NCBI RefSeq assembly: GCF_900112175.1
Contig: NZ_FOYT01000001.1
Location: 1,550,001-1,614,000, forward strand
Direction: 5' to 3'
Length of the DNA: 64,000 nt
Source of the DNA: Halogeometricum rufum
Lineage (GTDB): Archaea > Halobacteriota > Halobacteria > Halobacteriales > Haloferacaceae
The translations under genes were made by a program, and so were the position numbers. Each line of letters opens with the position of its first letter. Positions within the stretch are counted from its first letter, which is position 1. The notes beneath the pieces are model-generated. The model worked only from the letters and a program-made list of their open reading frames with translations. It had not been told where the DNA came from and did no database searches. Positions 1-64,000 of this stretch are shown here, piece by piece.

Positions 1-152
1 AGGTCGCCGTTCTCGGTCGAGACGGTCGCCTCCTCGGCCGCGACGACGCCCGCGCACGCCGACGCGACGAGGAGCATCGCCGCGACGACGCTGAGTCCGA
101 CCGCGACCCGCCGGCCCGCGCCCGTCGCCGTCTGAGTCCGCTCTCGGGTCAT
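1..152 (-). CDS. Secreted or membrane-anchored protein, truncated at the window edge
   Basis: The first 50 codons are visible; the rest lies left of base 1. The protein starts MTRERTQTAT, followed by a twin-Arg-like basic stretch (GAGRR) and a hydrophobic run (VAVGLSVVAAMLLVASACAGVV) ending near AAEE, a clear signal peptide or N-terminal membrane segment. The ATG sits one base after the TAA of the tubulin-like gene at 154 (TAACATG), so the two are almost certainly co-transcribed and translationally linked. Function cannot be judged from this fragment. Its place in the tubulin-like cluster suggests an envelope-side partner. Confidence 0.75.
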   Translation of the reverse strand, partial: MTRERTQTATGAGRRVAVGLSVVAAMLLVASACAGVVAAEEATVSTENGD

Positions 153-153
153 G

Positions 154-1350
154 TTACTCGTTGACCTTCATGTACTGCCGAAGGTTCTCTTCTATCGTGT
201 CGAGTTCCCCCTTCGGGATGCGTTCGTTTCCGAGACGACGCCCTGCAGCGAGGTTCTCCCGGTGGCTCTCGTACTGGTCCCACGCGTGGTCGACGAGCGG
301 GTTCAGGTCGAAGCCGCCGAGCAACAGGAGGACGTCGACGCCGTTCCCCGTCGCCCGTTTCGGGGTGAGCGTCTCCATGCCGACGGTGCCGGTGAGCCCG
401 TGCTTTCGCTTCCAGGAGTCGAACGCCTGCTTCACGTCGTTCGTCGTGAGTTCGTCCCCGACGAGGTGCTCCGGTGCGCGGACGATGGCGTAGGCGGCCC
501 GGCACGTCTCGACGTCCATCGGAACGTACGTCGCCTCGGACGCTCTGTCGAACATGTGTTCGAGCGACCGAATCTGGTAGTTCTCGTCGGTGGTGACGGC
601 GGGCGTGAAGTGGTAGCCGCTGATGTTCGAGGGCTGGGCGACGTAGTCCTCCACGTCGATGACGCGTTGGGTCTCCCGACCGGCGCTGATGAGCAGGTCG
701 ACCGCCTCCACGATTCGCTCGTTCACCAGTTCGTACTCGCCGCTCCCGCCGACGGTGTCGTCGCCCTCGATGTGGGAGTTCGCCGCCAAGAGCACCATGT
801 CCGCGTTCTGTGAGTTGTCCTCCCGACAGAGGAGCCGAGAGAGCCCGCAGACGGCGTTGAACTGCTGCTGTATCGCCTCGTTGTAGTACGGCCAGATACC
901 GAACGTGATGTGGACGCCGTCGCGCATCCACGCTCGCTGGTCGTCGATGTCGGTCGGGTCGCCGAACTGGTTGACGAGGTACGGAATGGACCCGTTCCCC
1001 GTCCCGCCGCCGAGCGTCGTCAGGTAGAGGAAGGCGTCGGCGTTGCCGGCGTCGTTCTCTATCTGGCTGACGATGTCGTCGATGTCCTCCTGAGCGCACT
1101 GCCGCCCGTCGACGAACGAGTTGCCGACGCCGCGCTTGGAGCCGAACATGACCGCCTTCTCCGCCAGCGTCTCGGGCACGTTCGACCCCTCGATGGTGTT
1201 ACGGATGTCCGCGCGGTTCGTGTTCAGCAGTATCATCCGGTCGTCGATGCCGGGGTTCTCGGTCCGCGCGAAGAAGTCGGCCGTCACGCGGCCGCCGCCC
1301 TCGCCGGACGAGACGACGGCCCACCGGGTGAAGGTGTCTGAGCGGGACAT
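154..1350 (-). CDS. Divergent tubulin/FtsZ-like protein (paralogue A)
   Basis: A 398-residue protein with the tubulin-superfamily signature GGGTGNGS at residues 114-121, the phosphate-binding T4 loop, preceded by a hydrophobic strand (AFLYLTT). The N-terminal nucleotide loop is unusual: SSGEGGGRVT at 14-23 replaces the GxGGxGxN form. The region at the usual base-binding Asn is LLAANSHIE, and the later acidic stretch IDVEDYVAQ may take the place of the catalytic T7 loop. It is not canonical FtsZ1, FtsZ2 or CetZ; remembered relatives are annotated as tubulin-like (Pfam Tubulin_2 type), which is an inference. The start ATG overlaps the TAA of the upstream coiled-coil gene (TAATG), indicating coupling. 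It may be polymer-forming, or an inactive partner subunit. Confidence 0.88.
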   Translation of the reverse strand: MSRSDTFTRWAVVSSGEGGGRVTADFFARTENPGIDDRMILLNTNRADIRNTIEGSNVPETLAEKAVMFGSKRGVGNSFVDGRQCAQEDIDDIVSQIENDAGNADAFLYLTTLGGGTGNGSIPYLVNQFGDPTDIDDQRAWMRDGVHITFGIWPYYNEAIQQQFNAVCGLSRLLCREDNSQNADMVLLAANSHIEGDDTVGGSGEYELVNERIVEAVDLLISAGRETQRVIDVEDYVAQPSNISGYHFTPAVTTDENYQIRSLEHMFDRASEATYVPMDVETCRAAYAIVRAPEHLVGDELTTNDVKQAFDSWKRKHGLTGTVGMETLTPKRATGNGVDVLLLLGGFDLNPLVDHAWDQYESHRENLAAGRRLGNERIPKGELDTIEENLRQYMKVNE

Positions 1351-3446
1351 TACTGCTTCGTCACCTCCGATTGTCCGACCGTGAACGAGGCGTCCACGTT
1401 CGTCTGGACGCCGGTCACGAGTTCCTCGAGGAGTTGGTCGGAGGCCGGTACGGTCAGGTATCGTTCACGCATCGTATCGTAGGACATCGAATCGCCGCTT
1501 GAGAGGTTGTGTGTCAGGATGTTCTCCAGCCGGTTCGTCAGTCTGGACTCGTCGAAGACGAGGACGTCACCGCCGTCGAGACACGCCCGCCCGTCGGACT
1601 GTTCGCCCCACATGGCGAGCAGGCACGGGACGAAGTCGTCCCTGATCGGGAACGACATCGACGGGTCGACGTAGCCGTCCTCGTCCAGTTTCCGGTCGAG
1701 TTCGGGGGCCAACTCCGGCAGTTCGTCGTGCAGTGCGGACTGCTGACCGTCGCAGACTCGCTCTGCCAGCGACGCCTCCGAGACGGTCAGCTCTACGGTC
1801 GTATCGTCGTCGAGATAGACGGTCGTCGACTCGGCGACGTAGCCCTCAGCCGGCGTGTCCGCCGTCACGTCGTACTCGCCGTACGGCACGGATTCGAACG
1901 CGACCTGTCCGACGAGGTGCGTCCGCGTGGACGACTCCTCGGCGTAGTTCGCCCCGTCGACTTCGACGCGGAGTTCCCGCTCGTCGCCGCCCGTCTCGAA
2001 CCGGGGCCGCACGTCGAGCGCGTATCGCTCGCCGGCACCGCCCGTCGTCAATCGCTCGTCGGACGGTGCGTAACTCGCGTCGGGGTGCTGTGCGGCGAAC
2101 AGTTCGAAGAACGGCCCGGCGTCTCGAACCGGGACGTCCGCCGGCGTGACCTCGCCGTTCGCCCGAAGCGCGTCGGCTATCTCGTCTTCCACGCCGGGGT
2201 ACGCCTCGACGACGGCCGCGTCCCGTTCGGTGGTGTCGAGTCCGGTCGAGAGGTCACCGACCGTCGAGAGCCACGCTCGGCGGAACGCTTCGAGGTTCGT
2301 CGTCGAGTCGAGTCGGGTCACGTGGTCGGTCCCGGCGGCGTCGGGAATCGTGGTGAACGACGGCGGCGCGTCCGAGAGCGTCTCGACGTCGTCGGCCAGT
2401 TCCGTCTGCATCTCCTCGACCATCGCGGTACAGGTCTCCTGAAGCGTACTCGCGTGCGATTCGAGGACGTCGACGTCGAGGGCGGAATCGACCTGTTCGA
2501 CCTCCCGCCTGACCGACTCCACCTCGTCGAGCAACGACGGCGAGACGTACTGGTCGGCCACGGACGACTCGACCGTGTCCAGGAGGGCCTCGACCGACCG
2601 ACGGTCGGCGTCGAACTCATCGGCGAGTTCCGACTCCACGCGACCGAGTGCGCGGACGGTGGCGTCGACCGCCCGTCCGTAGTCACCGGACTGCGCGGCG
2701 CCCTCGGCCTCGGTGAGGTCGTCGGCGACGACCGTGCGGTCGAGTCCGCGTTCCTCGGCGAGGCGTTCGACCTCGGCTCGCGCCTCGTCGAGGGCCGCCC
2801 GGGCGGTCCGGTCGTACGTCTGCAGTAACTCGTCGTAGCGTTCGGGAGCGTCGGCCTCGGATACCGATTCGAGTTCGCCGGCGTCGGGCGTCCGCACCGA
2901 CGACTCCGATACCAAGTCCCGTTCGACGAGAGGGGTGAGCGCGTCGGCGCTGGCGAGTCGGTCGCGCGCGAACGACTCGAACGACTCGTCTCGAACCGTC
3001 GCCAGCACCTCGACGTCGTCTTCGAGAGCGTTCAGTTCCCGCACGTCGCCGGTGCCACCGGTCGTGTACTGGCCGGCTTCGCGGTCGAACTCGATTCCGT
3101 TCTTCTCCGCGTTCCGCAGCAGTTGCGAGAAGTCGTTCTCCGTCGTTCGGGCCTCCCACTCGGGGTAGCGCTCCCGCAACCGGTCGTACGTCTTCCAGAA
3201 CGACCGAATCGACTCCGCGACGCCGTTGGCCCGCTGCCGGGCGAAGTCCGCCTGGTCGACCTGCGAGGGCCGGACCTGTCGTTGCACGTAGACGGCGACG
3301 GCGGAGATGGCCACCACGGGCGCACCGCCGAAGATGAAGTAGACGCCGAGTTGTGACCCCGTGTAGAGGAAGAGACCCAGCCCCACCACGACCGTTCCGA
3401 CCACGAGTCCACCGATACCGAGCGCTGTCTTGTACTGTGATTTCAT
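1350..3446 (-). CDS. Two-pass membrane protein with long coiled coil and Ig-like domain, tubulin-like cluster
   Basis: A 698-residue protein. Two N-terminal membrane segments (about residues 9-28 and 33-54) are followed by a long acidic, Ala/Glu/Arg-rich helical region (about 60-400) likely to form coiled coils. A beta-rich stretch at about 485-555 (LRVEVDG, VAFESVPYGEYDVTAD, VYLDDDTTVELTV) resembles a carboxypeptidase-regulatory/Ig-like domain, and a helical C-terminal domain follows. A longer reading frame continues upstream, but the start at MKSQYKTALG is chosen because a good ribosome-binding site (GGAGGTG) precedes it and its ATG overlaps the upstream TGA (ATGA). The short loop between the segments puts both termini on the same side, probably the cytoplasm. 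A role as membrane anchor or regulator of the adjacent tubulin-like protein is inferred from context. No family recognised. Confidence 0.85.
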   Translation of the reverse strand: MKSQYKTALGIGGLVVGTVVVGLGLFLYTGSQLGVYFIFGGAPVVAISAVAVYVQRQVRPSQVDQADFARQRANGVAESIRSFWKTYDRLRERYPEWEARTTENDFSQLLRNAEKNGIEFDREAGQYTTGGTGDVRELNALEDDVEVLATVRDESFESFARDRLASADALTPLVERDLVSESSVRTPDAGELESVSEADAPERYDELLQTYDRTARAALDEARAEVERLAEERGLDRTVVADDLTEAEGAAQSGDYGRAVDATVRALGRVESELADEFDADRRSVEALLDTVESSVADQYVSPSLLDEVESVRREVEQVDSALDVDVLESHASTLQETCTAMVEEMQTELADDVETLSDAPPSFTTIPDAAGTDHVTRLDSTTNLEAFRRAWLSTVGDLSTGLDTTERDAAVVEAYPGVEDEIADALRANGEVTPADVPVRDAGPFFELFAAQHPDASYAPSDERLTTGGAGERYALDVRPRFETGGDERELRVEVDGANYAEESSTRTHLVGQVAFESVPYGEYDVTADTPAEGYVAESTTVYLDDDTTVELTVSEASLAERVCDGQQSALHDELPELAPELDRKLDEDGYVDPSMSFPIRDDFVPCLLAMWGEQSDGRACLDGGDVLVFDESRLTNRLENILTHNLSSGDSMSYDTMRERYLTVPASDQLLEELVTGVQTNVDASFTVGQSEVTKQ

Positions 3447-4501
3447 AAGAACACCTCCACGAACGCGTCGAGCCACCCCGACACCGCCAGTCCGACGACG
3501 GTCGCGACGACGAGGGACGCACCGACGCCGACCGGGACCGCCAGTTGTCGGACGCTGTACTTCGATGTCGCGGTCAGCTGTTTGTCGTACGCGACCTTCT
3601 CCAGTTCGCGATTCGCCAGCCTGTAGCCGACGCCGCCGCCGAAGACCAGCCCCCCGACGACACCGCCGAGGAGCGACAGCAGAATCCCCGTCCGCGCACC
3701 GCTCAGTCGACCGCGCAGTTCCCCGCGGTACGCCTCGAGGGCGCTCCGGGAGGCGTCGAGTCGCTCGGACTGCCCCCGATTCACGGCGACGAGGAGTTCG
3801 GCGGCGTCGTCGTCCCCGCCGACCCCAGCTTCGAACACCGCCGCCTCCAGGGCGCGGTGACGCTCCACGAGCGGCGACGACTCGAACGCGTCTAACGCCC
3901 CGGCGTGCACCGGCTCGAACGAGTCGGTTCCGAGCGCCTCGGTCGCCCCCCGAACCGCCGTCGTCGCGTTCGACAACCGATCCGCACTCTCGACGTACCG
4001 CGCTTCGGCGGTGCGATACCGCTCGGCCGCGGACTCCGAGGGGAACGTGAGCGTCCGCGTGTCGTCGCCGACCCGCGTCCGGACGCCGGTACCGTCGGCG
4101 ACGGTGTAGCGCGGACCGTCCGCCTCTTTCTCCGGCACCGCCTTCGCGAGCGACACCGTGCCGTTCGCCTCCGTCACGCGCACCCGGGCGGAGTACCGGT
4201 CCGTCTCGACCGTCTCGAACCCGGACGTCGACTCGTCCAGCGTCCACGCCGTCTCGCGGAGTTCCGCCGCGCCGTCGCTGCAGACGAAGACGGCGAACTC
4301 CGTCCCCACGTACAACTGCTGGGCCGACTGGAGCCTCGTTCCGTCCGAGAAGGCGGCGACGACGCGCGTGTCCTGCACGTCCCGACACGCCGTCTCGGGG
4401 GCGACCGACGCGTCCGCGGCGGCGGCCGTCGCGGTCACCGACCCCACGGCGAGGACGAGGACGACTGCGAGAACCGCGGCCGGCCGAACGTCGACCGACA
4501 T
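3443..4501 (-). CDS. Exported protein with C-terminal membrane segments, tubulin-like cluster
   Basis: A 352-residue protein. Residues 1-29 form a signal peptide (hydrophobic AAVLAVVLVLAVGSVTATAAAA). An extracellular domain with Cys39 and Cys74, which could pair, follows. After a helical stretch (about 150-270) come two membrane segments, about 274-296 (rich in Gly) and 322-346. The predicted topology places the first 270 residues outside the cell and the short loop between segments (ANRELEKVAYDKQLT) inside. It overlaps its neighbours by a few bases on both sides (TGATG upstream, ATGA downstream), the pattern of an obligate operon member. Probably an envelope-facing component of the tubulin-like system. 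No family recognised. Confidence 0.83.
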   Translation of the reverse strand: MSVDVRPAAVLAVVLVLAVGSVTATAAAADASVAPETACRDVQDTRVVAAFSDGTRLQSAQQLYVGTEFAVFVCSDGAAELRETAWTLDESTSGFETVETDRYSARVRVTEANGTVSLAKAVPEKEADGPRYTVADGTGVRTRVGDDTRTLTFPSESAAERYRTAEARYVESADRLSNATTAVRGATEALGTDSFEPVHAGALDAFESSPLVERHRALEAAVFEAGVGGDDDAAELLVAVNRGQSERLDASRSALEAYRGELRGRLSGARTGILLSLLGGVVGGLVFGGGVGYRLANRELEKVAYDKQLTATSKYSVRQLAVPVGVGASLVVATVVGLAVSGWLDAFVEVFL

Positions 4502-4764
4502 CAGCCTCTCACCCGCCGGACGTACGCCCCGGCCGCGCCGGTGCAGAGACCGAGGCCGAGGCCGACTCCGAGGCCCGTGACGACGGGTCGAAGCGGCTTC
4601 GATTCGAGTCCCCGCGCCGCGACGACGGTCTGTTGGAGTCCCCGGACGCTCTCGGCGAGTTCGGCCATCGACGCCGGGTCGCCCGCCGCGGTCGAAGGCC
4701 CCGAGAGGGCGACGACGAGGGCGGTCCCGCCGAGCAACGCGCCCAGAACAGCGAGGCGTCTCAC
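4501..4764 (-). CDS. Small membrane protein (87 aa), tubulin-like cluster
   Basis: A GTG start at 4764 overlaps the TGA of the upstream tubulin-like gene (GTGA), with GGAGG about nine bases before it. The 87-residue product has an N-terminal hydrophobic segment (LAVLGALLGGTALVVALSG), a short helical linker (MAELAESVRGLQQTVVAARG) and a second Gly-rich segment near the C-terminus (VVTGLGVGLGLGLCTGAAGA), ending in RRVRG. Its stop overlaps the ATG of the next gene (TGATG). The frame stays open far upstream, but that part lies over the tubulin-like gene and is a shadow. Likely an accessory membrane subunit; no family recognised. Confidence 0.72.
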   Translation of the reverse strand: MRRLAVLGALLGGTALVVALSGPSTAAGDPASMAELAESVRGLQQTVVAARGLESKPLRPVVTGLGVGLGLGLCTGAAGAYVRRVRG

Positions 4765-5951
4765 GCGGCGACCTCCTCTCGGGGCGTCTCGTCGTGTTCC
4801 GCCGCGTGTTCCTCGATAGCGTCCAGTCGTTCGAGGTCGGAGCGGTCGTACGTTAGGAGCGTCGTGAATGACGCGAGATTCCGTTCGGTGAACGTCATCC
4901 CGTAGTTGACCTCCCCGCAGAACGACTTGAGTTGGCGGTCGACCGCCGAGACGTTGATTCGGTAGTCGTCGCCGGAGACGTACGACGCCGGAGCGCGAAC
5001 CGAGCCCAACGCCTTCTGCGCGCGAGTGGGGTCCGCGTCCGCGAGCGTCTGTTTGCTGACCGACTGGTGGAGCAGGTTCACGCCGTCGACGGCTCGCTTG
5101 CCGACGAACGGGAGCAGATAGCCGGCGAGCGACCGGGTCATCGTCACGGCGCGGCCGATGGTCGCGTACCCCGTCCGCTCGCCGTCGCTTCCGAGGCGGA
5201 GCGTCGTCACGATGTCTTTCATGTCGACCACCTGCGCGTCGACGTCGTCGTACGTGCTGGGGTCGATCCGTTCCAGCACCGGCCCGGAGACGAGATCGAC
5301 GATGGCGGACGCGACGTACTCGTTGTACTCCGAGAACCGACTCTCGGCGGCGTCCTGATACGCCAGTCGCTCGTTGTCGACGAGGACGATACCCTCGACG
5401 TGGTCCTCCAGACGGTCGAGTCCGTACAGCGCGTTCCACGCCTGCCGCGGCGCCGACACCTGTTCGTCCCCCTCAGAGACCGGGCCGGTCGTGTTCGGCA
5501 AGACGCCGACGGCGATGACGTCCACGTCGGACTCGGTGGACTCGCGGATGGACTCGACGAGGTGCGGGGCGATTCCGCACCCCGTCCCGCCCCCGAGTCC
5601 GAGGAAGACGAACACGTACGAGAACGGTTCGTCCTGCGCTTGCAGGACGGTCCGTATCTCGCGCGTCACCTCGTCGCTCCGCTCTTCCATCACCGAGTCG
5701 GCGTCTTTCGGGTCGCGCCCGAACCCGCCCGTGACGCGCGATTCGAACCCGTCTGTCTCCCCACGAACGAGTCCGTCGGTCTCTGAGACGCCGAACCACG
5801 CCGAACGGTCCACGTTCGAGAGGTTCTGGAGGTCTCGGATCGTCGAATTGAACACTAAGGGCGTCGCCAGTCGAGAGATTCGTCGGTGACCGAACACGTC
5901 GTCGACGATTGCACTCCCCGCCTGTCCCGCCCCCACAAAGAGGTATGGCAT
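4761..5951 (-). CDS. Tubulin/FtsZ-like protein (paralogue B, CetZ-like N-terminus)
   Basis: A 396-residue protein with a well-kept GTP-binding set. GAGQAG at residues 7-12 followed by IVDDVF resembles the CetZ loop; GGGTGCG lies at 120-126; VDNERL at 191-196 is the base-contact region; DDVDAQVVDMKDI at 235-247 fits the T7 loop with its catalytic acidic residues. It lacks the overall spacing of the CetZ proteins I remember and sits in a cluster with two other divergent paralogues. Of the three it looks the most likely to hydrolyse GTP and polymerise. A TATA box at 5981-5990 would start the transcript within about 10 bases of the ATG, so this gene probably heads the second half of the cluster. 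Its stop overlaps the next start (GTGA). Confidence 0.9.
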   Translation of the reverse strand: MPYLFVGAGQAGSAIVDDVFGHRRISRLATPLVFNSTIRDLQNLSNVDRSAWFGVSETDGLVRGETDGFESRVTGGFGRDPKDADSVMEERSDEVTREIRTVLQAQDEPFSYVFVFLGLGGGTGCGIAPHLVESIRESTESDVDVIAVGVLPNTTGPVSEGDEQVSAPRQAWNALYGLDRLEDHVEGIVLVDNERLAYQDAAESRFSEYNEYVASAIVDLVSGPVLERIDPSTYDDVDAQVVDMKDIVTTLRLGSDGERTGYATIGRAVTMTRSLAGYLLPFVGKRAVDGVNLLHQSVSKQTLADADPTRAQKALGSVRAPASYVSGDDYRINVSAVDRQLKSFCGEVNYGMTFTERNLASFTTLLTYDRSDLERLDAIEEHAAEHDETPREEVAA

Positions 5952-5980
5952 AAGTCAACTACCGCGAACTACAGGGAATC

Positions 5981-5990
5981 TTATATAAAT
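5981..5990 (-). promoter_or_regulatory. TATA box for the downstream half of the tubulin-like cluster
   Basis: On the minus strand the sequence reads ATTTATATAA, a strong archaeal TATA element in an otherwise GC-rich region, centred about 34 bases before the ATG at 5951. The transcript would be leaderless or have a very short leader, as is common in haloarchaea. Confidence 0.7.
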
Positions 5991-6039
5991 AGATGTCGTA
6001 GTCTGTAGTATTCGCACCCGCTGACATGCAATTCAGTTG

Positions 6040-7461
6040 TCAGCCTCGCAGTCGGCGAAGCATCACGCTGTATTCGTTCTGTTCGTAGAGTTGCTCGACG
6101 TAGTCGAGCACCGTCGCACCCGCATCCGCGATTTCGCGCGCCCGAACGCTCTCACCGGCGTTTAGCGCCGTTTCAGCTTCCTGATGGAGCGAGTCCACGA
6201 GCGAGAGAAAGTGCAGCGGGATGCTGTGGTTGTAGTCGCTCGTCCCCGATATCCACCGGTCGCTCACCGACTGTCGGCGTTCGACGAGCGATTCGACGCG
6301 TTCGGCGGCGTCGCCCGTCCCCGCCGATGCCGACGCCGAAGACAGTGCTGGCAACAGGTGTCGGTCGTAGAACCGCAGTTCGTTCTGTACGGCGTACTGC
6401 GTCACCTGATTCGTCTCGGGTGCGCCGTCGAGCAGTCGGCGGAGTTCCGCGACGCGGTCCGTCAGCTTCGAGGCCACTTGACCGTCGTGTGCCGACGCCG
6501 CCGTCTCGACGCCGGCAGCGAGTTCATCGACGGCGTCGGGGTCTACCGACCCGACGAGGCCGCGGACCGTCTCGGCCTCGTCGATGGCCTCGACCGCTCG
6601 TTCGAGGACCGGTTCGGGGTCGTCGTCGTCGCCGGCGAACGCGTCGAGGAGCGTCCGCGCGAGTTCGCTCTGGGGTCGGCGGCGGCGGCGCACCGCCGTC
6701 GCGGCGTCCGCCGCGCCGTCGTCGGTCGGCGTCCCCCCGTCGGCGATGTCCGCGAGCGCCTGTTCGGGGTCGACTTCGGGGTCCGTCTCGCCCGTCGCGT
6801 CGGCGATGGCACGCTCCAGTTCCCGGCACCGTTCCTCAGCCTCGCGGGCCCGCCGGTCGGCCTCCACTACCCGTTCGCAGAGCCGGTCGACGCCCTCGAC
6901 GAGCGCCGCTTCGGGGGCGTCGCTCAGTCGCTTGCGCGCCATCTCGACGTCCGCCCCCGCCCCCTCGCCGACGTAGTCGAGTGCCGTTCCGACGGCGTGT
7001 GCCGCCTCGGCGTCGCGGAGGACCGTTTCGAGCGACTGTGCGGCGGCGTCGGCGTCGGCGCCCGAGGCGGCGAACGTATCGAGGAGACGCTGCGCGTCGG
7101 GGGAGGCCAGCGATCCCGCGTCGACGCGGGAGACGACGTCCGCGGACGTCGGAGCCGGCGCGCCGGCCGTCCGACCGGACCGGGTCGCGTCCTCGAACGA
7201 CAGCGTTCCGCGGTCCACCGCCTCCGCCAGCGCTTCGACCTTTTGGACCGGCCCATCGTCGGGACGGACGGTACCGGGTAACCGGTCGAGACTCGCGTCT
7301 GCGACGAGTCGGTCCGTCGCCTCCGAGAGGTGGTCGAGTTCCCTGAGCACGGCGTCCTCGCTCGCGGGGGCGTCCAGTCTGTCGGCGACGGCCGCTATCG
7401 ACGCGTCGTCGTCGCTGCCCCCGCCGAAGATGCCGAACACCAGCGGTAACGGCCCCGCCAT
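6040..7461 (-). CDS. Soluble helical/coiled-coil protein, tubulin-like cluster
   Basis: A 473-residue, Ala/Asp/Glu-rich and almost entirely helical protein with no membrane segment. Residues about 190-222 look like a coiled coil, residues 225-257 are a low-complexity acidic linker, and a five-Arg run lies at 258-262. The C-terminal third (from about 340) is more ordered, with aromatic positions (ELRFYDRHLLPAL, SIPLHFLSLVDSLHQEAE, DYVEQLYEQNEYSVMLRRL). The ATG follows the stop of the zinc-finger tubulin-like gene by one base (TAACATG). Probably a cytoplasmic adaptor or regulator of the tubulin-like proteins; this is inferred from position only. Confidence 0.83.
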   Translation of the reverse strand: MAGPLPLVFGIFGGGSDDDASIAAVADRLDAPASEDAVLRELDHLSEATDRLVADASLDRLPGTVRPDDGPVQKVEALAEAVDRGTLSFEDATRSGRTAGAPAPTSADVVSRVDAGSLASPDAQRLLDTFAASGADADAAAQSLETVLRDAEAAHAVGTALDYVGEGAGADVEMARKRLSDAPEAALVEGVDRLCERVVEADRRAREAEERCRELERAIADATGETDPEVDPEQALADIADGGTPTDDGAADAATAVRRRRRPQSELARTLLDAFAGDDDDPEPVLERAVEAIDEAETVRGLVGSVDPDAVDELAAGVETAASAHDGQVASKLTDRVAELRRLLDGAPETNQVTQYAVQNELRFYDRHLLPALSSASASAGTGDAAERVESLVERRQSVSDRWISGTSDYNHSIPLHFLSLVDSLHQEAETALNAGESVRAREIADAGATVLDYVEQLYEQNEYSVMLRRLRG

Positions 7462-7462
7462 G

Positions 7463-9079
7463 TTACGCCATGTTCTCCCGGCCGAGGCAGTCGAACAGCG
7501 ATTCGACGTGAGGCCACACCTCGCGGAGCGACTCGCCTTGTCTGCTGCCGCCTTCTTTGATGTCGCGGGCGTGTTCGTACATCGATTCGAGCGCCGGCAT
7601 CTCGGGGTTCCAGAGCGCGCCCCACAGGTAGACGTCGTCGAGGTACGGGACGGAGAGCTGATTGATCTGTACGTCCACCGTCTCGACGCTGTCGGTGTTC
7701 GCGCCGTCGAGGAACTCCTCGCGGTTGAGTATCTCCTGCATCGTTCCGTCGGTGACGTGCCGGCGGATGCGTTCCATCTTCGAGTCCGGCCCGTAGACGA
7801 GGAACTGCCCGCCCCACGCCGTCGACGGGTCGAAGTCCGCGAGTTTGTTCTGGAGGAGCGTGTTTCGCACGAGGAGGTCCAGCGACGACTCCGTCATCTC
7901 GCTGCCGCGGAGGCGGCCGAGGACCGGCGCGAGGACGACGGCCGGCGTCTCGTCCAGCGGGATGCTCGCCGGGTACTTGTCCTGAGCCGGACGGAAACTG
8001 TCGGACACGTCGAACACGTCGCCCTTCGCGCGGATGTCGTGTTCCTGACTCAGCAACTGCGGCGTGGAGGTTAGCGTGAACGCCTCGAGGTAGGCGACGA
8101 GCGGTCGGTTGAGGCTCGCGTACTGCGGCGGGTTGTACTTCGTCAGGTCGGCTATCTCGGGGTGGATGTCGCCCTCGGCCCGTTCCAGTCGGTCGTTGGT
8201 GAACGGTATCACCGCGTCGACCGCTTGCGAGAGGCGTGCGAGGCCGACGACGCCGTTCGTCTTCGGCCGACCGCCCTGTCGGGAGAGTTCGCTGCCCTGC
8301 GAGGGGAGGACGACCGAACTCAGGACGGGCTTTCCGACGATGGTGTCGTCGGGCAGGACGTGCTCCCGGAGTTTCTCCGCGAGGACGGGCGTCGACCCGC
8401 ACCCGGTTCCCTTCGTCACGCTGTGGACGAACATCACGGCCTGGGAGTCGCGAATCTCCTGCGGGCGGAGGTCCCAGCGGTCGCGGAACGCGTTCTTTTC
8501 GCCCTCGAAGTCGTACTCGACGACTTTCGCACCCGTGTCCCACCGGTACCCCATCCCGGTTCCGTCGTGGCCCCCCATTCCGATGAGCGTGTTCGACAGG
8601 AGGTCGTTCCGGACGTACTGTTTCACCTCGCTCGCGTAGTACGTCTGTTCGAGTTCGCTGATGTTGGTGTTCAACATCCCGTAGCCGGCGAGGCCGCCCT
8701 GCCAGATGTACGCCCGGTCGGCGTCGCGTTCGTCCAGCGTCCGTCGGCGGAGCAGTATCGCGTCCACGATGTTGTTCCCGGCGCCCCCGACACCGATGAC
8801 GTACCACTTCTTCCCGTAGGTCGTGTCCGCGAGGTCCGGCGCGGTCCGTTCGTCGGCCGTCTCGTCCGCTTCTTCGTCCGTCTGTGCCTCGTCGTCGTCA
8901 CCGCCCCCGACGTCGGCGTCGACGACGCCGTCGTCGTCGAACAGTCGGTCGTGCGCCTCGGCGTACACCGCTTTGACGGACATCGGGTCGTCCCGGTGTG
9001 CGTTCGCCAGGTGCTCGTCGAGCGTGTTTGTCTCCCACTCTGCGGCCGTCCGGTAGCATATCTTGCATCGTTCAGTCAT
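7463..9079 (-). CDS. Tubulin/FtsZ-like protein with N-terminal zinc finger (paralogue C)
   Basis: A 538-residue protein. Cys5, Cys8, His23 and His28 form a C2H2-type zinc finger (CKIC ... HLANAH), followed by an acidic linker (about 45-85). The tubulin-like domain starts at KKWYVIGVGGAGNN (GVGGAGNN at 96-103, the classical FtsZ-type loop). The T4 signature is TKGTGCGS at 222-229, with Lys at one of the usual Gly positions. FTNDRL at 293-298 resembles the FtsZ NDxL base-contact motif. A region FDVSDSFRPAQ may correspond to T7. A zinc finger fused to a tubulin fold is unusual and suggests binding to nucleic acid or another protein. The gene follows the membrane protein at 9120 by 40 bases and is coupled to the helical gene after it. 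Confidence 0.9.
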   Translation of the reverse strand: MTERCKICYRTAAEWETNTLDEHLANAHRDDPMSVKAVYAEAHDRLFDDDGVVDADVGGGDDDEAQTDEEADETADERTAPDLADTTYGKKWYVIGVGGAGNNIVDAILLRRRTLDERDADRAYIWQGGLAGYGMLNTNISELEQTYYASEVKQYVRNDLLSNTLIGMGGHDGTGMGYRWDTGAKVVEYDFEGEKNAFRDRWDLRPQEIRDSQAVMFVHSVTKGTGCGSTPVLAEKLREHVLPDDTIVGKPVLSSVVLPSQGSELSRQGGRPKTNGVVGLARLSQAVDAVIPFTNDRLERAEGDIHPEIADLTKYNPPQYASLNRPLVAYLEAFTLTSTPQLLSQEHDIRAKGDVFDVSDSFRPAQDKYPASIPLDETPAVVLAPVLGRLRGSEMTESSLDLLVRNTLLQNKLADFDPSTAWGGQFLVYGPDSKMERIRRHVTDGTMQEILNREEFLDGANTDSVETVDVQINQLSVPYLDDVYLWGALWNPEMPALESMYEHARDIKEGGSRQGESLREVWPHVESLFDCLGRENMA

Positions 9080-9119
9080 CGTTGAGTAGTGTGTCTGCGT
9101 GTGCGTCGTCTGCGCTCTC

Positions 9120-11018
9120 CTACGCGTACCGCTCCCGATACCGCTCTTCGAGCCCGTCTATCGCCTCGCGGACCGACAGCCCCGACTGCGGTTCGAATTC
9201 CAAGAACGCGGGCGGCGTCAGCGACTGGAGTTCGACGTGGGAGACGAGGTCCGACTGATGTTCGGCGTAGTCCCGCAGCGTCTTCAGCACCTCCGGACGC
9301 GCCACCGACGGCGGGAGGTCGTCGGTCTGGAACTGGAGGTGGTCGTCGCCGCTCGCCCGCGCGCAGCGGTCGAGTTCCCGGAACGCGTACAGCACCTCGT
9401 CGACCACCTGTTCCGGCCGTGCCTCGGTCGCCGTCTCGGCGAACTCACCGTCGCTCTCTGCGTTCGGTGACGCCGTTTCCGTCGGCGCGACGGCGTCGTC
9501 GGTCTCAACCTCGTCGGCGTCCGGGCCGTCCACGCCGTCGTCGTCCCCGCTCTCGCCGACGACGACGGCCGACTCGTCCGCGGTCACGTCCAGCGGTGCG
9601 CCGCGTTCGCGCCTGAACGCCTCAGAAATCTCGGCGACGAACGCGGTGGGGACGCTGTCGGGGAGCGACACGCGGCCGCCGGCCGACGTCGCCGAGAGCC
9701 CCCGGAGCAGTTCGCTCGCGGTCGTCAGGCGCTCTCCGTCCGCGGCGGCGGCCGACGCGAGACGCTCGGCGTCGTCGAACCGACACGCGTACAGCGACTG
9801 CCGGGCCTCGTCGGATCGCTCTCGGACGTCGGGCACGCCGGCGAGCGCATCGCTCCGACCGTCGAGGAGGAGTTCGGTCGCCCGGTCGCGGACGCGGCCA
9901 TCGAGACGGTCGAGTTGCCCCTCCAGCGTCTCCGTGGCCGTCTCGACGGCCCGGAGGTGCGTCAGCACCGCCTCCTCGCGCTCGGAGACGTGTTCCCGTA
10001 TCGAGTCGAGGCGGGCGTCGACCTCTCGAGTCGCCGCGGCGACGTCTTCGAGTCTGTCGCCGTCGCCGAGACGGCCGAGCAGCACCTCGGACGCTTCGCC
10101 AATGTGGACGGGGTGTGCCGTCCCGGACAGCGACAGTTCGCGGAACCGCGTCGGGAGGTTGACGACGGTGTAGGACCCGCCGTCGGCTGCCCGAACGTCG
10201 ACGTCACCGTAGGTCGTCCGTATCGCGGATTCGAGCCGTCGTCTCGCCGCCTCGTCCGCCGCCGTGACCGCCGACTCGGGGTCGAGTTCCGACAGTCGCT
10301 GCCGGACGCTCGACAGGTCCCGCTTCGCCGCCGCGGCCGACTCGGCGGATTGGACGCCGTGGAGGGCCGAGCGAACGTCGTCCCACCGAGCGTGGAACTC
10401 GTCGCGACGTTCGGTCGCCGCTTCCGCGGCCGACGGCGCGACCGAACGGATGGCGTCCGGGTCGCCGATGCGCTCTTCGAACAGGGTCTCGAACTGGTCG
10501 CGAACCCGCTCCAGTTCGGCTTCGCTCTCGCCCGCCTCCGCGCCGGCGGACTCCACGACGTCGAGTTCCCAGTCGCGGGCGACCGCCGCCGCGACGACCA
10601 GTCCCGACGTGACCACCGGTATCGAGAAGAACCCGACCAACTGGCCGGCCGGGAGGCCCGCGCCGAACAGTTCCGAGTAGACGCCGAAGAAGAGGACGAC
10701 GAACAACAGCGAGACGAACCCGGCGGCTGCGAAGGCGGCGTCCCGGTGGGGTCGGACCGCGATGGCGACTCCTTCGCCGACCCACCCGACGGTGATGAGT
10801 GCGAACAGTCCGACGACGAGCGCCGGACTGGCCTTGAACACCACCGCGGCCTCGTACAGCACCGCTACGTCGTACAACGGTCCGATGACGGCGACGAGAC
10901 CGGTCGACTGGGCGTTCTCTCCGAGAAGCGCGAGCAGCGATTGTCCGAGTATCATCACCAGCGGTAGTCCCGCAAGCCCCCACGAGGCGAGCGCACGTCC
11001 GGGTCGACGCGAGTTCAT
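9120..11018 (-). CDS. Polytopic membrane protein with long cytoplasmic coiled coil, tubulin-like cluster
   Basis: A 632-residue protein. About five membrane segments occupy residues 12-150 (for example 12-33, 66-88, 95-117, 124-147). The rest is a long hydrophilic region with coiled-coil character (about 155-480), an acidic low-complexity linker (about 510-555) and a compact C-terminal domain (VVDEVLYAFRELDRC to the end). The open frame extends to 11279, but the upstream part is poor coding sequence; the ATG at 11018 (MNSRRPG) lies about 45 bases after a TATA-like element. A GTG one codon earlier is an alternative. As first gene of the minus-strand run it probably tethers the system to the membrane. 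No family recognised. Confidence 0.82.
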   Translation of the reverse strand: MNSRRPGRALASWGLAGLPLVMILGQSLLALLGENAQSTGLVAVIGPLYDVAVLYEAAVVFKASPALVVGLFALITVGWVGEGVAIAVRPHRDAAFAAAGFVSLLFVVLFFGVYSELFGAGLPAGQLVGFFSIPVVTSGLVVAAAVARDWELDVVESAGAEAGESEAELERVRDQFETLFEERIGDPDAIRSVAPSAAEAATERRDEFHARWDDVRSALHGVQSAESAAAAKRDLSSVRQRLSELDPESAVTAADEAARRRLESAIRTTYGDVDVRAADGGSYTVVNLPTRFRELSLSGTAHPVHIGEASEVLLGRLGDGDRLEDVAAATREVDARLDSIREHVSEREEAVLTHLRAVETATETLEGQLDRLDGRVRDRATELLLDGRSDALAGVPDVRERSDEARQSLYACRFDDAERLASAAAADGERLTTASELLRGLSATSAGGRVSLPDSVPTAFVAEISEAFRRERGAPLDVTADESAVVVGESGDDDGVDGPDADEVETDDAVAPTETASPNAESDGEFAETATEARPEQVVDEVLYAFRELDRCARASGDDHLQFQTDDLPPSVARPEVLKTLRDYAEHQSDLVSHVELQSLTPPAFLEFEPQSGLSVREAIDGLEERYRERYA

Positions 11019-11063
11019 CACGCCCACCCAACACGTTGTCAGCCAAAACTCTTTCTCAAGCTG

Positions 11064-11069
11064 TATATT
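11064..11069 (-). promoter_or_regulatory. TATA-like element before the tubulin-like cluster
   Basis: AATATA on the minus strand within GAGAATATACAG, about 45 bases before the ATG at 11018, giving a leader of roughly 20 bases. It is the only AT-rich element just before the first gene of the cluster. Confidence 0.45.
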
Positions 11070-11311
11070 CTCCCAATCGTACCATTCGGCCGGACCGCTC
11101 GGGCGTCGTTCGACTTGTTCACCGACGGAGTCGATTCCGTGACAGGTCTCCCGTCGAAGCGGCCGTCTGAGGTCCGAGGCCGTGGCGGTCGTCTCTCGGG
11201 CGGCGGTCGTCGAGGGGCGAATCGAGCGAATCGTCGTCGCTCCGTCCGGGGGCGGCCTCCAAGCTTGCGGCGTGAGCAAACCATTTCACGAGGGGGCGCA
11301 ACTCCGGTAGT

Positions 11312-11800
11312 ATGGACGACAAGCGGGAACTGCTCGACCTGCTGCTCAGCAACGCTCGCGAGAGCCCGGAGGACATCGCTCGACAGACGGGTCTCGACGC
11401 GGCGGCGGTCGAAGCACTCATCGACGAGTTGGAGGACGACGGCGTCGTTCGGGGCTATCAGGCCGTCGTCGACTGGGACCGCGTCGAGGAGGAACACGTC
11501 GAAGCGATGGTGGAGTTGAACGTCGAACTCGACCGCGAGACGGGCTACGAGGAGATTTCGCGCCGCATCGCCAAGTTCTCCGAGGTGACGTCGCTCCGAC
11601 TGGTCTCCGGCGACTACGACTTCGCGCTCGTCGTCGAGGGCGACTCGATGCACGACGTCTCGAACTTCATCTCCGAACGGGTCGCCCCCATCCCGGAGGT
11701 GACGCAGACGGTGACGCACTTCGTCATGGAGACGTACAAGGACCGCGGCATCGAGATGGGCGACGGCGACGAGGACGACCGGCTCACGTTCTCGCCATGA
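11312..11800 (+). CDS. Lrp/AsnC family transcriptional regulator
   Basis: A 162-residue protein with an N-terminal winged helix-turn-helix (ELLDLLLSNARESPEDIARQTGLDAAAVEALIDELEDDGVV) and an AsnC-type effector domain (MVELNVELD ... VSGDYDFALVVEGDSMHDVSNFISERVA). Such regulators sense amino acids and form oligomers. The stop overlaps the ATG of the aminotransferase (ATGA), so the pair is an operon and the regulator probably controls amino-acid metabolism linked to that enzyme. The ligand cannot be read from the sequence. Confidence 0.92.
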   Translation: MDDKRELLDLLLSNARESPEDIARQTGLDAAAVEALIDELEDDGVVRGYQAVVDWDRVEEEHVEAMVELNVELDRETGYEEISRRIAKFSEVTSLRLVSGDYDFALVVEGDSMHDVSNFISERVAPIPEVTQTVTHFVMETYKDRGIEMGDGDEDDRLTFSP

Positions 11801-12948
11801 GCGACTACCTCTCCGCGCTCGCGCGCGAGACGCCACCGTCCGGTATCCGCCGCTTCTTCGAACTCGCCGAGCAGATGGACGACGTCATCTCCCTCGGCGT
11901 CGGCGAACCCGACTTCTCCGCGCCGTGGGCCGCCCGGACCGCCGCCATCGACTCGCTCGAACGCGGGCGGACCTCCTACACCTCCAACCGCGGGATGCGC
12001 GAACTCCGCGAGGCTATCGCGGGCCGGGTCGAACGCTACGGACAGGAGTACGACCCCGAGGACGAGATACTCGTCACCGCGGGCGCGAGCGAGGCCGTCG
12101 ACCTGGCGATGCGCGCCCTCGTGGACCCCGGCGACACCGTCGCCGTCCCCGAACCGTCGTACATCTCCTACGAACCCACCGTCTCGTTCGCCGGGGGCGA
12201 ACCGCTGTCGGTCCCCACGCGCGCCGAGGACGACTTCGCGCTCCGGCCCGAAGCGCTCGAACGGGCCGGCGCGGCGGAGGCGGACGTCCTCGTCCTCTGC
12301 TACCCGAACAACCCGACGGGCGCGGTGATGTCGCGCGAGGAACTCGCCGACGTCGCCGCCTTCGCGCGCGAACACGACCTGTTCGTCCTCTCCGACGAGA
12401 TTTACGCCGCGCTCCGGTACGAGGACGACCACGTCTCCATCGCCACGCTTCCGGGGATGCGCGAGCGGTCGGTCGTGTTCAACGGGTTCTCGAAGGCCTA
12501 CGCGATGACCGGATTTCGCCTCGGCTACGCCCTCGGTCCCGCCGCCGTCGTCGACGCGATGAACCGCATCCACCAGTACACGATGCTCTCCGCGCCGACG
12601 ACGGCGCAGTACGCCGCGCTGGAGGCCATCCGGTCGTGCGACGACGCGGTCGAGGAGATGCGCCGCGCGTACGACCGACGGCGGCGGTTCGTCATCTCCC
12701 GGTTCAACGAGATGGGGATGGACTGCTTCGAGGCGAAAGGGGCGTTCTACGTCTTCCCGAAGTGCCCGCCCGGGTGGGAAGACGACGAGGCGTTCGCCGA
12801 AGCCCTCCTGCAGACCGAGAGGGTCGCTGTCGTCCCGGGTCGCGTGTTCGGCGACAGCGGGGAGGGGCACCTCCGCGTCTCGTACGCGACGGGGATGAGA
12901 GAACTCAAAGAGGCGCTGAATCGCATCGAATCGTTCGTGCGGGAGTAG
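11797..12948 (+). CDS. Class I/II PLP-dependent aminotransferase (aspartate aminotransferase-like)
   Basis: A 383-residue fold-type I aminotransferase. The PLP Lys lies in FSKAYAMTGFRLGY, the pocket Asp/Tyr in LSDEIYAALRY, the Asn in CYPNNPTG, and the phosphate-binding turn in AGASEAVDLAM. The C-terminal Arg that binds the substrate carboxylate is in HLRVSYATG. It transfers amino groups between amino acids and 2-oxo acids in the cytoplasm. The substrate is not fixed; this subgroup is often annotated as aspartate or aromatic aminotransferase. It is co-transcribed with the Lrp regulator directly upstream. Confidence 0.93.
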   Translation: MSDYLSALARETPPSGIRRFFELAEQMDDVISLGVGEPDFSAPWAARTAAIDSLERGRTSYTSNRGMRELREAIAGRVERYGQEYDPEDEILVTAGASEAVDLAMRALVDPGDTVAVPEPSYISYEPTVSFAGGEPLSVPTRAEDDFALRPEALERAGAAEADVLVLCYPNNPTGAVMSREELADVAAFAREHDLFVLSDEIYAALRYEDDHVSIATLPGMRERSVVFNGFSKAYAMTGFRLGYALGPAAVVDAMNRIHQYTMLSAPTTAQYAALEAIRSCDDAVEEMRRAYDRRRRFVISRFNEMGMDCFEAKGAFYVFPKCPPGWEDDEAFAEALLQTERVAVVPGRVFGDSGEGHLRVSYATGMRELKEALNRIESFVRE

Positions 12949-13055
12949 ACCGTCGGGCCGCCCCGTCTTCGCGCGGGCGTGACGACGGTGGGGACCCCTG
13001 CGGAGACAGCCATTCGTGGGCGGACTCGAGCCCACTTCTGAGTATCGACTTTGAT

Positions 13056-13103
13056 AGCTGGCGTCGCAGCGAGAGCGAGCGTTCCGCGCCGTATTCGCCA
13101 GCT
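13056..13103. repeat. Inverted repeat AGCTGGCG / CGCCAGCT
   Basis: A perfect 8-base inverted pair (13056-13063 and 13096-13103) separated by 32 bases, in the gap between the aminotransferase and the DUF7504-type gene. It could be a terminator stem, an RNA element or the end of an old mobile element. A 21-codon minus-strand frame (13123-13188) lies just to the right. Confidence 0.4.
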
Positions 13104-13234
13104 GCAACCGCAGAACTGTGCTTCAGGGGCTCTTCAGCATCTCAGTCGCGGGAACGGCTTCGAGGACGTCTCCGATTTTCAGACTCATCAAATACGCAAA
13201 GTATTATTTGCACCGGTTCCGTGAGTAGAGACGA

Positions 13235-13969
13235 ATGGATACCGGAGGCGGGGCGGACGCTCGGTCGGACGCTCCGGAACTCGCTTCGGCCCTCGACGAC
13301 CTCAAACGGCGCGGCAGCGCACTTCTCGTCGTCGGGTCGGTTCCGGCGGACGTCTACCGGCGGGCGTCGGCGCGGATGCTCGGCGACGGCGACAGACGTC
13401 GGCTCATCGTGACCGGCGTCACCGACTGTCAGGACAGCCGATTGGAGGGACTCCCTCGACGGACGCCGGAGTGGACCCGAATCGTCGAGTTCGAGGCGCC
13501 CGCTCGCAGTACCGCGGCGGCCGTCTGCACGGATGACTCGACCGCTTCGCCCCCCGGTCCCGAGTCGTCGACGGACTCGCCCCCCGCACGGGACCCGCTG
13601 GCGCAACGCGTCGACGGCGACGTCGTCGAGTTGGGTAGCGAAGTCGCGAAGACGATTGCGCAGTTCGACAGCATCGCAGGCGGACTGGCGCCGGCCGAAC
13701 TTCGCCTCGCGTTCGACTGTCTGCCGGTCCTCCTCGCGGAGTGCGACCTCGAGACGGCGTTTCGGTTCTCGCACGTCCTCGCGAACCACGTCCGGTCCGT
13801 GGACGGGATGGGCCACTTCTGGCTCCCCCGCGAACTGGACGACGAGGCGGTTCGCGTCCTCGAACCCCTGTTCGACGCGGTGGTCGAACTCCGACTCGAC
13901 GGGACCGAGTTACAGCAGCGGTGGCACTTCCGGGACGTAGAGCTCACCTCGGAGTGGCTCGTCGTCTGA
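13235..13969 (+). CDS. DUF7504-like haloarchaeal protein (degenerate RecA-type fold)
   Basis: A 244-residue protein. The start GSALLVVGSVPADVYRRASARMLG matches the first strand and helix of a RecA-like domain, but the P-loop Gly-Lys-Ser/Thr is missing, so ATP hydrolysis is unlikely. A variable linker (about 95-125) is followed by a helical/beta C-terminal half (VVELGSEVAKTIAQFD ... RFSHVLANHVRSVDGMGHFWLP). I recall such proteins as the haloarchaeal DUF7504 family, commonly near HalX response regulators and HalOD1 proteins. Here it lies directly upstream of a CHAT-domain gene, with a HalX regulator 2.5 kb further on. Role: probable signalling protein, by association. Confidence 0.75.
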   Translation: MDTGGGADARSDAPELASALDDLKRRGSALLVVGSVPADVYRRASARMLGDGDRRRLIVTGVTDCQDSRLEGLPRRTPEWTRIVEFEAPARSTAAAVCTDDSTASPPGPESSTDSPPARDPLAQRVDGDVVELGSEVAKTIAQFDSIAGGLAPAELRLAFDCLPVLLAECDLETAFRFSHVLANHVRSVDGMGHFWLPRELDDEAVRVLEPLFDAVVELRLDGTELQQRWHFRDVELTSEWLVV

Positions 13970-14039
13970 TGTCCGGACCTCACCACCTGTCGAGTGTGAA
14001 CTACCAACACGCTTTTACTCGTGAACGGAGACTGAGAAG

Positions 14040-16190
14040 ATGATGGAACGGTTCGAGAATCCTGAGAGTTCGTCGGCGTTCGAGAGCGCCGAGACGTATC
14101 TGGAACTCTCGCTCGACAGCGCTCCGGGCGGTGACGGCGTCGTCGTCTCCGACCCCATCGAACGGCACACGTTCGAACTCTCGACGCCGTCGGTGGTCGA
14201 ACCGACGCCGGCCGACCCGAGCGCGTTCTGGTTCCCCGCCGACGCGGCGGTCAGATTCCGAACCGACCGGCTCGACCTCCAGAACGTCGTCTCCGTCTGC
14301 GTCCGCGACGACGACGGGCAGATGCTCGGCCAGACCGAGCACTTCGCCTCGGAGACGTTCCCCGACGGGACGTACAGTCTGGAACTGTTCGCGCCGGTGA
14401 AGACGTACGTCCGCGTGGACGCGCCGGTGTCGATAGCGTCGGACGCGACGAAGACGAGCATCTCGTTCGGCGGCGAGACGGAGGTGCTCGTCGGCGCCCG
14501 GTCGCACCACAAGCGGCCGGCGGCGACGATTACGACGCCGGACGACCCCGAGTCGATGATGCGAGCGGTGTCGCTGCTCGGGTCGGCGCTGAAGACCACC
14601 TCGCCCGAGCGGTCGTATCCGACGCTCCGCGGCCACCCCCCGCTGGTCGAACGCGGGAACGAGTTCAGAGCGCCGGCGGACCTGACGCCGCCGGAGACGG
14701 GCGTCACGCTCGAACTGCCGGCGACGCACCACCACGTCTACGCGGCCGCGCCGCTCTCGTACTACCTCGGCGCGACCGTCGTCCCGGGCGAGACGCCGCG
14801 ACTCCGCACGGACCGCGGGTTCACGTACGACCTCGACGGTCCCGTGGGGTACGAACGGACGGTCGCGCGAGTGCTGAAACAGACGTTCTTCCTCGACTGC
14901 CTCACGCGGACCGAGGGCTACTATCAGGTGGACCTCCACGAGCGACGGGCGGTCGAGTCGGAACTCGGCCTCGACTTCGCCGACCTGTACGACCGGTCGC
15001 TGGCCGAACAGATCGAGGCGTATCTGGCGATTCCGTGGGAGACCGTCTCGCCCCACGTCCCCGAGTGGAAGCTCACGACGCACGTGACGCCGACGGCGGA
15101 GAACGTCGAACTCCTCCCGTTCGTCGCGAACGACCTCGCCATCGTCCGGACGCCGGAGGCGAACGCCGGTGCGAGTTCGACGACGCAGGCGGCGGCCGTC
15201 GACTCGTTCCTCCGGTCGTCGCCGAGCGTCACCGACGGCGGGTTCACGCGCAGTGCGGCCCAGTCCGCCTCGTTGCCGGAGCGGAGTTACGTCCAGCCCG
15301 GCGACACGGAGTCCCTCGAACAGGCGTGGCTCGGACAGGGAACGCCCATCGGCGCGAGCAAGGCCTCCCTGCAGGCCTACCGGAACCGGCTGTACCGGTC
15401 GCCGACGGAGGGCGACATCGCCATCACCGTCGTCTGCAACGACCCGCGGATGGCCGACGAACGCGACGACGTGGAGGCGGTGTACGGCTCCCGCGAGGAA
15501 CTCCCGTTCGACGTGCAGGTCCAGTACGAACTCACGCGGGCGGAACTCCGCGAGACGCTCGCCGCCGAGACGGACTTCTTCCACTACATCGGCCACATCG
15601 ACACCGACGGCTTCCAGTGCGTCGACGGGACGCTCGACGCGTCCACGCTGAGCGACGTCGGGATGGACGCGTTCCTGCTCAACGCCTGTCGCTCCTACGA
15701 ACAGGGGATGAGCCTCATCGACGCCGGCGCCATCGCGGGCATCGTGACGCTCGACGACGTGGTGAACAGCAGCGCCGTCGAGGTGGGGTCGATGCTCGCG
15801 CGACTGCTCAACAGCGGCTTTCCGATTCGGAGCGCGCTGGAACTCGTCCGGGACGAGAACGTTGTCGGCGACAACTACATCGTCCTCGGCGACGGCGGGT
15901 TAGCCGTCGCACAGAGCGACGGGGTGTTCCCGAACATGTGTGTCGTCGACGCGGTAGACGACAGATTCGAGGTCGAATACAACACGTATCCCGGGACACA
16001 CACCGGGATGGGAGCACTCGTGAAACCGATGTTACCCGGTGTCGAGCAGCACTATCTCGGTTCGGGCGCAATCGACCAGTTCTCACTATCGTCTGAGGAA
16101 CTGCGTGATTTCCTGTCGCTAGAAGAGATTCCGCTGCTCGTCGATGGCCGCCTTCACTGGAGCGGTAGCATCGATCTGGACTCGTTGTGA
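14040..16190 (+). CDS. CHAT-domain protein (caspase-like peptidase fold)
   Basis: A 716-residue protein. The C-terminal half carries the CHAT catalytic pattern: FFHYIGHID with His at 515 and 519, and LLNACRSYEQG with Cys550. The His of the GH-type motif (His519) and Cys550 would form the dyad. Segments IAITVVCNDPRM, AFLLNACRS and ISGIVT-like strands fit the caspase-like sheet. The N-terminal half (1-400) is beta-rich and unlike a known domain. CHAT proteins are separase/caspase relatives that cleave proteins in regulated systems. The gene ends 3 bases before the convergent small membrane gene. Base composition is lower in GC over the last 300 bases. The first two codons are both ATG, so the start may be 14043. 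Confidence 0.82.
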   Translation: MMERFENPESSSAFESAETYLELSLDSAPGGDGVVVSDPIERHTFELSTPSVVEPTPADPSAFWFPADAAVRFRTDRLDLQNVVSVCVRDDDGQMLGQTEHFASETFPDGTYSLELFAPVKTYVRVDAPVSIASDATKTSISFGGETEVLVGARSHHKRPAATITTPDDPESMMRAVSLLGSALKTTSPERSYPTLRGHPPLVERGNEFRAPADLTPPETGVTLELPATHHHVYAAAPLSYYLGATVVPGETPRLRTDRGFTYDLDGPVGYERTVARVLKQTFFLDCLTRTEGYYQVDLHERRAVESELGLDFADLYDRSLAEQIEAYLAIPWETVSPHVPEWKLTTHVTPTAENVELLPFVANDLAIVRTPEANAGASSTTQAAAVDSFLRSSPSVTDGGFTRSAAQSASLPERSYVQPGDTESLEQAWLGQGTPIGASKASLQAYRNRLYRSPTEGDIAITVVCNDPRMADERDDVEAVYGSREELPFDVQVQYELTRAELRETLAAETDFFHYIGHIDTDGFQCVDGTLDASTLSDVGMDAFLLNACRSYEQGMSLIDAGAIAGIVTLDDVVNSSAVEVGSMLARLLNSGFPIRSALELVRDENVVGDNYIVLGDGGLAVAQSDGVFPNMCVVDAVDDRFEVEYNTYPGTHTGMGALVKPMLPGVEQHYLGSGAIDQFSLSSEELRDFLSLEEIPLLVDGRLHWSGSIDLDSL

Positions 16191-16193
16191 GTG

Positions 16194-16337
16194 TTAGGGA
16201 CCGTAGATTCCAGTGTTGTTCCCCGCGGCGACCGACCCGGCCTGCGAGAGAAGCAGCAGCATGGTGAACAGGACGCCCATCATGCGGGGGTGGTCGGCGA
16301 GGTACTGTGCGACTGCGTTCGTGTCGTTTTCGGACAT
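16194..16337 (-). CDS. 47-aa single-pass membrane peptide (DUF7503-like)
   Basis: A short frame, read by hand on the minus strand: a polar start (MSENDTNAVAQYLADHPRMM), a hydrophobic segment (GVLFTMLLLLSQAGSVAAG) and the tail NNTGIYGP. The ATG at 16337 and TAA at 16194 give 47 residues. It resembles a family of tiny haloarchaeal proteins I remember as DUF7503, often found beside CHAT/DUF7504 genes. Its convergent placement 3 bases from the CHAT gene supports a real gene. An AT-rich stretch around 16365-16375 can serve as promoter. Possible membrane partner, toxin-like peptide or sensor; function unknown. Confidence 0.75.
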   Translation of the reverse strand: MSENDTNAVAQYLADHPRMMGVLFTMLLLLSQAGSVAAGNNTGIYGP

Positions 16338-16544
16338 GACGTATGGTCCAAGAACCGCCGTGTAATTGAATATTTTCGAGTAGTTCTGATATGAAATTAA
16401 CTCAATTTACGTCGAATTACTAACAAACAAAGCCACAGGAACCGCTACAGAGAATATACAGTTCTCTAGACCGTTTTTAGCGGCAGAACGTCGTCACTCG
16501 AAGAACGTTCGACGGAGGAGGGCAGGCAGAACCAGCCGCGTCGT

Positions 16545-17144
16545 TCACTCGCCGTTCAGGTCCTCGAACGCGGAGTTGTCGCCGAGGTCACGGTAGACGG
16601 CCGCGATGTCGCGCTCTTCGTCGAACTGCTGGAGCGTCTCGTCGAGGTCCTCTCGGAGTTCCGTGAGGCGCGTATCGAGTTCCTGGTACTCCTCGTTCTC
16701 CTCGAGCGCGGTGGCCTCCTTCTCGGACTCCAACAGCGCCTTCTTCGAGGCCAGCGAGAACAGTTCCTGAACGCCGTCGTTGTAGGTGTTTCTGCGGAGG
16801 AGGTTGTCGACGGTCTCTTCGAGAGCCTCCTTGGAGACGGGCTTGACGAGGTAGTCGTCGAACCCCATCGCGACGATGTCGAAGTCCGGTTCGACGGCCG
16901 TCACCATGGCGACGCGGCAGTCGAACCCGCGATTTCGTATCTCCGCGAGGGCTTCGTCTCCAGAGAGGTCCGGCATCCGGCGGTCGAGGAGGACGACGTC
17001 GACGTCTTCGTCGAGTTCGTCGAGCGCCTCGTGACCGCCGTACGCGACGCGGACGGTACAGTTCTCTCTGAGCCAAGTAGCATACAGGTCGGCGAGGTCC
17101 GGCTCATCTTCCACGATGAGCACGAGCGGCTGGTCAGCACTCAT
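16545..17144 (-). CDS. HalX-type response regulator
   Basis: A 199-residue protein with a receiver domain (1-120): acidic pocket Glu12/Asp13 (VEDE), phosphoacceptor Asp54 (VVLLDRRMPDL), switch Thr82 region (MVTAVEP) and conserved Lys101 (LVKPVS). The C-terminal helical part (about 125-190; LFSLASKKALLESEKEA ... ELREDLDETLQQFDE) is the HalX domain. It has no DNA-binding helix-turn-helix, so it likely signals by protein contact. No histidine kinase is adjacent; the DUF7504/CHAT genes nearby are candidate partners. A 25-codon frame with its own TATA box lies upstream. Confidence 0.92.
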   Translation of the reverse strand: MSADQPLVLIVEDEPDLADLYATWLRENCTVRVAYGGHEALDELDEDVDVVLLDRRMPDLSGDEALAEIRNRGFDCRVAMVTAVEPDFDIVAMGFDDYLVKPVSKEALEETVDNLLRRNTYNDGVQELFSLASKKALLESEKEATALEENEEYQELDTRLTELREDLDETLQQFDEERDIAAVYRDLGDNSAFEDLNGE

Positions 17145-17177
17145 TTGTATTGTTGTGGTGTTGCGGGAACACGCACG

Positions 17178-17255
17178 TCATCGAATGAAGCGCGAGGCCA
17201 TATCAAGATACCCCTTATTCAGACCGACGTGAATGTCTACGTTCCCGGTCTTCAT
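17178..17255 (-). CDS. Possible 25-aa upstream ORF before the HalX regulator
   Basis: ATG at 17255 to TGA at 17178 encodes 25 residues beginning MKTGNVDIHVG. A strong TATA box (TATAAAA, 17286-17292) is centred 34 bases upstream, placing transcription start a few bases before the ATG. It could be a real micro-protein or a leader peptide for the response regulator, which starts 33 bases later. Codon choice is mixed, so support is weak. Confidence 0.3.
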   Translation of the reverse strand: MKTGNVDIHVGLNKGYLDMASRFIR

Positions 17256-17285
17256 CTTCTCTGCCAAAGGGTGGTGACTCAGGGG

Positions 17286-17292
17286 TTTTATA
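17286..17292 (-). promoter_or_regulatory. TATA box upstream of the HalX regulator
   Basis: TATAAAA on the minus strand. Transcription starting about 26 bases downstream would give a leader of roughly 115 bases before the response regulator ATG at 17144, unusually long for a haloarchaeon. Confidence 0.6.
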
Positions 17293-17329
17293 CGTTGTGG
17301 CCCAATTCTTACAGAGCGTAATAACCGAT

Positions 17330-18424
17330 TCAGGCCTCGAAACTTTCATTTTCGCCCACCTCGGTGATGGTGATCCGCGTCGCCTCCACCTCTTCGAGGA
17401 CCGCACCCCAGCCACCGACGCTGTACGTTCCCGACGCCGTCGCGAGCGTGAAACACACCTGCCCGGCCAACTGGGAGAGGGCGGGCGTACCGTTCGCCTC
17501 GGACGCCCCCGAGTAGTGGATGTCGACGATGTCGCCGGTGAGTTCCACGGACGCCCCCGTCGTCGTGTCGAACCCGTCCACGGTGGCTCGGACGGTTGCG
17601 TCGGCCGATAGCAACGGCTCGACGTCCCGGACGCACCGCCGGATGTCCGCGTACGCGAGGGGCGGTTCGTCGCCTCGCTCGGAGTAGACGGAGTCCCACA
17701 CCTCCCACAGACAGGTCTGAAAGTACCAGTGAAAGACGTACGTGAGCGTGTAGTCGTCGACGAGGACGCCGTACTCGTTCAGCGAGTGGGCGTGCGGCGA
17801 GAAACAGGTACGCGTGCGGTCCACGAGGAGGACGAACGGCGTCGGGAGCGTCCGGTGCCGCGCCTCCGTGACGACGCCCTCGAAGTCCGCGTCCTCGAAC
17901 GACGGGGCGTCCTCGTCGGGGTCGGTGTGCAGCGACACCTTGACTATCGCGCCGTTCTCCAGCGCCGCTCTGAGCGCCGGCTTCAGCTCCTCGTACTGGT
18001 CGACGGTGACCGACAACTGCACCTCGTTCTCGGCGTCGCGGACGAGCGACGCCGCCCGCTGGAACACCGTCTCGAAGCGTTTGACGATGCTCAGCATGTG
18101 GCGGTCCACCTCGGGTGCTTCCCACCGGTCCTCTATCTCGTCCGCCGCCGTCTCCAGCATCGACGCTCGCCCGCGCAGGTCCGCCAGCACCGTCTTCGGG
18201 TCGCACGCGCGAGCGTGGAGACTGTCCTGTTCGTACGTCTCGATGTACCCCTTCGCCTCTAAGTCTCTGAGCACGTCGTAGATGCGCGCGGTCGGAACCG
18301 TACTGGCGTCAGCCAACTCCGTTGCGCTCGCCGCACCCAGTGTGAGCAGCGTGTTGTACGCCTCCGCCTGGTACTGCGAGAGGCCGGCATCCTCGAGTGC
18401 GTCCCGCAACTCGGTCGAGTCCAT
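17330..18424 (-). CDS. trmB: TrmB family sugar-responsive transcriptional regulator
   Basis: A 364-residue protein. Residues 1-80 form a winged helix (AEAYNTLLTLGAASATELADASTVPTARIYDVLRDLEAKGYIET), a coiled-coil linker follows, and the C-terminal two thirds matches the TrmB sugar-binding domain, including a phospholipase-D-like segment (LLVDRTRTCFSPHA) and a beta-rich end. Length fits the halobacterial TrmB, known to bind sugar and control glycolysis and gluconeogenesis genes through the box TACT-N7/8-GAGTA. A near-match to that box lies in the tpiA promoter of this window. It is a single gene, reading away from guaB upstream. Confidence 0.9.
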   Translation of the reverse strand: MDSTELRDALEDAGLSQYQAEAYNTLLTLGAASATELADASTVPTARIYDVLRDLEAKGYIETYEQDSLHARACDPKTVLADLRGRASMLETAADEIEDRWEAPEVDRHMLSIVKRFETVFQRAASLVRDAENEVQLSVTVDQYEELKPALRAALENGAIVKVSLHTDPDEDAPSFEDADFEGVVTEARHRTLPTPFVLLVDRTRTCFSPHAHSLNEYGVLVDDYTLTYVFHWYFQTCLWEVWDSVYSERGDEPPLAYADIRRCVRDVEPLLSADATVRATVDGFDTTTGASVELTGDIVDIHYSGASEANGTPALSQLAGQVCFTLATASGTYSVGGWGAVLEEVEATRITITEVGENESFEA

Positions 18425-18649
18425 GGATTGGACTGTTGTCTCTCCCCAATTGTCATCATTGTTCCGAAGATACTACTGGTGTTGTAACACACCGAAAATA
18501 GACGGAGCGTCGAAGAAACTCGGGCCACGAGCCGCGAGACGGGCGTTCTTCGTCTCGGGTACAGCCACCGTACACGACGGGAGCGAGGGACGAAGATGGG
18601 GATGTGCGCCGGCGCGGCCCACTCGCTCAGACCGGGCGTGGTGCGTCGC

Positions 18650-20149
18650 TCACTCGCTCTTCGGGCTGTAGTTCGGCGCCTCGTCCGTGATCATCACGTC
18701 GTGCGGGTGGCCCTCGGTCTGGCCCGCGCTGGAGACGCGGATGAACTCCGCTCGCTCCTTGAACCCGGGCAGCGTCTCGGCACCGACGTAGCCCATCCCG
18801 GAGCGCATGCCGCCGACCAGTTGGTGGAGTTCGGAGGCGAGCGTGCCCTTGTAGGGCGTCGCCGCCTCGACGCCTTCGGGGACGAACTCCTCGTCGTCGT
18901 CGGCGTCCTTGAGGTAGCGGTCGCCGCCGCCGGACTTCATCGCACCGACCGAGCCCATGCCGCGGTACTGCTTGTACTTCTTGCCGTTCATCGTGATGAC
19001 GCGGCCGGGCGCCTCGTCGGTTCCGGCGAAGTACGAGCCGAGCATCACGGCGTCGGCACCCGCGGCGATGGCCTTGATGGCGTCGCCGGAGTACCGGATG
19101 CCGCCGTCGGCGATGACGGGGACGCCCTCGCGGGACGCCACGTCGGCGACTTCGGCGACGGCCGTAATCTGGGGCATGCCCGCGCCGGAGACGACGCGAG
19201 TCGTACAGATTGAACCGGGACCGATGCCGACTTTCAACCCGTCGGCGAAGTCGACGGCCGCCTCGGCGGCCTCGCGCGTCCCGACGTTGCCCACGACCAC
19301 GTCGGCGTCGACGCGCTGTTTTATCTCGCGCGCGCTGTCGAGGACGTTGAGGTTGTGCGCGTGCGCGCAATCGATGAAGATGACGTCCGCGCCGGCCTCG
19401 TCGGCGGCGGCCGCGCGTTCGGCCTCGAACGGGCCGACGGCGACGCCGCAGACGAGGCGTCCGTCGTCGTCGCGGGCCGCGTTCTCGTGTTCGCGACGCT
19501 GGAGGATTCCCTGCATCGTAACCAGTCCGACGAGGTGCCCCTCGTCGTCCACCACGGGGACGCGCTCTATCTTGTGGTCGTACATGAGTTCGAGGGCGTC
19601 GCGGGCCGTCACTTCCCGTTCGGCCGTGATGACCTCGTCCGTCATCGCCTCGCGCACCTCGTCGGACTCGCCGACTTCGAGGTACGGGCGGATGTCGGTG
19701 CCGGAGATGATGCCGAGGACGACGTCGTCGTCGTCGACGACGGGCGCACCCGAGACGCCCTCTCGCTCCATCATCTCGTCGACTTCGCGGACCGTCTGCG
19801 TCGGGCGAGCGGTGACGACGTTCTCGCGGCGGATGACGAGTTCGTCGGCGCGCTTGACGCGTTCTATCTCCGCGACCATCGCTTCGACGTCCATGTTGCG
19901 GTGCAGGACGCCGATACCGCCCTCACGCGCCATGCCGATGGCCATGTCGCTCTCGGTGACGGTGTCCATCGCCGCCGAGAGGACGGGGAGGTTGAGTTCG
20001 ACGTTCTTCGAGACGCGCGTGGAGACGTCCGCGTCGTCGGGTTCGACGCGACTCTCCATCGGTCGAAGCAGCACGTCGTCGAACGTCAGCGCCTCTGGTA
20101 CCTGCAGTTTCTCCGAGAAGGATCCTGAATCGGGAACGTCGTTCGCCAT
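18650..20149 (-). CDS. guaB: Inosine-5'-monophosphate dehydrogenase
   Basis: A 499-residue enzyme that oxidises IMP to XMP with NAD+, the committed step of GMP synthesis. The catalytic Cys315 is in GPGSICTTRVVSG, the IMP-phosphate loop in GGIRYSGDAIKAIAAGADAVMLGS, and the flap in KKYKQYRGMGSVGAM. Two CBS domains (about 105-220) bind regulatory nucleotides. The frame extends 15 codons further, but MANDVPDSG at 20149 fits the family start and is preceded by GGAGGA about 25 bases upstream. Family length is about 490, so it is complete. Confidence 0.97.
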   Translation of the reverse strand: MANDVPDSGSFSEKLQVPEALTFDDVLLRPMESRVEPDDADVSTRVSKNVELNLPVLSAAMDTVTESDMAIGMAREGGIGVLHRNMDVEAMVAEIERVKRADELVIRRENVVTARPTQTVREVDEMMEREGVSGAPVVDDDDVVLGIISGTDIRPYLEVGESDEVREAMTDEVITAEREVTARDALELMYDHKIERVPVVDDEGHLVGLVTMQGILQRREHENAARDDDGRLVCGVAVGPFEAERAAAADEAGADVIFIDCAHAHNLNVLDSAREIKQRVDADVVVGNVGTREAAEAAVDFADGLKVGIGPGSICTTRVVSGAGMPQITAVAEVADVASREGVPVIADGGIRYSGDAIKAIAAGADAVMLGSYFAGTDEAPGRVITMNGKKYKQYRGMGSVGAMKSGGGDRYLKDADDDEEFVPEGVEAATPYKGTLASELHQLVGGMRSGMGYVGAETLPGFKERAEFIRVSSAGQTEGHPHDVMITDEAPNYSPKSE

Positions 20150-20687
20150 GTAAATCGTCCAAACTCCTCCGACAAAAGGGTTGCGAGACACCACGGCTAT
20201 GCAACGTATTGCCAGTCACGTTCCAGCAGATGTGCACGTGCGAGTATATCTGTGTGGTGCTGGACGACGAAACGAGCGGTGGTGTGGCCGTCGAAACCCG
20301 ACGGCCGCGCAATTTTCACCCGAACCGCCAGCGCTCACCGAACGTTCGTCAGCTATTCGAGCCGGAACTGACGTATCGTAGCCCGATTTAAGAATGTAGC
20401 CGAAAGGTATCGGCTCCCATGCCCAGCGGTCTCACACAAATTTTAATAGTTTACTGCGTTTGTGTGCAGGTATGGACTCCGCGTGTCCCGCTGCATCGCG
20501 TATCGCCGGTCAGACGAGTTTCGACTCCGGCATGCTCTTTACCATTACAGCGATGGCGCGGACATTTAATTTCGGGAAACGCAGTCTCCCGACCCTCTCG
20601 ACGCTCGGAGTACTCGGACGAGCCACCGACGAGCGTGGCTTGCGTCCGTATCGCCGTCTGGCCGATGGTGACGGCCGCTAGCATCGA
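20150..20687. other. 538-base gap between guaB and the DUF5794-type gene
   Basis: It holds the guaB promoter on the left and AT-rich elements on the right, including a TATA-like AATTTTAATAG near 20438-20448 that is followed after about 25 bases by a short open frame (20472-20681). The inverted pair GTCTCACACAAATTT/TTTGTGTGC-like flanks the TATA. No tRNA, repeat array or longer gene is visible. Confidence 0.5.
20472..20681 (+). CDS. Possible 69-aa protein
   Basis: ATG at 20472, about 27 bases after a TATA-like element, reads 69 codons to a TAG at 20681, seven bases before the DUF5794-type start. The product begins MDSACPAASRIAG and ends basic (GLRPYRRLADGDGR). It is much less acidic than neighbouring proteins and matches nothing I recognise; it could be a 5' leader without coding role. 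Confidence 0.22.
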   Translation: MDSACPAASRIAGQTSFDSGMLFTITAMARTFNFGKRSLPTLSTLGVLGRATDERGLRPYRRLADGDGR

Positions 20688-21635
20688 ATGAGCGTCTCAC
20701 AACACCCGGTCGCACTTCGCCTCGAGCAGCAGGTGGGTGGCGCGACGCGCCTCCTGGCCACCGTGATGGCCCTGCCTCTCGTCGACGGCATCTTCCCCGC
20801 ACTCGTCATCGCGGGGGCGCTGAGTACCCCGGTCGGCATCGTCCAGACCGGACTGCTCATCTTCGGCGGGTCCGCCACCGTCGCCGTCATCCTCGCCGAG
20901 ATGGAGGGCACGCGCCGCGAGCAGATGACCTCCGTCCTCATCCTCGGCGCGGTACTGCTCCCCGTCGCCGGAGTGGAGGCGGCGTTCGCCGAGACCATCA
21001 AGACGCTGTTGAACTTCGAGGTGTTCCACCGCTTCGCCGGTCTGGTCATCCTCGCCGTCGCGGCGAAGACGGCGTCCTCGGAGGTGGGCGAGAAGCTCCC
21101 CTCGCCGAGCGTCATCATCGGCCTCGGGCTGGTCGCCAGCTTCGAACCGTCGGGCGCGCAGTTGATACTGAACCCCGACCCGACGGTCATCCTGCACGCC
21201 GTCGCGGCGGCCGGGACGGGCGTCGCGTTCGCCCTCGCCGTTGCCCTGTTCGGCCCGCGCCTGCGGGGCGCCGTCGACATCGACCGCTTCCGCTTCGGCA
21301 GTTCCGTCGCGCTCGGGATGCTCGCCATCGACGTGCTGGGCGTCCTCCCCACGGACCGCCCCATCGCGCTAGGCGTCCTCGGCGTGACGGCCCTGTTCGC
21401 GTACGACCCCGCCGCCGCGGAGTCCGTCGAGGAGTACGACCACGGACTCGAATCCGACGACGACCCCGTCGAGTCGAGCGAGGTGCCCGTTCCCTCGGCC
21501 GTCGCCGACGGCGGCAACCGCGACGAGTCGGCGTCCGACGCCGAGAGCGAGGTGTCGAACGACGCGGAGGACGGCGGCGGCGACGCGGGCTACGGCTACC
21601 CGGCCGAGAGCGACTCGCGCGCGCCGTGGCTCTGA
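20688..21635 (+). CDS. DUF5794-like membrane protein
   Basis: A 315-residue protein with about seven hydrophobic segments in residues 20-240 (for example GIFPALVIAGALSTPVGIVQTGLLIFGG, VILGAVLLPVAGVE, AGLVILAVAAKTA, VAAAGTGVAFALAVALFG, LGMLAIDVLGVL) and a long acidic tail (240-315). I recall it as a conserved haloarchaeal family (DUF5794) of unknown function, usually next to the zinc-ribbon DUF5795 gene, as here. Transport or membrane organisation is possible; nothing more can be read. Confidence 0.8.
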   Translation: MSVSQHPVALRLEQQVGGATRLLATVMALPLVDGIFPALVIAGALSTPVGIVQTGLLIFGGSATVAVILAEMEGTRREQMTSVLILGAVLLPVAGVEAAFAETIKTLLNFEVFHRFAGLVILAVAAKTASSEVGEKLPSPSVIIGLGLVASFEPSGAQLILNPDPTVILHAVAAAGTGVAFALAVALFGPRLRGAVDIDRFRFGSSVALGMLAIDVLGVLPTDRPIALGVLGVTALFAYDPAAAESVEEYDHGLESDDDPVESSEVPVPSAVADGGNRDESASDAESEVSNDAEDGGGDAGYGYPAESDSRAPWL

Positions 21636-21702
21636 CCTGACCGACTCTTTTACTCTCTCACGAACGCGGAGGACTTACCACCGTCCCGGCCGTCCACCGC
21701 GT

Positions 21703-21927
21703 ATGAGCAATCGCGTCGTCCAAGGACGGATGGTCACGCCCGAACGACTCGCCGAACTGGTCGAGGGGGAGAAGCCGCTCGAAGCCGAACCCATCGAGGA
21801 CGCCGAGATGGACTGTCCGGAGTGCGGCGAGAACGTCATCTCCGTGGGCTACATGCCGAGCGTGACCGAGTTCGTCACCGCGTACAAGTGCCAGGAGTGC
21901 GACTGGTCCGACGCCGACCGAGACTGA
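21703..21927 (+). CDS. DUF5795-like small zinc-ribbon protein
   Basis: A 74-residue protein with two Cys pairs, CPECGENV and KCQECDWS, forming a single zinc ribbon, preceded by a conserved N-terminus (VVQGRMVTPERLAELVEGEKPLEAEPIEDAEM). I recognise it as the haloarchaeal DUF5795 family, which follows DUF5794 genes. Likely a small metal-bound adaptor or nucleic-acid-binding protein; function unknown. Confidence 0.85.
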   Translation: MSNRVVQGRMVTPERLAELVEGEKPLEAEPIEDAEMDCPECGENVISVGYMPSVTEFVTAYKCQECDWSDADRD

Positions 21928-21952
21928 GACCGGCGACTGCCAATCGAAATTC

Positions 21953-21959
21953 CTTTAAG
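21953..21959 (+). promoter_or_regulatory. TATA-like element of the tRNA-Trp gene
   Basis: CTTTAAG lies about 33 bases before the first base of the tRNA, the usual distance for a haloarchaeal tRNA promoter. Confidence 0.5.
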
Positions 21960-21988
21960 TCGAATCGCCATACGAGGAGATGCAGCGC

Positions 21989-22166
21989 GGGGTCGTGGCC
22001 AAGCCCGGCATGGCGACTGACTCCAGAGGCGACGCGCCCGGGACGAAACTCCAGACTGATATACCGAGCGACCGACTGATCATCGGTCGTGTTGACGACC
22101 CTCTGGAGTTCCGAGGCGCAGACCGGAGATATCAGTCGATCGGGGGTTCAAATCCCTCCGACCCCA
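21989..22166 (+). tRNA. tRNA-Trp (anticodon CCA) with a 104-base intron
   Basis: The acceptor stem is GGGGTCG (21989-21995) with CGACCCC (22159-22165) and discriminator A22166. The D stem GCC/GGC, the anticodon stem ACTGA (before CTCCAG) and TCAGT (22132-22136), and the T arm (GGGGG TTCAAAT CCCTC) all pair. Anticodon CCA is 22023-22025. The intron spans about 22027-22130, after position 37, the standard place for archaeal introns. Halobacterial tRNA-Trp introns are known to act as box C/D guide RNAs for 2'-O-methylation of the pre-tRNA. Here the intron holds CTCTGGAGT, complementary to the anticodon region, and CTGA/GACGA-type boxes. Confidence 0.95.
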
Positions 22167-22419
22167 CTACTTTCTGCCGAGGCTCGTTCACCGAGCCGAG
22201 GCTGTAGTCGTATACTCGGTGGGATTTGAACCGAGGAGGAGCTTGCTCCGACAGTGGTTCAAAATCCCTCCGACCCCACTCTACTCCGAGACGACGACCG
22301 ACGAGCACCGCGGAGCGTGTGCTCGTCGCAAGTAGCGAGGTGTCGAACGGCAGAGGAGGATTTGAAGCAGGGAGCGAACGGAGTGAGCGACCGTGGTTCA
22401 AAATCCCTCCGACCCCACT
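22146..22419 (+). repeat. Three direct copies of the tRNA-Trp 3' end
   Basis: Copy 1 is the T-arm and acceptor strand of the real tRNA (22146-22168). Copies 2 (22254-22280) and 3 (22393-22419) are identical to each other over 27 bases and differ from the tRNA by an extra A and a changed start (GTGGTTCAAAATCC). Each of the last two is preceded by an inverted partner GGATTTGAA (22222-22230 and 22358-22366), so each unit can fold into a stem-loop. Such duplicated tRNA ends are what integrases leave behind as attachment sites. The 387 bases from 22167 to 22553 contain no gene besides these units. Confidence 0.75.
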
Positions 22420-22553
22420 TCTCTCTGAACTCACCCCCCAACGAGCGCTCCGTCGCGAACCAGATTCGTTCTCGACTGCGTCTGTGATGTGGAATCGTAT
22501 TTTAGCGCTCGCTGAATACAGACCACGTATCGTGCGCACTTCCAAGCGGGTGA

Positions 22554-23870
22554 GTGTCTGTGTCACATCCCTCAGATGAGTCCGGGCTCGAGGCAGACGA
22601 CGGCGAAGGGGTCGACGAGACACCGGGAGAGACCGACAGCGGCAGTACGCGTCGTCGGGTTCTCCAGACGGCCGGTGGGCTGGGTCTGGTCGGCGTACTC
22701 GGTATCGGCGGGTGGGTGCGACGAATCGACTCTCTCGGGGAGATCCGGGACCGAACTGACCTGATTTCGCGGCCGTCGGCAACCGGCGGCCGTGTCTCCG
22801 GACCGAGTTCGGAGACGGTGCCAGCCGATATGCTGTCGGCCGCGGTCCAACGCGCGAGCGAGCGACGAGCGGATACCGGGTTACAGGCGACCGTGATATT
22901 CGACGACGGCACAGTCTGGCACGGCGTCGCGGGGGAGGCAGATCACGGCGACAGCGACCCGCTCACGCACGAGGACCACCTCTACATCGGCAGTGTCACG
23001 AAACTGTTCACGGCCACTCTGGTCATGCGTCGGGTCCAGCGGGGTGCCATCTCGCTGTCGGACACCGTCGACGAGTGGTTGGATCTCGAGTATGCCGACG
23101 ACGTGACCGTGCGGATGCTCCTGAACCACACGAGCGGGGTCCCGAACTACACGGAAGACCTCTGGTTCGGCCTGCGATACTTCGCACGCCCGAGTAAGCG
23201 GTGGACACCGGGCGAACTCGTCGACGTCGTCGGAGGAAAGCCGCTGAACTTCGCTCCCGGCTCCCGTCACCGCTACTCGAACTCGAACTACGTCCTGCTC
23301 GGACGACTCTTGGAGCGCGTAACCGGGTCGCCGTACTCTGCTCTCGTGCGGAGTCTCGTTCGCGAGGAACTCGGATACGACCGAACGTACTACCTAGACT
23401 ACCCGGACGAGACAGTGATCGCCAACGCGTACGACGAATCAATCTTCAGATTCGGCCGGCAGAATCTCACGGCATTCCGGACCTCGATGGAGACGGGGGC
23501 GTACGCCGCCGGTGGAATCCTCTCGACTGCACCGGACGTCGCGAGTTTCGTCAGGTCGGTGTTCGATGGTCGGGTTCTCGACGAGGACGTTCTCTCGGAC
23601 ATGCGAACGTTCGTCGACGCCCCCGACGAGGACGTCCCTACTCAGGTCGAGTACGGGCTCGGCATCCGACACCTGCGGATCGGCGACGAGGACCTCTACG
23701 GGCACACCGGGACGATCCCGGGCTACTCCGCTATCGCCATGCACCACGACGAGCCGAGATACACCATCGCGGTGATCGGCAACGTCTCGACGATAGCCCA
23801 AGCGGAGATATGCGGCGCACTCCAGCGAGTCGTGCTGGACGAACGCTATCGAGCTATTGGCTCGGAGTGA
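22554..23870 (+). CDS. Exported serine hydrolase, class C beta-lactamase-like
   Basis: A 438-residue protein. A twin-Arg signal (TRRRVLQTAGGLGLVGVLGIGG, about 32-53) sends it through the Tat pathway, the usual haloarchaeal route. The catalytic set is complete: SVTK at 147-150 (SxxK), YSN at 241-243 (YxN), and HTG at 384-386 (the KTG equivalent). This is the penicillin-binding-protein/class C family, which includes D-Ala peptidases and esterases; in archaea without peptidoglycan the substrate is more likely an ester or peptide. The start is a GTG; no better ATG exists in frame nearby. First gene of the cargo after the tRNA-Trp repeats. Confidence 0.88.
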   Translation: MSVSHPSDESGLEADDGEGVDETPGETDSGSTRRRVLQTAGGLGLVGVLGIGGWVRRIDSLGEIRDRTDLISRPSATGGRVSGPSSETVPADMLSAAVQRASERRADTGLQATVIFDDGTVWHGVAGEADHGDSDPLTHEDHLYIGSVTKLFTATLVMRRVQRGAISLSDTVDEWLDLEYADDVTVRMLLNHTSGVPNYTEDLWFGLRYFARPSKRWTPGELVDVVGGKPLNFAPGSRHRYSNSNYVLLGRLLERVTGSPYSALVRSLVREELGYDRTYYLDYPDETVIANAYDESIFRFGRQNLTAFRTSMETGAYAAGGILSTAPDVASFVRSVFDGRVLDEDVLSDMRTFVDAPDEDVPTQVEYGLGIRHLRIGDEDLYGHTGTIPGYSAIAMHHDEPRYTIAVIGNVSTIAQAEICGALQRVVLDERYRAIGSE

Positions 23871-24007
23871 GACTCCTTCGAGAGGGGGAAGACGGTGACC
23901 GGAGTTCGGTCATCTCGCTTTACTGGGGGCTGTCGACTGGCTTCGTGTCGTTCAGCGACAGACCCATCGCGATGCGGGAGGCAGTATCGAACCTCCCCAC
24001 CCGCCGA

Positions 24008-24013
24008 TTTTAT
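24008..24013 (+). promoter_or_regulatory. TATA box of the first CPBP protease gene
   Basis: TTTTAT, centred about 29 bases before the ATG at 24039, implying a leaderless transcript. It supports the downstream start over the longer open frame. Confidence 0.5.
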
Positions 24014-24038
24014 GTGGACAGTTTCTCATCGTCTCCCC

Positions 24039-24911
24039 ATGGCTGAGAGCCGAATCCCTTGGGTCAGTTCGCATCCGGTAGCAGCGTTCGTCATCGGTGC
24101 GTACGCCTTCACGTGGCTCATCTCGGCCCCGGCCTTTTTCATGGAGGAGAGTTGGACTCCTTGGATTCTCATCTACATCGGCAGTTTCGGGCCGCCCGTT
24201 AGCGCCGCTGTCGTAACCTGGCTACAGGGGGAGAGTGTCCGTGCCTGGGCCCGGCAAATCGGCCGCTGGCGAGTCGGCTGGGTCTGGTGGATCGCTGCCT
24301 TCGGAATCCCTGTTGCCATCATCGTCGTGACGACTGGAATTCTGGTGGCTATCGGTGGCCCAGTCGACCCGACTCAACTCTCTGTGTCACCTGCCCTGGT
24401 CGCTGTGGTGTTCATCTTCGGTCTCACGGTTAGTGGAGGTTTGAACGAGGAACCCGGATGGCGGGGGTTCGCTCAGCCGTATCTGAACGACCGGTACAGT
24501 GCAACCACGGCGAGCCTGATCGTCGGCGTCGTCTGGGCGTTCTGGCACCTCCCGTACTTCTTCATCCCGATCACCCCTCATTCGGGATTCACCTTCGTCA
24601 ATCAGATCGGCTGGTTCGTGGGGATATTTCTCCTCTCGGTCATCCTGGCGTGGGCCTACAACAACACCGGGAGTGTGCTGATCGTGATGGTTCTCCACGC
24701 GATGGCGAACACCGCTGACGTACTGCTTCCCCTGGCCCCGGAAGAGATAGTCAGTGACGGTGTCGTCGTCGAGAGCGCCGTCGCGACGGTCACGGTGACC
24801 CAGCTAGCGGTGCAGTCACTCGTCGTCGTCCTCGTCGTCGCGTACTTCGGTCACCGCTCGCTCTCACGCCGCGAGATACCAGGCGTCGCCTATCTCCGGG
24901 GGGAGAACTGA
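24039..24911 (+). CDS. CPBP family intramembrane glutamic protease
   Basis: A 290-residue, eight-segment membrane protein with the full Abi/CAAX-protease pattern: EEPGWR (Glu137, Glu138, Arg142), FWHLPYFF (His170) and HAMAN (His220, Asn224). These enzymes cleave peptides inside the membrane; relatives process CAAX-type tails or act in immunity and stress. The open frame extends to 23895, but the part before MAESRIPW is poor and the TATA position favours 24039. A second CPBP gene follows, 217 bases later. Confidence 0.9.
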   Translation: MAESRIPWVSSHPVAAFVIGAYAFTWLISAPAFFMEESWTPWILIYIGSFGPPVSAAVVTWLQGESVRAWARQIGRWRVGWVWWIAAFGIPVAIIVVTTGILVAIGGPVDPTQLSVSPALVAVVFIFGLTVSGGLNEEPGWRGFAQPYLNDRYSATTASLIVGVVWAFWHLPYFFIPITPHSGFTFVNQIGWFVGIFLLSVILAWAYNNTGSVLIVMVLHAMANTADVLLPLAPEEIVSDGVVVESAVATVTVTQLAVQSLVVVLVVAYFGHRSLSRREIPGVAYLRGEN

Positions 24912-24986
24912 TCACTCTGGTCGCGCAGTTCGAGGAGGGGGTATCGGCTGGATACGCGTCCGGCGGTGGCTGAACGTGAAGACGCT

Positions 24987-25007
24987 CCCGTGACCGTCGG
25001 TCACGGG
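24987..25007. repeat. Perfect 9-bp hairpin between the two CPBP genes
   Basis: CCCGTGACC (24987-24995) and GGTCACGGG (24999-25007) around a three-base loop GTC, followed by GGAATCGTCCACCC. It could be a terminator for the upstream gene. It also looks like the stem-loop and tail often seen at the right end of haloarchaeal IS605/IS1341-type (tnpB) elements, so it may be a remnant; no transposase is present. Confidence 0.5.
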
Positions 25008-25128
25008 GAATCGTCCACCCGCCTCCCCGGGTGCGCTCACAGCGGGTTCGCTCCCGAGTCAGCGTTCGACCGAGTGCCGGGTGGGACGCCACCGTCGTTC
25101 TTACCAGCGGAGAACGAGCGACGCGATA

Positions 25129-26031
25129 ATGTCGACTCGTGTATATGTCTCCGATATGAACTCCGAGACGGGCTTTGGAACCGATGGTATCGGTACCGAA
25201 GAGGCGGACAACGAGGTGCGGAGACTCGGCCACCGGCGTACCTTCGGTCTCTTCGTGGTGGGTACGCTCGCGTACTCGTGGGGGCTGTGGGCCCTGCTCG
25301 TGTTCGACCTCGTTCCCGCGTCGATGACGACACCGCTCATCCTGCTCGGGGGGTTCGGACCGCTCGTCGGTGCACTGCTCACGCTCCGGCTCACGGGTTC
25401 GAGCATCCGCACGTGGCTTCGGTCGAACCTCCGCTACCGCATCCCGCTTCGATGGTACGCGCTCGCCATCGTCCTCCCGCCGCTCCTCATCGTCGTCTCC
25501 AGCGTCGTCTACGTCACCGTCTTCGACGCCTCCTACGCGTTCGACGAACTCGCTGCGCTCTGGATGTTCCCCCTCGGCCTCGTGCTGACGTTCCTCGTCG
25601 GCGGCGGGAACGAGGAACTGGGCTGGCGCGGGTTCGCTCAGCCGGCGCTCCAAGAGGGACTCTCGGCGTTCGCGTCGAGCGTACTCGTCGGACTCGTCTG
25701 GTTCGTCTGGCACGTTCCGCTGTTCTTCGTCCCCGGTAGCTCGCAGGCCGGCGTCCCGATGCTTCCCTACGCAATCGGGGTCCTCGCCACCGCGGTCGTA
25801 CTCGCCTGGCTCTACAACGCTACTGGGAGTCTCCTCATCCCGTGGCTGTATCACGCCAGTATCAACCCCGCTGGCGGGTACTTCCTGGCTGGCGTCGCCG
25901 GACTGAAGACGGTCTCTGGATACGGCACGTACGCGTTGCTCGTGGCGGTCGTCGCAGTCGCCCTGCTGGTCCACTACGGCCCGTCCGACCTCGCGAGTCG
26001 CGCCAAGGTCCGGCTCTCCGACTTGGTGTGA
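25129..26031 (+). CDS. CPBP family intramembrane glutamic protease (second copy)
   Basis: About 300 residues with eight membrane segments. The catalytic motifs are EELGWR (in GGGNEELGWRGFAQP), FVWHVPLFF and YHASIN. It shares the order and wording of these motifs with the neighbour at 24039, but the rest is divergent, so the two are not a recent duplication. The start is uncertain: MSTRVYVS at 25129 is used, MNSETGF at 25156 is equally possible. Substrate unknown; context is accessory cargo near tRNA-Trp. Confidence 0.86.
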   Translation: MSTRVYVSDMNSETGFGTDGIGTEEADNEVRRLGHRRTFGLFVVGTLAYSWGLWALLVFDLVPASMTTPLILLGGFGPLVGALLTLRLTGSSIRTWLRSNLRYRIPLRWYALAIVLPPLLIVVSSVVYVTVFDASYAFDELAALWMFPLGLVLTFLVGGGNEELGWRGFAQPALQEGLSAFASSVLVGLVWFVWHVPLFFVPGSSQAGVPMLPYAIGVLATAVVLAWLYNATGSLLIPWLYHASINPAGGYFLAGVAGLKTVSGYGTYALLVAVVAVALLVHYGPSDLASRAKVRLSDLV

Positions 26032-26120
26032 ACGGCCCCTACTCGAGGGCCGACCCCGACTCGCCGGCACGCTAGCCGTGGACAGTACGTTCATCTCGGT
26101 TCGCATCGAACCGTGTTCAC

Positions 26121-26549
26121 ATGCCCGACAACGTTCTCGTCGCCGTCGACGGCAGTCCGCTTTCGGAGCGAGCGCTCACGTACGCCATCGAGACCTTTCC
26201 GGACGCACAGCTCACTTCGATTTACGTCATCAATCCGATCGACTCGGTTATCGACGTGGAGGCCGGCGGCCTCCCGGTCGCCGACGACTGGTACGAGAAC
26301 GCGGAAGCCGAGGCGACCAGAATCCACCAGCGGGCCACGGACCTCGCGGCGGAACGGGGTATCGAACTCGACACCGTCACGGAAGTCGGAAAGCCGGCAC
26401 GGGAGATTCTCGAACGCGCCGACGACCACGACGTCGACCAGATTGTCATGGGCAGCCACGGCCGTTCGGGAATCGACCGTGCGCTCCTCGGGAGCGTCGC
26501 CGAGAGGGTCACCCGCCGAGCGCGGATTCCGGTGACTATCGTCAGCTGA
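26121..26549 (+). CDS. Universal stress protein (UspA family)
   Basis: A 142-residue single-domain protein. It opens with VLVAVDGSPLSERALTYAIE, and the ATP-binding motif GSHGRSGIDRALLGSVAERVTRRA is intact, so it is the nucleotide-binding type. UspA proteins act in the cytoplasm in stress responses. It stands between a CPBP protease and a metal ATPase on the same strand, with promoter-sized gaps, so it may be separately transcribed. Confidence 0.92.
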   Translation: MPDNVLVAVDGSPLSERALTYAIETFPDAQLTSIYVINPIDSVIDVEAGGLPVADDWYENAEAEATRIHQRATDLAAERGIELDTVTEVGKPAREILERADDHDVDQIVMGSHGRSGIDRALLGSVAERVTRRARIPVTIVS

Positions 26550-26641
26550 GCCGTCCGGACCGGAGGGAGTCTCGTCGTGTCGAGAATCCGCTCGCCCGCG
26601 GTGGGACGTGGACGCAGTGAACACCGACAATGCAAAATCGG

Positions 26642-26654
26642 CGTACACCGTACG
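26642..26654. promoter_or_regulatory. Palindrome CGTAC-ACC-GTACG before the metal ATPase
   Basis: A perfect 5+3+5 inverted repeat 10 bases before the preferred GTG start at 26665. Its position fits an operator for a metal-responsive repressor. No regulator gene is adjacent. Confidence 0.35.
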
Positions 26655-26664
26655 GAGAGAGTAC

Positions 26665-28845
26665 GTGACTGTTACTGAATCACCCCCGCTCTCGACGTGT
26701 TCCCTCCAGATCGAACGGCGGGGCGGTCGTGGCGAATCGGGGGCACGAGCAATCGAACGGCACCTCCGCGACACACCGGGCGTCCACGACGTCGACGTCT
26801 CCTTCCGAACGGGGAGCGTCCGGATCACCTACGACGGGAGCGCCACCTCCGAGGAACTGCTTCGAGAAGCCGTCCGCGACCGTGGTGTCTCGATTCGGGG
26901 AGCGTCCGACGCGGCGGCCGACGAGGTGACGTCCCGCTCGGAACTCAGACGAGAGGGGACGTTCGTCGGCCTGACGCTGGTGGGCATGGTGACCGGCTTG
27001 GCGACGGGGTGGCTCGACGGACCGCAACTCCTCGGGTGGGCCGGCTACGGCGTCGCGTACGTGTTCGGCGGGTGGTACGGCCTCAAGGGGGCTATCGAGA
27101 CGCTCCGACACCGCGCGGTCGACATCGACCTGCTGATGATCGTCGCCGCACTCGGCGCGCTCTCCATCGGGGCCCCGTTCGAGGGCGCGATGCTCCTGTT
27201 CCTGTTCTCGCTGTCGAACACGCTCCAGCACTACGCCATCGGTCGCTCGCGACGGGCCATCGAGTCCCTCGTCGAGATGCGCCCGGACGAAGCGCAGGTC
27301 CTGCGCGACGGCGAGGAAGTCACCGTCCCCATCGACGACGTCGCCGTCGGCGACGTGTTCGTCGTCCGCCCCGGCGACAGAATCCCGCTCGACGGCGTCG
27401 TCACGTCCGGCGAGGGGACGGTCGACCAGGCCTCCCTGACCGGCGAGTCCGTCCCCGTGCCGAAGGAACCCGGCGACGAGGTGTTCGGCGGCACGATAAA
27501 CGAGAGCGGGAGCCTCGAAATCGAGGTCACGCGGCGGGCCCACGAGTCGGCGATCACCCGCCTCATCCACATGGTCGAAGAGGCCCAGAGCGAGAAAGCG
27601 CCGACGCAACGCCTCATCGACCGTCTCGAACAGCCGTACGTCCTCGGCGTGTTCGCGCTCACGGTCGCGGCCATCGCAGTTCCGCTCGCCCTCGGGAGCG
27701 AGTTCACCGGGACGTTCTACCGGGCGATGACGCTCATGGTCGCCGCCTCGCCGTGTGCGGTCATCATCTCGACGCCCGCGGCGGTCCTCTCGGCGATCGC
27801 GTCCGGGGGTAGGCAGGGCGTCCTGTTCAAGGGCGGCGAACACGTCGAGACCGCGGCGCGCATCGACGCCGTCGCCTTCGACAAGACCGGCACGCTCACG
27901 CGGGGCGACACGCAGTTGACCGACGTGTTCGTCCGCGAGGGGTCGGGGGACCGGACGCCGAGCGAGGACGAACTGCTCTCCCTCGCGGCCGCGGTGCAGG
28001 CCCGCTCGGAACACCACCTCGCTCGGGCGACGGTGGCGGCGGCGGACGCTCGGTCGCTCGACGTCACCGACGCGGAGCGCTTCCAGTCGGTCGCCGGGAA
28101 AGGGGTCAACGCGGACGTCGACGGGGAGACCGTCCACATCGGGAACCGCAGTTACTTCGAGACCGTCCTCGGCGACGCGGCAATCGACGGGCTCGAACCC
28201 GGCCTCGATCGACTCCGGACGCTGGAGGCGGAGGGGAAGACGGGCGTCCTGGTCGCTCGGGAGCATCACGGCGAGGTCGGCGTGGTCGGGTGGCTCGCCT
28301 TCACCGACACCGTTCGGCCAAACGCGGCCGAGATGGTCGAGAAGCTCCGCTCGCTCGGTGTGGAGCACATCGTCATGCTGACGGGCGACAACGAGCGCGT
28401 CGCACGGCGAATCGCCGACGAGGTCGGCATCGACGAGGTGCAGGCGGAACTGCTGCCGGAGCAGAAAGTGGCGACCATCGAAGAACTGGTCGAGCGATAC
28501 GAGAACGTGGCGATGGTCGGCGACGGCGTCAACGACGCGCCCGCACTCGCCACGGCGAGTCTCGGCATCGCGATGGGCGGTGCGGGGACCGACGTCGCTC
28601 TCGACACCGCCGACGTGGTGCTGATGGGCGACGACCTCAGCAAGATACCCTACGTTCTGGGTCTCGGCCGCAAGACCCGCCGGACGCTCACCGTCAACCT
28701 CGCCATCGCCTTCGGCGCGATTGCGCTCATGGTCGGCACGATTCTCGTCCGAGGCATCCCGCTCCCACTCGCCGTGGTCGGTCACGAGGGCTCGACGGTC
28801 CTGGTCTCGCTGAACGGTCTCCGGTTGCTCGGCTTCCGCGGGTGA
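26665..28845 (+). CDS. P1B-type metal-transporting ATPase (P1B-4-like)
   Basis: About 726 residues from the GTG at 26665, chosen because GGAGAG precedes it; a longer frame starts at 26608 with atypical codons. The N-terminal metal-binding-like domain is degenerate: its fold is recognisable (TPGVHDVDVSFRTGSVRITYDG) but CxxC is replaced by CSLQIERR. The core has the TGES loop, SPC at 362-364 in the ion channel, the phosphorylated Asp406 (DKTGTLT), and GDGVND. HEGST at 707 in the last segments together with SPC marks the P1B-4 subgroup, which exports Co2+, Fe2+ or similar metals. Final gene of the accessory block. Confidence 0.9.
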   Translation: MTVTESPPLSTCSLQIERRGGRGESGARAIERHLRDTPGVHDVDVSFRTGSVRITYDGSATSEELLREAVRDRGVSIRGASDAAADEVTSRSELRREGTFVGLTLVGMVTGLATGWLDGPQLLGWAGYGVAYVFGGWYGLKGAIETLRHRAVDIDLLMIVAALGALSIGAPFEGAMLLFLFSLSNTLQHYAIGRSRRAIESLVEMRPDEAQVLRDGEEVTVPIDDVAVGDVFVVRPGDRIPLDGVVTSGEGTVDQASLTGESVPVPKEPGDEVFGGTINESGSLEIEVTRRAHESAITRLIHMVEEAQSEKAPTQRLIDRLEQPYVLGVFALTVAAIAVPLALGSEFTGTFYRAMTLMVAASPCAVIISTPAAVLSAIASGGRQGVLFKGGEHVETAARIDAVAFDKTGTLTRGDTQLTDVFVREGSGDRTPSEDELLSLAAAVQARSEHHLARATVAAADARSLDVTDAERFQSVAGKGVNADVDGETVHIGNRSYFETVLGDAAIDGLEPGLDRLRTLEAEGKTGVLVAREHHGEVGVVGWLAFTDTVRPNAAEMVEKLRSLGVEHIVMLTGDNERVARRIADEVGIDEVQAELLPEQKVATIEELVERYENVAMVGDGVNDAPALATASLGIAMGGAGTDVALDTADVVLMGDDLSKIPYVLGLGRKTRRTLTVNLAIAFGAIALMVGTILVRGIPLPLAVVGHEGSTVLVSLNGLRLLGFRG

Positions 28846-28989
28846 GCGGTTCGCAGGACGGACACACGTCACGCGAACCGTTCGTCGTCGCCAGTTCGGC
28901 CGCGCGTCGCTATCGCGCGCCGCCGGACGGTTTCGACGACGAAGAGACCCCGAAGCGGTGCGTCCGAGACGGCTCCTCGCCCCCGGGCG

Positions 28990-29703
28990 TCACCGACGCC
29001 GGCCGACGAACACCGTCTCCTCGCCGCCGAACGCGGGCGGTATCTCGCGGGAGTGGACGCTGACGACGTCGTACCCAGCGTCGCCGACCGCCGCCGACGT
29101 CTCCGCCGGGTGGTAGTCGACGCCGCCGGGGACGGCGTGGTGTTCGACCACCAGCGAACGCGGCGACTGGTCGGAGTCGTCGAGAGCGTCCAGGATGGCC
29201 AACTCCGCGCCGTCGACGTCGACGACGAGCACGTCCGGCGAACCGACGTCGTCGAGTGGCACCGCGTCGCCCACGTCGTCGCCGCGGGTGCTGCCCTCCG
29301 TCTCGACGACGCTGTGGCGGACGGTCACCCGTTCGCCGACGCCGTTCAGTTCCACCGTCTGCTCGGCCCGTTCGGCCGCCTCGCCGGCCGCCTCGAAGCA
29401 GACGACGGACCCCGAGTCGCCCGCTTCCTCGGCCGCGATGACCGACGAGACGCCGAACCCGCCGCCCACGATGACGACGTCGTCGCCGAGCGAGACGGTC
29501 TGCCGAAGCGCACCGATGAGGGCCGCCTCGTAGTGGGACTTCGAGTCGGCCAGCGTCGGCCACGGGAACCGGCCGCCCGCGGGCCGCGGGACGCGGACGC
29601 CCGCGAACCGGACCGTCGGCCACGGAACGACCTCCTCGATGAGACTCCTCGCCACGTTACTCGACACGGCACTCACCTCGACTGACGGCGACGCGACGTC
29701 CAC
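28990..29703 (-). CDS. FkbM-family SAM-dependent methyltransferase
   Basis: A 237-residue protein with a Rossmann methyltransferase core: motif I in VVIVGGGFGVSSVIAAEEAG, the SAM-ribose acidic end in VVCFEAAGEAAERAEQ, and the FkbM hallmark VLVVDVDGAELAIL. Such enzymes methylate sugars, glycans or lipids. It starts with GTG (29703) and stands alone on the minus strand. The substrate cannot be assigned. Confidence 0.8.
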   Translation of the reverse strand: MDVASPSVEVSAVSSNVARSLIEEVVPWPTVRFAGVRVPRPAGGRFPWPTLADSKSHYEAALIGALRQTVSLGDDVVIVGGGFGVSSVIAAEEAGDSGSVVCFEAAGEAAERAEQTVELNGVGERVTVRHSVVETEGSTRGDDVGDAVPLDDVGSPDVLVVDVDGAELAILDALDDSDQSPRSLVVEHHAVPGGVDYHPAETSAAVGDAGYDVVSVHSREIPPAFGGEETVFVGRRR

Positions 29704-29885
29704 GAGGCGTACGTCCCCCGACTGCCGACTCGTGTCCTCGCCCGATAGACTGGTTGTTCGATGAACTCATATCTTCGTGTCTGACGGAAATTCGTTCGTA
29801 CGTGTATAATAAGCCTTCCGTCAAATTATCACGTGTGAAAACAGCGGACCGCCGAGCGTCGTGCGAATGCGTCGGTGTGGGGACG

Positions 29886-30161
29886 TCAGTCCCGCGATTC
29901 GGCGTCCAGTTCGAACTCGACGTCGCCGTCGGAGGTGACGGTGACCTGTCCGCCCTCGTAGTCGAATCGTAACTCGAACTCGGCGTTCTCGGCGCGGAGC
30001 AGGTTCTCGATGGCCTCGGGGTCCGTCACCCGCGAGAGCGGTTCGAGTTCCGTCGGTCGACACCCGTTCGCTTCGGCGACGCGGGTGACGATCGCGAGCG
30101 TCGTTCGGTTCTCGGTCGGTTCCTTCGGTTCGTGCGTCTCTGACGACTTCGTGTGCCTCAT
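29886..30161 (-). CDS. HalOD1 output-domain protein
   Basis: A 91-residue protein that is one HalOD1 domain: a helical part (IVTRVAEANGCRPTELEPLSRVTDPEAIENLL) followed by beta strands (AEFELRFDYEGGQVTVTSDGDVEFEL). HalOD1 is a haloarchaea-specific output domain of signalling proteins. As a stand-alone copy it would need a separate sensor. The upstream gap (30162-30370) contains AT-rich promoter sequence and no other gene. Confidence 0.85.
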   Translation of the reverse strand: MRHTKSSETHEPKEPTENRTTLAIVTRVAEANGCRPTELEPLSRVTDPEAIENLLRAENAEFELRFDYEGGQVTVTSDGDVEFELDAESRD

Positions 30162-30370
30162 CTATCGTTTCCCACCTGCAGTCCCCCGCGCCCGGGTTCG
30201 GTTCGAGCCTCCGTGCAGAGACACTCGCGGCGAAAGACTGCCGTACAGATGCAATCCTCTACCGGAGTGAGATAATCTTTTTCGTTGCCGTTCGGGCCTG
30301 ACACCTCGAAATCAAGAGTTGCGCGAAGCTTCGACTGGCGGCGTGGTCCGGCTACCACCGAGCGCGCCCC

Positions 30371-31156
30371 TCAGTCGTCGGCGACTTCGGCGTGGACGTG
30401 GTCGAACTCGACGTCGGTGCCGTCCTCGCGGCAGACTTCGAGGGCGTGTTTGGCGGCGAACCCGGCCTCGTGGGCGTTCCGGCCGGTGCCGACGCCCACC
30501 TTGAGTTCGACGCCGGCTTCGGCCTCGACGTGGCGTATGGCGTCCCGGTACTCCGCCTCCGTCGTGTCCGGGCAGACGGAGATGATGTTGTCGCCGCCGA
30601 CGAAGAACGAGAGCGAGTCGTACTCCTCGCGGAGGTAGCGCATCAGCGTGGCGTACCCCTGCTCTATCTGGATGAACGAGTCGAACTCGTTGAGGCGGTC
30701 GGTGTATTTGCCCGTCGCGTCGTTCACGTCGAAGTGGGCTATCTGCACGTCGCTGTCGGTTCGGTCGGACTCGGGGAGGGCGTCGCCCGACAGCACTTCG
30801 CGGCGTTCACCGTCCTGTGCGCTTCCGGCGTGTTGGAGACCCGCCGTCCCCGCTTCGAGCGCTTCGATGGGCGAAGCGTCGACGCCGATACCGAGGCTAA
30901 TCGTCACCGGATACCGGTTCGCGATAGACTCCTGCAGCAGTTCGTGGTCGGCGTCGTCGAGGCCGTTCGTGACGGCCACCATGTTGTCGAAGCGGGTGAA
31001 GAACGCGTACCCGTCGCGACTCCCGACGAACTGTGCGATGTCGGCGAACAGTCGGGACTGGAGCGTCTGGAGGTCCATCTCTCGGCGCGGCTCCGGCGTC
31101 ACCGTCCACGGACCGTAGTTGTCTATCTGAACGAGCGAGAGCTGCGTGTTCGTCAC
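30371..31156 (-). CDS. gch3: GTP cyclohydrolase III (archaeal, FAPy-forming)
   Basis: A 261-residue enzyme converting GTP to the formylamino-pyrimidine nucleotide that starts archaeal riboflavin and F420 synthesis. The MJ0145-type fold has two ferredoxin-like halves: FFTRFDNMVAVTNG in the first and LSFFVGGDNIISVCPD in the second, with acidic metal-binding residues. The family N-terminus (TNTQLSLVQIDNYGPWT) fixes the start at the GTG at 31156; the open frame upstream is unrelated sequence. Confidence 0.93.
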   Translation of the reverse strand: MTNTQLSLVQIDNYGPWTVTPEPRREMDLQTLQSRLFADIAQFVGSRDGYAFFTRFDNMVAVTNGLDDADHELLQESIANRYPVTISLGIGVDASPIEALEAGTAGLQHAGSAQDGERREVLSGDALPESDRTDSDVQIAHFDVNDATGKYTDRLNEFDSFIQIEQGYATLMRYLREEYDSLSFFVGGDNIISVCPDTTEAEYRDAIRHVEAEAGVELKVGVGTGRNAHEAGFAAKHALEVCREDGTDVEFDHVHAEVADD

Positions 31157-31262
31157 GAGCGACAAGAAGGGGTTCGAGCATATCGTTTCTTTGGTTCCGC
31201 GCGTGAGCGCCGCTATCCGTAGGGTATTCAACCGGCCGTCGCCGGCCGCCCGTCGCGCACGG

Positions 31263-31535
31263 CTAGTCCAGATACCGCCGTCTGACGACCCGTTCGTGGA
31301 GGATGTCCAGCGTCAACCACGCCACCACCCACGCCACGACGCCGACGAAGACGATGAGCGTCGTCGACAGCAGCGGGACCACGTTCGCGACGTCGACGAG
31401 CGCCGAGTACGCGAGGAACACGGAGACCATCGTGATAGCGAGTCCCACCGCGCCGAGCGCGTAGTGGTTCCGTACCGCGTGCGGGTACTCACCGGCCGAT
31501 TCCTCATCGCCCGTACTCACGACGAAGACGTTCAT
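31263..31535 (-). CDS. Two-pass membrane protein, unknown function
   Basis: About 90 residues, with segments YALGAVGLAITMVSVFLAYSALV and VVPLLSTTLIVFVGVVAWVVAWL and a basic C-terminus (HERVVRRRYLD). The start MNVFVVSTG at 31535 is preferred over codons 24 bases further out because AT-rich promoter sequence lies directly before it. No family recognised. Confidence 0.65.
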   Translation of the reverse strand: MNVFVVSTGDEESAGEYPHAVRNHYALGAVGLAITMVSVFLAYSALVDVANVVPLLSTTLIVFVGVVAWVVAWLTLDILHERVVRRRYLD

Positions 31536-31641
31536 ACCTATTATTTGGCATACATACACATAGAGCTATCTCCGGTTCTCGGCGGCGGAGAGACTCGCCG
31601 CTCCCAATCGCTTAACGGTCGGAGCGCCCCTAGGGAGACCG

Positions 31642-32427
31642 ATGAACTACCGAGGCGTCGTCCTCGACGTGGACGGGACCGTAGTGCGCGGCGACGAACC
31701 GATACCGGGGGCGGCAGCCGGTCTGGACGCCATCGACGCGGCCGGCGTCGACCGCGTGTTCGTGTCGAACAATCCCACCAAGCGACCCGCGGCGTACGTC
31801 GACCGGTTCGCTCGCGCCGGGTTCGAGGTGGCCGCGTCGGAGGTGATAACCGCGGGGACGGTCACCACGCGCTACCTGCGCGAGGAACGCCCGGACGACG
31901 ACCTGTTCGTCGTCGGCGAGTCCGGACTGGTCGAGATACTCACCGAAGCCGGACTCTCGGTCGTCGGCGTCGACGACGACCCGGACGCACTCGTCGCGAG
32001 CGTGGACGAGGCGTTCGACTACCGCACGCTCTGCGAGGCGCTCTGGACGCTCTCGGACGACGACGTGGCGTTCGTCGGCACCGACCCGGACGTCGTCATC
32101 CCCGCCGTCGGCCGCGACGTGCCCGGGTCCGGAGCCATCATCAACGCCATCGCCGGGGTCGCCGAACGCGACCCGGAGGTCGTGTTGGGCAAACCCTCCG
32201 ACACGGCCCGCGAGATGGTCCTCGAACACCTCGGCGTGCCGCCGGAGTCGATTCTCGTCGTCGGCGACAGACTCGACACCGACATCGCACTCGGGGAACG
32301 GGCGGGCATGACGACGGCACTCGTCAAGACGGGCGTCACCGACGACGAGACGCTGGCCGCGTCGTCCATCACGCCCGACCACGTCCTCGATTCGCTCGGC
32401 GACGTCGGGCGGTTGCTGTCGGACTGA
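31642..32427 (+). CDS. HAD superfamily (class IIA, NagD-like) phosphatase
   Basis: A 261-residue hydrolase. Motif I is VVLDVDGTVVRG with nucleophile Asp in DVDGT, motif II VFVSNNPTKRP, motif III lies near VLGKPSD, and motif IV VVGDRLDTDIALG. A class IIA cap sits between motifs II and III. These enzymes dephosphorylate small phosphorylated metabolites; the substrate is not known. Complete for the family. Confidence 0.92.
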   Translation: MNYRGVVLDVDGTVVRGDEPIPGAAAGLDAIDAAGVDRVFVSNNPTKRPAAYVDRFARAGFEVAASEVITAGTVTTRYLREERPDDDLFVVGESGLVEILTEAGLSVVGVDDDPDALVASVDEAFDYRTLCEALWTLSDDDVAFVGTDPDVVIPAVGRDVPGSGAIINAIAGVAERDPEVVLGKPSDTAREMVLEHLGVPPESILVVGDRLDTDIALGERAGMTTALVKTGVTDDETLAASSITPDHVLDSLGDVGRLLSD

Positions 32428-32488
32428 CCCGCGTAACTGGACGAATCGTTAAGGGTTCTGCGGACGCAGCTCTCGGTGGGTGACACCA

Positions 32489-33079
32489 ATGGGCAAGAAG
32501 CTACTGATGCTGGTCGGCGACTTCGGCGAAGACTACGAGACGATGGTGCCGTTTCAGGCGCTCCAGATGGTCGGCCACGAGGTGGACGCCGTCTGTCCGG
32601 AGAAGTCCGCGGGCGAGACGGTGAAGACGGCCATCCACGACTTCCGCGGCGACCAGACGTATCTGGAGGAACGCGGGCACGACTTCGAGGTGACCGCGAC
32701 GTTCGACGAGGTGGACCCGGCCGAGTACGACGGCCTCGTCGTCCCCGGCGGACGCGCGCCGGAGTACCTCCGGACGTACGAGGAGGTACTCGACGTGGTC
32801 CGGCACTTCTTCGAGGCGGAGAAGCCGGTGGCGACGCTCTGTCACGGCCCGCAGATTCTGGCCGCGGCGGGCGTCCTCGACGGCTACGAGATGACCTCTT
32901 ACCCGGCCGTCCGCCCGGAGGTGGAGGCGGCGGGCTGTTCGTGGGTGGACGAGGTGACCGTCGACGACAACCTCGTCACCGCGCAGGCGTGGCCGGACCA
33001 CGCCGAGTGGCTGGCGGAGTTCCTGAAACTCCTCGGAACGGAGGTTTCGGAGGCCGAACCCGCCGCAGCGGACGACTGA
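32489..33079 (+). CDS. DJ-1/PfpI family protein
   Basis: A 196-residue glutamine-amidotransferase-like protein. The nucleophile elbow Cys is in [14 protein letters not shown], the nearby acidic residue in [12 protein letters not shown], and the N-terminal strand [23 protein letters not shown] is typical. Relatives act as peptidases, deglycases or chaperones. The start ATG at 32489 is preferred to a GTG three codons upstream. A short hairpin (GAGGCG/CGCCTC) follows the stop. Confidence 0.9.
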
Positions 33080-33134
33080 GGCGTTACCTCGCCTCCGAGT
33101 CGTATCTTCTCGTGGACGAGAATGTCTGACAAAG

Positions 33135-33142
33135 CTTTATAC
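33135..33142 (+). promoter_or_regulatory. TATA box for the 57-aa gene
   Basis: CTTTATAC, centred 27 bases before the ATG at 33166, predicting a leaderless transcript and supporting this short gene. Confidence 0.55.
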
Positions 33143-33165
33143 GTGGGTGTGCGGTACTGAGTAGC

Positions 33166-33339
33166 ATGGAAGGTCAGCCGAATAGCCCGTACGTCTTCGA
33201 CGGAGACGCCGAAGAACTGCGTGGATGGTACGTCTCACGGGACGAAGTGGAAGAAACGGACAGTTACGACCCCGAAGAACGCGAAGTCGTCATCGTGGAG
33301 GGGCAAGCCATGAGTTACCGGGCGTACCACAGACGCTGA
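33166..33339 (+). CDS. 57-aa acidic protein, unknown function
   Basis: Read by hand. It encodes 57 residues starting MEGQPNSPYVFDGDAEELRG and ending MSYRAYHRR, with central WYVSRDEVEETDSYDPEERE and VVIVEG. Composition (acidic, many Glu/Asp), codon use and the well-placed TATA box support a real gene. No cysteines or membrane segment. Function unknown; likely a conserved haloarchaeal small protein. Confidence 0.65.
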   Translation: MEGQPNSPYVFDGDAEELRGWYVSRDEVEETDSYDPEEREVVIVEGQAMSYRAYHRR

Positions 33340-33442
33340 CACTCCTGTCCCGGACCGGCCGGGACCTCTCCAGTTCGGAACGCCGTCGCTCGGCGAGCGA
33401 CGAGTAAAGAAAGAACGGGGGTGAACGCTGCGGAGTCGGACG

Positions 33443-33841
33443 TCAGAACGCGCCGCCGTGGACTTCGATTTCGGCGTAGAGCCCCTCGCGGAGCGCAGAG
33501 TGGACGTGGCAGATGTCCTTCGCGCGCGTGACGATTTCGTCGAACTCGTCGTCGTCGAGGTCCGCTTCCACGTGGATGGCGAAGCGAATCCCCGTCAGGT
33601 CGTCGTCGTCGTCCAGGTCGGCGTCGGCGTCGATCTGAATCTTGCCCAGGTCGTCGTGACCGCGCTGCTGGCCGCCGACGCGGAAGGCCGGCAGGAAGCA
33701 CGACGCGTAGTCCGCGACGAGGACGGCGTTCGGGTTCGGTCCCTGCTCGTCGGTGGCGTCGATGGTGAGTTCGAAGTCGCCGACCTGACTCGTGGAGGCG
33801 AAGCCCTCTTCGCTAACGGTGGAAGTTTCGATGTCGCTCAT
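33443..33841 (-). CDS. OsmC/Ohr family protein
   Basis: A 132-residue protein with the two OsmC cysteines: YASCFLPAFRVGGQQRG and AKDICHVHSALREG. OsmC-family enzymes reduce organic hydroperoxides by these paired thiols as a dimer in the cytoplasm. A TATA-like stretch lies about 33 bases before the ATG. Substrate not known, and some relatives are not peroxidases. Confidence 0.9.
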   Translation of the reverse strand: MSDIETSTVSEEGFASTSQVGDFELTIDATDEQGPNPNAVLVADYASCFLPAFRVGGQQRGHDDLGKIQIDADADLDDDDDLTGIRFAIHVEADLDDDEFDEIVTRAKDICHVHSALREGLYAEIEVHGGAF

Positions 33842-33980
33842 GCGTCCGATAAGTGGACCGCCGGCGTCCTAAAAGTTGCTCACTCAGCAAAAGCCGAACG
33901 AGCCCGCCGCCCGGTCCGCACCGGAATCAGTTCTGAGAATCAGATAGCCTAGATATATGTATCTATAATATAAACTCACG

Positions 33981-35645
33981 ATGACTATAATGAACGGGAA
34001 AGGAGACAGAGGAACCGTGTTCGGCGGCGCCGGCACCGTAATCGCCGTCGTCGTCGTTCTCGGCATCGGGGGGAGTATCACATCTGCGACCGCCCTCGGC
34101 TGCTCTGCCGCTGCGGTCGACTGCCGGCCGACCGACGCGGTTGCGGCAGTCGACTCGGTGGTCGAGACGACGACGCTCGGGGCGACGGGTATCGTCGGAG
34201 TGCCACCGGGCGACCGCGGCGGCCCGAACGGGAGCGGGAACGGAGCGCCGGCCGAAAAGGGCCACTCGAACGGGAACGGTGGCGAGGCTTCCGTAGGCGA
34301 GGGTGACTCCGACGGCGACAAAAACGGAGCGGAGGCGTCGCCGAACCGGGGCGGAGAGGGAGGCTCGTCCGCGGGGGCCGACTCGTCGGAGGACGGCGGG
34401 ACCGAGGCGAACGACGGAAGCGATGCGTCGGCCGGAAACGACGGTTCGAAGGGCGCTTCCGACGGAGCGGCGACGAAGGGAGGGGGCGCAGACGCCCCCG
34501 GTGCATCCGGTGACGGCGATGCGCCCGGAAAGAGTGACGATGCGCCCGGCCAATCGTTGGAGAATCGTACGGCCGACGAGCGTCGCGGCCCCCCCGAGAC
34601 GGTGCCCGCCGCGGTGAACGTCTCGGCCCGCGGGCAGAACGGACGCTCCGGGACGGTCGTGAACGCGTCCGTCGGCGACGTGCGCGCGAACGAGCGTGCG
34701 AGGGTCGAACTGGACGTCCCCGGGCGCGGCCCGAACCGGACGAATGCGTCTGGGGCGACCGTCGGCGGTCCGAACGCGACTCTACCCACGAACGCGTCCG
34801 ACGTGGCCGTCACGGCGATGGAACTGACGCCGACGCGGAACGGGTCGTTCACGATGAACGTCACGACGGCGGACCGTATCGACGGGTCGCCGGCGTTCGA
34901 GAGCGACGACGGCACCGAGGCGATGACGCACATCCGCGTGAACCACTCCATCTCGAACGACGAACTGAACGGCACCGTCGATATCGACTTCCGCGTCTCG
35001 AAGGAGCGACTCGAAAACGAGAGCGTCGACCCCGAAGACGTGTCGCTCTACCGCTACGAGAACGGCTCGTGGACAGAACTCGCGACCGCGGTGGTGAACG
35101 AGACGGGTGATGCCGTCAGCTTCCGCGCCGAGTCGCCCGGCCTCTCGGAGTTCGCCGCCGGGGCCAAGCGCGCCCGCTTCTCGCTCGAGACGGTCGAGGT
35201 GGCCGTCGAAGAGATAGTCGTCGGCGACGACCTGAAGGTCCACGTCGGGATAGCGAACGACGGCGGCGCAGACGGAGAGTTCGCCGCCCAACTCCTCCTC
35301 GACGGCGACGTCGTGGAAGAGCGGTCGCTAACTATCGCCGCCGGCGGGGAACGACAGACGCTGTTCGACCACCGCGTGAACGACTCCGGCGAGTACGAAG
35401 TGCGTGTGAACGACGCCGTCGCGGGCAGTGTCGTCGTCCAGCAGTCCGTCGACGAGGAGTCGACGACGACGGCCGGCGAGACGGATGCGACGGCGACGGA
35501 AGCGGCCGAGTCGGCGAAAGCGACGACCGCGGAGCCGTCGACGACCGTCTCCGGGACCGAAGTACCCGAACCCATCTTCCACCCGACGGCGCTCGTCTTC
35601 GTCGTCGTCGCCGCCCTCGTCGCGCGGGTTCGAGGCCGTCGCTGA
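33981..35645 (+). CDS. Surface protein with low-complexity stalk, PGF-pre-PGF-like and CARDB-like domains
   Basis: A 554-residue protein. An N-terminal hydrophobic segment (FGGAGTVIAVVVVLGIGGSITSATA) is the export signal. Residues about 75-200 are a Gly/Asn/Ser/Asp-rich low-complexity stalk, which may be O-glycosylated. A beta-rich domain with many NxS/T sites (NASG, NATL, NASD, NGSF, NVTT) follows, including ENGSWTELATAVVNETGDAVSFRAESPGLSEFA, typical of PGF-pre-PGF domains. A CARDB-like repeat (VEEIVVGDDLKVHVGIANDGG) and a Thr-rich spacer lead to a C-terminal membrane anchor ending RVRGRR. An extracellular, glycosylated envelope protein. Confidence 0.82.
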   Translation: MTIMNGKGDRGTVFGGAGTVIAVVVVLGIGGSITSATALGCSAAAVDCRPTDAVAAVDSVVETTTLGATGIVGVPPGDRGGPNGSGNGAPAEKGHSNGNGGEASVGEGDSDGDKNGAEASPNRGGEGGSSAGADSSEDGGTEANDGSDASAGNDGSKGASDGAATKGGGADAPGASGDGDAPGKSDDAPGQSLENRTADERRGPPETVPAAVNVSARGQNGRSGTVVNASVGDVRANERARVELDVPGRGPNRTNASGATVGGPNATLPTNASDVAVTAMELTPTRNGSFTMNVTTADRIDGSPAFESDDGTEAMTHIRVNHSISNDELNGTVDIDFRVSKERLENESVDPEDVSLYRYENGSWTELATAVVNETGDAVSFRAESPGLSEFAAGAKRARFSLETVEVAVEEIVVGDDLKVHVGIANDGGADGEFAAQLLLDGDVVEERSLTIAAGGERQTLFDHRVNDSGEYEVRVNDAVAGSVVVQQSVDEESTTTAGETDATATEAAESAKATTAEPSTTVSGTEVPEPIFHPTALVFVVVAALVARVRGRR

Positions 35646-35898
35646 GGGCGACGGACGCCCTCGGTTCAGCGTACCAGGGTTCGGTTCCTCTCCGCTCCGT
35701 CTTCTCTTCCGCCTCTCGACGCGCCGAGACCAGTCGGCGTCAGGGCGGCAGGTCTGCCGGCGACGCGTCGACGCTCAGCGCAGACAGTGCGTACCGTACA
35801 GATTCGAGGGAACGCCATCGTGTAGTGCCGGCGAGGCGGGACGCGAAGTCAGTTCGAGAGGTCCCGTCGGTCTGGGGTCGTTACGGGGGGTCAGGTCG

Positions 35899-37536
35899 TC
35901 ACGGGGGCGAAGTCGGAGCGTCACGCTCGGCGAGAGGGAGGCGGAGGGTGACGACGCTCCCGCGCGGGTCGTTCTCCTCGAATTCGACGCTCCCATCGGA
36001 GCGACCGACGAGCCAGGTCACCACCCACAAGCCGATACCGCTCCCGTGGTGGAGGGCCGTCTCCTCGCCCTCCGAGAGGACGGACCGCTCGTAGTCGGGG
36101 ATGCCGGGGCCGTCGTCGGCGACGACGACGGCCGCCTGGTCGCCGTCTACCTCCACGCGGACGCGGACGGTCGCGTCGTCGTCGTGGTGCTCGCAGGCGT
36201 TCTCCACGAGGTTACGGACCGCCTCGGCCACGTTCGGGACCGCCCGAACGGCGAGCGAGTCGGGCGCGGTCATCGAGACGTCGGCGTCGGCGAACTCCTC
36301 GTCGACCGACGCGACCACCGGTTCGACGCCCGCCACCACGTCGAACGTCTCCGGGTCCGCCACGTCGAGTCGCTGGTCGAGCCACCTCGCCTTCTCGCTG
36401 GTGGCGACGAGTCGCTCCCCTCGGTCGAGAATTGTCTCGGCCGCTCGCACCGCCTCGGGTTCGTCTGCTCGCTCGACGAGGAGTTCGGCGTAGCCGAGGA
36501 CGACGTTCATCTCGTTCCTGAGGTTGTGCCTGAGGACGCGGTTCAGGACACCGAGTCGCTGTTCGCGCTCTCTGATGGCCGCCTCGCGTTCGTCCAGCCC
36601 GGCCGCGAGGACGTTGAACCCCTCGCTTATCTGTCGCCACTCGTCGGCCGATCCGAGGTCCAGCGAGTACTCGTACTCCCCCTCGCGGAGCGCGGCGAAG
36701 CCGTCGAGGAGGCGTCGCGTCTGCCTGAGGCTCGTCCGGTGTTCGACCACCCACAGCGACCCGACCAGCAACAGTACAACCACCAGTCCGACCCCTTGCA
36801 CGAGTCCGAGCGTCCGGATGCGAGCGTCGAGGGGGGCGCGGTCCCGTTCGACGGTGACCGTCCACCCGTACGGCCCCGCGGTGGCCCGACCGGTCGTCGC
36901 GCGCGCCAACGGCTCTCGGCTCTCGTACAGCAGTTCGTCGCCCGCGCCGACGGTGACGCGCTGGTCGTCTCGCGCCAGCGGTGCGACCGGACTGAGGAAG
37001 GTTTCCGAGGAGACGTATATCGACGCCGCGAGGACGCCGACGACGGTCCCGTTCTCCATAATCGGCGCGCTGACGACGACGAGGTACTGGTCGCGTGACG
37101 GGACATACTGAGGGTCCGAGACGCTCGCTCCCCGGTAGCGCGCGTCCCTGAAGTACGCCTCGTCGCTCACGTCAGAACCGACGGTGCTCTGCCGGACCTC
37201 CTCGTCTATCTGGCCGTCGAAGGCGGCGACGGTGCCGTTCGCGCGAATCACCTGCGCGGCGAAGAAGCGGCTGTTGTCCACGACGCCGTCTATCACCACA
37301 CCGGCGTTCGAGAAGTCGGTGACGCCCGGTTTCGAGGCGACGTAGCCGACGTAGTCGGCGCGTTCGTCCAAGGTCGCCTCTATCTGCGCCGCCGCGAGCG
37401 CGGCCGACTCGTCGACGGCGTCCTCGCTCCGCGCGAGTTCCTCCTGCTTGTAGAGTTCGAGGCCGCCGTAGGTGGCCGAACTGAGCAGTATCGTGACCGC
37501 GATCAGCACGACTGCGAGCTTCGTCTGCAGTTTCAT
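35899..37536 (-). CDS. Membrane sensor histidine kinase
   Basis: A 545-residue kinase. A first membrane segment (KLAVVLIAVTILLSSATYGGLEL) and a second at about 243-265 enclose an extracellular dCache-like sensor domain of about 210 residues. A HAMP-like linker follows (DGFAALREGEYEYSL). The HisKA box is VLNRVLRHNLRNEMNVVLGYAE, with the phosphorylated His in RHNLRN. The ATPase part has NLVENACEHH, DDGPGIP and GSGIGLWVV. It autophosphorylates on an outside signal. No response regulator is adjacent; the HalX regulator lies 19 kb away. Confidence 0.93.
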   Translation of the reverse strand: MKLQTKLAVVLIAVTILLSSATYGGLELYKQEELARSEDAVDESAALAAAQIEATLDERADYVGYVASKPGVTDFSNAGVVIDGVVDNSRFFAAQVIRANGTVAAFDGQIDEEVRQSTVGSDVSDEAYFRDARYRGASVSDPQYVPSRDQYLVVVSAPIMENGTVVGVLAASIYVSSETFLSPVAPLARDDQRVTVGAGDELLYESREPLARATTGRATAGPYGWTVTVERDRAPLDARIRTLGLVQGVGLVVVLLLVGSLWVVEHRTSLRQTRRLLDGFAALREGEYEYSLDLGSADEWRQISEGFNVLAAGLDEREAAIREREQRLGVLNRVLRHNLRNEMNVVLGYAELLVERADEPEAVRAAETILDRGERLVATSEKARWLDQRLDVADPETFDVVAGVEPVVASVDEEFADADVSMTAPDSLAVRAVPNVAEAVRNLVENACEHHDDDATVRVRVEVDGDQAAVVVADDGPGIPDYERSVLSEGEETALHHGSGIGLWVVTWLVGRSDGSVEFEENDPRGSVVTLRLPLAERDAPTSPP

Positions 37537-37682
37537 CTGGCCTCGACCGTGTTCTCGGGAAGAGTCACGAGCGAGCGATATATATTCGTCGGAATATCGT
37601 AATGTATGATTATCTGGTATTTATCTCTCGCCGGCGAGAACGGTCGGTCGAAAATGGGGGTGGGCGAAGGCGTCGGCCGCGC

Positions 37683-38405
37683 TTACTCCAGCGTGAACGA
37701 CTCGTCGCCGTCGAGGACGTGCACCTCGGTGTCGGACCCGGTGGCTTTCACTTCGCGCTCGAAGTCCTCCACGTCGATTTCGACGGGCGGGAACGTGTCG
37801 TAGTGCATCGGGAACGCGTGGTCGACGTCCAACCAGTCGACGGCGAGGGCCGCCTGGACCGGTCCCATCGTGAAGTGGTCGCCGCACGGCAGGGCGGCCG
37901 CGTCGGGTTCGAGGTAGGGGCCGATGACGTCTTTCATCTCGGACATCAGGCCCGTGTCACCCGCGTGGTAGAACGTCGTCGCGTCCGCGTCGGACTCCTG
38001 TGTCGGCATCTTGTCGCTGATGACGAAGCCGACGGGGACGCCGAGACTCGTCTCGTACCCCGTGTTGAGGCCGTTCGTGTGGTCCGCGCGGTGCATCGTC
38101 ACGAACGCGTCGCCGCACTCGACGGTGCCGCCCATGTTCATGCCGATGCTGTCGGTGAAGCCGACTTCCTCCTCCATGTACTCCGTCATCTCCGGGACGC
38201 CGACCACCGTCGCGTCGGTGAACGCGCCGGCGTCGGAGATGTGGTCCGCGTGGCCGTGCGTGAGGAGGAGGTAGTCGGGGTCCTCCACGTCCGACGGCGA
38301 CAGGTCCGTGAACGGGTTGTCGAAGAACGGGTCGATGAGGAACGTCGTTCCGTCGACGTCCACGTGCCAGGTCGAGTGACCGTGCCAGGTGAGTTCCATC
38401 GTCAT
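37683..38405 (-). CDS. Metallo-beta-lactamase-fold hydrolase (UPF0173 type)
   Basis: A 240-residue protein with metal ligands HGHADH (in [15 protein letters not shown]), HRADH, the HAGDTG Asp, and a late His (FPMHYD). This matches the short metal-dependent hydrolases of the UPF0173 group. The substrate is unknown. An ATG two codons later (MELTWHG) is the alternative start. Confidence 0.9.
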
Positions 38406-38553
38406 AGCCGGTCGACAGTACTCGCGTCAGTCGCTTAAATCCAACAGGCCGCGGTCGGGTCGGCCACCTGTCTCACGCGGAGACAGTCGCCGGCAGCCGA
38501 CACTCACACCGGCCGCGAACGGTTTTCTTTGTCTGACACGTTCACCCGTGGGT

Positions 38554-39237
38554 ATGGAGTACGACATCGCCTCCAGACCGTCGTTCGCACTCGTGACCGT
38601 CTCGCTCGACGCGGGGGAGTCGATACGGGCGGAGTCGGGCGCGATGGTGAGTCACGACACCACTATCGAGATGGAGACGAACGCGACGGGCGGGTTCCTG
38701 AAGTCCATCAGGCGGGCGTTCGGCGGCGAGAGCTTCTTCCAGAACACGTTCACCGCCGCCTCGGCGGGCGACGTGCAGTTCGCGCCGCCGCTTCCGGGCG
38801 ACGTCTCGCACGTGGAGTTGACCGACGAGACGATGTACGTCCAGTCGGGGTCGTACCTCGCGGGCGACGCCGGACTGGACGTGGACACCGAGTTCGGCGG
38901 CGCGCGGACGTTCTTCGGCGGCGAGGGACTGTTCCTGCTGAAGGTGACCGGGAGCGGACCGCTGTTCCTGTCGAGTTACGGCGCCATCGAGGAGATTGCG
39001 CTCGACGACCGCGACTCGTTCGTCGTGGACACGGGGCACGTCGTCGCCTTCGAGGACACCGCCGAGTTCACCGTCCGGCGCGTCGGCGGACTCCGGTCGA
39101 CGCTCGCCAGCGGCGAGGGCCTCGTCTGCGAGTTCAGTGGGTCCGGTACGCTGTGGGTGCAGTCGCGGAGCCCCGACGCCTTCCTCGCGTGGCTCATCCC
39201 CAAGCTTCCGAGTCGACCCGCGACGAACACGCAGTAG
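38554..39237 (+). CDS. AIM24/TIGR00266 family protein
   Basis: A 227-residue beta-rich protein: YDIASRPSFALVTVSLDAGESIRAESGAMVSHD, then FFQNTFTA, then LFLSSYGAIEEIALDD and VVDTGHVVAFED are the family hallmarks. It forms a double-stranded beta-helix trimer in known members. Its biochemical role is unsettled. The ATG at 38554 fits the family start; the upstream open frame is a shadow. It runs toward the fumarylacetoacetase-like gene with a 72-base gap. Confidence 0.9.
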   Translation: MEYDIASRPSFALVTVSLDAGESIRAESGAMVSHDTTIEMETNATGGFLKSIRRAFGGESFFQNTFTAASAGDVQFAPPLPGDVSHVELTDETMYVQSGSYLAGDAGLDVDTEFGGARTFFGGEGLFLLKVTGSGPLFLSSYGAIEEIALDDRDSFVVDTGHVVAFEDTAEFTVRRVGGLRSTLASGEGLVCEFSGSGTLWVQSRSPDAFLAWLIPKLPSRPATNTQ

Positions 39238-39309
39238 CGGGCGAGCGACGTTCGACGGGCGTTTTCCGCGAAGGAAAGAACGAAACCGTCACGGGGTGAG
39301 GGCTCAGCC

Positions 39310-40044
39310 ATGCACCGCGTTCGCTTTCGCGACCCCGCAGGCTCCGTCCGCAACGGCCAGTGGCACGACGACCACGTCTCTTTCGCCGGCGAGACGTACT
39401 CGCTCGACGAGGTGGACGTGCTCCCGCCCTGCGAACCGACGAAGATAGTCTGCATCGGACGCAACTACGCCGAGCACGCCGACGAGATGGACAACGAGGT
39501 GCCGGACCGACCGCTCCTGTTCCTCAAGCCGCCGAACGCCCTCGCCGGTCACGGTGACACCGTCCCCCTGCCGGCGGGGAAAGAGCGCGTCGACTGGGAG
39601 GCCGAAATCGCCGTCGTCGTGGGCAAGCAGGCGCGAAACGTCGCCGCCGAGGACGCGATGGACTACGTGGCCGGCTTCACCTGCATGAACGACGTGTCGA
39701 ACCGCGACGACCAGGACAGAGAGCAGAACTGGGTGCGCGGGAAGGCGTTCGACAACGCCGCCCCCCTCGGTCCGGTCCTCGCGACGCCCGACGAGGTGCC
39801 CGAGGACGCCAGCGTCGAACTCCGCGTGAACGGCGAGACGAAGCAGTCCTCCTCGCGCGACTACATGATGTTCTCCGTCGCGGACCTCGTCGAGGAGATA
39901 ACGACGTACATGACGCTCGAACCGGGCGACGTCATCTCGACGGGGACGCCCGCGGGCGTCGGCGCACTCTCGGACGGCGACCGGGTCGAAGTCGAAGTCG
40001 GGGGCGTCGGCGTCCTCGAACACGACGTTCGCGCCGCCGAGTGA
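39310..40044 (+). CDS. Fumarylacetoacetate hydrolase family protein
   Basis: A 244-residue enzyme. The FAH fold is marked by KIVCIGRNYAEHADEM, the metal ligands in VDWEAEIAVVVG, GFTCMNDVSNRDDQ and the end GDVISTGTPAGVGAL. Members hydrolyse or hydrate 2-oxo acids in aromatic degradation (fumarylpyruvate hydrolase, 2-hydroxyhepta-dienedioate isomerase) or decarboxylate oxaloacetate. The exact reaction cannot be chosen from sequence. Complete for the short form of the family. Confidence 0.92.
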   Translation: MHRVRFRDPAGSVRNGQWHDDHVSFAGETYSLDEVDVLPPCEPTKIVCIGRNYAEHADEMDNEVPDRPLLFLKPPNALAGHGDTVPLPAGKERVDWEAEIAVVVGKQARNVAAEDAMDYVAGFTCMNDVSNRDDQDREQNWVRGKAFDNAAPLGPVLATPDEVPEDASVELRVNGETKQSSSRDYMMFSVADLVEEITTYMTLEPGDVISTGTPAGVGALSDGDRVEVEVGGVGVLEHDVRAAE

Positions 40045-40138
40045 CGCGCGCGGCCCCCGGTCGACGGCCACTGTCTCCGTCCGTTGTCGCGTCGGTCACG
40101 TCACAGAACTCATACTCGCCGGAGACGACGTGTCGCGC

Positions 40139-40525
40139 ATGCGCTTCACTCGATACGACTACGCGGGCGTCGCCCTCCTCGCCCTCGTCGCCGTCGTCGG
40201 CGTCGCCCTCCTGCCGACACTCCCCGACCGGTTCGCCGTCCACTTCGGCACCGCCGGCCCGGACTCGTTCGTCGCCCCCCTCGTCGGCGTCCTCCTCCTC
40301 CCCGCTATCGGCGTCGGGACGGTGGCGTTCCTCCGTCTCGTCCCCGAGCGAACGGGCACCGACGACGTTCCCGCGTCGTACGGTCTGCTCCTGTCCGCCT
40401 TCCTCGCGTACGTGCAGGGCGTCGTCCTCGCGTGGAACCTCGGCTACGGCGTGGACGTGACCACCGCCGTCCTCCCGGTGGCCGCCGTCTTCGTCGTCGT
40501 CAGTCTCGCCGTGAACTACCGGTGA
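40139..40525 (+). CDS. DUF1648-type membrane protein
   Basis: About 128 residues with four membrane segments (VALLALVAVVGVALLPTL, FVAPLVGVLLLPAIGVGTVAFL, YGLLLSAFLAYVQGVVLAW, AAVFVVVSLAVNY). The segment LPDRFAVHFGTAGPDSF between the first two is the DUF1648 signature. Function unknown. A GTG three codons upstream (40130) is an alternative start. Confidence 0.78.
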   Translation: MRFTRYDYAGVALLALVAVVGVALLPTLPDRFAVHFGTAGPDSFVAPLVGVLLLPAIGVGTVAFLRLVPERTGTDDVPASYGLLLSAFLAYVQGVVLAWNLGYGVDVTTAVLPVAAVFVVVSLAVNYR

Positions 40526-40547
40526 CGCGGAAAGGCAACTCATAAGT

Positions 40548-40561
40548 TTAGGTTAACCTAA
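40548..40561. promoter_or_regulatory. Perfect palindrome TTAGGTTAACCTAA, DtxR/SirR-like operator
   Basis: A 14-base perfect inverted repeat lying between a TATA-like CATAAG (40541-40546) and the GTG start at 40571, so a bound protein would cover the transcription start. The half-site TTAGG and overall form resemble DtxR/IdeR/SirR metal-dependent repressor boxes. Confidence 0.6.
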
Positions 40562-40570
40562 TTCGCGTTC

Positions 40571-41185
40571 GTGAAACTGACGCGGCGCGACGCGATGGCC
40601 GCTCTCGCCGCCGTCGGCGCCGTCGGCGCGGGGTCGGTGGCGGCGCGGTACGACCCGCCGCGCGCCGACGACGGCGGGGAGAACGGGGGCGACGGGGACG
40701 CAGAGCCGTCGGTGTCGGCAGACCTCCTCGACGTGATGGACGCCGCGGCGGCGGTGGTCTACCCCTCGAACGTGACGGGTCGGCGCGCGTTCGTCGAACG
40801 CTACGTCGTCGGCCGAACCGACGGGCGGGAGTCGTACCGCCGCGGACTGGAGGCGACGGCGGCGGAACTCGACGCCATCGCCCGCGACTGGCGGGACGCG
40901 GGGTTCGCCGACCTGTCGCCCGACGCTCGGGACGGGGTGCTCCGGGGCCTCGGCGTGGCGACGGCCGACCCCGAATCCGACGGCACCGTCTCAGAGCGAA
41001 TCCGTCTCTACGTCGTCAACGACCTGCTGTTCGCGTTCTACTCCTCGCCGACCGGCGGCCGACTCGTCGGCATCGAGAACCCCATCGGCCACCCCGGCGG
41101 CACCGAGAGCTATCGGCGCGCGTCGATGCCCGACCCGCCAGACGGCGGGGTCGAATCCGGCGACGCGGGGGGCGACGATGGCTGA
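40571..41185 (+). CDS. Gluconate 2-dehydrogenase subunit 3-like protein
   Basis: A 204-residue protein with a twin-Arg signal (LTRRDAMAALAAVGAVGAGS) starting at a GTG. The middle (LLDVMDAAAAVVYPSNVTGRRAFVERYVVGR) and the end (LYVVNDLLFAFYSSPTGGRLVGIENPIGHPGGTESY) match subunit 3 of membrane-bound gluconate/sorbitol-type dehydrogenases. It is exported folded together with the flavoprotein, which has no signal of its own, and the two genes overlap (ATGGCTGA). A DtxR-like palindrome covers its promoter. Confidence 0.85.
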   Translation: MKLTRRDAMAALAAVGAVGAGSVAARYDPPRADDGGENGGDGDAEPSVSADLLDVMDAAAAVVYPSNVTGRRAFVERYVVGRTDGRESYRRGLEATAAELDAIARDWRDAGFADLSPDARDGVLRGLGVATADPESDGTVSERIRLYVVNDLLFAFYSSPTGGRLVGIENPIGHPGGTESYRRASMPDPPDGGVESGDAGGDDG

Positions 41186-42794
41186 GACGCCGGCCGACGG
41201 CGGCGTCGGAGACGGGCGGGACCGGACGCCCTCGCCTCGCGCAGACGTCTGCGTCGTCGGGTCCGGTCCGGCGGGCGCACTCGTCGCGCACCGCCTCGCG
41301 GAGGCGGGCGCCGACGTGGTGGTTCTGGAGGCCGGTCCGCGGTTCGACTTCTCCCGGCGGACCGAGCAGATGGAGGCGTTCCTCCGACCGGGGATGGGCG
41401 ACCCGTGGGAGATGGGCGGCCCGCGCGACGCCTACACGACCGAGGGGCGACACTACCCGCTGAACGCCGCGCGGGTGAAGGGCGTCGGCGGCACCACCCT
41501 CCACTGGCAGGGGATGGTGATGCGCCTGCACGAACGCGACTTCGAGATGCGGAGTCGCCACGGCGTCGGCGCGGACTGGCCCCTCTCGTACGACGACCTG
41601 AAGCCCCACTACCGGGAGGCGGAGGCGGCGTTCGGCGTCGCCGGGGCCCTCGACAACCCCTACGCGCCGCCGCGGAACGACCCGTTCCCCCTGCCCGCGT
41701 TCCCGCCGTCGCACTCCGACTCCATCTTCGCCGAGGCGTGCGAACGGCTCGGCATCGACATGCACTCGGTGCCGAACGCGCGCAACTCCGAACCGTTCGA
41801 CGGGCGCGCGGCCTGTCAGGGGTTCGGCACCTGCAAACCGGTCTGCCCCTCCGGCGCGAAGTACACCGCCGAGTCGCACGTCCGGAAGGCCGAGGAAGCG
41901 GGCGCACGCGTGATAGACCGCGCGCCGGTCCAGCGACTCGAACACGGCGACGACGGCGAGACGGTCGAACGCGCCGTCTACGCCACGCCGGACGGCACCG
42001 AACGCGAACAGGCGGCCCGCCGGTTCGTCGTCGCCTGCGGCGGCGTCGAGAACGCCCGCCTCCTCCTCCTCTCGAAGTCGGAGGCGCACCCCGACGGCCT
42101 CGCCAACGCCAGCGGTGCCGTCGGGCGGTACTTCATGGACCACCTGTTCGCGGGCGTCGGCGGCCGCGTCGACGAGGCGACCAGACAGAACCACGTCGGC
42201 TTCAACACCAGCGAGTGCCACCAGTTCTACGACGACGCGGACCCGGTGAACGGGATGAAACTGGAGTTCCTGAACTACGCCGGACCGTCGCCCGTCGTCG
42301 AGGCGATGAACGCCGAGACGTGGGGCGACGAACTCCTCGGGGACCTGCGCGAGTCGTACGGCACGCACCTCGCGATGGGGGCGTTGGTCGAGCAACTGCC
42401 GCGCGCGGAGAACCGAATCACGCTCGACCCCTCCCGGACCGACGACCACGGCAACCCGGTCCCGCACGTGGAGTGGTCGCTCGACGCGGAGACGCGCCGG
42501 GCGCTCCGCCGCGCGAACGAGATTCAGCGGCGCGTGTTCGAGGTACTCGGGGCGTCGGTGGACTGGGTGGTCGGCCCCGAGCACACCGGCCCGGCGTTCC
42601 ACCAGATGGGGACGACGCGGATGGGCGAGGACCCCGATTCGAGCGTCGTCGACGCGGAGATGCGCGCGCACGACCTGTCGAACTGCTGGGTCGTCGGGTC
42701 CAGCGTCTTCCCGACGGGTGGGGCGATGAACCCGACGCTCACCATCGCCGCCCTCGCCCTGCGCGCGGCGGCCGCCGTCGAGTCCTCGTTGTAA
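41178..42794 (+). CDS. GMC-family FAD oxidoreductase, large subunit
   Basis: A 538-residue flavoprotein. The FAD-binding start is DVCVVGSGPAGALVAHRLAEAGADVVVLEAG, the GMC signature lies in VKGVGGTTLHWQGMVMR, and the C-terminal active-site region is GPAFHQMGTTRMGEDP with NCWVVGSSVFPTGGAMNPTLT. CxxxxxxCxxxC-type cysteines (CQGFGTCKPVCPSGAK) suggest an Fe-S centre, as in gluconate/fructose dehydrogenase large subunits. It oxidises a sugar or alcohol; the electron acceptor is unknown, since no cytochrome subunit follows. It relies on the Tat signal of the subunit encoded just upstream. Confidence 0.88.
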   Translation: MAETPADGGVGDGRDRTPSPRADVCVVGSGPAGALVAHRLAEAGADVVVLEAGPRFDFSRRTEQMEAFLRPGMGDPWEMGGPRDAYTTEGRHYPLNAARVKGVGGTTLHWQGMVMRLHERDFEMRSRHGVGADWPLSYDDLKPHYREAEAAFGVAGALDNPYAPPRNDPFPLPAFPPSHSDSIFAEACERLGIDMHSVPNARNSEPFDGRAACQGFGTCKPVCPSGAKYTAESHVRKAEEAGARVIDRAPVQRLEHGDDGETVERAVYATPDGTEREQAARRFVVACGGVENARLLLLSKSEAHPDGLANASGAVGRYFMDHLFAGVGGRVDEATRQNHVGFNTSECHQFYDDADPVNGMKLEFLNYAGPSPVVEAMNAETWGDELLGDLRESYGTHLAMGALVEQLPRAENRITLDPSRTDDHGNPVPHVEWSLDAETRRALRRANEIQRRVFEVLGASVDWVVGPEHTGPAFHQMGTTRMGEDPDSSVVDAEMRAHDLSNCWVVGSSVFPTGGAMNPTLTIAALALRAAAAVESSL

Positions 42795-42808
42795 CTGTCG
42801 ACAGTTAC
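42791..42808. promoter_or_regulatory. 18-bp perfect palindrome GTAACTGTCGACAGTTAC
   Basis: It overlaps the stop codon of the GMC gene and lies about 25 bases before a TATTTCA element that could be the TATA box of the tungstate-type binding-protein gene (ATG 42865). The position upstream of the TATA is that of an activator or repressor site; it could instead be an RNA hairpin ending the upstream operon, but no T-run follows. Confidence 0.5.
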
Positions 42809-42864
42809 TTCTCACTGAAAACGTAACCGCACCTATTTCAGCCGCGCGGCCGAACCGGCGACAC

Positions 42865-43815
42865 ATGAGACGGCGAGGCTACCTCCGTGCGGTCGGCGTC
42901 GCTGGCGTCGCGGCCGCCGCCGGATGCACGGGCGACGCCGCCGAAGCGGCTAATCGGACGAGCGACGCCGAGACGGACGCGGAGACGCGGACGGCGGCGG
43001 ACGGGTCGGGTCTCGACGCGACGCTCACGCTCGCCACGGCCACGACGGCGTACGACACCGGCCTGCTGGACGCCCTCCACGCGGCGTTCGCCGACCGGTT
43101 CGGCGTCCGCGTCAAGACGCTCTCGCAGGGGACGGGCGCGGCCCTGCGGACGGCGCGGGACGGCGACGCGGACGTCGTCGTCGCCCACGCCCGGTCGGCC
43201 GAGGACGAGTTCATCCGCGCGGGCCACGGCGTGAACCGCCGCGCCCTGATGCACAACGACTTCCTCGTCGTCGGCCCCGGCGACGACCCGGCGGACATCG
43301 CGGACCTCGCGGACCCCGTGGCGGCGTTCGAGCGAATCGCCGCGGCCGACGCCCTCTTTCTCTCCCGCGGCGACGACTCGGGGACCCACGCCCGAGAGCG
43401 GACGCTGTGGTCCCGCGCGGACGCCTCGCCCGGCGGACGCTGGTATCAGGCCACCGGCGACGGGATGGGCGACACGCTCAGGCAGTCGAGTCGCCGCGGC
43501 GCGTACACGCTGGTCGACAGGGGAACCTACCGCGTGTTCGCCGCGGACTCCGACCTCGCCGTGTTCGTCGAGGGCCCCCTCGGCGGCGGGCCTGACCTCC
43601 TTCTGAACGAGTACGGCGTCGTCCCGGTGAACCCGGCCAGACACGACGTGGCGTACGAACTCGCCATGCTCTACGTCGGCTTTCTCACCGGTCGGGGCGG
43701 GCAGTCCCTGATTCGGGAGTTCCGCGCCGCGGGCGAACGCGCGTTCGTCCCCGACGCCCTCTCGCCGGACCCGCAGTTCGGCCAGTACGTGCCGGAGTCG
43801 GCGTCCGACGGGTAG
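42865..43815 (+). CDS. Tungstate-type ABC transporter substrate-binding lipoprotein (TupA-like)
   Basis: A 316-residue protein. MRRRGYLRAVGVAGVAAAAGC is a Tat signal with lipobox (AAGC, Cys21). The mature part has the TupA hallmarks: LTLATATTAYDTGLLDALHAAF, DVVVAHARSAEDEF, HNDFLVVGP, and LFLSRGDDSGTHARE. It binds tungstate or molybdate outside the cell. No permease or ATPase gene is next to it here, so the partner subunits must be elsewhere or lost. An 18-bp palindrome lies upstream. Confidence 0.85.
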   Translation: MRRRGYLRAVGVAGVAAAAGCTGDAAEAANRTSDAETDAETRTAADGSGLDATLTLATATTAYDTGLLDALHAAFADRFGVRVKTLSQGTGAALRTARDGDADVVVAHARSAEDEFIRAGHGVNRRALMHNDFLVVGPGDDPADIADLADPVAAFERIAAADALFLSRGDDSGTHARERTLWSRADASPGGRWYQATGDGMGDTLRQSSRRGAYTLVDRGTYRVFAADSDLAVFVEGPLGGGPDLLLNEYGVVPVNPARHDVAYELAMLYVGFLTGRGGQSLIREFRAAGERAFVPDALSPDPQFGQYVPESASDG

Positions 43816-43879
43816 GCGGCCGCCGCGGCCGTCGGCCGGTGTGAGCACCCTTAAGAAGCGCGGGCGGTATCCTTCGACC

Positions 43880-44971
43880 ATGCAACCGAGGGACCTCTCC
43901 GCGCACGAGGCGTACGTACCCGGGCGCGGGGCCGAGGAGGTGGCCCGCGAACTCGGGATGGACCCCGAGGAGTTGACGAAACTGTCCTCGAACGAGAACC
44001 CCCACGGACCGAGTCCCGACGCCGTGGCGGCCATCGAGGACGCCGCGCCGGAGGTGCACGTCTACCCGAAGACGTCGCACGCGGACCTCACCGACGCGCT
44101 GGCGGAGCGATGGGACGTCACCGCCGAACAGGTGTGGGTGAGCGCCGGCGCCGACGGCGCACTCGACTACCTCTCGCGCGCCGTCCTCGAACCTGGCGAC
44201 CGGGTGCTGACGCCCGACCCGGGCTTCTCCTACTACCCGATGTCGGCGCGGTACCACCACGGCGAGGTGGCCGAGTACCGCCTCTCGAAGGCCGACGACT
44301 TCGCGCAGACGCCCGAGACGGTGCTGGAGGCCTACGACGGCGAGCGAATCGTCTACGTCACGACGCCGCACAACCCCGCGGGCACGGAGATGCGCCGCGA
44401 AGACGTGGTGGAACTGCTCGAATCCGTCGACGAGGACACCCTCGTCGTCGTCGACGAGGCGTACGGCGAGTACAGCGAGCGTCCGTCCGCCGTCGAACTC
44501 CTCGACGACCACGACAACCTCGCGGTCACCCGCACGTTCTCGAAGGCGTTCGGGCTGGCCGGCCTGCGAATCGGCTACGCCGTCGTCCCCGAGGCGTGGG
44601 CCGACGCCTACGCCCGCGTCAACACGCCGTTCGCGGCGAGCGAGGTGGCCTGTCGCGCCGCCCTCGCCGCTCTGGACGACGAGGCGTACGTCGAGACGTC
44701 GGTGGAGACGGCCCGGTGGGCCCGTCGGTACTACCACGACGAACTCGACGCGCCGACGTGGCCCTCCGGCGGCAACTTCGTCCTCGCGGAGGTGGGCGAC
44801 GCGACGGCCGTCGCCGAGGCGGCCAAGCGCCGCGGCATCATCGTCCGCGACACGAGCAGTTTCGGCCTGCCCGAGTGCGTCCGCGTCTCCTGCGGCACGC
44901 GCGAGGAGACGAAACGCGCCGTCGAGGTGCTGAACGACGTGCTCGCCGAAGTGGAGGCGACGAACCCGTGA
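43880..44971 (+). CDS. hisC: Histidinol-phosphate aminotransferase
   Basis: A 363-residue PLP enzyme converting imidazole-acetol phosphate to histidinol phosphate. Family signs: KLSSNENPHGPSP at the N-terminus, VDEAYGEY, the PLP-Lys in TRTFSKAFGLAGLRIGYAV, and the C-terminal CVRVSCGTREE with the carboxylate Arg. The ATG at 43880 fits the family; an upstream in-frame ATG is less likely. Its stop overlaps the GTG of the next gene (GTGA), so the two are coupled. Confidence 0.94.
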   Translation: MQPRDLSAHEAYVPGRGAEEVARELGMDPEELTKLSSNENPHGPSPDAVAAIEDAAPEVHVYPKTSHADLTDALAERWDVTAEQVWVSAGADGALDYLSRAVLEPGDRVLTPDPGFSYYPMSARYHHGEVAEYRLSKADDFAQTPETVLEAYDGERIVYVTTPHNPAGTEMRREDVVELLESVDEDTLVVVDEAYGEYSERPSAVELLDDHDNLAVTRTFSKAFGLAGLRIGYAVVPEAWADAYARVNTPFAASEVACRAALAALDDEAYVETSVETARWARRYYHDELDAPTWPSGGNFVLAEVGDATAVAEAAKRRGIIVRDTSSFGLPECVRVSCGTREETKRAVEVLNDVLAEVEATNP

Positions 44972-45483
44972 CCCGACGCGTCGTCCTCACCGGCACGCCC
45001 GGCACCGGCAAGACCACCGTCTCGGACCTCGTGGCCGAGCGAACCGGTCTCGACGCCATCCACCTGAACGACGCCGTCGCCGACGAGAAACTCTACACCG
45101 AACGCGACGTGGACCGCGATTCGCTCGTCGTCGACGTGGACGCCGCGAACGAGTGGTTGGGCGACTGGGAGGGCGTCCTCGACTCGCATCTGGCCCACCT
45201 GTTCGACGCCGACGTGGCCGTGGTCCTCCGGTGTCACCCCGAGCAACTGGCGACGCGCCTCCGCGAACGCGGCGAGGAGGAGGCCAAGATAGCCGAGAAC
45301 GCCGAGAGCGAGGCCCTCGACGTGATTCTCGCAGAGACGGTCGAGCGATTCGGCGAGGACGCGGTGTACGAGATAGACACGACGGACCGCACGCCCGAGG
45401 CGGTGGCCGAGGACGTGATAGCGGCCGTCGAGGGCGAGATGGACCCCCGCGCGGGGACCGTGAACTTCATCGACTACCTATGA
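44968..45483 (+). CDS. AK6/Fap7-type adenylate kinase family protein
   Basis: A 171-residue P-loop kinase starting at a GTG inside the hisC stop. The P-loop is LTGTPGTGKTTVSDLVAERTG; other motifs are HLNDAVADEKLYTERDVDRDSLVVDVD and VVLRCHPEQLATRLRERG. This is the Fap7/hCINAP group, which in eukaryotes acts in small-subunit ribosome maturation and has weak adenylate kinase activity; a similar archaeal role is inferred. The gene order hisC, Fap7-like, CDP-alcohol transferase is compact (7-base gap to the next). Confidence 0.9.
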   Translation: MTRRVVLTGTPGTGKTTVSDLVAERTGLDAIHLNDAVADEKLYTERDVDRDSLVVDVDAANEWLGDWEGVLDSHLAHLFDADVAVVLRCHPEQLATRLRERGEEEAKIAENAESEALDVILAETVERFGEDAVYEIDTTDRTPEAVAEDVIAAVEGEMDPRAGTVNFIDYL

Positions 45484-45490
45484 GGGTGCC

Positions 45491-46093
45491 ATGACGCTCG
45501 ACCAGTACCGCTCGGTCGCCAACCGCCTCCTGGAACCGTTCGTCGGCGCCGCGGACCGCCTCGGTCTGTCGCCGGACGGGGTGAGCGTCGTCGCCTTCGG
45601 CTTCGCCGTCGCCGCCGGCGTCGCGTTCTACCTCGGCGACCCCCTCTGGTACGCCCTCGGCGGCCTGTTCGTCTTCCTGAACGGCTGGTTGGACCTCGTC
45701 GACGGCGCCCTCGCGCGGGCACAGGGCATCGCCTCGGAGGGCGGCGACCTGTTGGACCACGTGCTCGACCGGTACGCCGACATCGCCATGCTCGTCGGCC
45801 TCGCCGCCGGCATCGACTCGTACGCGCTGGGTCTCGCCGCCGTCACGGGCGTCCTCATGACTTCCTACCTCGGGACGCAGATTCAGGCCGTGGGGCTGGG
45901 ACGCGCCTACGGCGGACTCGTCGGCCGCGCGGACCGCCTCGCCCTCATCGGCGTCGCCGCGTTCGTCGCCGCCGTCGTCCCCGGCCCGGTGTTCGGCCTC
46001 CGGGTGGTCGGGTGGCTGTTGGCGTTCTTCGCGGTCATCGGCCACTTCACCGCGCTCCAGCGCTTCTGGGGCGCGTGGTCCGACCTCGACTGA
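45491..46093 (+). CDS. CDP-alcohol phosphatidyltransferase (archaeal lipid head-group synthesis)
   Basis: A 200-residue membrane enzyme with about six segments. The catalytic signature D-G-x2-A-R-x8-G-x3-D-x3-D is present in LVDGALARAQGIASEGGDLLDHVLDRYAD. It moves a phospho-alcohol head group between CDP-activated lipid and an alcohol at the inner membrane face. Probable substrates are CDP-archaeol with inositol phosphate, glycerol phosphate or serine; the exact one is not evident. It follows the Fap7-like gene by 7 bases. Confidence 0.9.
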   Translation: MTLDQYRSVANRLLEPFVGAADRLGLSPDGVSVVAFGFAVAAGVAFYLGDPLWYALGGLFVFLNGWLDLVDGALARAQGIASEGGDLLDHVLDRYADIAMLVGLAAGIDSYALGLAAVTGVLMTSYLGTQIQAVGLGRAYGGLVGRADRLALIGVAAFVAAVVPGPVFGLRVVGWLLAFFAVIGHFTALQRFWGAWSDLD

Positions 46094-46137
46094 TTCGACG
46101 GCGCTGGACGGGTCTCGCCGGCCTGCCCGCGTCGTGC

Positions 46138-46146
46138 CTTTTATAT
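46138..46146 (+). promoter_or_regulatory. TATA box of the MBF1 gene
   Basis: CTTTTATAT, centred 28 bases before the ATG at 46170; this predicts a leaderless transcript and selects 46170 over an earlier in-frame ATG. Confidence 0.6.
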
Positions 46147-46169
46147 CGCCCCTCCGACTACGGTCTGGT

Positions 46170-46703
46170 ATGCCCCAGTGCGAAATGTGCGGCAAGGAAC
46201 GACCGTCGCTGACGACGGTCAAAGTCGAAGGGGCCGAACTCGAACTCTGCGACGACTGCAAAGAGTTCGGCACCGAAGTCCGCACCGAGTCGAGTTCCTC
46301 CTCGAGCACGAAATACTCGACGTCGAGTTCGTCGGGGTCGTCCTCCTCGTCGGGTTCGTCGGGTTCGTCGAGTTCCAGTTCGGGCGGTGGGTCGAGCCGT
46401 CGTCGCCGCGACATGTTCGACGACATGGACGAGATAGCGGCCGACTACGACGACCAGATTCGCTCGGCCCGCGAGAGTCGCGGGATGAGCCAAGAGGACC
46501 TCGCGGACTCGCTGAACGAGAAGGCGAGCCTCATCCGCAAACTCGAACGCGGCGACATCCTCCCGCCGGACAACGTGCGGACGAAGCTCGAACGGAAACT
46601 CGACATCTCGCTCGTCGAGGGCGACGACGACGAGGAGAGCGAGTGGTCCGGCGGGTCCTCGACGACGACGACGCTCGGCGACGTGGTCAAGCGGAAGGAC
46701 TGA
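46170..46703 (+). CDS. mbf1: Archaeal multiprotein bridging factor 1
   Basis: A 177-residue protein. The N-terminal zinc ribbon has CEMCGKER and CDDCKEF. A Ser/Gly-rich, low-complexity linker (about residues 41-77) is followed by RRRR. The Cro/C1-type helix-turn-helix (IRSARESRGMSQEDLADSLNEKASLIRKLERGDILPPD) is at about 100-145. Archaeal MBF1 contacts ribosomes and transcription components. The long Ser-rich linker seems longer than usual. An acidic tail ends the protein. Confidence 0.93.
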   Translation: MPQCEMCGKERPSLTTVKVEGAELELCDDCKEFGTEVRTESSSSSSTKYSTSSSSGSSSSSGSSGSSSSSSGGGSSRRRRDMFDDMDEIAADYDDQIRSARESRGMSQEDLADSLNEKASLIRKLERGDILPPDNVRTKLERKLDISLVEGDDDEESEWSGGSSTTTTLGDVVKRKD

Positions 46704-46742
46704 CGCCGCCACCCCGTTCTGCAGCCGATTTTTGGCTCGCGG

Positions 46743-47171
46743 TCACTCTCGCGAGATGAATCGCGCCCGGACGCCGACCGGGAGGTCCGTCACGACGCCG
46801 ACTGTGACCGGCACGCCGTCCAGACGGTCCGCGGCGTCCGGTCTGTCGAGGGCCTCCGCGCTCGCCTCGTCGCCGGGGCTGACCAGACGGAACGGTGCGG
46901 GGTCGTCCCTGTCGCCCGTCACGTCCGGTCGGTGTCGGAGGTACCCCTCGTCGGTTCGAAGGTAGAGGACGTCGGGCGTCGCTTCGAGCGCTGACAGCCA
47001 CTCGTTCGGCGAGACCGTCTCGACGTCCCGCCAGCCCGCGACCACCTCCACGATGGGCTGAAGCGCGCCGACGCGGGAACTGTCCGGGCCGTCTCCGAGG
47101 TGTCGTTGCAACGTCTCGGCGACCGCTGCGGGGTCGCCGTCCACCGGCGCCGATTCGTCCGGGTCGTCCAT
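46743..47171 (-). CDS. Conserved haloarchaeal protein, unknown function
   Basis: A 142-residue acidic protein beginning MDDPDESAPVDGDPAAVAETL. It has a helical start, then a likely alpha/beta core (VLYLRTDEGYLRHRPDVTGD, FRLVSPGDEASAEALDR, VPVTVGVVTDLPVGVRARF). No membrane segment and no motif that I recognise. It is divergent from tpiA, with 78 bases between the starts. The open frame continues far upstream over tpiA, which is a shadow. Confidence 0.68.
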   Translation of the reverse strand: MDDPDESAPVDGDPAAVAETLQRHLGDGPDSSRVGALQPIVEVVAGWRDVETVSPNEWLSALEATPDVLYLRTDEGYLRHRPDVTGDRDDPAPFRLVSPGDEASAEALDRPDAADRLDGVPVTVGVVTDLPVGVRARFISRE

Positions 47172-47224
47172 GTCGGAGTGCTGTCGCTCGGCCCCCAAAA
47201 ACGAGGGGGATGACCAAGCTATTT

Positions 47225-47240
47225 TGCTCAGTACCGAGTA
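47225..47240. promoter_or_regulatory. Near-match to the TrmB box at the tpiA promoter
   Basis: Minus strand TACT-CGGTACT-GAGCA against the halobacterial TrmB consensus TACT-N7/8-GAGTA, one mismatch. It lies just after a TATA-like CTATTTT (47219-47225) and before the tpiA GTG at 47250, a position expected for repression. Confidence 0.4.
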
Positions 47241-47249
47241 CCTTCTCTC

Positions 47250-47894
47250 GTGTTCATCCTCGTCAACCTCAAGGCGTACCCGTGCGACCCCATCGAAGTA
47301 TCGACCGCCGCCCGCGACGTGGCCGAGGAGTCGGGCGTCCGAATCGCCGTCTCGCCGCAGGCGGCCGACCTGCGACGCGTCGCCGACACCGGCGTCGAGA
47401 CGTGGGCGCAGCACGTGGACCCGAACGACTACGGCAGTCACACCGGCAGCACCCTCGCAGAGGCCGTCGCCGAGGCGGGCGCGGCGGGCACCCTGATAAA
47501 TCACTCCGAGAAGCGCCTGAAACTCGCCGACGTCGACGGCTCCGTCCGGGCGGCCGAACGCGCCGGACTTGAGACGTGCGTCTGCGCGAACAACCCCGCG
47601 CAGGTCGGCGCCGCGGCGGCCCTCGGCCCCGACTCGGTGGCCGTCGAACCGCCGGAACTCATCGGCGGCGACGACTCCGTCGCGACGGCCGACCCCGACA
47701 TCGTGCGCGACGCCGTCGAGGCGGCCGGCGAGGTGGACGAGTCGGTCGAGGTGTTCTGCGGCGCGGGCATCTCCACGGGCGACGACGTGGACGCCGCCGG
47801 CGACCTTGGCGCGACGGGCATCCTCTTGGCCTCCGGCGTCGCCAAGGCCGACGACCCGCGGGCGGCGCTCGAAGACCTCGTGGAACCGCTGTAA
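47250..47894 (+). CDS. tpiA: Triosephosphate isomerase
   Basis: A 214-residue archaeal-type enzyme interconverting dihydroxyacetone phosphate and glyceraldehyde-3-phosphate. Catalytic residues: Lys8 in VNLKAYPC, His in LINHSEKR, Glu in [10 protein letters not shown]; the phosphate loop is CGAGIS and LLASGVAKA. It starts at GTG. The shorter length compared with bacterial enzymes (about 250) is normal for archaea. Its promoter carries a probable TrmB site. Confidence 0.96.
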
Positions 47895-47954
47895 CCGACC
47901 GCGAGCGTCGACCGCCCGTTCTACTCTGTTCTCGCGCACTCGCGTACGACGCGG

Positions 47955-48254
47955 TCAGACGTCGCCGACACAGCCGTAGAACACGCAGCCGAACAGCAGG
48001 TACGTCGGGACGAATCCGACGAGCAGGACGACGCCGAACGCGACGAGCGACGTCCCTCGCTCTCCGCTGAAGGGGGCGACGGCGACGCCTGCGAGTACCG
48101 CGAGACAGCCGAGTCCGGCCAGCGAGAACGTGGCGAGCGGACCGTATTCGGGGAACGGCCACGGAAAGACAGCGAACTCGGCGACGTTGAAGAACAGGAC
48201 GAGAAGCACCGTCTCCGCACCGAGTACCATCGACCGACGAGGGCCGTCGAGCAT
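47955..48254 (-). CDS. Small polytopic membrane protein, unknown function
   Basis: A 99-residue protein with about three membrane segments (MVLGAETVLLVLFFNVAEFAVF, TFSLAGLGCLAVLAGVAVAPF, VAFGVVLLVGFVPTYLLFGCVFYGC). Start at MLDGPRRS; MVLGAETV eight codons later is an alternative. It lies 9 bases after the HerA-like gene stop, so it may be co-transcribed with it. No family recognised. Confidence 0.6.
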   Translation of the reverse strand: MLDGPRRSMVLGAETVLLVLFFNVAEFAVFPWPFPEYGPLATFSLAGLGCLAVLAGVAVAPFSGERGTSLVAFGVVLLVGFVPTYLLFGCVFYGCVGDV

Positions 48255-48263
48255 CGGAGCCGG

Positions 48264-50045
48264 TCAGTCGTCCGCTTCGGCCCGCTCGTCGTCCTCGTCG
48301 CCGCTCTCCGCGTCGTCACCCATCGTCGGGACGAACGCGGCTTCGACGGCGGCGACGACGGCCGAGAGTTCCTCGTCGTCGAGTCTGTCGGCGAACGTCT
48401 CGCGGACGAGTTCGGGGATGGCGTAGGCGTAGCGTCCCCGACCGACGTGTTCGACGAACCCCGCCCGGCGGAGCGGGCCGTTCCGGCTGTACGCGAGTTG
48501 TTTGTCGCCGACTTCGCCCGCCGCGACGTGGGCGTCCACCGGGTCGCAGGCGTCTATCTCGCGGTAGAACGCGAGCATCCGGCGCGACTCCTCGGGGAGG
48601 GAGGCGACGACGTTCCGGAGCCGTTCGACCACGTCCTCGCGGCCGCTGAGCCCGTCGAGTCCGCTGTGCGCCCGTTCGGGGGCGACCGAGCGGTCCTCGC
48701 CGACGCCGTCCGGGCCGGCGTCCAGCCCCGGGTACGCGCCCGCCGTGGCCGCGGCGACGGCGTCCTCCACCCGTTCGTCCGTCGCGTCGTCCGTTCGGTC
48801 GTCGCCGGCCGCCGTCTCGGGAGCGTCCGCGTCGGCCCGCCCGTCGACGTCGCCGGGGTGTCCGTCGGCGTCGGCCGACTGGCCGTTCGCCGCGCCGGAC
48901 GCGCCGTTCGACGCGTCGTACTCGCCGAGTGCGGACTGCTTCTCCGATGCCTGGCTGAGGTTCCGCCCGTCCCCGCCGCGGTACGGCGCCTCGGCCTTCT
49001 GGAACATCGCCTGCGCGAACTGGTCGGCCATCTGCGACAGGTCGCGGGCCTCCTCCAACTCCCGCTCTAAGTCGCGAATCTTCGCCTCCTTCTTCTCTAG
49101 CTCCTGTCTGAGGTCCGCGATTTCGCTCTCGCGGCGGGCCTTCTCGTCGGAGATGTCCTGCAACTCCGAGACGAGGTTGCCGTCCACGGACTTCAGGTCG
49201 GGGCGTTCGAAGTCGTCCAGTCCGGGCGTCGCGCCCGCGTCGAACGTGTTCTTCTTCCTGAACTGGACGCGGCGGATGGACTCGGACCAGTCGGTGACGA
49301 GGAACGCCTCCCCGTTGGCCATGTCCTCGATGGCGTCGGCGTACTCCGAGCCGAGGATTCGCCCGACGACTTTCGTGTCGTTGTTCCACGTCAGGCGGTG
49401 CCAGCAGAGCCAGTCGCACTGGGTGATGAAGTCCTTCTTCACGTCGGCCGGTCGCTGGGAGATGCCGACGATGCCCAGCCCGTGCTTTCGGCCGCGCTTG
49501 CCTATCTTGATGAGCATCTTGCCCGCCTCGTCCATCCCGCCGCCCTCGGGGATGTACTCGTGGCACTCCTCGACCAGCATCAAGAACGGCTTCTTCAGCT
49601 TCTTCTCCTTGGCGAAGAGGTTCTTCGCCACCTCGGTCAGGAGTTCCTGCGCGTCGTCCTCGTCGAGGTAGCCCGACACGTCGAGGATGATGGGAACGTT
49701 CTGTTCGAGGGCCAGATGCGCCAGTTTCTCGGCGTGTTCGGGGCTGACCTGGATGTCGCACTCGTCGTCCGCGCCGGCGTGCAGGAGTTCGAACTGCTCT
49801 TTGAGGCCGTAGTACTCCCCGTCGGTGTCGACGATGAGGACCGGGAAGTTGTTCGACAGCAGTTTCTCGATGACGACCGACGCGGTGTTGGACTTCCCGG
49901 ACCCGGACTTGCCGGTGATGAACCCGCGGCCGGTCAGAATGTCGACCACGGGCAGTTCCACCGGCGACCCCGGGTCCGCGTCCGCGTCTCCCCCCACGCC
50001 GTCGCGCACGTCGGCGACGGTAATCGTCTCCGTGTCCTCGGTCAT
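48264..50045 (-). CDS. HerA-like ATPase with coiled coil and C-terminal winged-helix-like domain
   Basis: A 593-residue protein. The P-loop is GFITGKSGSGKSNTASVV, the Walker B FLMLVEECHEYIPEGG, and the sensor region HGLGIVGISQRPADVKKDFITQCD with a following arginine-rich part. This is the HerA/FtsK-type AAA group that moves DNA as a hexamer. A coiled coil (ISDEKARRESEIADLRQELEKKEAKIRDLERELEEA) is followed by a long acidic linker and a C-terminal part (LLAYSRNGPLRRAGFVEHVGRGRYAYAIP) resembling a winged helix. No NurA gene is adjacent, so it is probably a HerA paralogue rather than the repair HerA. Confidence 0.88.
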   Translation of the reverse strand: MTEDTETITVADVRDGVGGDADADPGSPVELPVVDILTGRGFITGKSGSGKSNTASVVIEKLLSNNFPVLIVDTDGEYYGLKEQFELLHAGADDECDIQVSPEHAEKLAHLALEQNVPIILDVSGYLDEDDAQELLTEVAKNLFAKEKKLKKPFLMLVEECHEYIPEGGGMDEAGKMLIKIGKRGRKHGLGIVGISQRPADVKKDFITQCDWLCWHRLTWNNDTKVVGRILGSEYADAIEDMANGEAFLVTDWSESIRRVQFRKKNTFDAGATPGLDDFERPDLKSVDGNLVSELQDISDEKARRESEIADLRQELEKKEAKIRDLERELEEARDLSQMADQFAQAMFQKAEAPYRGGDGRNLSQASEKQSALGEYDASNGASGAANGQSADADGHPGDVDGRADADAPETAAGDDRTDDATDERVEDAVAAATAGAYPGLDAGPDGVGEDRSVAPERAHSGLDGLSGREDVVERLRNVVASLPEESRRMLAFYREIDACDPVDAHVAAGEVGDKQLAYSRNGPLRRAGFVEHVGRGRYAYAIPELVRETFADRLDDEELSAVVAAVEAAFVPTMGDDAESGDEDDERAEADD

Positions 50046-50131
50046 CTATCGGTTCGTCTTCCCGCCGCCTCATAGTTCCTCCCCTCGCGTCCGACGCCCG
50101 GCGGACGGTCGATACCGCCGCCGTCCGGGCG

Positions 50132-51472
50132 TCAGTCGAAGTCGCCCAGCGATACCTGCCCGTCGGACCCGGTTCCGCGGGCGTTTTCGGACCCGTGACG
50201 GCGGGCGTCGTCGGTTCCGTCGGCCGTCGCGTCGTCCGCCGACTCCGTCGCCGACGACTCGGCCGCCCTCGCGTCCGACGGCGGCGACTCCGTCTCCCCG
50301 TCCGCCGCCCCCTCCCACCCGTCGAGGCTGGACTGGTCGGCGTCGGCGAACGAGAGGTTCGAGACACGCACGCCGACTTTCCGCGCCGCCTCGTCGTCGA
50401 ACTCTTCGAGCAGGTCCACGGCCACCTCGCGGACCAACTCGGGGTCGTCCACCGGCCCCGATAGCGACTGCGCCCGCGTGTTCACGTCGTACGGCGGCAC
50501 GACCACCTTGATGCCGATGGTGCGGTACATCGCGCCTCGACTCCGGGCGCGTTCGGCCACGTCGGCGGCCAGCGCGGTGACTATCTCCCGCTTCTCCGCC
50601 TCGTCTTCGGTCGCCTCGGCGAACGCCGACTCCCGCGAGAGGCTCTTCGGGCGACCGGTCGGCGTCACCTCCCTGTCGTCGACGCCGCGCGCCCTGTCGT
50701 GGAGTTCGCGGCCGCGGGAGCCGAACCGGTCTTCCAACTCCCCGGGGTCGGCCGCGGCCAAGTCGCCCGCGGTCTGAATCCCCATCTCGGCCATCGTCCG
50801 CGCCGTGACGGGACCGACGCCGTGGACTTCGGTGACCGACAGGGGGGCGAGGAACTCCCGCACCGTGCCCGGCGGGACGACGACCAGTCCGTCGGGCTTG
50901 TCGTGGTCGGACGCAACCTTCGCGGCGGACATGTTGGGCGCGACGCCGACGCTGGCGGGGACGCCCACCTCCCGGCGGATGCGCTGTTTGAGGTAGCGGC
51001 CGACGCCCTCCGCGAGCGTCCGGTCGTCCCCGTCGACCGTCTGCCACGACGTGCTGTCGGTTACGTCGAGATAGGCCTCGTCGATGCTCACCTCCCGCAC
51101 CACGTCCGCACAGTCGTGCAGAATCTCCTTGACCTCCGCCGCGACGGACTTGTAGTAGTCGATGTCGACGGGGCGGTAGTGGCCGCCCGGTTCGCCGTCG
51201 GCGTTCTCGACGCGGGGGAGGCGCTCGAGCGCTTGCGAGATGGGCTGGGCGCTGTCGACGCCGTACTCGCGCGCCTCGTAACTCGCCGTGGCGACGGCGC
51301 CGAACGACTCGCCGTCCTCGTACCCCATCCCGACGACGACGGGTTCGCCGCGGAGTTCGGGTTCCCGGAGGCGTTCGCAGGAGGCGTAGAAGCAGTCCAT
51401 GTCCACGTGCAGGACGATGCGCTCCGCGGCGCTCTCGCCGTGCGTCACGCCCGGGAGCGTCTCGCCCGCCAT
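50132..51472 (-). CDS. dinB: DNA polymerase IV (Y-family translesion polymerase)
   Basis: A 446-residue polymerase. The catalytic acids are in HVDMDCFYASCE and VSIDEAYLDVT. A helix-hairpin-helix region (VTEVHGVGPVTARTMAEMG) and little-finger domain (MYRTIGIKVVVPPYDVNTRAQSL) follow. A low-complexity acidic linker (about 375-435) leads to a C-terminal PCNA-binding box QVSLGDFD. It copies past damaged bases. It stands alone, convergent with nothing close; the HerA-like gene is downstream on the same strand. Confidence 0.95.
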   Translation of the reverse strand: MAGETLPGVTHGESAAERIVLHVDMDCFYASCERLREPELRGEPVVVGMGYEDGESFGAVATASYEAREYGVDSAQPISQALERLPRVENADGEPGGHYRPVDIDYYKSVAAEVKEILHDCADVVREVSIDEAYLDVTDSTSWQTVDGDDRTLAEGVGRYLKQRIRREVGVPASVGVAPNMSAAKVASDHDKPDGLVVVPPGTVREFLAPLSVTEVHGVGPVTARTMAEMGIQTAGDLAAADPGELEDRFGSRGRELHDRARGVDDREVTPTGRPKSLSRESAFAEATEDEAEKREIVTALAADVAERARSRGAMYRTIGIKVVVPPYDVNTRAQSLSGPVDDPELVREVAVDLLEEFDDEAARKVGVRVSNLSFADADQSSLDGWEGAADGETESPPSDARAAESSATESADDATADGTDDARRHGSENARGTGSDGQVSLGDFD

Positions 51473-51629
51473 CGGTGTCCCCTCGGAGGTGCAGGCTCCT
51501 TAGCCTTCCCAAAGCGCGGCGAAAGTGAAGCGCGGCGAACGAACCGAGCGCCGTCGCTCGTCGTCGCGTGGCATCCGAGGACGGAGGGAGGGGCGATACC
51601 GTCTCGACCGGCGTCGGCGCTGGGCCGGC

Positions 51630-52058
51630 CTACTTCAGCCGTTCCTGCAGGAACGACGGGTGCGCGGCCGTGACGCCGTCGATGCTCAGAATCTCCTCGG
51701 CGATGACGTCGCCGAGGGCGTCGCCGTCGGCGGCGCGGACTTCCGCCATCAGCATGTGGTCGCCCGACGACGAGTAGAGCGACTCGACGGGTTCTAGCTC
51801 CTTCAGCGCGCGCGTCGCCTCGACGTAACGCTCGGAGGCCACGTCGATGCCGACGAACGCGATGGACTGCCCGGAGAGTTTCTTCGGGTCGACGTCCGCC
51901 GAGTAGCCGACGATGACGCCGTCGGACTCCAGTTTCTGGATGTACTTCCTGACCGTCGGCTTCGAGACGTCCGCCCGGTCGGCGATTTCCGCGTAGGACG
52001 CCTGCGCGTCCTGTTCGAGGACGGCGAGGATTCGTCCCTCCGTGGATGTGGTTTCCAT
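51630..52058 (-). CDS. Lrp/AsnC family transcriptional regulator
   Basis: A 142-residue protein with a helix-turn-helix (ILAVLEQDAQASYAEIADRADVSKPTVRKYIQKLESDGVIVGYSADVD) and the AsnC ligand domain (IAFVGIDVASERYVEATRALKELEPVESLYSSSGDHMLMAEVRAAD). It lies 85 bases after porB on the same strand and may regulate, or be co-transcribed with, the pyruvate oxidoreductase genes. AT-rich promoter sequence (52070-52095) precedes it. Confidence 0.92.
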   Translation of the reverse strand: METTSTEGRILAVLEQDAQASYAEIADRADVSKPTVRKYIQKLESDGVIVGYSADVDPKKLSGQSIAFVGIDVASERYVEATRALKELEPVESLYSSSGDHMLMAEVRAADGDALGDVIAEEILSIDGVTAAHPSFLQERLK

Positions 52059-52143
52059 AGCTATCTCTTTTGCTTCGCCAAAAAAATATCTTCCGAATCG
52101 GAAAACGGCGTGTCGCGGAGTGCGAACGGCCGCGTTCGTGCCG

Positions 52144-53082
52144 TTACTTGTGCTTGTCGAGGAACAGGTCGTGGGAGCGCTCCCACTCGTAGTCGTCCTC
52201 GAAGTACCGCTCTGCGAGGGGTTCCTCGGGCATCTCGCCGATCTGCTGTTTCTCCTGCTGGTAGGACGGTCGGTCCTCGTCGTGGTAGTACCGACCCGTC
52301 AGGACCGTGCCCTCGTTGAGGACGTTCTCCGTCTCGAACATCATCTCCGACGCTTCCGACCGGTTCGTCTTGTCGAACTCGTAGTCGTCGGACTCGTTGA
52401 TGTCGATGTAGGGGACGTACTGCTTGGCGTCCTTGTTCCACGTCGGGCACTGCGTCAGGAAGTCGATGTGGCTGAACCCGTCGTGTTCGATGGCCTCGAC
52501 GATGATGTCTTTCGCCTGGTTCGGGTTGACGGCGGCGGTGCGGGCGACGTACGACGCGCCCGCGTTCAGCGACATCGAGAGCGGCCGAATCGGCTGCTTG
52601 GCCGACCCGTGCGGCTGGGTCTTCGACTTGTGACCCATCGGCGACGTGGGCGACGTCTGCCCCTTCGTCAGGCCGAAGATTTCGTTGTTGAACACGATGT
52701 AGGTGATGTCGTGGTTCTCACGGGCGGTGTGCATGAAGTGGTTCCCGCCGATGCCGTAGCCGTCGCCGTCGCCGCCGGCGGCGACGACCGTCAGGCCGGG
52801 GTTCGCGAGTTTCGCGGCGCGCGCGATGGGGAGCGAGCGACCGTGAATCGTGTGGAAGCCGTAGCTCTCGAAGTAGCTGTTCAGTTTGCCGGAGCAGCCG
52901 ATGCCCGTCGTGACGAGCATCTCCTCGGGCGACAGGCCGAGTTCTGCCGCGGCGCCCTTCAGGGCCTTCAGGACCCCGAAGTCACCACAGCCGGGACACC
53001 ACGTGGGCTGGGGTTCGAGACCGGGCGTGTACTCGTTACGGTCGCGTTCGACCTCTTCGCCGATTGCGTTGAATGCACTCAT
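52144..53082 (-). CDS. porB: Pyruvate:ferredoxin oxidoreductase, beta subunit
   Basis: A 312-residue thiamine-diphosphate subunit. PTWCPGCGDFGVLKAL, TTGIGCSGKL and the TPP motif GGDGDGYGIGGNHFMHTARENHDITYIVFNNEIFGLTKGQ are diagnostic. With the alpha subunit upstream it oxidises a 2-oxo acid with CoA and ferredoxin. Haloarchaea have separate pyruvate (por) and 2-oxoglutarate (kor) enzymes; the alpha subunit wording I remember from Halobacterium favours pyruvate. Its start is 3 bases after porA. Confidence 0.9.
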   Translation of the reverse strand: MSAFNAIGEEVERDRNEYTPGLEPQPTWCPGCGDFGVLKALKGAAAELGLSPEEMLVTTGIGCSGKLNSYFESYGFHTIHGRSLPIARAAKLANPGLTVVAAGGDGDGYGIGGNHFMHTARENHDITYIVFNNEIFGLTKGQTSPTSPMGHKSKTQPHGSAKQPIRPLSMSLNAGASYVARTAAVNPNQAKDIIVEAIEHDGFSHIDFLTQCPTWNKDAKQYVPYIDINESDDYEFDKTNRSEASEMMFETENVLNEGTVLTGRYYHDEDRPSYQQEKQQIGEMPEEPLAERYFEDDYEWERSHDLFLDKHK

Positions 53083-53084
53083 GT

Positions 53085-54983
53085 TTAATCACTCGCTGCG
53101 GGGACGAACTTGGTCTCGTGGGTGGGCAGTTCCTCACCTTCGACGATGCTCTTGACGAAGCCCTCGGTTATCTCCTCGGGTTCGAACGGGTTGCCGTTGT
53201 ACTTGAGGAGGCTCGACATCTTCTCGCCGAAGCGGCCGACCTCTTTCTGGGTCAGGCCGCGGAACTGCGCCGAGGCGTTCATCTCGACGACGAGACAGTC
53301 GTCGACGCTCTCGAGGAACTCGGAGACCTGTTCGACCGGGTACGGCGCCATCTCGCTGACGCCGAGCGCCTTCACCGAGTGGCCGCGGTCGTTCAGTCGG
53401 TCCACGGCTTCCTCGACGGTCCCCTGCTGGGAGCCGAACGTCATGATGCCGTACTCGGCGTCCTCGGGGCCGTGCAGGGTGTTGTTCGGCACGTCGGCGT
53501 CGTCGAGTTCTGCCCGGATGGCCTCCAGTTTCTCCATCCGGCGGTTCACCTGATGGACGCGGTTGTCGGGGTCCTCGGAGATGTGGCCGGCGGGCATGTG
53601 CTCGTTGCCCGTCGCGAGGTAGCGGCCGCCCTTCTGGCCGGGGATGGACCGCGGACTGACGCCGTTCTCGCCCTCGTGCTGGAAGCGGTCGTACTTCCCG
53701 GAGGGGTCGTGCGGCGCGTCCGCGAGTTCCTCCTCGGTCAGCACCGACCCGAGGTCGCCGTTGGGTTCCTCGTCGAAGACGCTGGCCGGGACGTTCCGGA
53801 GTTCCCCGCCGTTCTTCTGGTCGTAGAGGACGATGCTCGGAATCTGGTACTCGTAGGCGATCTGGAACGCCTTGCGTGTCTGGTGGTACGCCTCCGCCGC
53901 GCCCGAGGGCGCGAAGACGACGCGGTGGGAGTCGCCCTGCGAGGTGTACAGGACGTGTTCGAGGTCGCCCTGTTCGGGCTTCGTCGGCATGCCCGTCGAG
54001 GGACCGGCGCGCATGGCCTCGATGAGGACGACCGGCGTCTCGGTCATCTCGGCGAGACCGAGCGGTTCGGACATCAGGGCGAACCCGCCGCCGGACGACC
54101 CGGACATCGCCTTGACGCCCGCGTGCGATGCGCCGATGGCGAGCGCCGCGGCCGCGATTTCGTCCTCGACCTGCTCGGAGATACCGCCGACCTCGGGCAG
54201 GTTCTGGGACATGATGGTGAACACTTCGGTCCACGGGGTCATCGGGTAGCCCGCGATGAACCGACAGCCCTCGTCGAGTGCGCCGTACGCGATGGCGTCG
54301 GACCCGGAGAGGAGGACCTGCTCTTCGTCGTGTTCGCCCTCGGGCACCGAGATGTCCGGGGCGTCGACGTCGTAGTCCTCTTGGACCATCTCGTAGGCCG
54401 CTTCGAGGATTTCGAGGTTGGGTTCGAGAATCTTCTCGGGCATCGCGTCCCGCATGAGGTCCTCGATCCACTCGGTGTCGATGCCGGCGATGGCGCACGT
54501 GACGCCCACACCGGCGGTGTTACGCATGACCTCGCGCCCGTGCTCGCGAGCCATCGTGCGCAGGTCGATGTCGTAGACGTGCCAGCCGTTCTCTTCGACG
54601 CGTTCGTCGAAGTCCTCTATCTCGCTCGCGTCGAGCAGACCCGAGTCGTAGACGATGACCCCGCCCTCGCGGAGTTCGTCGAGGTTCTCCGACAGCGGCT
54701 TCAGCTCTTCGTTGCCGTAGTACGCGTTCTCCTGCGGGTTCCGGGCGAACGAGTCGCCCAGCGCGAGCAGGAAGTTGTAGCCGTCCCCGCGGGACTTGAC
54801 GGGGTCGGCCGACGCGCGAATCTCTGTGTACGTGTGACCGCCGCGGATACGCGACGGATAGTGCCGATGCGTGAATACGTGTAGCCCCGAGCGCATCAGG
54901 GCCTTTGCGAAGTTCTGGCTCGTCGAGGCGATACCGTCCCCAGATCCGCCTGCGATTCGCCAGATGAGTTCATCGTCAGTCAT
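53085..54983 (-). CDS. porA: Pyruvate:ferredoxin oxidoreductase, alpha subunit (gamma-alpha fusion)
   Basis: A 632-residue protein. The N-terminal third (LIWRIAGGSGDGIASTSQNFAKALMRSGLHVFTHRHYPSRIRGGHTYTEIR) is the gamma domain, fused to the alpha pyrophosphate-binding domain (LLSGSDAIAYGALDEGCRFIAGYPMTPWTEVF) and a C-terminal part with the transketolase-like end (GIMTFGSQQGTVEEAVDRL). This two-subunit arrangement is typical of Halobacterium. A TATA-like GAAAATATCC (55017-55026) precedes it. The exact 2-oxo acid is inferred. Confidence 0.9.
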   Translation of the reverse strand: MTDDELIWRIAGGSGDGIASTSQNFAKALMRSGLHVFTHRHYPSRIRGGHTYTEIRASADPVKSRGDGYNFLLALGDSFARNPQENAYYGNEELKPLSENLDELREGGVIVYDSGLLDASEIEDFDERVEENGWHVYDIDLRTMAREHGREVMRNTAGVGVTCAIAGIDTEWIEDLMRDAMPEKILEPNLEILEAAYEMVQEDYDVDAPDISVPEGEHDEEQVLLSGSDAIAYGALDEGCRFIAGYPMTPWTEVFTIMSQNLPEVGGISEQVEDEIAAAALAIGASHAGVKAMSGSSGGGFALMSEPLGLAEMTETPVVLIEAMRAGPSTGMPTKPEQGDLEHVLYTSQGDSHRVVFAPSGAAEAYHQTRKAFQIAYEYQIPSIVLYDQKNGGELRNVPASVFDEEPNGDLGSVLTEEELADAPHDPSGKYDRFQHEGENGVSPRSIPGQKGGRYLATGNEHMPAGHISEDPDNRVHQVNRRMEKLEAIRAELDDADVPNNTLHGPEDAEYGIMTFGSQQGTVEEAVDRLNDRGHSVKALGVSEMAPYPVEQVSEFLESVDDCLVVEMNASAQFRGLTQKEVGRFGEKMSSLLKYNGNPFEPEEITEGFVKSIVEGEELPTHETKFVPAASD

Positions 54984-55208
54984 ATCTTCAACACAGGCCC
55001 ACGAGGGCCACTAAAGGATATTTTCGCGAGGAGTTGATTAAAGCCTTTGCTATGCATTGACAAGGAAAGATAATGAAGGTCATTATATTCATAGTACGAG
55101 TGCCGATATCGGAGCTTCGACTGGACGTTCGTTCGATTTTCGCCGGAGTGCCCGGGGAATTTACTCGGATTCGAACTAACAGTTCGCCGGGACGTTCGCG
55201 AGAGCCGA

Positions 55209-56360
55209 CTACTGGTTGTCCGGACTTCGGGGGTGGTAGTCGGTGTCGTACTCGCCCACCTGTCCGTCCATCCGGTCGGGGTTGACGTGGCCGCCGAGGA
55301 GCATGAAGTCCACGATGGTGAGGTTGAGCATCGCCTCGACGACGGGGACGGCCCGCGGCGGGAGGACCGGGTCGTGCCGGCCGACCACCTGGATGTCCTT
55401 CTCCTCGCCCGTCTCCCAGTCCACCGTCGTCTGCTCTTTCGGGATGGACGTCGGCGCGTGCCACGTCACCTCGCCGAAGACGGGTTGACCCGTGGTGATA
55501 CCGCCCTGGATGCCGCCGTGTTTGTTACCGACGGGCGTCGGGTCCCCCTCCTCGTCGAACGTCCAGTCCTCGTTTCTGTCCTTTCCGGTCCACTCGCGCG
55601 CCTCGCGGCCGAGTCCGAACTCGAACGCCGTCGTCGCGGGGATGGACATCATCGCCTGCCCGAGGCGGGCCGAGAACGAGTCGAACCGCGGGGCTCCCAG
55701 TCCGCGCGGGACGCCCCGCGTCTCGAAGTAGATGGACCCGCCGATGGAGTCGCCCTCCGTCTGGTACTCGTCGATTCGGTCGCGCATCCGGTCGGCCGTC
55801 TCGGGGTGCGCACAGCGCACCTCGTTCTCCTCGGTGTGTTCGAGCATCTCCTCGAACGTCACCGGCGGCGCTTCGATGTCGCCGATCTGGTTCACGTGCG
55901 CCTTCACCTGCACGCCCTCCGCTTCGAGAATCTTCCCGGCGACGGCGCCGGCGGCCACCCAGTTCACCGTCTCGCGCGCGGAGGACCGCCCGCCGCCGCC
56001 CCAGTTGCGCGTCCCGAACTTCGCCGAGTAGGTGAAGTCGCCGTGCGAGGGGCGCGGAGCCGTCACGTACGGTTCGTACTTGCCCGACCGGGCGTCCTTG
56101 TTCTCGATGACCATGCCGATGGGCGTCCCCGTCGTGTACCCGTCCTGCGTCCCGGAGTTGATGACGACGGCGTCGGGTTCGCCCCGCGAGGTGGTTATCA
56201 TCGACTGGCCGGGCTTCCGGCGGTCCAGTTCCTTCTGCACGTCCTCCTCGTCGAGTTCGAGTCCGGCCGGACACCCCGAGACGGTGACGCCCATCGCGTC
56301 ACCGTGGCTCTCGCCGTAGGTGGTCACCTGAAAGAGTCGGCCGAAGCGATTTCCGTTCAT
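55209..56360 (-). CDS. aroC: Chorismate synthase
   Basis: A 383-residue enzyme making chorismate from EPSP with reduced FMN. The N-terminus MNGNRFGRLFQVTTYGESHG is the family start and sets the ATG at 56360. Other signs: GRSSARETVNWVAAGAVA (the RxSARET motif), GNKHGGIQGGITTGQP and RHDPVLPPRAVPVVEAM. An open frame upstream of the ATG is a shadow. It lies near aroA on the same strand, with a divergent small gene between, so both shikimate genes are clustered. Confidence 0.96.
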   Translation of the reverse strand: MNGNRFGRLFQVTTYGESHGDAMGVTVSGCPAGLELDEEDVQKELDRRKPGQSMITTSRGEPDAVVINSGTQDGYTTGTPIGMVIENKDARSGKYEPYVTAPRPSHGDFTYSAKFGTRNWGGGGRSSARETVNWVAAGAVAGKILEAEGVQVKAHVNQIGDIEAPPVTFEEMLEHTEENEVRCAHPETADRMRDRIDEYQTEGDSIGGSIYFETRGVPRGLGAPRFDSFSARLGQAMMSIPATTAFEFGLGREAREWTGKDRNEDWTFDEEGDPTPVGNKHGGIQGGITTGQPVFGEVTWHAPTSIPKEQTTVDWETGEEKDIQVVGRHDPVLPPRAVPVVEAMLNLTIVDFMLLGGHVNPDRMDGQVGEYDTDYHPRSPDNQ

Positions 56361-56533
56361 GCCCGTCGGTCTGTGGCGCGGCCATTTAGAGTTTGCAGAA
56401 AGGCGCAATCGTGGGGGCCCGAGAGCGGGGGTGACGACCGAGAGGGTCCCTCGCCCGACGCGCGGCGGCACGCGGTCGGACGAGGGTCGGCCTGCGGAGA
56501 GGAACTATATCTCGCGTGGCCGTACGCGTCCGT

Positions 56534-57007
56534 ATGACCACGCCACCCGAGACGTTCCGGGAGACGCTCGAAGACGCGTTCTGGGAGCGACACGCGAACC
56601 CGTGGAGCGCGGGCACGCGCTTCGTCCTGCTCCCGGCGCTGATGACCGCCATCTACCGTCGCGACGCCCGACTCCTCGCGGCGACGCTCGTGTTCGCCGC
56701 CCTCAACCCCGTCCTGTTCCCGCCGCCGGAGCGGACGGACTCGTACCTCAGCCGTATCGTCCTCGCCGAACGCGAGTGGTTGGCCGCGGGCAACGGCACG
56801 ATGGGGCCGTCGTACCCGAACGTCCTCAACCTGCTCAACGTCCCCGCGACGCTGTACGCCGTCGTCTCCGCCGTCAGACGCGACCGGCGGGGAACGGTGC
56901 TCGGGACGGCGGCGGCGATGGGACTGAAACTCTGGTGGGTGGACGCCGTCGTCCGCCGAACGGGCGTCACCGGCGAGGGGCCGACGGCCGAGGCGGCGAG
57001 CGACTGA
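56534..57007 (+). CDS. Membrane protein, DUF6653-like
   Basis: About 157 residues from MTTPPETFRE. The phrase EDAFWERHANPWSAGTRFVLLPALMTAIYRRDARLLAATLVFAALNPVLFPPP and the later YAVVSAVRRDR and GTAAAMGLKLWWVDAVVRR resemble the haloarchaeal DUF6653 family. It has three to four membrane segments. A TATA-like ACTATAT (56505-56511) supports a short leader and this ATG. Function unknown. Confidence 0.78.
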   Translation: MTTPPETFRETLEDAFWERHANPWSAGTRFVLLPALMTAIYRRDARLLAATLVFAALNPVLFPPPERTDSYLSRIVLAEREWLAAGNGTMGPSYPNVLNLLNVPATLYAVVSAVRRDRRGTVLGTAAAMGLKLWWVDAVVRRTGVTGEGPTAEAASD

Positions 57008-57071
57008 GTGGCGGCGGCCGGCGACGACGGGAGGGCGAACAGCAGGGAACGAGTCGGCGACGGACGCTCGA

Positions 57072-58370
57072 CTACGACCGCTGGACCGACGCCCCTAGCG
57101 AGTCCAGCGTCTCGAAGAAGTTCGGGAACGACACGTCGACGTGTTCGGCGCCGGTCACCGTCGTCTCGCCGTCGGCGACGAGTCCGGCGACGGCCAGCGA
57201 CATGACGATGCGGTGGTCGTGACGGCCGTCAACCGTCGCGCCCGCGAGGTCCGTCTCGTCGCCGTGAATCGTGAGGCGGTCCTCCTCCTCGGTCACCGAC
57301 GCGCCCATCTTTCCGAGTTCCTCGGCCATCGCGCGCACGCGGTCCGTCTCCTTGTAGCGGACGTGCTCGCAGTTCTCGATGACGGTGTCGCCGTCGGCGA
57401 CGGCGCCGAGGGCGGCGATGGTCGGCAGGAGGTCCGGCGTGTCGCCGACGTCCACCGTCGTCCCCGAGAGGGCCGCCCGCGAGACGGTGAGTTCGCCCGC
57501 GTCCCGGTCCCAGTCCACTTCGGCGCCCATGTCGCGAACGACGTCCACGATGGCGGCGTCGCCCTGTGCGCTCGGTCGGGCGCCCTCGACGACGACGGTG
57601 TCCCCGTCGGCGGCGGCGACGGCGCCCGCGGCGAGGAGGTAGGAGATGGAGGAGAAGTCGCCGGGCACCTCGTACTCGCCGCCTGCGGGGGCGTAGGACT
57701 GCCCGCCCGCGACGGAGAAGCCCTCCGCCGTCGCCTCGGCGTCGACGCCGTACTCGGCGAGGAGTTCGAGCGTGATGTCGACGTACGGCGCGGACTTCAG
57801 TTCCGTCTCTAACGCCACGTCGACGCCCTCGTCGGTGACGGCGCCGGCCATCAGGAGCGCCGTGATGTACTGCGAGGAGACGTCGCCCGGAATCGACACC
57901 GCGCCGCCGGTCATCCCGTCACCGACGACGAGGGGCGCCCGTCCGTTTCGCCGCGTGGACTCGCCGCGGCCGCCCAGTTCCCCGACGGCGTCGAGGAGCG
58001 GACCCTGCGGGCGGGAGCGGAGCGAGTCGTCGCCGGTGAGGACGGTCAGGTCGTCGCCGAGGGCGGCGCAGGCGGTGACCAGGCGCATCGTCGTCCCGGA
58101 GTTCTCGCAGTTCACCACGTCGTCGGGCGCGTCGGGGCGGCCGTCGAACCCGTCCACGACCAACTCGGAGCCGTCGTCCGCCAACTCGGTCTCGCCGCCG
58201 AAGGCGTCCACGGCGCGCATCGTCGCCCGCGTGTCGGCGCTGACGAGGGGGTTCAGCACCGTCGCCGACGCGCCGTACCCGGCGGCGAGGATGGCGCGGT
58301 GGGTGTAGCTCTTCGACGGCGGGGCGCGGGTTCGACCTGCGACGCGAGACGGCGAGACGGTGACGTCCAT
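57072..58370 (-). CDS. aroA: 3-phosphoshikimate 1-carboxyvinyltransferase (EPSP synthase)
   Basis: A 432-residue enzyme joining phosphoenolpyruvate to shikimate-3-phosphate. [30 protein letters not shown] has the substrate-binding PPSKS motif, and [18 protein letters not shown] and [17 protein letters not shown] are conserved. The catalytic region includes [17 protein letters not shown] and the Lys/Glu of VRYKETDR, ending [17 protein letters not shown]. The open frame continues 395 codons upstream over the peptidase gene, which is a shadow. Confidence 0.96.
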
Positions 58371-58508
58371 GCCTCCCGATGGCGCGGGGGTGCGTATGAG
58401 GGTACCGGAGGCGGCGAGGATTCCGGCGTGCGACCGGCGGCGGCCCCGCGGCGCGTCCGGCGTTCCGCGACGCGTGGGCTTATCAACCATCACGGCGAAA
58501 GCGGGGCC

Positions 58509-59681
58509 ATGGACCCGGATTTCTCTCGCCTCGACGACCTGCTGTCCGAGGAGGGTGCCGACGGCTACCTCGTCGACGACACCAGCCACAACTCGACGCA
58601 GAAGTACCTCTCGGGGTTCGACGCGCACGACCCGTTCGTCACGCTCTACACCCCCGAGCGGACGGTCCTCCTCGTCTCCGCGCTGGAGTACGGCCGCGCG
58701 AAGAAGCAGAGTCGCGCCGACGAGGTGCGCCGCGTCGCCGAGTACGACTACCGCGAACTCGTCTCCGAACACGGTCCGGCCGAGGCGAAGGCCCGCGTCC
58801 ACGCCGAATTTCTGGCGGAGTACGACGTGTCGTCCGTGCTGACGCCCGAACGGTTCCCGCTCGGTCCCGCAGACGGCATGCGTGACCGCGGCGTCGCCGT
58901 CGAACCCGAGGACTCCGACCGGGTGGCGGAGATTCGCGCCACGAAGACCGACGAAGAGATAGCGCACGTCCGCGAGGCGCAGGCGGCCAACGAGGCGGCG
59001 ATGCGGGCGGCGGAGGGCCTCCTCGAAGCCGCCGCCGTCGAGGACGGGACGCTCGTCTACGAGGGAGACCCCTTGACGAGCGAACGCGTCAAAGAGGAGA
59101 TAGAGGTGACGCTCCTCCGACACGGCTGCGGGCTGGACGACACCATCGTCGCCTGCGGCGCGGACGCCGCGGACCCGCACGACCAGGGGAGCGGTCCGCT
59201 CCGCGCGGACGAGGCCATCATCGTCGACATCTTCCCGCGGTCGAAGACGACGGGCTACCACGCCGACATGACGCGGACGTTCCTGAAGGGAGACCCCTCC
59301 GAGGAGATACGCGAGTGGTTCGACCTGACGCACGAGGCGCTCGACGCGGCACTCGACGCCGTCGAACCCGGCGTCACCGGCGCGGACGTACACGACGTGG
59401 TCTGCGACATCTACGAGGCGGCCGGCCACGACACGCTCCGGTCGAACGCGACGGCGGAGACGGGGTTCATCCACTCGACGGGACACGGCGTCGGACTCGA
59501 CGTGCACGAACTGCCGCGCATCGCGCCGAACGGGGAGGAACTGGAGCCCGGACACGTGATAACGATAGAGCCGGGACTGTACGACCCGTCGGTCGGCGGC
59601 GTCCGCATCGAGGACATCGTCGTCGTCACCGACGACGGGTACGAGAACCTCACGTCGTACCCCGTCGAGTTAGTGGTCTGA
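58509..59681 (+). CDS. Xaa-Pro peptidase family (M24B metallopeptidase)
   Basis: A 390-residue protein with an N-terminal creatinase-type domain (about 1-150) and a C-terminal pita-bread peptidase. Metal ligands: Asp in IIVDIFPRS and HADMTRTF, His in [17 protein letters not shown], Glu in [11 protein letters not shown], Glu in [14 protein letters not shown]. It cleaves X-Pro bonds or dipeptides (prolidase-type); which one is not evident. Divergent from aroA, with about 138 bases between the starts. Confidence 0.92.
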
Positions 59682-59738
59682 GAAGCGATTCGACGCAGAC
59701 GAAGCGTGAGTCGGGTCGGAGGGAGTCGCTCGCGGCGA

Positions 59739-60251
59739 TTAGCCGCCCGAGGACTCCTCGGCGGTGTCGCCGCCCATCTCGGACCAGCGACCCTGCGCGT
59801 GTTCGTACTCTTCGAGGAGCGATTCGAGTGCCTCCGCGGTGGTGGAGTTGAGGACGCCGGCCGCCTGTCTGACGACTTCGCCGTCCTCCACGAGGAAGGC
59901 GTAGATTGTCTGTTCACCGACGATACCGAGTCTGCGCTGGAAGGCGTTCTTGTCCACGGGGACGAACACGGTGTTGTCGTCCAACCGACGGCGGGCGTTC
60001 GACGGAGACAGACCGCCCATCGTCGTCGGCGGGAGCATCCCGCTGTTTCCGCCGGTGACGAACAGTTCGTAGTAGTCGAAGTGGTCGTACTCCTCGCGGA
60101 GTTCGTTGGCGAATCCGCGCCAGGAGTCGACCAGCGACTGTTGTCGCGGGTGGAAACTGAGAACGACGAGCGTCTGTTCCCCCTCGAAGTCGACGGGGAG
60201 ATGGACTCGTCGACCGTCTGTGGTGCGCCCGGGGACCGAGGGGAACTTCAT
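59739..60251 (-). CDS. Thioredoxin-fold protein without cysteines
   Basis: A 170-residue protein with peroxiredoxin/redoxin-like layout: FPSVPGRTTDGRRVHLPVDFEGEQTLVVLSFHPRQQSLVDSW, then YYELFVTGG, and IYAFLVEDGEVVRQAAGVL. The whole protein contains no cysteine; at the usual active-site position it has HPRQQS, so it cannot do thiol-disulfide chemistry itself. It may be a structural or binding relative. A TATA-like TTTTATAAG (near 60276-60284) lies about 30 bases before the start. Confidence 0.7.
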   Translation of the reverse strand: MKFPSVPGRTTDGRRVHLPVDFEGEQTLVVLSFHPRQQSLVDSWRGFANELREEYDHFDYYELFVTGGNSGMLPPTTMGGLSPSNARRRLDDNTVFVPVDKNAFQRRLGIVGEQTIYAFLVEDGEVVRQAAGVLNSTTAEALESLLEEYEHAQGRWSEMGGDTAEESSGG

Positions 60252-60397
60252 CGCCTAGGAGGTATGTATGCAGCCTTATAAAATTACCCACATTTCAATT
60301 TTCTAGAGTGTGTCAGACGGTCGTTAGACGCCTCCTAATCTCTCGAATCGGCGTTACGGCTCACGGCTCGAAGTCGTCCGAAACTACATAAGAATTC

Positions 60398-60473
60398 TGA
60401 GATGTGTGGGTAGAACAACCCACCTCTCACGGACCGCGTCCATTCCCCCTGAGTAGAACGTCACGTTCGGGGG
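60398..60473. ncRNA. Two adjacent perfect hairpins, possible structured RNA or terminators
   Basis: Hairpin 1: TGAGA-(TGT)-GTGGGT (60398-60411), loop AGAACA, ACCCAC-(C)-TCTCA (60418-60429). Hairpin 2: CCCCC (60445-60449) with GGGGG (60469-60473) around an inner pair GAACGT/ACGTTC (60456-60461, 60463-60468), followed by TTAAAAT. They sit in the 264-base gap between the SDR gene end and the thioredoxin-fold gene promoter. Strand and role are not settled; a terminator of the SDR gene is the simplest reading. Confidence 0.35.
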
Positions 60474-60515
60474 TTAAAATAGTACGCTCCTGAGAATCAG
60501 ATGTGATAGTCCGTG

Positions 60516-61361
60516 TCAGTTCGGCCGTTCGTAGTCGGGGTCGAACAGGTGGGCTGACATGGGGCCGGGGTCGGCCCCCTCGACGACGTTGTACCGGTCG
60601 AACGCCTCGACGCCCGCCTCGCGGAGAATCTCCTCGTCGTAGAACGCGTTGCCAGTGCACTCCGTCGGGTCGCGGGTCAGCACCTCGGTGACGGCGTCGC
60701 AGACCACCTGCGGCGTCCGCCAGTCCTCCGGCGTCCCCATACCGAAGTGCCGCGTCGCCTCCGACTCGATGGCCGCGACGGGCCACAGACTGTTCACGCC
60801 GATGTCGTCGCCGGCGAGTTCCTCCGCCAGCGACTGCATCACGACGGTCATCCCGTACTTCGAGACGGCGTAGGCGGCCATCCCCGGCCGCGCGGTGTTC
60901 GTCACCGGCGGCGAGAACGCGAGGACGTGAGCGTAGTCACTCTCGCGCAGGTACGGGAGGGCGGCGTACGTCGTCACGTACGTTCCCCGTACGTTCACGC
61001 CCGTAAGCAGGTCGAACCGCTTCGGCGGCGTCTCGTCGAACGGGGCGATGTGGATCGCGCCCGCGTTGTTGATGACGAAGTCGATACCGCCGAACTCGTC
61101 GACGGCGTCCTCGATGGCCGCCTCCACCGACTCCTCGTCGCGCACGTCTATCTGCCGCCAGATGGACTCGCCGCCCCGTTCTCGAATCTCCTCGGTCGTC
61201 TCCACGATGGTCCCCGGCAGGTCGTCTCGTTCCTCCACCGTCTTCCCCGTGGAGACGACTTTCACGCCGGCGTCCGCCAGTTCCAACGCCAACGCCTTCC
61301 CGATGCCTCGACTCGTCCCCGTGATAAACGCTACACGTCCGTCGAGTTTATTCTCGGCCAT
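60516..61361 (-). CDS. Short-chain dehydrogenase/reductase
   Basis: A 281-residue SDR. The cofactor motif TGxxxGIG is in VAFITGTSRGIGKALALELADAG, the NNAG in FVINNAGAIHIAPF, the catalytic Ser in FSPPV, and Tyr-xxx-Lys in YAVSKYGMT. The wording (STGKTVEERDDLPGTIVETTEEI, IDVRDEESVEAAIEDA) resembles HSDL2-type SDRs. The substrate is unknown. The ATG at 61361 (MAENKLDG) is preferred to a more distal ATG. Confidence 0.9.
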   Translation of the reverse strand: MAENKLDGRVAFITGTSRGIGKALALELADAGVKVVSTGKTVEERDDLPGTIVETTEEIRERGGESIWRQIDVRDEESVEAAIEDAVDEFGGIDFVINNAGAIHIAPFDETPPKRFDLLTGVNVRGTYVTTYAALPYLRESDYAHVLAFSPPVTNTARPGMAAYAVSKYGMTVVMQSLAEELAGDDIGVNSLWPVAAIESEATRHFGMGTPEDWRTPQVVCDAVTEVLTRDPTECTGNAFYDEEILREAGVEAFDRYNVVEGADPGPMSAHLFDPDYERPN

Positions 61362-61490
61362 GGGCTTCGTACCGCGGCCGGGTACTTCACGTTTCCTCAT
61401 GGACTTCGGACGGTCGCGGCCCTGACGAGGGCCGCCGGTCGGTCCGCCCACCGAACCCCTTTTGACGCACCGGGCGCGTATTCGGCGACG

Positions 61491-62252
61491 ATGGAGGTAC
61501 TCGTCGTCGGCGCGGGTGAGATGGGCCGGTGGGTCGGTTCGACGCTGACCCCCGGGTTCGACGTGGCGTACGCCGACCGCGACCCCGCCGCCGCGCGCGC
61601 CGCCGCGGCGACCATCGACGGCCGGTCGGTCCCACTGGACGGCGACGAGACGTTCGACGCCGTCTGCCTCGCCGTCCCCATCTCCGTCGTCGACGACGCC
61701 GTCCGCGACCACGCCCCCCGGGCCGACCGCGCGGTGTTCGACGTGACCGGCGTGATGGACGCGCCGGTGACGGCGATGCGGGCGGCGGCCCCGGACCGCG
61801 AACGCCTCAGTCTCCACCCCCTGTTCGCCGCGGCGAACGCCCCGGGCAACGTCGCCGCCGTCCACGACGCCGCCGGTCCGGTGACCGAACGCGTCCGCGA
61901 GACGCTCGCGGCGGCCGGTAACCGCCTGTTCGACACGACGCCCGCCGAACACGACGAGGCGATGGAGACGGTGCAGGCGAGCGCACACGCCGCCGTCATC
62001 GCCTACGCCCTCGCCGCCGAGGACGTGCGCGACGAGTTCGCCACGCCCGTCTCCGAGACGCTCTCGGGCCTCGTGAAGACGGTCACGGGCGGCACGCCGC
62101 GCGTCTACCGCGAGATTCAGGAGTCGTTCCCCGGGGCCGACCGGGTGGCCGACGCGGCGACCGAACTCGCCGACGCCGACGCCGAGACGTTCGAGCGACT
62201 GTACCGAGAGGCGAGCGCACGACCCGACGACGAAGGAGACGGAGACCGATGA
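61491..62252 (+). CDS. tyrA: Prephenate dehydrogenase
   Basis: A 253-residue NAD(P)-dependent enzyme making 4-hydroxyphenylpyruvate for tyrosine. The nucleotide motif is LVVGAGEMGRWVGSTL; the substrate domain shows SLHPLFAA and the helical HDEAMETVQASAHAAVIAYALA. The short TyrA form, without a regulatory ACT domain, is typical of archaea. It overlaps the following methyltransferase gene (ATGA) and diverges from the SDR gene. Confidence 0.88.
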   Translation: MEVLVVGAGEMGRWVGSTLTPGFDVAYADRDPAAARAAAATIDGRSVPLDGDETFDAVCLAVPISVVDDAVRDHAPRADRAVFDVTGVMDAPVTAMRAAAPDRERLSLHPLFAAANAPGNVAAVHDAAGPVTERVRETLAAAGNRLFDTTPAEHDEAMETVQASAHAAVIAYALAAEDVRDEFATPVSETLSGLVKTVTGGTPRVYREIQESFPGADRVADAATELADADAETFERLYREASARPDDEGDGDR

Positions 62253-63688
62253 TAGATAGAGACGCCGTGCGGTCGAACGCAAAGTATCTGCGAAACGTCC
62301 GACCCATCGACCCCGAAGAGATCTGTGAGTACATCGAGGGCAGTCCCCATCCCGCCGTCGTCCGCGAGACGCTTCGCGAGGAGGCGTTCGACCTCGGACT
62401 GGTCGAACGCGACGACGGCACGTTCGTCCCCGTCGCGGACGACCCGGTACCCCGGCGCGACTGGTCGCCGACCGAGTTCCCCGAGGCGTACGCGTTCGCC
62501 TTCGAGGACCTCCTCGTGGACCGCTACGGGGTCAACTGGCACCGCGGGGAGTCGGGCGACCGACTGCGGGAGGCAATCCGCCGGCTGAAGGCGGACTACT
62601 ACTACCAGAACGACGTGGAGTACGACGAAGTGGCCGCACTCGGCTACGGCGTCTACCACCTCCCCGACTACTACGCCGCCGTCGGCTACGTCCTCGACGA
62701 CGTCGCCGAACGCGACCTGTTGCCCCGCACCCTCCGCGTCCTCGACGTGGGCGCCGGGACGGGCGGCCCCGCCCTCGGCCTCCACGACTACCTGCCGGAC
62801 GACGGACTCGTCGAGTACCACGCGGTCGAACCGTCCGCCTCGGCGGACGTGTTGGAACATCTGCTCGCGGAGACGCGACCCAACTTCCGGACGACGGTCC
62901 ACCGCGAGACGGCCGAGACGTTCGACCCCGACTCGGTCCTCCCCGACGGCGAGGGGTTCGACCTCGTCTGCTTCGCCAACGTGCTGTCGGAACTGGACGA
63001 CCCGACGGCCGTCGCCGAGCGATACCTCGACGCCGTCGCCGACGACGGGTCGTTCGTCGGCATCGCCCCCGCGGACCTCAACACCAGCACCGAACTCCGC
63101 GACGTGGAACGCGCCCTCGCGCCCGCCGACGGCGACGTGACCGTCTACGCGCCGACGCTCCGCCTCTGGCCGGGGCACGCCCCCTCCGACCGCGGGTGGT
63201 CGTTCGACCGCGGCGCGGACGTGGCCGCGCCGTCGTTCCAGCGACGACTCGACGAGGCGGGCGCGGCGACCGAGGGCCGCGACCCCGGCGACGGCACGTT
63301 CGCGAACGAGACGGTGCAGTTCTCGTACGTCGTCCTCCGACGCGACGGCGAACGCCGCGTGGACGTGGCCGCCGACGCGGGCACGTACGCGAAGATGGCC
63401 GAGATGGAGCGGCACGTGACGAACCGCATCGACCTCCTCGCCGTCAAACTCAGCCACGACCTGGCCGAACGCGAGGGGGCGAACCCTCTGTTCAAGGTGA
63501 GCGACGGGAGCGAGACGGTCGAACACTACGCGGTCCTCACCAAGCGCGACGCCCTCAACGAGGCGGTCGCCCGCGCCGACTACGGCGACGTGCTGGCCTT
63601 CGAGAACGTGCTCTGCCTGTGGAACGACGACGAGGGGGCGTACAACCTCGTCGTGGACGGCGAGACGGTCGTCGACAGGGTCGCCTGA
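62249..63688 (+). CDS. Class I SAM methyltransferase, Rsm22-like
   Basis: A 479-residue protein. After an N-terminal helical part come YYYQNDVEYDEVAALGYGVYHLPDYYAAVGYVLDD and the SAM motif VLDVGAGTGGPALGLHDYL. The later FDLVCFANVLSELDDPTAVAERYLD and IAPADLNTSTELRDVERAL fit Rsm22-family proteins, which in mitochondria and bacteria act in small-ribosomal-subunit assembly. It is co-transcribed with tyrA by a four-base overlap. The function in archaea is inferred. Confidence 0.78.
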   Translation: MIDRDAVRSNAKYLRNVRPIDPEEICEYIEGSPHPAVVRETLREEAFDLGLVERDDGTFVPVADDPVPRRDWSPTEFPEAYAFAFEDLLVDRYGVNWHRGESGDRLREAIRRLKADYYYQNDVEYDEVAALGYGVYHLPDYYAAVGYVLDDVAERDLLPRTLRVLDVGAGTGGPALGLHDYLPDDGLVEYHAVEPSASADVLEHLLAETRPNFRTTVHRETAETFDPDSVLPDGEGFDLVCFANVLSELDDPTAVAERYLDAVADDGSFVGIAPADLNTSTELRDVERALAPADGDVTVYAPTLRLWPGHAPSDRGWSFDRGADVAAPSFQRRLDEAGAATEGRDPGDGTFANETVQFSYVVLRRDGERRVDVAADAGTYAKMAEMERHVTNRIDLLAVKLSHDLAEREGANPLFKVSDGSETVEHYAVLTKRDALNEAVARADYGDVLAFENVLCLWNDDEGAYNLVVDGETVVDRVA

Positions 63689-63769
63689 GTCGAGTCGGGC
63701 GCGTTCCCCCGCCGGCGCACCGACTGCGGGGAGCGGTAAGCCTTTGCGCGGTCCGCCGAACGAACGGGT

Positions 63770-64000
63770 ATGGACGACTCGTTCTCTATCCTCCTGACGA
63801 ACGACGACGGAATCGAGAGCACCGGCTTCCGCGCGCTGTACGAGGCGTTCGACGAGTTCGCCGACGTGACCGCCGTCGCGCCCGCCGACGACCAGAGCGC
63901 CGTCGGCCGCAAGATGTCGAACGACGTGGACGTGACCGAACACGAGTTGGGCTACGCCATCGAGGGGACGCCGGCCGACTGCACCGTCGTCGGCCTCGAA
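63770..64000 (+). CDS. surE: 5'-nucleotidase SurE, truncated at the window edge
   Basis: The first 77 codons are visible: MDDSFSILLTNDDGIESTGFRALYEAF has the metal-binding DD motif of SurE, and VTAVAPADDQSAVGRKMS is the next conserved block. SurE hydrolyses nucleoside monophosphates, with metal, in stress survival. A TATA-like stretch (GGTAAGCC) lies about 30 bases upstream. The rest lies beyond base 64000. Confidence 0.93.
   Translation, partial: MDDSFSILLTNDDGIESTGFRALYEAFDEFADVTAVAPADDQSAVGRKMSNDVDVTEHELGYAIEGTPADCTVVGLE

Follow-up and report, generated by a model that had tools for sequence, protein, structure and literature searches.

What unites three divergent tubulin-like genes with a run of membrane-protein genes in the haloarchaeon Halogeometricum rufum? 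Two great and ancient polymer systems shape membranes in archaea and eukaryotes, namely ESCRT and the filaments of the tubulin family, and to our knowledge the archaeal roles of either outside division are poorly known. The window (the whole 64,000-nucleotide stretch analyzed, from contig NZ_FOYT01000001.1) opens with nine minus-strand genes that had been predicted, from the sequence alone, to encode an assembly with both cytoplasmic and outside-facing parts.

Extent and layout of the cluster

The nine minus-strand genes and their coordinates were confirmed, however the set did not end at base 1. To the left lie g7 and g6, also on the minus strand, and then an operon of five genes that converges with them, which brings the cluster to 16 genes over approximately 25 kb (window positions -13815 to 11018); the window holds only part of it. 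The genes thus form two operons that face each other. Operon 1 (11 genes, g6–g16, minus strand, led by g16) encodes three separate tubulin families (TubA, TubB, TubC) together with membrane and surface proteins, and operon 2 (5 genes, g1–g5, plus strand, wholly left of base 1) carries the genes for three small soluble proteins, for a Vps4/Cdc48-type AAA ATPase and for a protein that combines a beta-propeller with Ig domains.

-13815 to -12691, plus strand: g1, 374 aa
-12675 to -11635, plus strand: g2, 346 aa, with a coiled coil
-11627 to -10986, plus strand: g3, 213 aa
-10989 to -9286, plus strand: g4, Vps4/Cdc48-type AAA ATPase (PF00004, 111 bits)
-9280 to -6497, plus strand: g5, PQQ/WD40-type propeller plus Ig/CARDB (orthologs above cut-off for PQQ_2 and CARDB)
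-6438 to -3709, minus strand: g6, exported Ig-like protein, C-terminal TM segment
-3716 to -2667, minus strand: g7, exported helical protein, C-terminal TM segment
-2664 to 152, minus strand (last 152 bases in the window): g8, 938 aa, signal peptide, extracellular part, TM segment (422–440), cytoplasmic CarboxypepD_reg/prealbumin domains, helical C-terminus
154 to 1350, minus strand: TubA (g9), 398 aa, divergent tubulin-superfamily GTPase (PF00091 5.6e-9; T4 GGGTGNGS; T7 D232xxD235)
1350 to 3446, minus strand: g10, 698 aa, with a pair of TM helices at the N-terminus, a long coiled coil, a prealbumin/CnaB-like domain (457–555) and a mixed C-terminal domain
3443 to 4501, minus strand: g11, 352 aa, exported, with a signal peptide and, at the C-terminus, two TM segments
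4501 to 4764, minus strand: g12, 87 aa, small membrane protein, at the same position in several orthologous clusters
4761 to 5951, minus strand: TubB (g13), 396 aa, divergent tubulin-superfamily GTPase (PF00091 1.7e-14; T4 GGGTGCGI; T7 D243xxD246)
6040 to 7461, minus strand: g14, 473 aa, soluble helical protein, its place between TubC and TubB conserved
7463 to 9079, minus strand: TubC (g15), 538 aa, with a CxxC...H...H finger at the N-terminus ahead of a divergent tubulin-superfamily GTPase (PF00091 9e-14; T4 TKGTGCGS; T7 D357xxD360)
9120 to 11018, minus strand: g16, 632 aa, with as many as five TM segments followed by a cytoplasmic coiled coil and a C-terminal domain

Seven or eight of the cluster proteins are membrane or exported proteins, and the gene set spans the membrane as anticipated. 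The five-segment membrane protein of the original prediction (g16) was upheld as a 5-TM coiled-coil protein, the two-pass coiled-coil/Ig-like protein (g10) as a 2-TM coiled-coil/prealbumin protein, and the exported protein with C-terminal anchors (g11) and the 87-aa membrane protein (g12) also stood. Two TM helices were present in all 26 g10 orthologs and three hydrophobic segments in 21 of 22 g11 orthologs. The AF2 model of g10 was good (pLDDT 86.7), with no whole-fold structural match at E ≤ 0.001. Bases 1–152, previously read as a secreted fragment, turned out to encode the cytoplasmic C-terminus of the complete g8, whose PF13620 match scored 39.2 bits compared to a cut-off of 32.3. A Pfam profile search returned no family match for g14, and g16 gave a weak EzrA-like profile match below significance.

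The tubulins and the AAA ATPase

The three GTPases had been predicted to be tubulin/FtsZ-superfamily members that are neither FtsZ1/FtsZ2 nor CetZ, and PF00091 scores and phylogeny agreed. TubA, TubB and TubC scored 37, 55 and 52.6 bits, respectively, above the Pfam gathering score of 33 bits, and the T4 and T7 (DxxD) motifs were kept in 26 of 26 orthologs of each. In the tree each was monophyletic at 100/100, on long stems (1.7–2.3 changes per site) outside FtsZ and CetZ. Scores against the NCBIfam ftsZ equivalog were 17–43 bits compared to a cut-off of 295, and no cluster protein exceeded the Tubulin_2 (PF13809) cut-off, with only TubB (396 aa) near it (26.2 compared to 27 bits). The best solved-structure profile matches were CetZs from Haloferax (4b46) for TubA and Methanosaeta (3zid) for TubB. 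The top Foldseek matches of TubC were all FtsZ/CetZ/tubulin (E 2e-11); the AF2 model was poor (pLDDT 57.6), so these matches support superfamily membership and nothing finer. On sequence evidence, TubA, TubB and TubC are three tubulin families separate from FtsZ, CetZ and FtsZl1.

The AAA half of the cluster was missed by the original prediction because it lies left of the window. Protein g4 has a single AAA domain with active-site motifs invariant among orthologs, and no MIT domain was matched in a profile search. It matched CdvC (3.5e-36) and CDC48 (1.4e-34) about equally and scored 115.5 bits against Vps4B compared to 111.8 against the isolated p97 D2 domain. Its arginine-finger motif is TRRF, without the R(P/S/G)GR seen in Cdc48/PAN of the same genome. 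An apparent relationship between g16 and g4 (hhalign E 4e-20) was an artefact with no shared motifs and 13% identity, and all hhalign E-values were therefore treated as weak. Profiles of g1, g2 and g3 returned nothing meaningful against solved structures, and a glucose-6-phosphate dehydrogenase-like match of g1 was judged spurious.

Conservation and interpretation of the cluster

Recurrence of the gene order in other haloarchaea was borne out, with the same 16 genes in unchanged order and orientation in distant haloarchaea of several families. Across a sample of 292 genomes, TubC, g1 and g4 were present in an identical 26, and TubA in 28. Operon 2 was found in 26 of 26 genomes with a close TubC (Fisher p 1e-37 for the co-occurrence, not corrected for ancestry), and in Halopenitus, where the operons are apart, operon 2 remains whole at a locus of its own. 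Distribution was patchy, with differing chromosomal sites and clean presence/absence between congeners, one of which carries an empty site; the cluster is dispensable. Complete copies were found on Halobaculum plasmids and on plasmid PHS2 of Halobacterium salinarum R1, a tractable laboratory archaeon, the latter making the predicted remodelling role and the tubulin–ESCRT link directly testable, and several copies lie on contigs of 3–4 Mb that are evidently chromosomes. The insertion site had no tRNA and no integrase was seen, and tRNA-linked insertion was rejected. TubC was not found beyond Halobacteria in a 393-genome phylum sample (number of non-Halobacteria unspecified). With the patterns used, neither IMG/VR nor PHROGs nor phage records yielded a relative, and a virus origin was rejected.

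We favour, at about an even chance, a single two-operon, envelope-associated machine that represents the Halo_adaptin ESCRT-like system of haloarchaea in a form with three tubulins, its function most likely being membrane remodelling or sorting. The exported Ig-like proteins (g6, g7, g8, g11) would sense or bind something external, and g8, g10, g12 and g16 would relay the signal across the membrane and hold GTP-dependent polymers of the tubulins (TubA/TubB, and TubC with g16/g14) at its inner face, polymerisation being suggested by the tubulin motifs. The propeller/Ig protein (g5) and the g1–g3 proteins may make a coat or sorting layer, with the g4 AAA ring resetting the machine by dismantling either the tubulin polymers or an ESCRT-III-like one. 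The system would likely deform the membrane, form vesicles or tubules, or sort proteins, and not serve routine cell division. In a bolder version, to which we give a low probability, the three tubulins would form distinct (perhaps mixed) sub-membrane polymers, and a Vps4/katanin-like AAA ring would pull on the tubulins themselves, an archaeal counterpart of AAA microtubule severing coupled to membrane budding, with tubulin modules exchangeable with those of FtsZl1 systems.

It is similarly unlikely that the locus is an FtsZl1-type remodelling system (Makarova and Koonin, 2010) in which the FtsZl1 gene was swapped for other tubulins, with the ESCRT-like half as an optional extra. This reading draws on two genomes (G042, G048) in which a TubB-g12-g11-g10-TubA-g8-g7-g6-g5 core adjoins an FtsZl1 module without TubC and g1–g4, and on a third (G081) in which the TubC module adjoins FtsZl1. 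The AAA operon is thus not obligatory for the tubulins, since the TubA/TubB core occurs without g1–g4. The 16-gene form, however, lacks a Tubulin_2 protein above cut-off, the scanned cluster genes had no Pfam match to vWA, P-loop GTPase, kinase or OmpA partners, and the unbroken association of operon 2 with close TubC argues against an optional add-on. The predicted difference from the 2010 systems therefore held for the missing vWA, GTPase and OmpA partners and failed as to unrelatedness, as core modules are common to both.

A role in biological conflict or defence, with surface or cytoplasmic sensors triggering tubulin-like polymers that halt an invader or kill the cell, would suit the patchy spread, varied sites, sharp differences in presence between congeners and plasmid carriage, and tubulins do occur in some bacterial conflict systems (compare GAP1-N2; Kaur et al., 2020, PMC7159879). 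We consider it improbable, as no effector domain, GAP1, GTPase or vWA was found and the cluster is very large, order-conserved and composed mainly of membrane or surface genes; PADLOC matches were limited to generic AAA domains, and a known defence system was rejected. Slightly more doubtful still is that the tubulins are extra, CetZ-like division or cell-shape proteins. The CetZ structures matched by TubA and TubB favour this, however all three branch apart from both the CetZ and the FtsZ clade, the genome retains FtsZ1, FtsZ2 and two CetZs of its own, and the cluster is dispensable and missing from a congener. A TubZ/RepX-type plasmid or chromosome segregation system, to which the plasmid-borne copies could point, is very improbable given the evidently chromosomal copies and the many membrane or exported proteins. 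Chance neighbourhood of unrelated genes was ruled out for practical purposes by the order conserved across families and the identical phyletic patterns.

For the envelope-associated machine, the significance is that one transferable unit joins an ESCRT-type ATPase operon to three new tubulin families, and that TubC and this operon co-occur without exception in the 292-genome sample. The 2010 FtsZl1 family, too, gains a wider frame from the exchange of modules with its loci.

Comparison with known systems

The cluster tubulins share with CetZ (Duggin, 2015; Brown and Duggin, 2023, PMC9856176) the fold and the T4 and DxxD/E T7 motifs, although TubA, TubB and TubC fall in separate well-supported clades. 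Some of them are probably included in the Halo.Tub group, for which no system was described (Santana-Molina et al., 2023, PMC9871819); that name could instead mean tandem CetZ-like pairs such as those observed in one genome (G290). Like the tubulin-containing GAP1-N2 conflict systems, in which one or two tubulins occur alongside membrane and Ig/FNIII-type proteins, the cluster combines tubulins with such partners, but without a detected GAP1, TRAFAC GTPase, vWA or effector. The FtsZl1/Tubulin_2 membrane-remodelling systems (PMC2875224), characterised by a Tubulin_2 protein with a long coiled coil, also place divergent tubulins in an operon with membrane and coiled-coil proteins and share core modules with the cluster, whereas the tubulins here are short (396–538 aa), match PF00091 and keep the T7 motif.

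The closest comparison was with the Halo_adaptin ESCRT system (Makarova et al., 2024, mBio, PMC10936438), represented by Haloquadratum walsbyi (Vps4-like WP_014555335.1). Both have a Vps4-like ATPase without a recognised MIT domain, small genes preceding the ATPase in the published order, and an 'adaptin-like' protein that combines a PQQ/WD40 propeller with Ig domains, here g5. The published parts further comprise a VAT-like N-domain on the ATPase, an upstream ESCRT-III/PspA-like gene and two winged-helix proteins (arCOG11740, arCOG11741). The g4 N-terminus aligned weakly by hhalign, whose E-values are unreliable here, to Cdc48 N-domains (VAT-like); g3, just upstream of g4, gave no ESCRT-III/PspA profile match; and g1 and g2 occupy the places of the winged-helix genes, with g1 giving only weak wH-type matches. 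Haloquadratum J07HQW1 carries the full cluster in order, and its sole g4-type ATPase lies inside it (E 1e-233; next match 1e-30). On these shared features, and with the J07HQW1 ATPase as the Haloquadratum sequence compared, operon 2 matches Halo_adaptin. Halo_adaptin as published has one CetZ-like protein only, compared to three tubulin families and 16 genes here; what the present cluster adds to that description is its three tubulin families, its complete 16-gene extent and genetic coherence, and an exchange of modules with FtsZl1 systems.

Extent and conservation of the cluster

In the 4.19 Mb host genome (window, G000:C1:1550001-1614000), the genes named in the original prediction were present where it had placed them. 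However, they are not the whole set, which continues left of base 1 to a total of 16 genes (window -13815 to 11018, ~24.8 kb). Minus-strand operon 1 (g6-g16) runs on past base 1 through g8, g7 and g6, then meets the convergent plus-strand operon 2 (g1-g2-g3-g4-g5). A supposed secreted fragment at the window start is really the end of g8.

Principal genes of the cluster, in window coordinates (L003 coordinate = window coordinate + 15000 for genes left of the window)
-13815 to -12691, plus: g1
-12675 to -11635, plus: g2
-11627 to -10986, plus: g3
-10989 to -9286, plus: g4, AAA ATPase (PF00004)
-9280 to -6497, plus: g5, propeller plus Ig-type protein
-6438 to -3709, minus: g6
-3716 to -2667, minus: g7
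left of base 1, last 152 bases in the window, minus: g8, 938 aa, with a CarboxypepD_reg/prealbumin-type part
154 to 1350, minus: TubA (PF00091)
4761 to 5951, minus: TubB (PF00091)
7463 to 9079, minus: TubC (PF00091)

Of 292 Halobacteria genomes, 28 encode a TubC homolog that aligns along most of its length, and in 26 it is a close ortholog. Up to 40 kb was taken around each homolog, and nearly all neighbourhoods compared had the identical 16-gene order and orientation, bearing out a recurrence in other haloarchaea. Relatives occur, among others, in Halorussus, Halobaculum, Halopenitus, Halorubrum, Natrinema, Haloarchaeobius, Natronomonas, Halomicroarcula, Halovenus and Haloquadratum. Searched independently, g1 and g4 were each detected in exactly the same 26 of the 292 genomes as close TubC (coincidence p ~1e-37, uncorrected for shared ancestry). 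Halopenitus keeps this co-occurrence with g1-g5 intact at a separate site (~0.26 Mb off in G017). Because the genome sets are identical even with the Halopenitus operons apart, the two operons belong to a single genetic unit, almost certainly one two-operon system. The detached Halopenitus g1-g5 adjoins two tandem CetZ-like genes (L181 5162-7489 in G017; L182 3362-5755 in G061).

The left flank (cupin-like and ogt-type genes; L003 1-1150) and right flank (Lrp/AsnC regulator and aminotransferase; window 11312-12948) are ordinary, and flanking genes are common to close relatives only. Both flanks also occur in a congener without the cluster, where the ogt-type and Lrp/aminotransferase genes lie 1.75 kb apart, separated by an MFS-type gene, compared to 25.2 kb here. 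No tRNA was found at the cluster's site. Halobacterium salinarum R1 carries a complete copy on its plasmid PHS2 (NC_010369.1, 165445-189846, OE_RS12075 to OE_RS12000), with TubC and TubB each annotated as "cell division protein FtsZ", and relatives of g10, the two-TM coiled-coil/prealbumin protein, are also on Halobaculum and Natrinema plasmids. As the distribution is patchy and plasmid copies exist, we favour spread by transfer, but the difference from the congener may reflect either gain or loss. On a Halobaculum halobium plasmid (L192 10308-14672), TubC and TubB are each in two overlapping ORFs, with frameshifts from decay or sequencing error.

Three divergent tubulin families

All three GTPases scored above the PF00091 gathering cut-off of 33 bits (TubA 37; TubB 55; TubC 52.6), in line with their predicted superfamily membership, and only TubB matched the Tubulin_2 profile, just under cut-off. 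The genome encodes seven PF00091 proteins (FtsZ1, FtsZ2, two CetZs and these three). That the three are neither FtsZ1/FtsZ2 nor CetZ was upheld by maximum-likelihood analysis, in which each formed a separate 100/100 clade (stems of 1.7-2.3 changes per site), although branching among them is unsure because long branches meet. CetZ ranked top for TubA and TubB in profile searches against solved structures; the TubC AF2 model was poor, with top Foldseek matches all FtsZ, CetZ or tubulin. TubC carries an extra N-terminal CxxC/HxxxxH finger.

The T4 glycine loop is kept (TubA GGGTGNGS; TubB GGGTGCGI; TubC TKGTGCGS, its first two glycines substituted), and an invariant DxxD in each family aligned (MAFFT) to the FtsZ T7 NLDFADV column. 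Both motifs were present in 26/26 orthologs of each family. In FtsZ and tubulin, T7 gives catalytic acids to the adjacent subunit, making polymer-coupled GTP hydrolysis plausible for all three proteins.

The AAA operon and exchange of modules

The g4 product is an ATPase with one AAA domain of the classical type (PF00004, 111 bits), whose Walker A and B, sensor and arginine-finger residues are invariant. NCBIfam placed CdvC and CDC48 about level, and profile scores were 115.5 bits for Vps4B compared to 111.8 for the isolated p97 D2 domain. It has TRRF at the position of the R(P/S/G)GR-type motif of the same genome's Cdc48 and PAN; Vps4, katanin and spastin typically have RRF but no PGR. Orthologs of g5 exceeded the PQQ_2 and CARDB cut-offs.

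Makarova et al. (2024; PMC10936438) described an ESCRT clade, Halo_adaptin, exemplified by Haloquadratum walsbyi and proposed to act in vesicle formation or sorting. Its Vps4-like ATPase, without MIT and with a VAT-like N-domain, has an ESCRT-III/PspA-like gene upstream of it. The system further includes two winged-helix proteins, adaptin-like proteins that carry PQQ/WD40 propellers, additional Ig proteins, a membrane protein and a single CetZ-like protein. Haloquadratum J07HQW1 encodes a single g4-type ATPase (E 1e-233, against 1e-30 for the next hit). Since it sits inside the 16-gene cluster, operon 2 is taken as Halo_adaptin, very probably correctly given the published description and this locus, with the ESCRT-III and winged-helix roles of the small genes putative. 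The J07HQW1 g5 (L211 7354-11344) is divided between two ORFs, which may correspond to the "two adaptin-like proteins" published for H. walsbyi.

FtsZl1 (Tubulin_2) was present in 52/292 genomes, mostly other than carriers of the 16-gene form. G042 and G048 have TubB-g12-g11-g10-TubA-g8-g7-g6 plus g5, adjoined by an FtsZl1 module with multi-TM proteins, and have neither the TubC module (g16-TubC-g14) nor g1-g4. In G081 the TubC module occurs together with FtsZl1, a protein resembling g5 and a 6-TM protein; in G031 its companions are a kinase resembling g8, a g5-like protein and another divergent tubulin-like protein. From these layouts, the tubulin modules, FtsZl1 module and ESCRT-like operon therefore behave as interchangeable parts.

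In G031, a 458-aa GGSGNG-motif protein encoded next to a 156-aa membrane protein (L088 region, joined-locus 11774-13147) is a candidate for a very divergent tubulin-like protein. By its TubC variant (C9; L088/L089, joined-locus 14055-21404) lie genes for a MoxR-type AAA, a vWA-type protein containing an HELGH motif, and a HEAT-like protein of ~1500 aa, a set partly repeated ~15 kb on. The FtsZl1 locus of G290 (L150/L151, C1:280001-300000) has several kinases, a PP2C-like protein, a vWA-like protein and two tandem CetZ-like tubulins, which may be the literature's Halo.Tub, quasi-tandem genes noted earlier (Santana-Molina et al., 2023; PMC9871819).

Proposed mechanism and comparison with known systems

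The presence, order, co-inheritance, motifs and topology of the cluster are observed, and the working model that follows is inferred. Surface Ig proteins would bind an outside partner, g8, g10, g12 (the 87-aa membrane protein) and g16 would make the connection across the membrane, and tubulin polymers would assemble under it. The propeller/Ig protein and g1-g3 proteins may form a coat or sorting layer, and a g4 ring may disassemble a polymer. Membrane deformation, vesiculation or sorting is the probable output; we give this function of the whole machine about an even chance.

In the open-access literature, no description was found of a system combining three distinct tubulin families, the TubC module, the strict operon co-occurrence, the FtsZl1-module link or the PHS2 copy. 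Publication of the ESCRT-like half, and of a CetZ-like protein in the system, dates from 2024. Halo_adaptin as published has one CetZ-like protein, whereas the H. rufum cluster has three tubulin families.

Follow-up and report, generated by a model that had tools for sequence, protein, structure and literature searches.

Three genes of the tubulin/FtsZ superfamily, here called paralogues A, B and C, are encoded on the minus strand of the window (the whole 64-kb stretch of Halogeometricum rufum DNA that was analysed), which raises the question of whether their products share the work of GTP binding and hydrolysis equally. The original prediction, attached to a span (154-1350) that corresponds to paralogue A alone, held that GTP-binding motifs had been lost unevenly among the three proteins, and that an active polymerising subunit might act with partners that only bind GTP, in the manner of alpha- and beta-tubulin.

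Family membership and gene neighbourhood

The Pfam family PF00091 (Tubulin) is found at seven loci in the host genome, three of them inside the window, and all three proteins pass its cut-off of 33 bits (A 37, B 55, C 52.6); it was also matched at E<=0.01 by 44 of 44 A family members and 26 of 26 B family members. None of the three reaches the cut-off of the FtsZ equivalog TIGR00065 (295.2 bits; A 16.9, B 41.1, C 42.6). Tubulin_2 (PF13809, cut-off 27 bits) gave no match to A or C and a score of 26.2 bits for B, with no locus of the host genome above the cut-off, and the tubulin C-terminal Pfam domain was not matched by any of the 44 A or 26 B members.

The nearest solved relatives by sequence are CetZ proteins (4b46 and 4b45 of Haloferax volcanii; 3zid of Methanosaeta), with 4b46 closest to A (2.8e-13) and 3zid closest to B (2.5e-11). 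An AlphaFold2 model of A, based on an alignment of 44 sequences, has the whole tubulin fold (pLDDT 89.4, pTM 0.91). The first Foldseek match to this model is CetZ1 (4b46, TM 0.72/0.85), and VIA-align puts OdinTubulin on top (Z 39.7, rmsd 2.6, 362 residues aligned), with bacterial and eukaryotic tubulins also in its top rows (Z 38-40 for OdinTubulin and BtubB); the 50 VIA-align matches listed are all tubulins, CetZ not being among them, and are no evidence that A is nearer to tubulin than to CetZ. The model of C, based on 18 sequences, has a pLDDT of 44.1 and a pTM of 0.32, and the C profile matches FtsZ, CetZ and B across the GTPase domain (hhalign). A, B and C fall outside the CetZ sequences as three separate groups (SH-aLRT 99) in a tree made by a quick search with few CetZ sequences, long-branch warnings and one wrongly picked open reading frame (L138, end branch 6.6), in which the branches joining A, B and C to one another are deep.

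The cluster order, read 5' to 3' on the minus strand, is P-C-D-B-E-F-G-A-H-I-J (Table 1). From B through H, neighbouring genes share 1-4 bases or have one base between them, and a gap of 88 bases separates D from B. A TATA-like AT-rich stretch (tatttatataag, window positions about 5970-5995, minus strand) lies inside this gap, looking as though B had a transcript start of its own. Gene H runs past the window edge (L008:10336-13152) and is followed outside the window by I and J. Signal or membrane helices are predicted in F, H, I and J, with CarboxypepD_reg in H and a weak Ig-like match in J. The start codon of gene P was chosen by us within a longer open reading frame.

A Pfam scan of the cluster proteins scanned matched no vWA and no kinase, and gene P matched EzrA with an E-value of only 0.062. 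Anti-phage defence was rejected as the main reading of the cluster because the nine cluster proteins scanned had no PADLOC match at E<=0.01, the only gene matched being an AAA+ ATPase gene beyond J. This gene (L008:2005-3714, plus strand; PF00004, 111 bits), located near the cluster in the host genome, matches the PADLOC models of IetA and TRIP13, and its profile matched only nine haloarchaeal stretches.

Table 1. Genes of the cluster and GTP-site loops of their tubulin-superfamily products, in window coordinates
Feature	Position	Strand	Basis
Gene H, 5' part only in window: signal peptide, TM, CarboxypepD_reg domains	1..152	-	Pfam, hydropathy
Paralogue A, tubulin-superfamily protein, 398 aa	154..1350	-	PF00091 37 bits; AF2 model
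A loop T7, IDVEDY, catalytic-type acid pair D232/D235	643..660	-	59/59
A loop T4, GGGTGNG	991..1011	-	LGGGTGNGS in 59/59
A loop T3 region, G-V/A-G-N signature	1105..1143	-	G[AVT]GN 59/59; then x[WFY] in 58/59
A loop T1, SSGEGGGR, present	1288..1311	-	Ungapped on CetZ GFGQAGGK; pattern 59/59
Gene G, membrane protein, two N-terminal TM helices and long soluble part, between B and A	1350..3446	-	Hydropathy; homologues
Gene F, predicted signal peptide and C-terminal TM helices	3443..4501	-	Sequence prediction, profile search
Gene E, 87 aa, predicted signal/TM, 4-base overlap with the end of B	4501..4764	-	Sequence prediction
Paralogue B, CetZ-like tubulin-superfamily protein, 396 aa	4761..5951	-	PF00091 55 bits; hhalign to CetZ
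B loop T7, VDMKDI (true position)	5211..5228	-	Aligned to CetZ VVDSSEI; 37/39
B loop T4, GGGTGCG	5574..5594	-	37/39
B loop T1, GAGQAG	5916..5933	-	37/39
Gene D, 473 aa, without Pfam family, partner of C	6040..7461	-	Pfam; beside P and C at loci without A/B
Paralogue C, zinc-finger-plus-tubulin-like protein, 538 aa	7463..9079	-	PF00091 52.6 bits
C loop T7, FDVSDS	7997..8014	-	VFD..DSFR 18/18
C loop T4, TKGTGCG (TK in place of GG)	8396..8416	-	18/18
C loop T1, GVGGAGN	8774..8794	-	18/18
C N-terminal C2H2-type zinc-finger-like motif (C5, C8, H23, H28)	8996..9067	-	Invariant in 24 and 18 aligned C proteins
Gene P, predicted multi-TM membrane protein with long soluble part, partner of C/D	9120..11171	-	Hydropathy

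GTP-site loops of the three proteins

The stretch SSGEGGGRVT of A, which the original prediction took for a replacement of a lost first loop, is loop T1 itself. In a profile-profile alignment (hhalign), A RWAVVSSGEGGGRVTADF falls on CetZ KLAMIGFGQAGGKIVDKF with zero gaps, the same stretch of the A profile also aligns to T1 of the H. volcanii structure 4b46 (HMMER), and the pattern [AS][SA]G[EQ]G[AG]x[RNK][IVM] is kept by 59 of 59 A homologues from several archaeal lineages. The sole change is that of the first loop glycine to serine or alanine; E or Q follows the first kept glycine. The string GGGTGNGS was correctly attributed to A, and every one of the 59 homologues has LGGGTGNGS. At T7, A reads VIDVED, and the ID..D of its homologues aligns to NVDFAD of Methanocaldococcus jannaschii FtsZ in an alignment obtained from HMMER alone, hhalign of A having ended before T7, and the D..D pair is kept in 59 of 59. 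The model of A places T7 at the beginning of the helix after H7 (helix 233-242), the position that it also has in FtsZ.

Paralogue B aligns to CetZ over 349 columns (hhalign probability 99.71) with T1, T4 and T7 all aligned. Its last loop, formerly read as DDVDAQVVD, is instead VVDMKDIVTTL, which pairs with VVDSSEIINTL of CetZ; GAGQAG and GGGTGCG are present as described, T1 and T4 each being kept in 37 of 39 B proteins. The two T4 exceptions are at L108, which is cut by the contig, and at the ANME-2 locus L092. The D..D pair of T7 is likewise kept in 37 of 39, and both exceptions (L084 and again L092) retain an acid at the position equivalent to tubulin residue 254 (D and E, respectively). 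Among the B genes of ANME-2 MAGs (L161:4496-5623, plus strand; L162:6575-7633, minus strand; L092:17287-18327, minus strand), a T4 glycine has been lost in L092 and L161, which read GGITG. Motif decay is real in ANME-2, yet it affects B, and A of ANME-2 keeps all loops.

Paralogue C has the intact first loop (GVGGAGNN; GVGGAGN in 18 of 18 C proteins) and the altered T4 (KGTGCGS) that had been ascribed to it. T4 reads SVTKGTGCG in all 18, such that the GG of GGGTGxG has become TK and the core GTGxG is retained, and two diverged relatives of C read SIENGTGTG and SIAKGTGTG; thus, the first two T4 glycines have been lost across the C family. The T7 sequence VFDVSD keeps its D..D pair in 18 of 18. 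C also joins its zinc-finger-like motif to the tubulin-like domain, a combination that we consider unusual.

The T6 asparagine and the asparagine of helix H7 are invariant in every family alignment (N191 and N210 of A, N193 and N210 of B, N295 and N324 of C). Judged by sequence, the GTP sites of A and B are intact and that of C is nearly so, with the altered T4 the sole family-wide departure from the GTP-site motifs. Every string quoted in support of uneven motif loss is present, but the loss itself was mostly a misreading, T4 of C alone being altered. This alteration suggests slower exchange or a structural role, and through it C might be an impaired subunit.

According to the available text of PMC13394414, one GTP interface is silent in alpha/beta-tubulin and in AtubAB: K254 in T7 of beta-tubulin stops hydrolysis of the GTP of alpha-tubulin, E254 of alpha-tubulin completes the active site of beta-tubulin, and AtubA carries the same kind of T7 lysine. 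The silencing lysine was found at the equivalent position in none of the families aligned (59 A, 39 B and 18 C proteins), where the residue is acidic in 59 of 59 A, 18 of 18 C and, by pattern, 37 of 39 B proteins. With an acidic T7 in all three, the motif pattern does not point to one active protein accompanied by others that only bind GTP.

Distribution of the A/B and P-C-D modules

Among 292 haloarchaeal genomes sampled at class level (thresholds of >300 bits for A and E 1e-30 for C), A and B occur in 28 each, with identical genome lists, and C occurs in 28, of which 26 are shared with A and B. C is missing from two of the A/B genomes (G042 and G048), and in two other genomes (G081 and G031) a diverged C is the only one of the three. 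At the 27 haloarchaeal loci compared (L041-L067), gene order is constant, with B, A, H, I and J at every one of the 27 and C and P at 25. A further locus, L068 (G048:C8), was left out of this comparison: its only match is a distant A-like gene (31% identity, 75 bits), which the genome has in addition to its A/B module. The diverged C genes of G081 and G031 adjoin P and D homologues, with no A or B (L164:7902-9587 and L165:7488-9269, both minus strand), and P-C-D is a free-standing system in these two haloarchaea. The existence of A/B genomes without C and of C/P/D loci without A or B thus distinguishes two modules, A/B and P-C-D, which are usually joined in haloarchaea.

Pairwise distances within the families are strongly correlated (Pearson 0.92 for A-B, 0.95 for A-C and 0.88 for B-C, with 0 of 1000 Mantel permutations as high) across 21 of the 26 genomes that combine A, B and C, five having been left out for wrong B or C starts. 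The A-C correlation being as high as that of A-B, these values indicate joint inheritance and not specific contact.

A scan of genome contigs with the A profile identified 58 loci, 36 of them non-haloarchaeal and belonging to ANME-2/Methanoperedens, Hydrothermarchaeota and other Euryarchaeota MAGs, Altiarchaeales, and one MAG labelled Micrarchaeota. B is present at 18 of the 36 and G at 17 (E-values 7e-80 to 3e-14), and A, B and G occur together at 17. G lies between B and A in 16 of these 17; at L124, G and A are adjacent and B is about 3.4 kb off on the other strand. Homologues of J and I are present at 13 of the 36 loci each, H at 11 and K at one. Profile searches of the 36 loci found no C, P, D, E or F, absences that carry little weight because many contigs stop near A; in Methanoperedens, a gene with F-like topology occupies the place of F, though the F profile matched haloarchaeal loci only. 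An Altarchaeum MAG encodes a full B with T4 and T7 intact on a different contig from A, and two ANME-2 MAGs encode a diverged B beside I and apart from A, with J too in one of the two stretches. C is most likely a later haloarchaeal addition, derived from the separate P-C-D module.

Possible action of A and B and comparison with known tubulins

There is, in our estimation, an even chance that A and B are obligate partner subunits of a membrane-tethered filament of the tubulin superfamily, with both GTP sites able to bind and hydrolyse, on the grounds of their exact co-occurrence, the B-G-A order, the kept T1, T4 and T7 loops (59 of 59 in A, 37 of 39 each in B), the fold of A and the tight packing of the genes. 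The two proteins would be produced from one tightly packed row (B-E-F-G-A-H-I-J) and would stack lengthwise, the acidic T7 (DxxD) of each entering the nucleotide pocket of its neighbour. G, with its two N-terminal membrane helices the best candidate for a tether by hydropathy, would be the membrane anchor of the filament, a transmembrane or external portion would be built from F, H, I and J, and filament turnover would lead to envelope or membrane remodelling or to secretion. We infer the A-B contact, the polymerisation, the tethering by G and the cellular task, and the putative role in remodelling or secretion derives from the company of neighbouring genes, as in the reasoning of Makarova and Koonin (2010) for FtsZl1 (PMC2875224, available text). 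Neither co-occurrence nor gene order demonstrates contact between A and B; B genes on contigs apart from A (Altarchaeum and ANME-2 MAGs) and the broken T4 of ANME-2 B (GGITG) count against the partnership. The divided roles of the original prediction survive in the form of specialised partner subunits, favoured by the occurrence of A and B in the same 28 of 292 genomes and by the B-G-A order, but not in the form of active and binding-only subunits, to which the acidic T7 of all three is opposed.

A and B might belong to the same membrane machine and still form separate homopolymers, or act as GTP switches at different sites, with no alternation. Each keeps its own T7 acid pair, as do the self-polymerising FtsZ and CetZ, the two belong to different clades, and the Altarchaeum and ANME-2 MAGs have the two genes on separate contigs; their co-occurrence in 28 of 28 genomes and the B-G-A order suit joint assembly better, and we regard separate polymers or switches as rather unlikely. 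It is improbable that A, B and C work without polymerising, as GTP-dependent scaffolds or switches, for although their divergence from FtsZ and CetZ is long and none reaches the FtsZ equivalog cut-off, the entire tubulin fold of A, like that of protofilament formers and CetZ, and the kept T7 acids are hard to account for without subunit contacts. The model in which B is active and A and C only bind GTP, in the style of alpha/beta-tubulin, draws on the loss of the first two T4 glycines in 18 of 18 C proteins, which may make C slower or inactive. It conflicts with the intact T1 of A (59 of 59), with the acidic residue of A, B and C where known silent interfaces have lysine (PMC13394414, available text), and with the presence of A and B without C in G042, G048 and all 17 non-haloarchaeal B-G-A loci, and is very improbable.

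The partnership of A and B may amount to an ancient two-tubulin system of Hydrothermarchaeota, Methanoperedens, Altiarchaeota and haloarchaea. A single membrane-bound filament would contain A and B in alternation, and GTP could be hydrolysed at both interfaces; the system would have arisen apart from eukaryotic alpha/beta-tubulin, BtubAB and AtubAB, and would drive an envelope-spanning machine of G, F, H, I and J. This fuller reading is tentative, and we lean against it. Like alpha/beta-tubulin, BtubAB and AtubAB, A and B are two distinct tubulin-fold proteins from nearby genes, but they have neither the silencing lysine nor a match to the tubulin C-terminal Pfam domain. Heteromeric tubulins are known in few lineages. 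If the partnership is real, an obligate archaeal pair with an acidic T7 in both subunits would test the need for one silenced interface in a two-subunit filament, and archaea outside Asgard would have an envelope-linked tubulin system that can be studied by gene deletion in culturable haloarchaea.

A and B also resemble FtsZl1 (Tubulin_2), an FtsZ-like protein of archaea and bacteria encoded in an operon with membrane proteins and predicted to act in membrane remodelling (Makarova and Koonin 2010, PMC2875224). FtsZl1, as described in the available text of that paper, has a long coiled coil, partners of the vWA, kinase and GTPase types and no recognisable T6-H7, whereas A and B are about 400 residues long, score below the PF13809 cut-off and belong to a cluster whose scanned proteins gave no vWA or kinase match. 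Halo.Tub, a group of tubulin-like proteins described from Halobacterota by Santana-Molina et al. (2023, PMC9871819), has multiple copies in quasi-tandem and coiled-coil neighbours; A, B or C may be among its members, a likeness drawn from the published description and not from sequences. The available text of that account contains no A/B pair, membrane-protein cluster or GTP-loop analysis, and no mention of Methanoperedens. Non-canonical archaeal members are also mentioned by Brown and Duggin (2023, PMC9856176, available text). Within the literature covered (mainly titles and abstracts, together with text of PMC10927574 and PMC5898192, with most subscription journals and all of bioRxiv outside its scope), there was no recognisable account of the A/B pair, of its G/H/I/J cluster, or of its presence in Methanoperedens or Hydrothermarchaeota.

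The likeness to CetZ extends to loop T1 of A and loops T1, T4 and T7 of B, which align with those of CetZ; A and B differ from CetZ in being encoded in a large membrane-protein cluster and in being always paired among the 292 genomes. CetZ relatives are also encoded elsewhere in the genomes concerned: a Hydrothermarchaeota MAG has three CetZ-like genes in a row (L163:5356-9575, minus strand), separate from its A and B, and the host genome has a 548-residue CetZ-related open frame (L004, G000:C1:920171-923665) that branches with the CetZ sequences.
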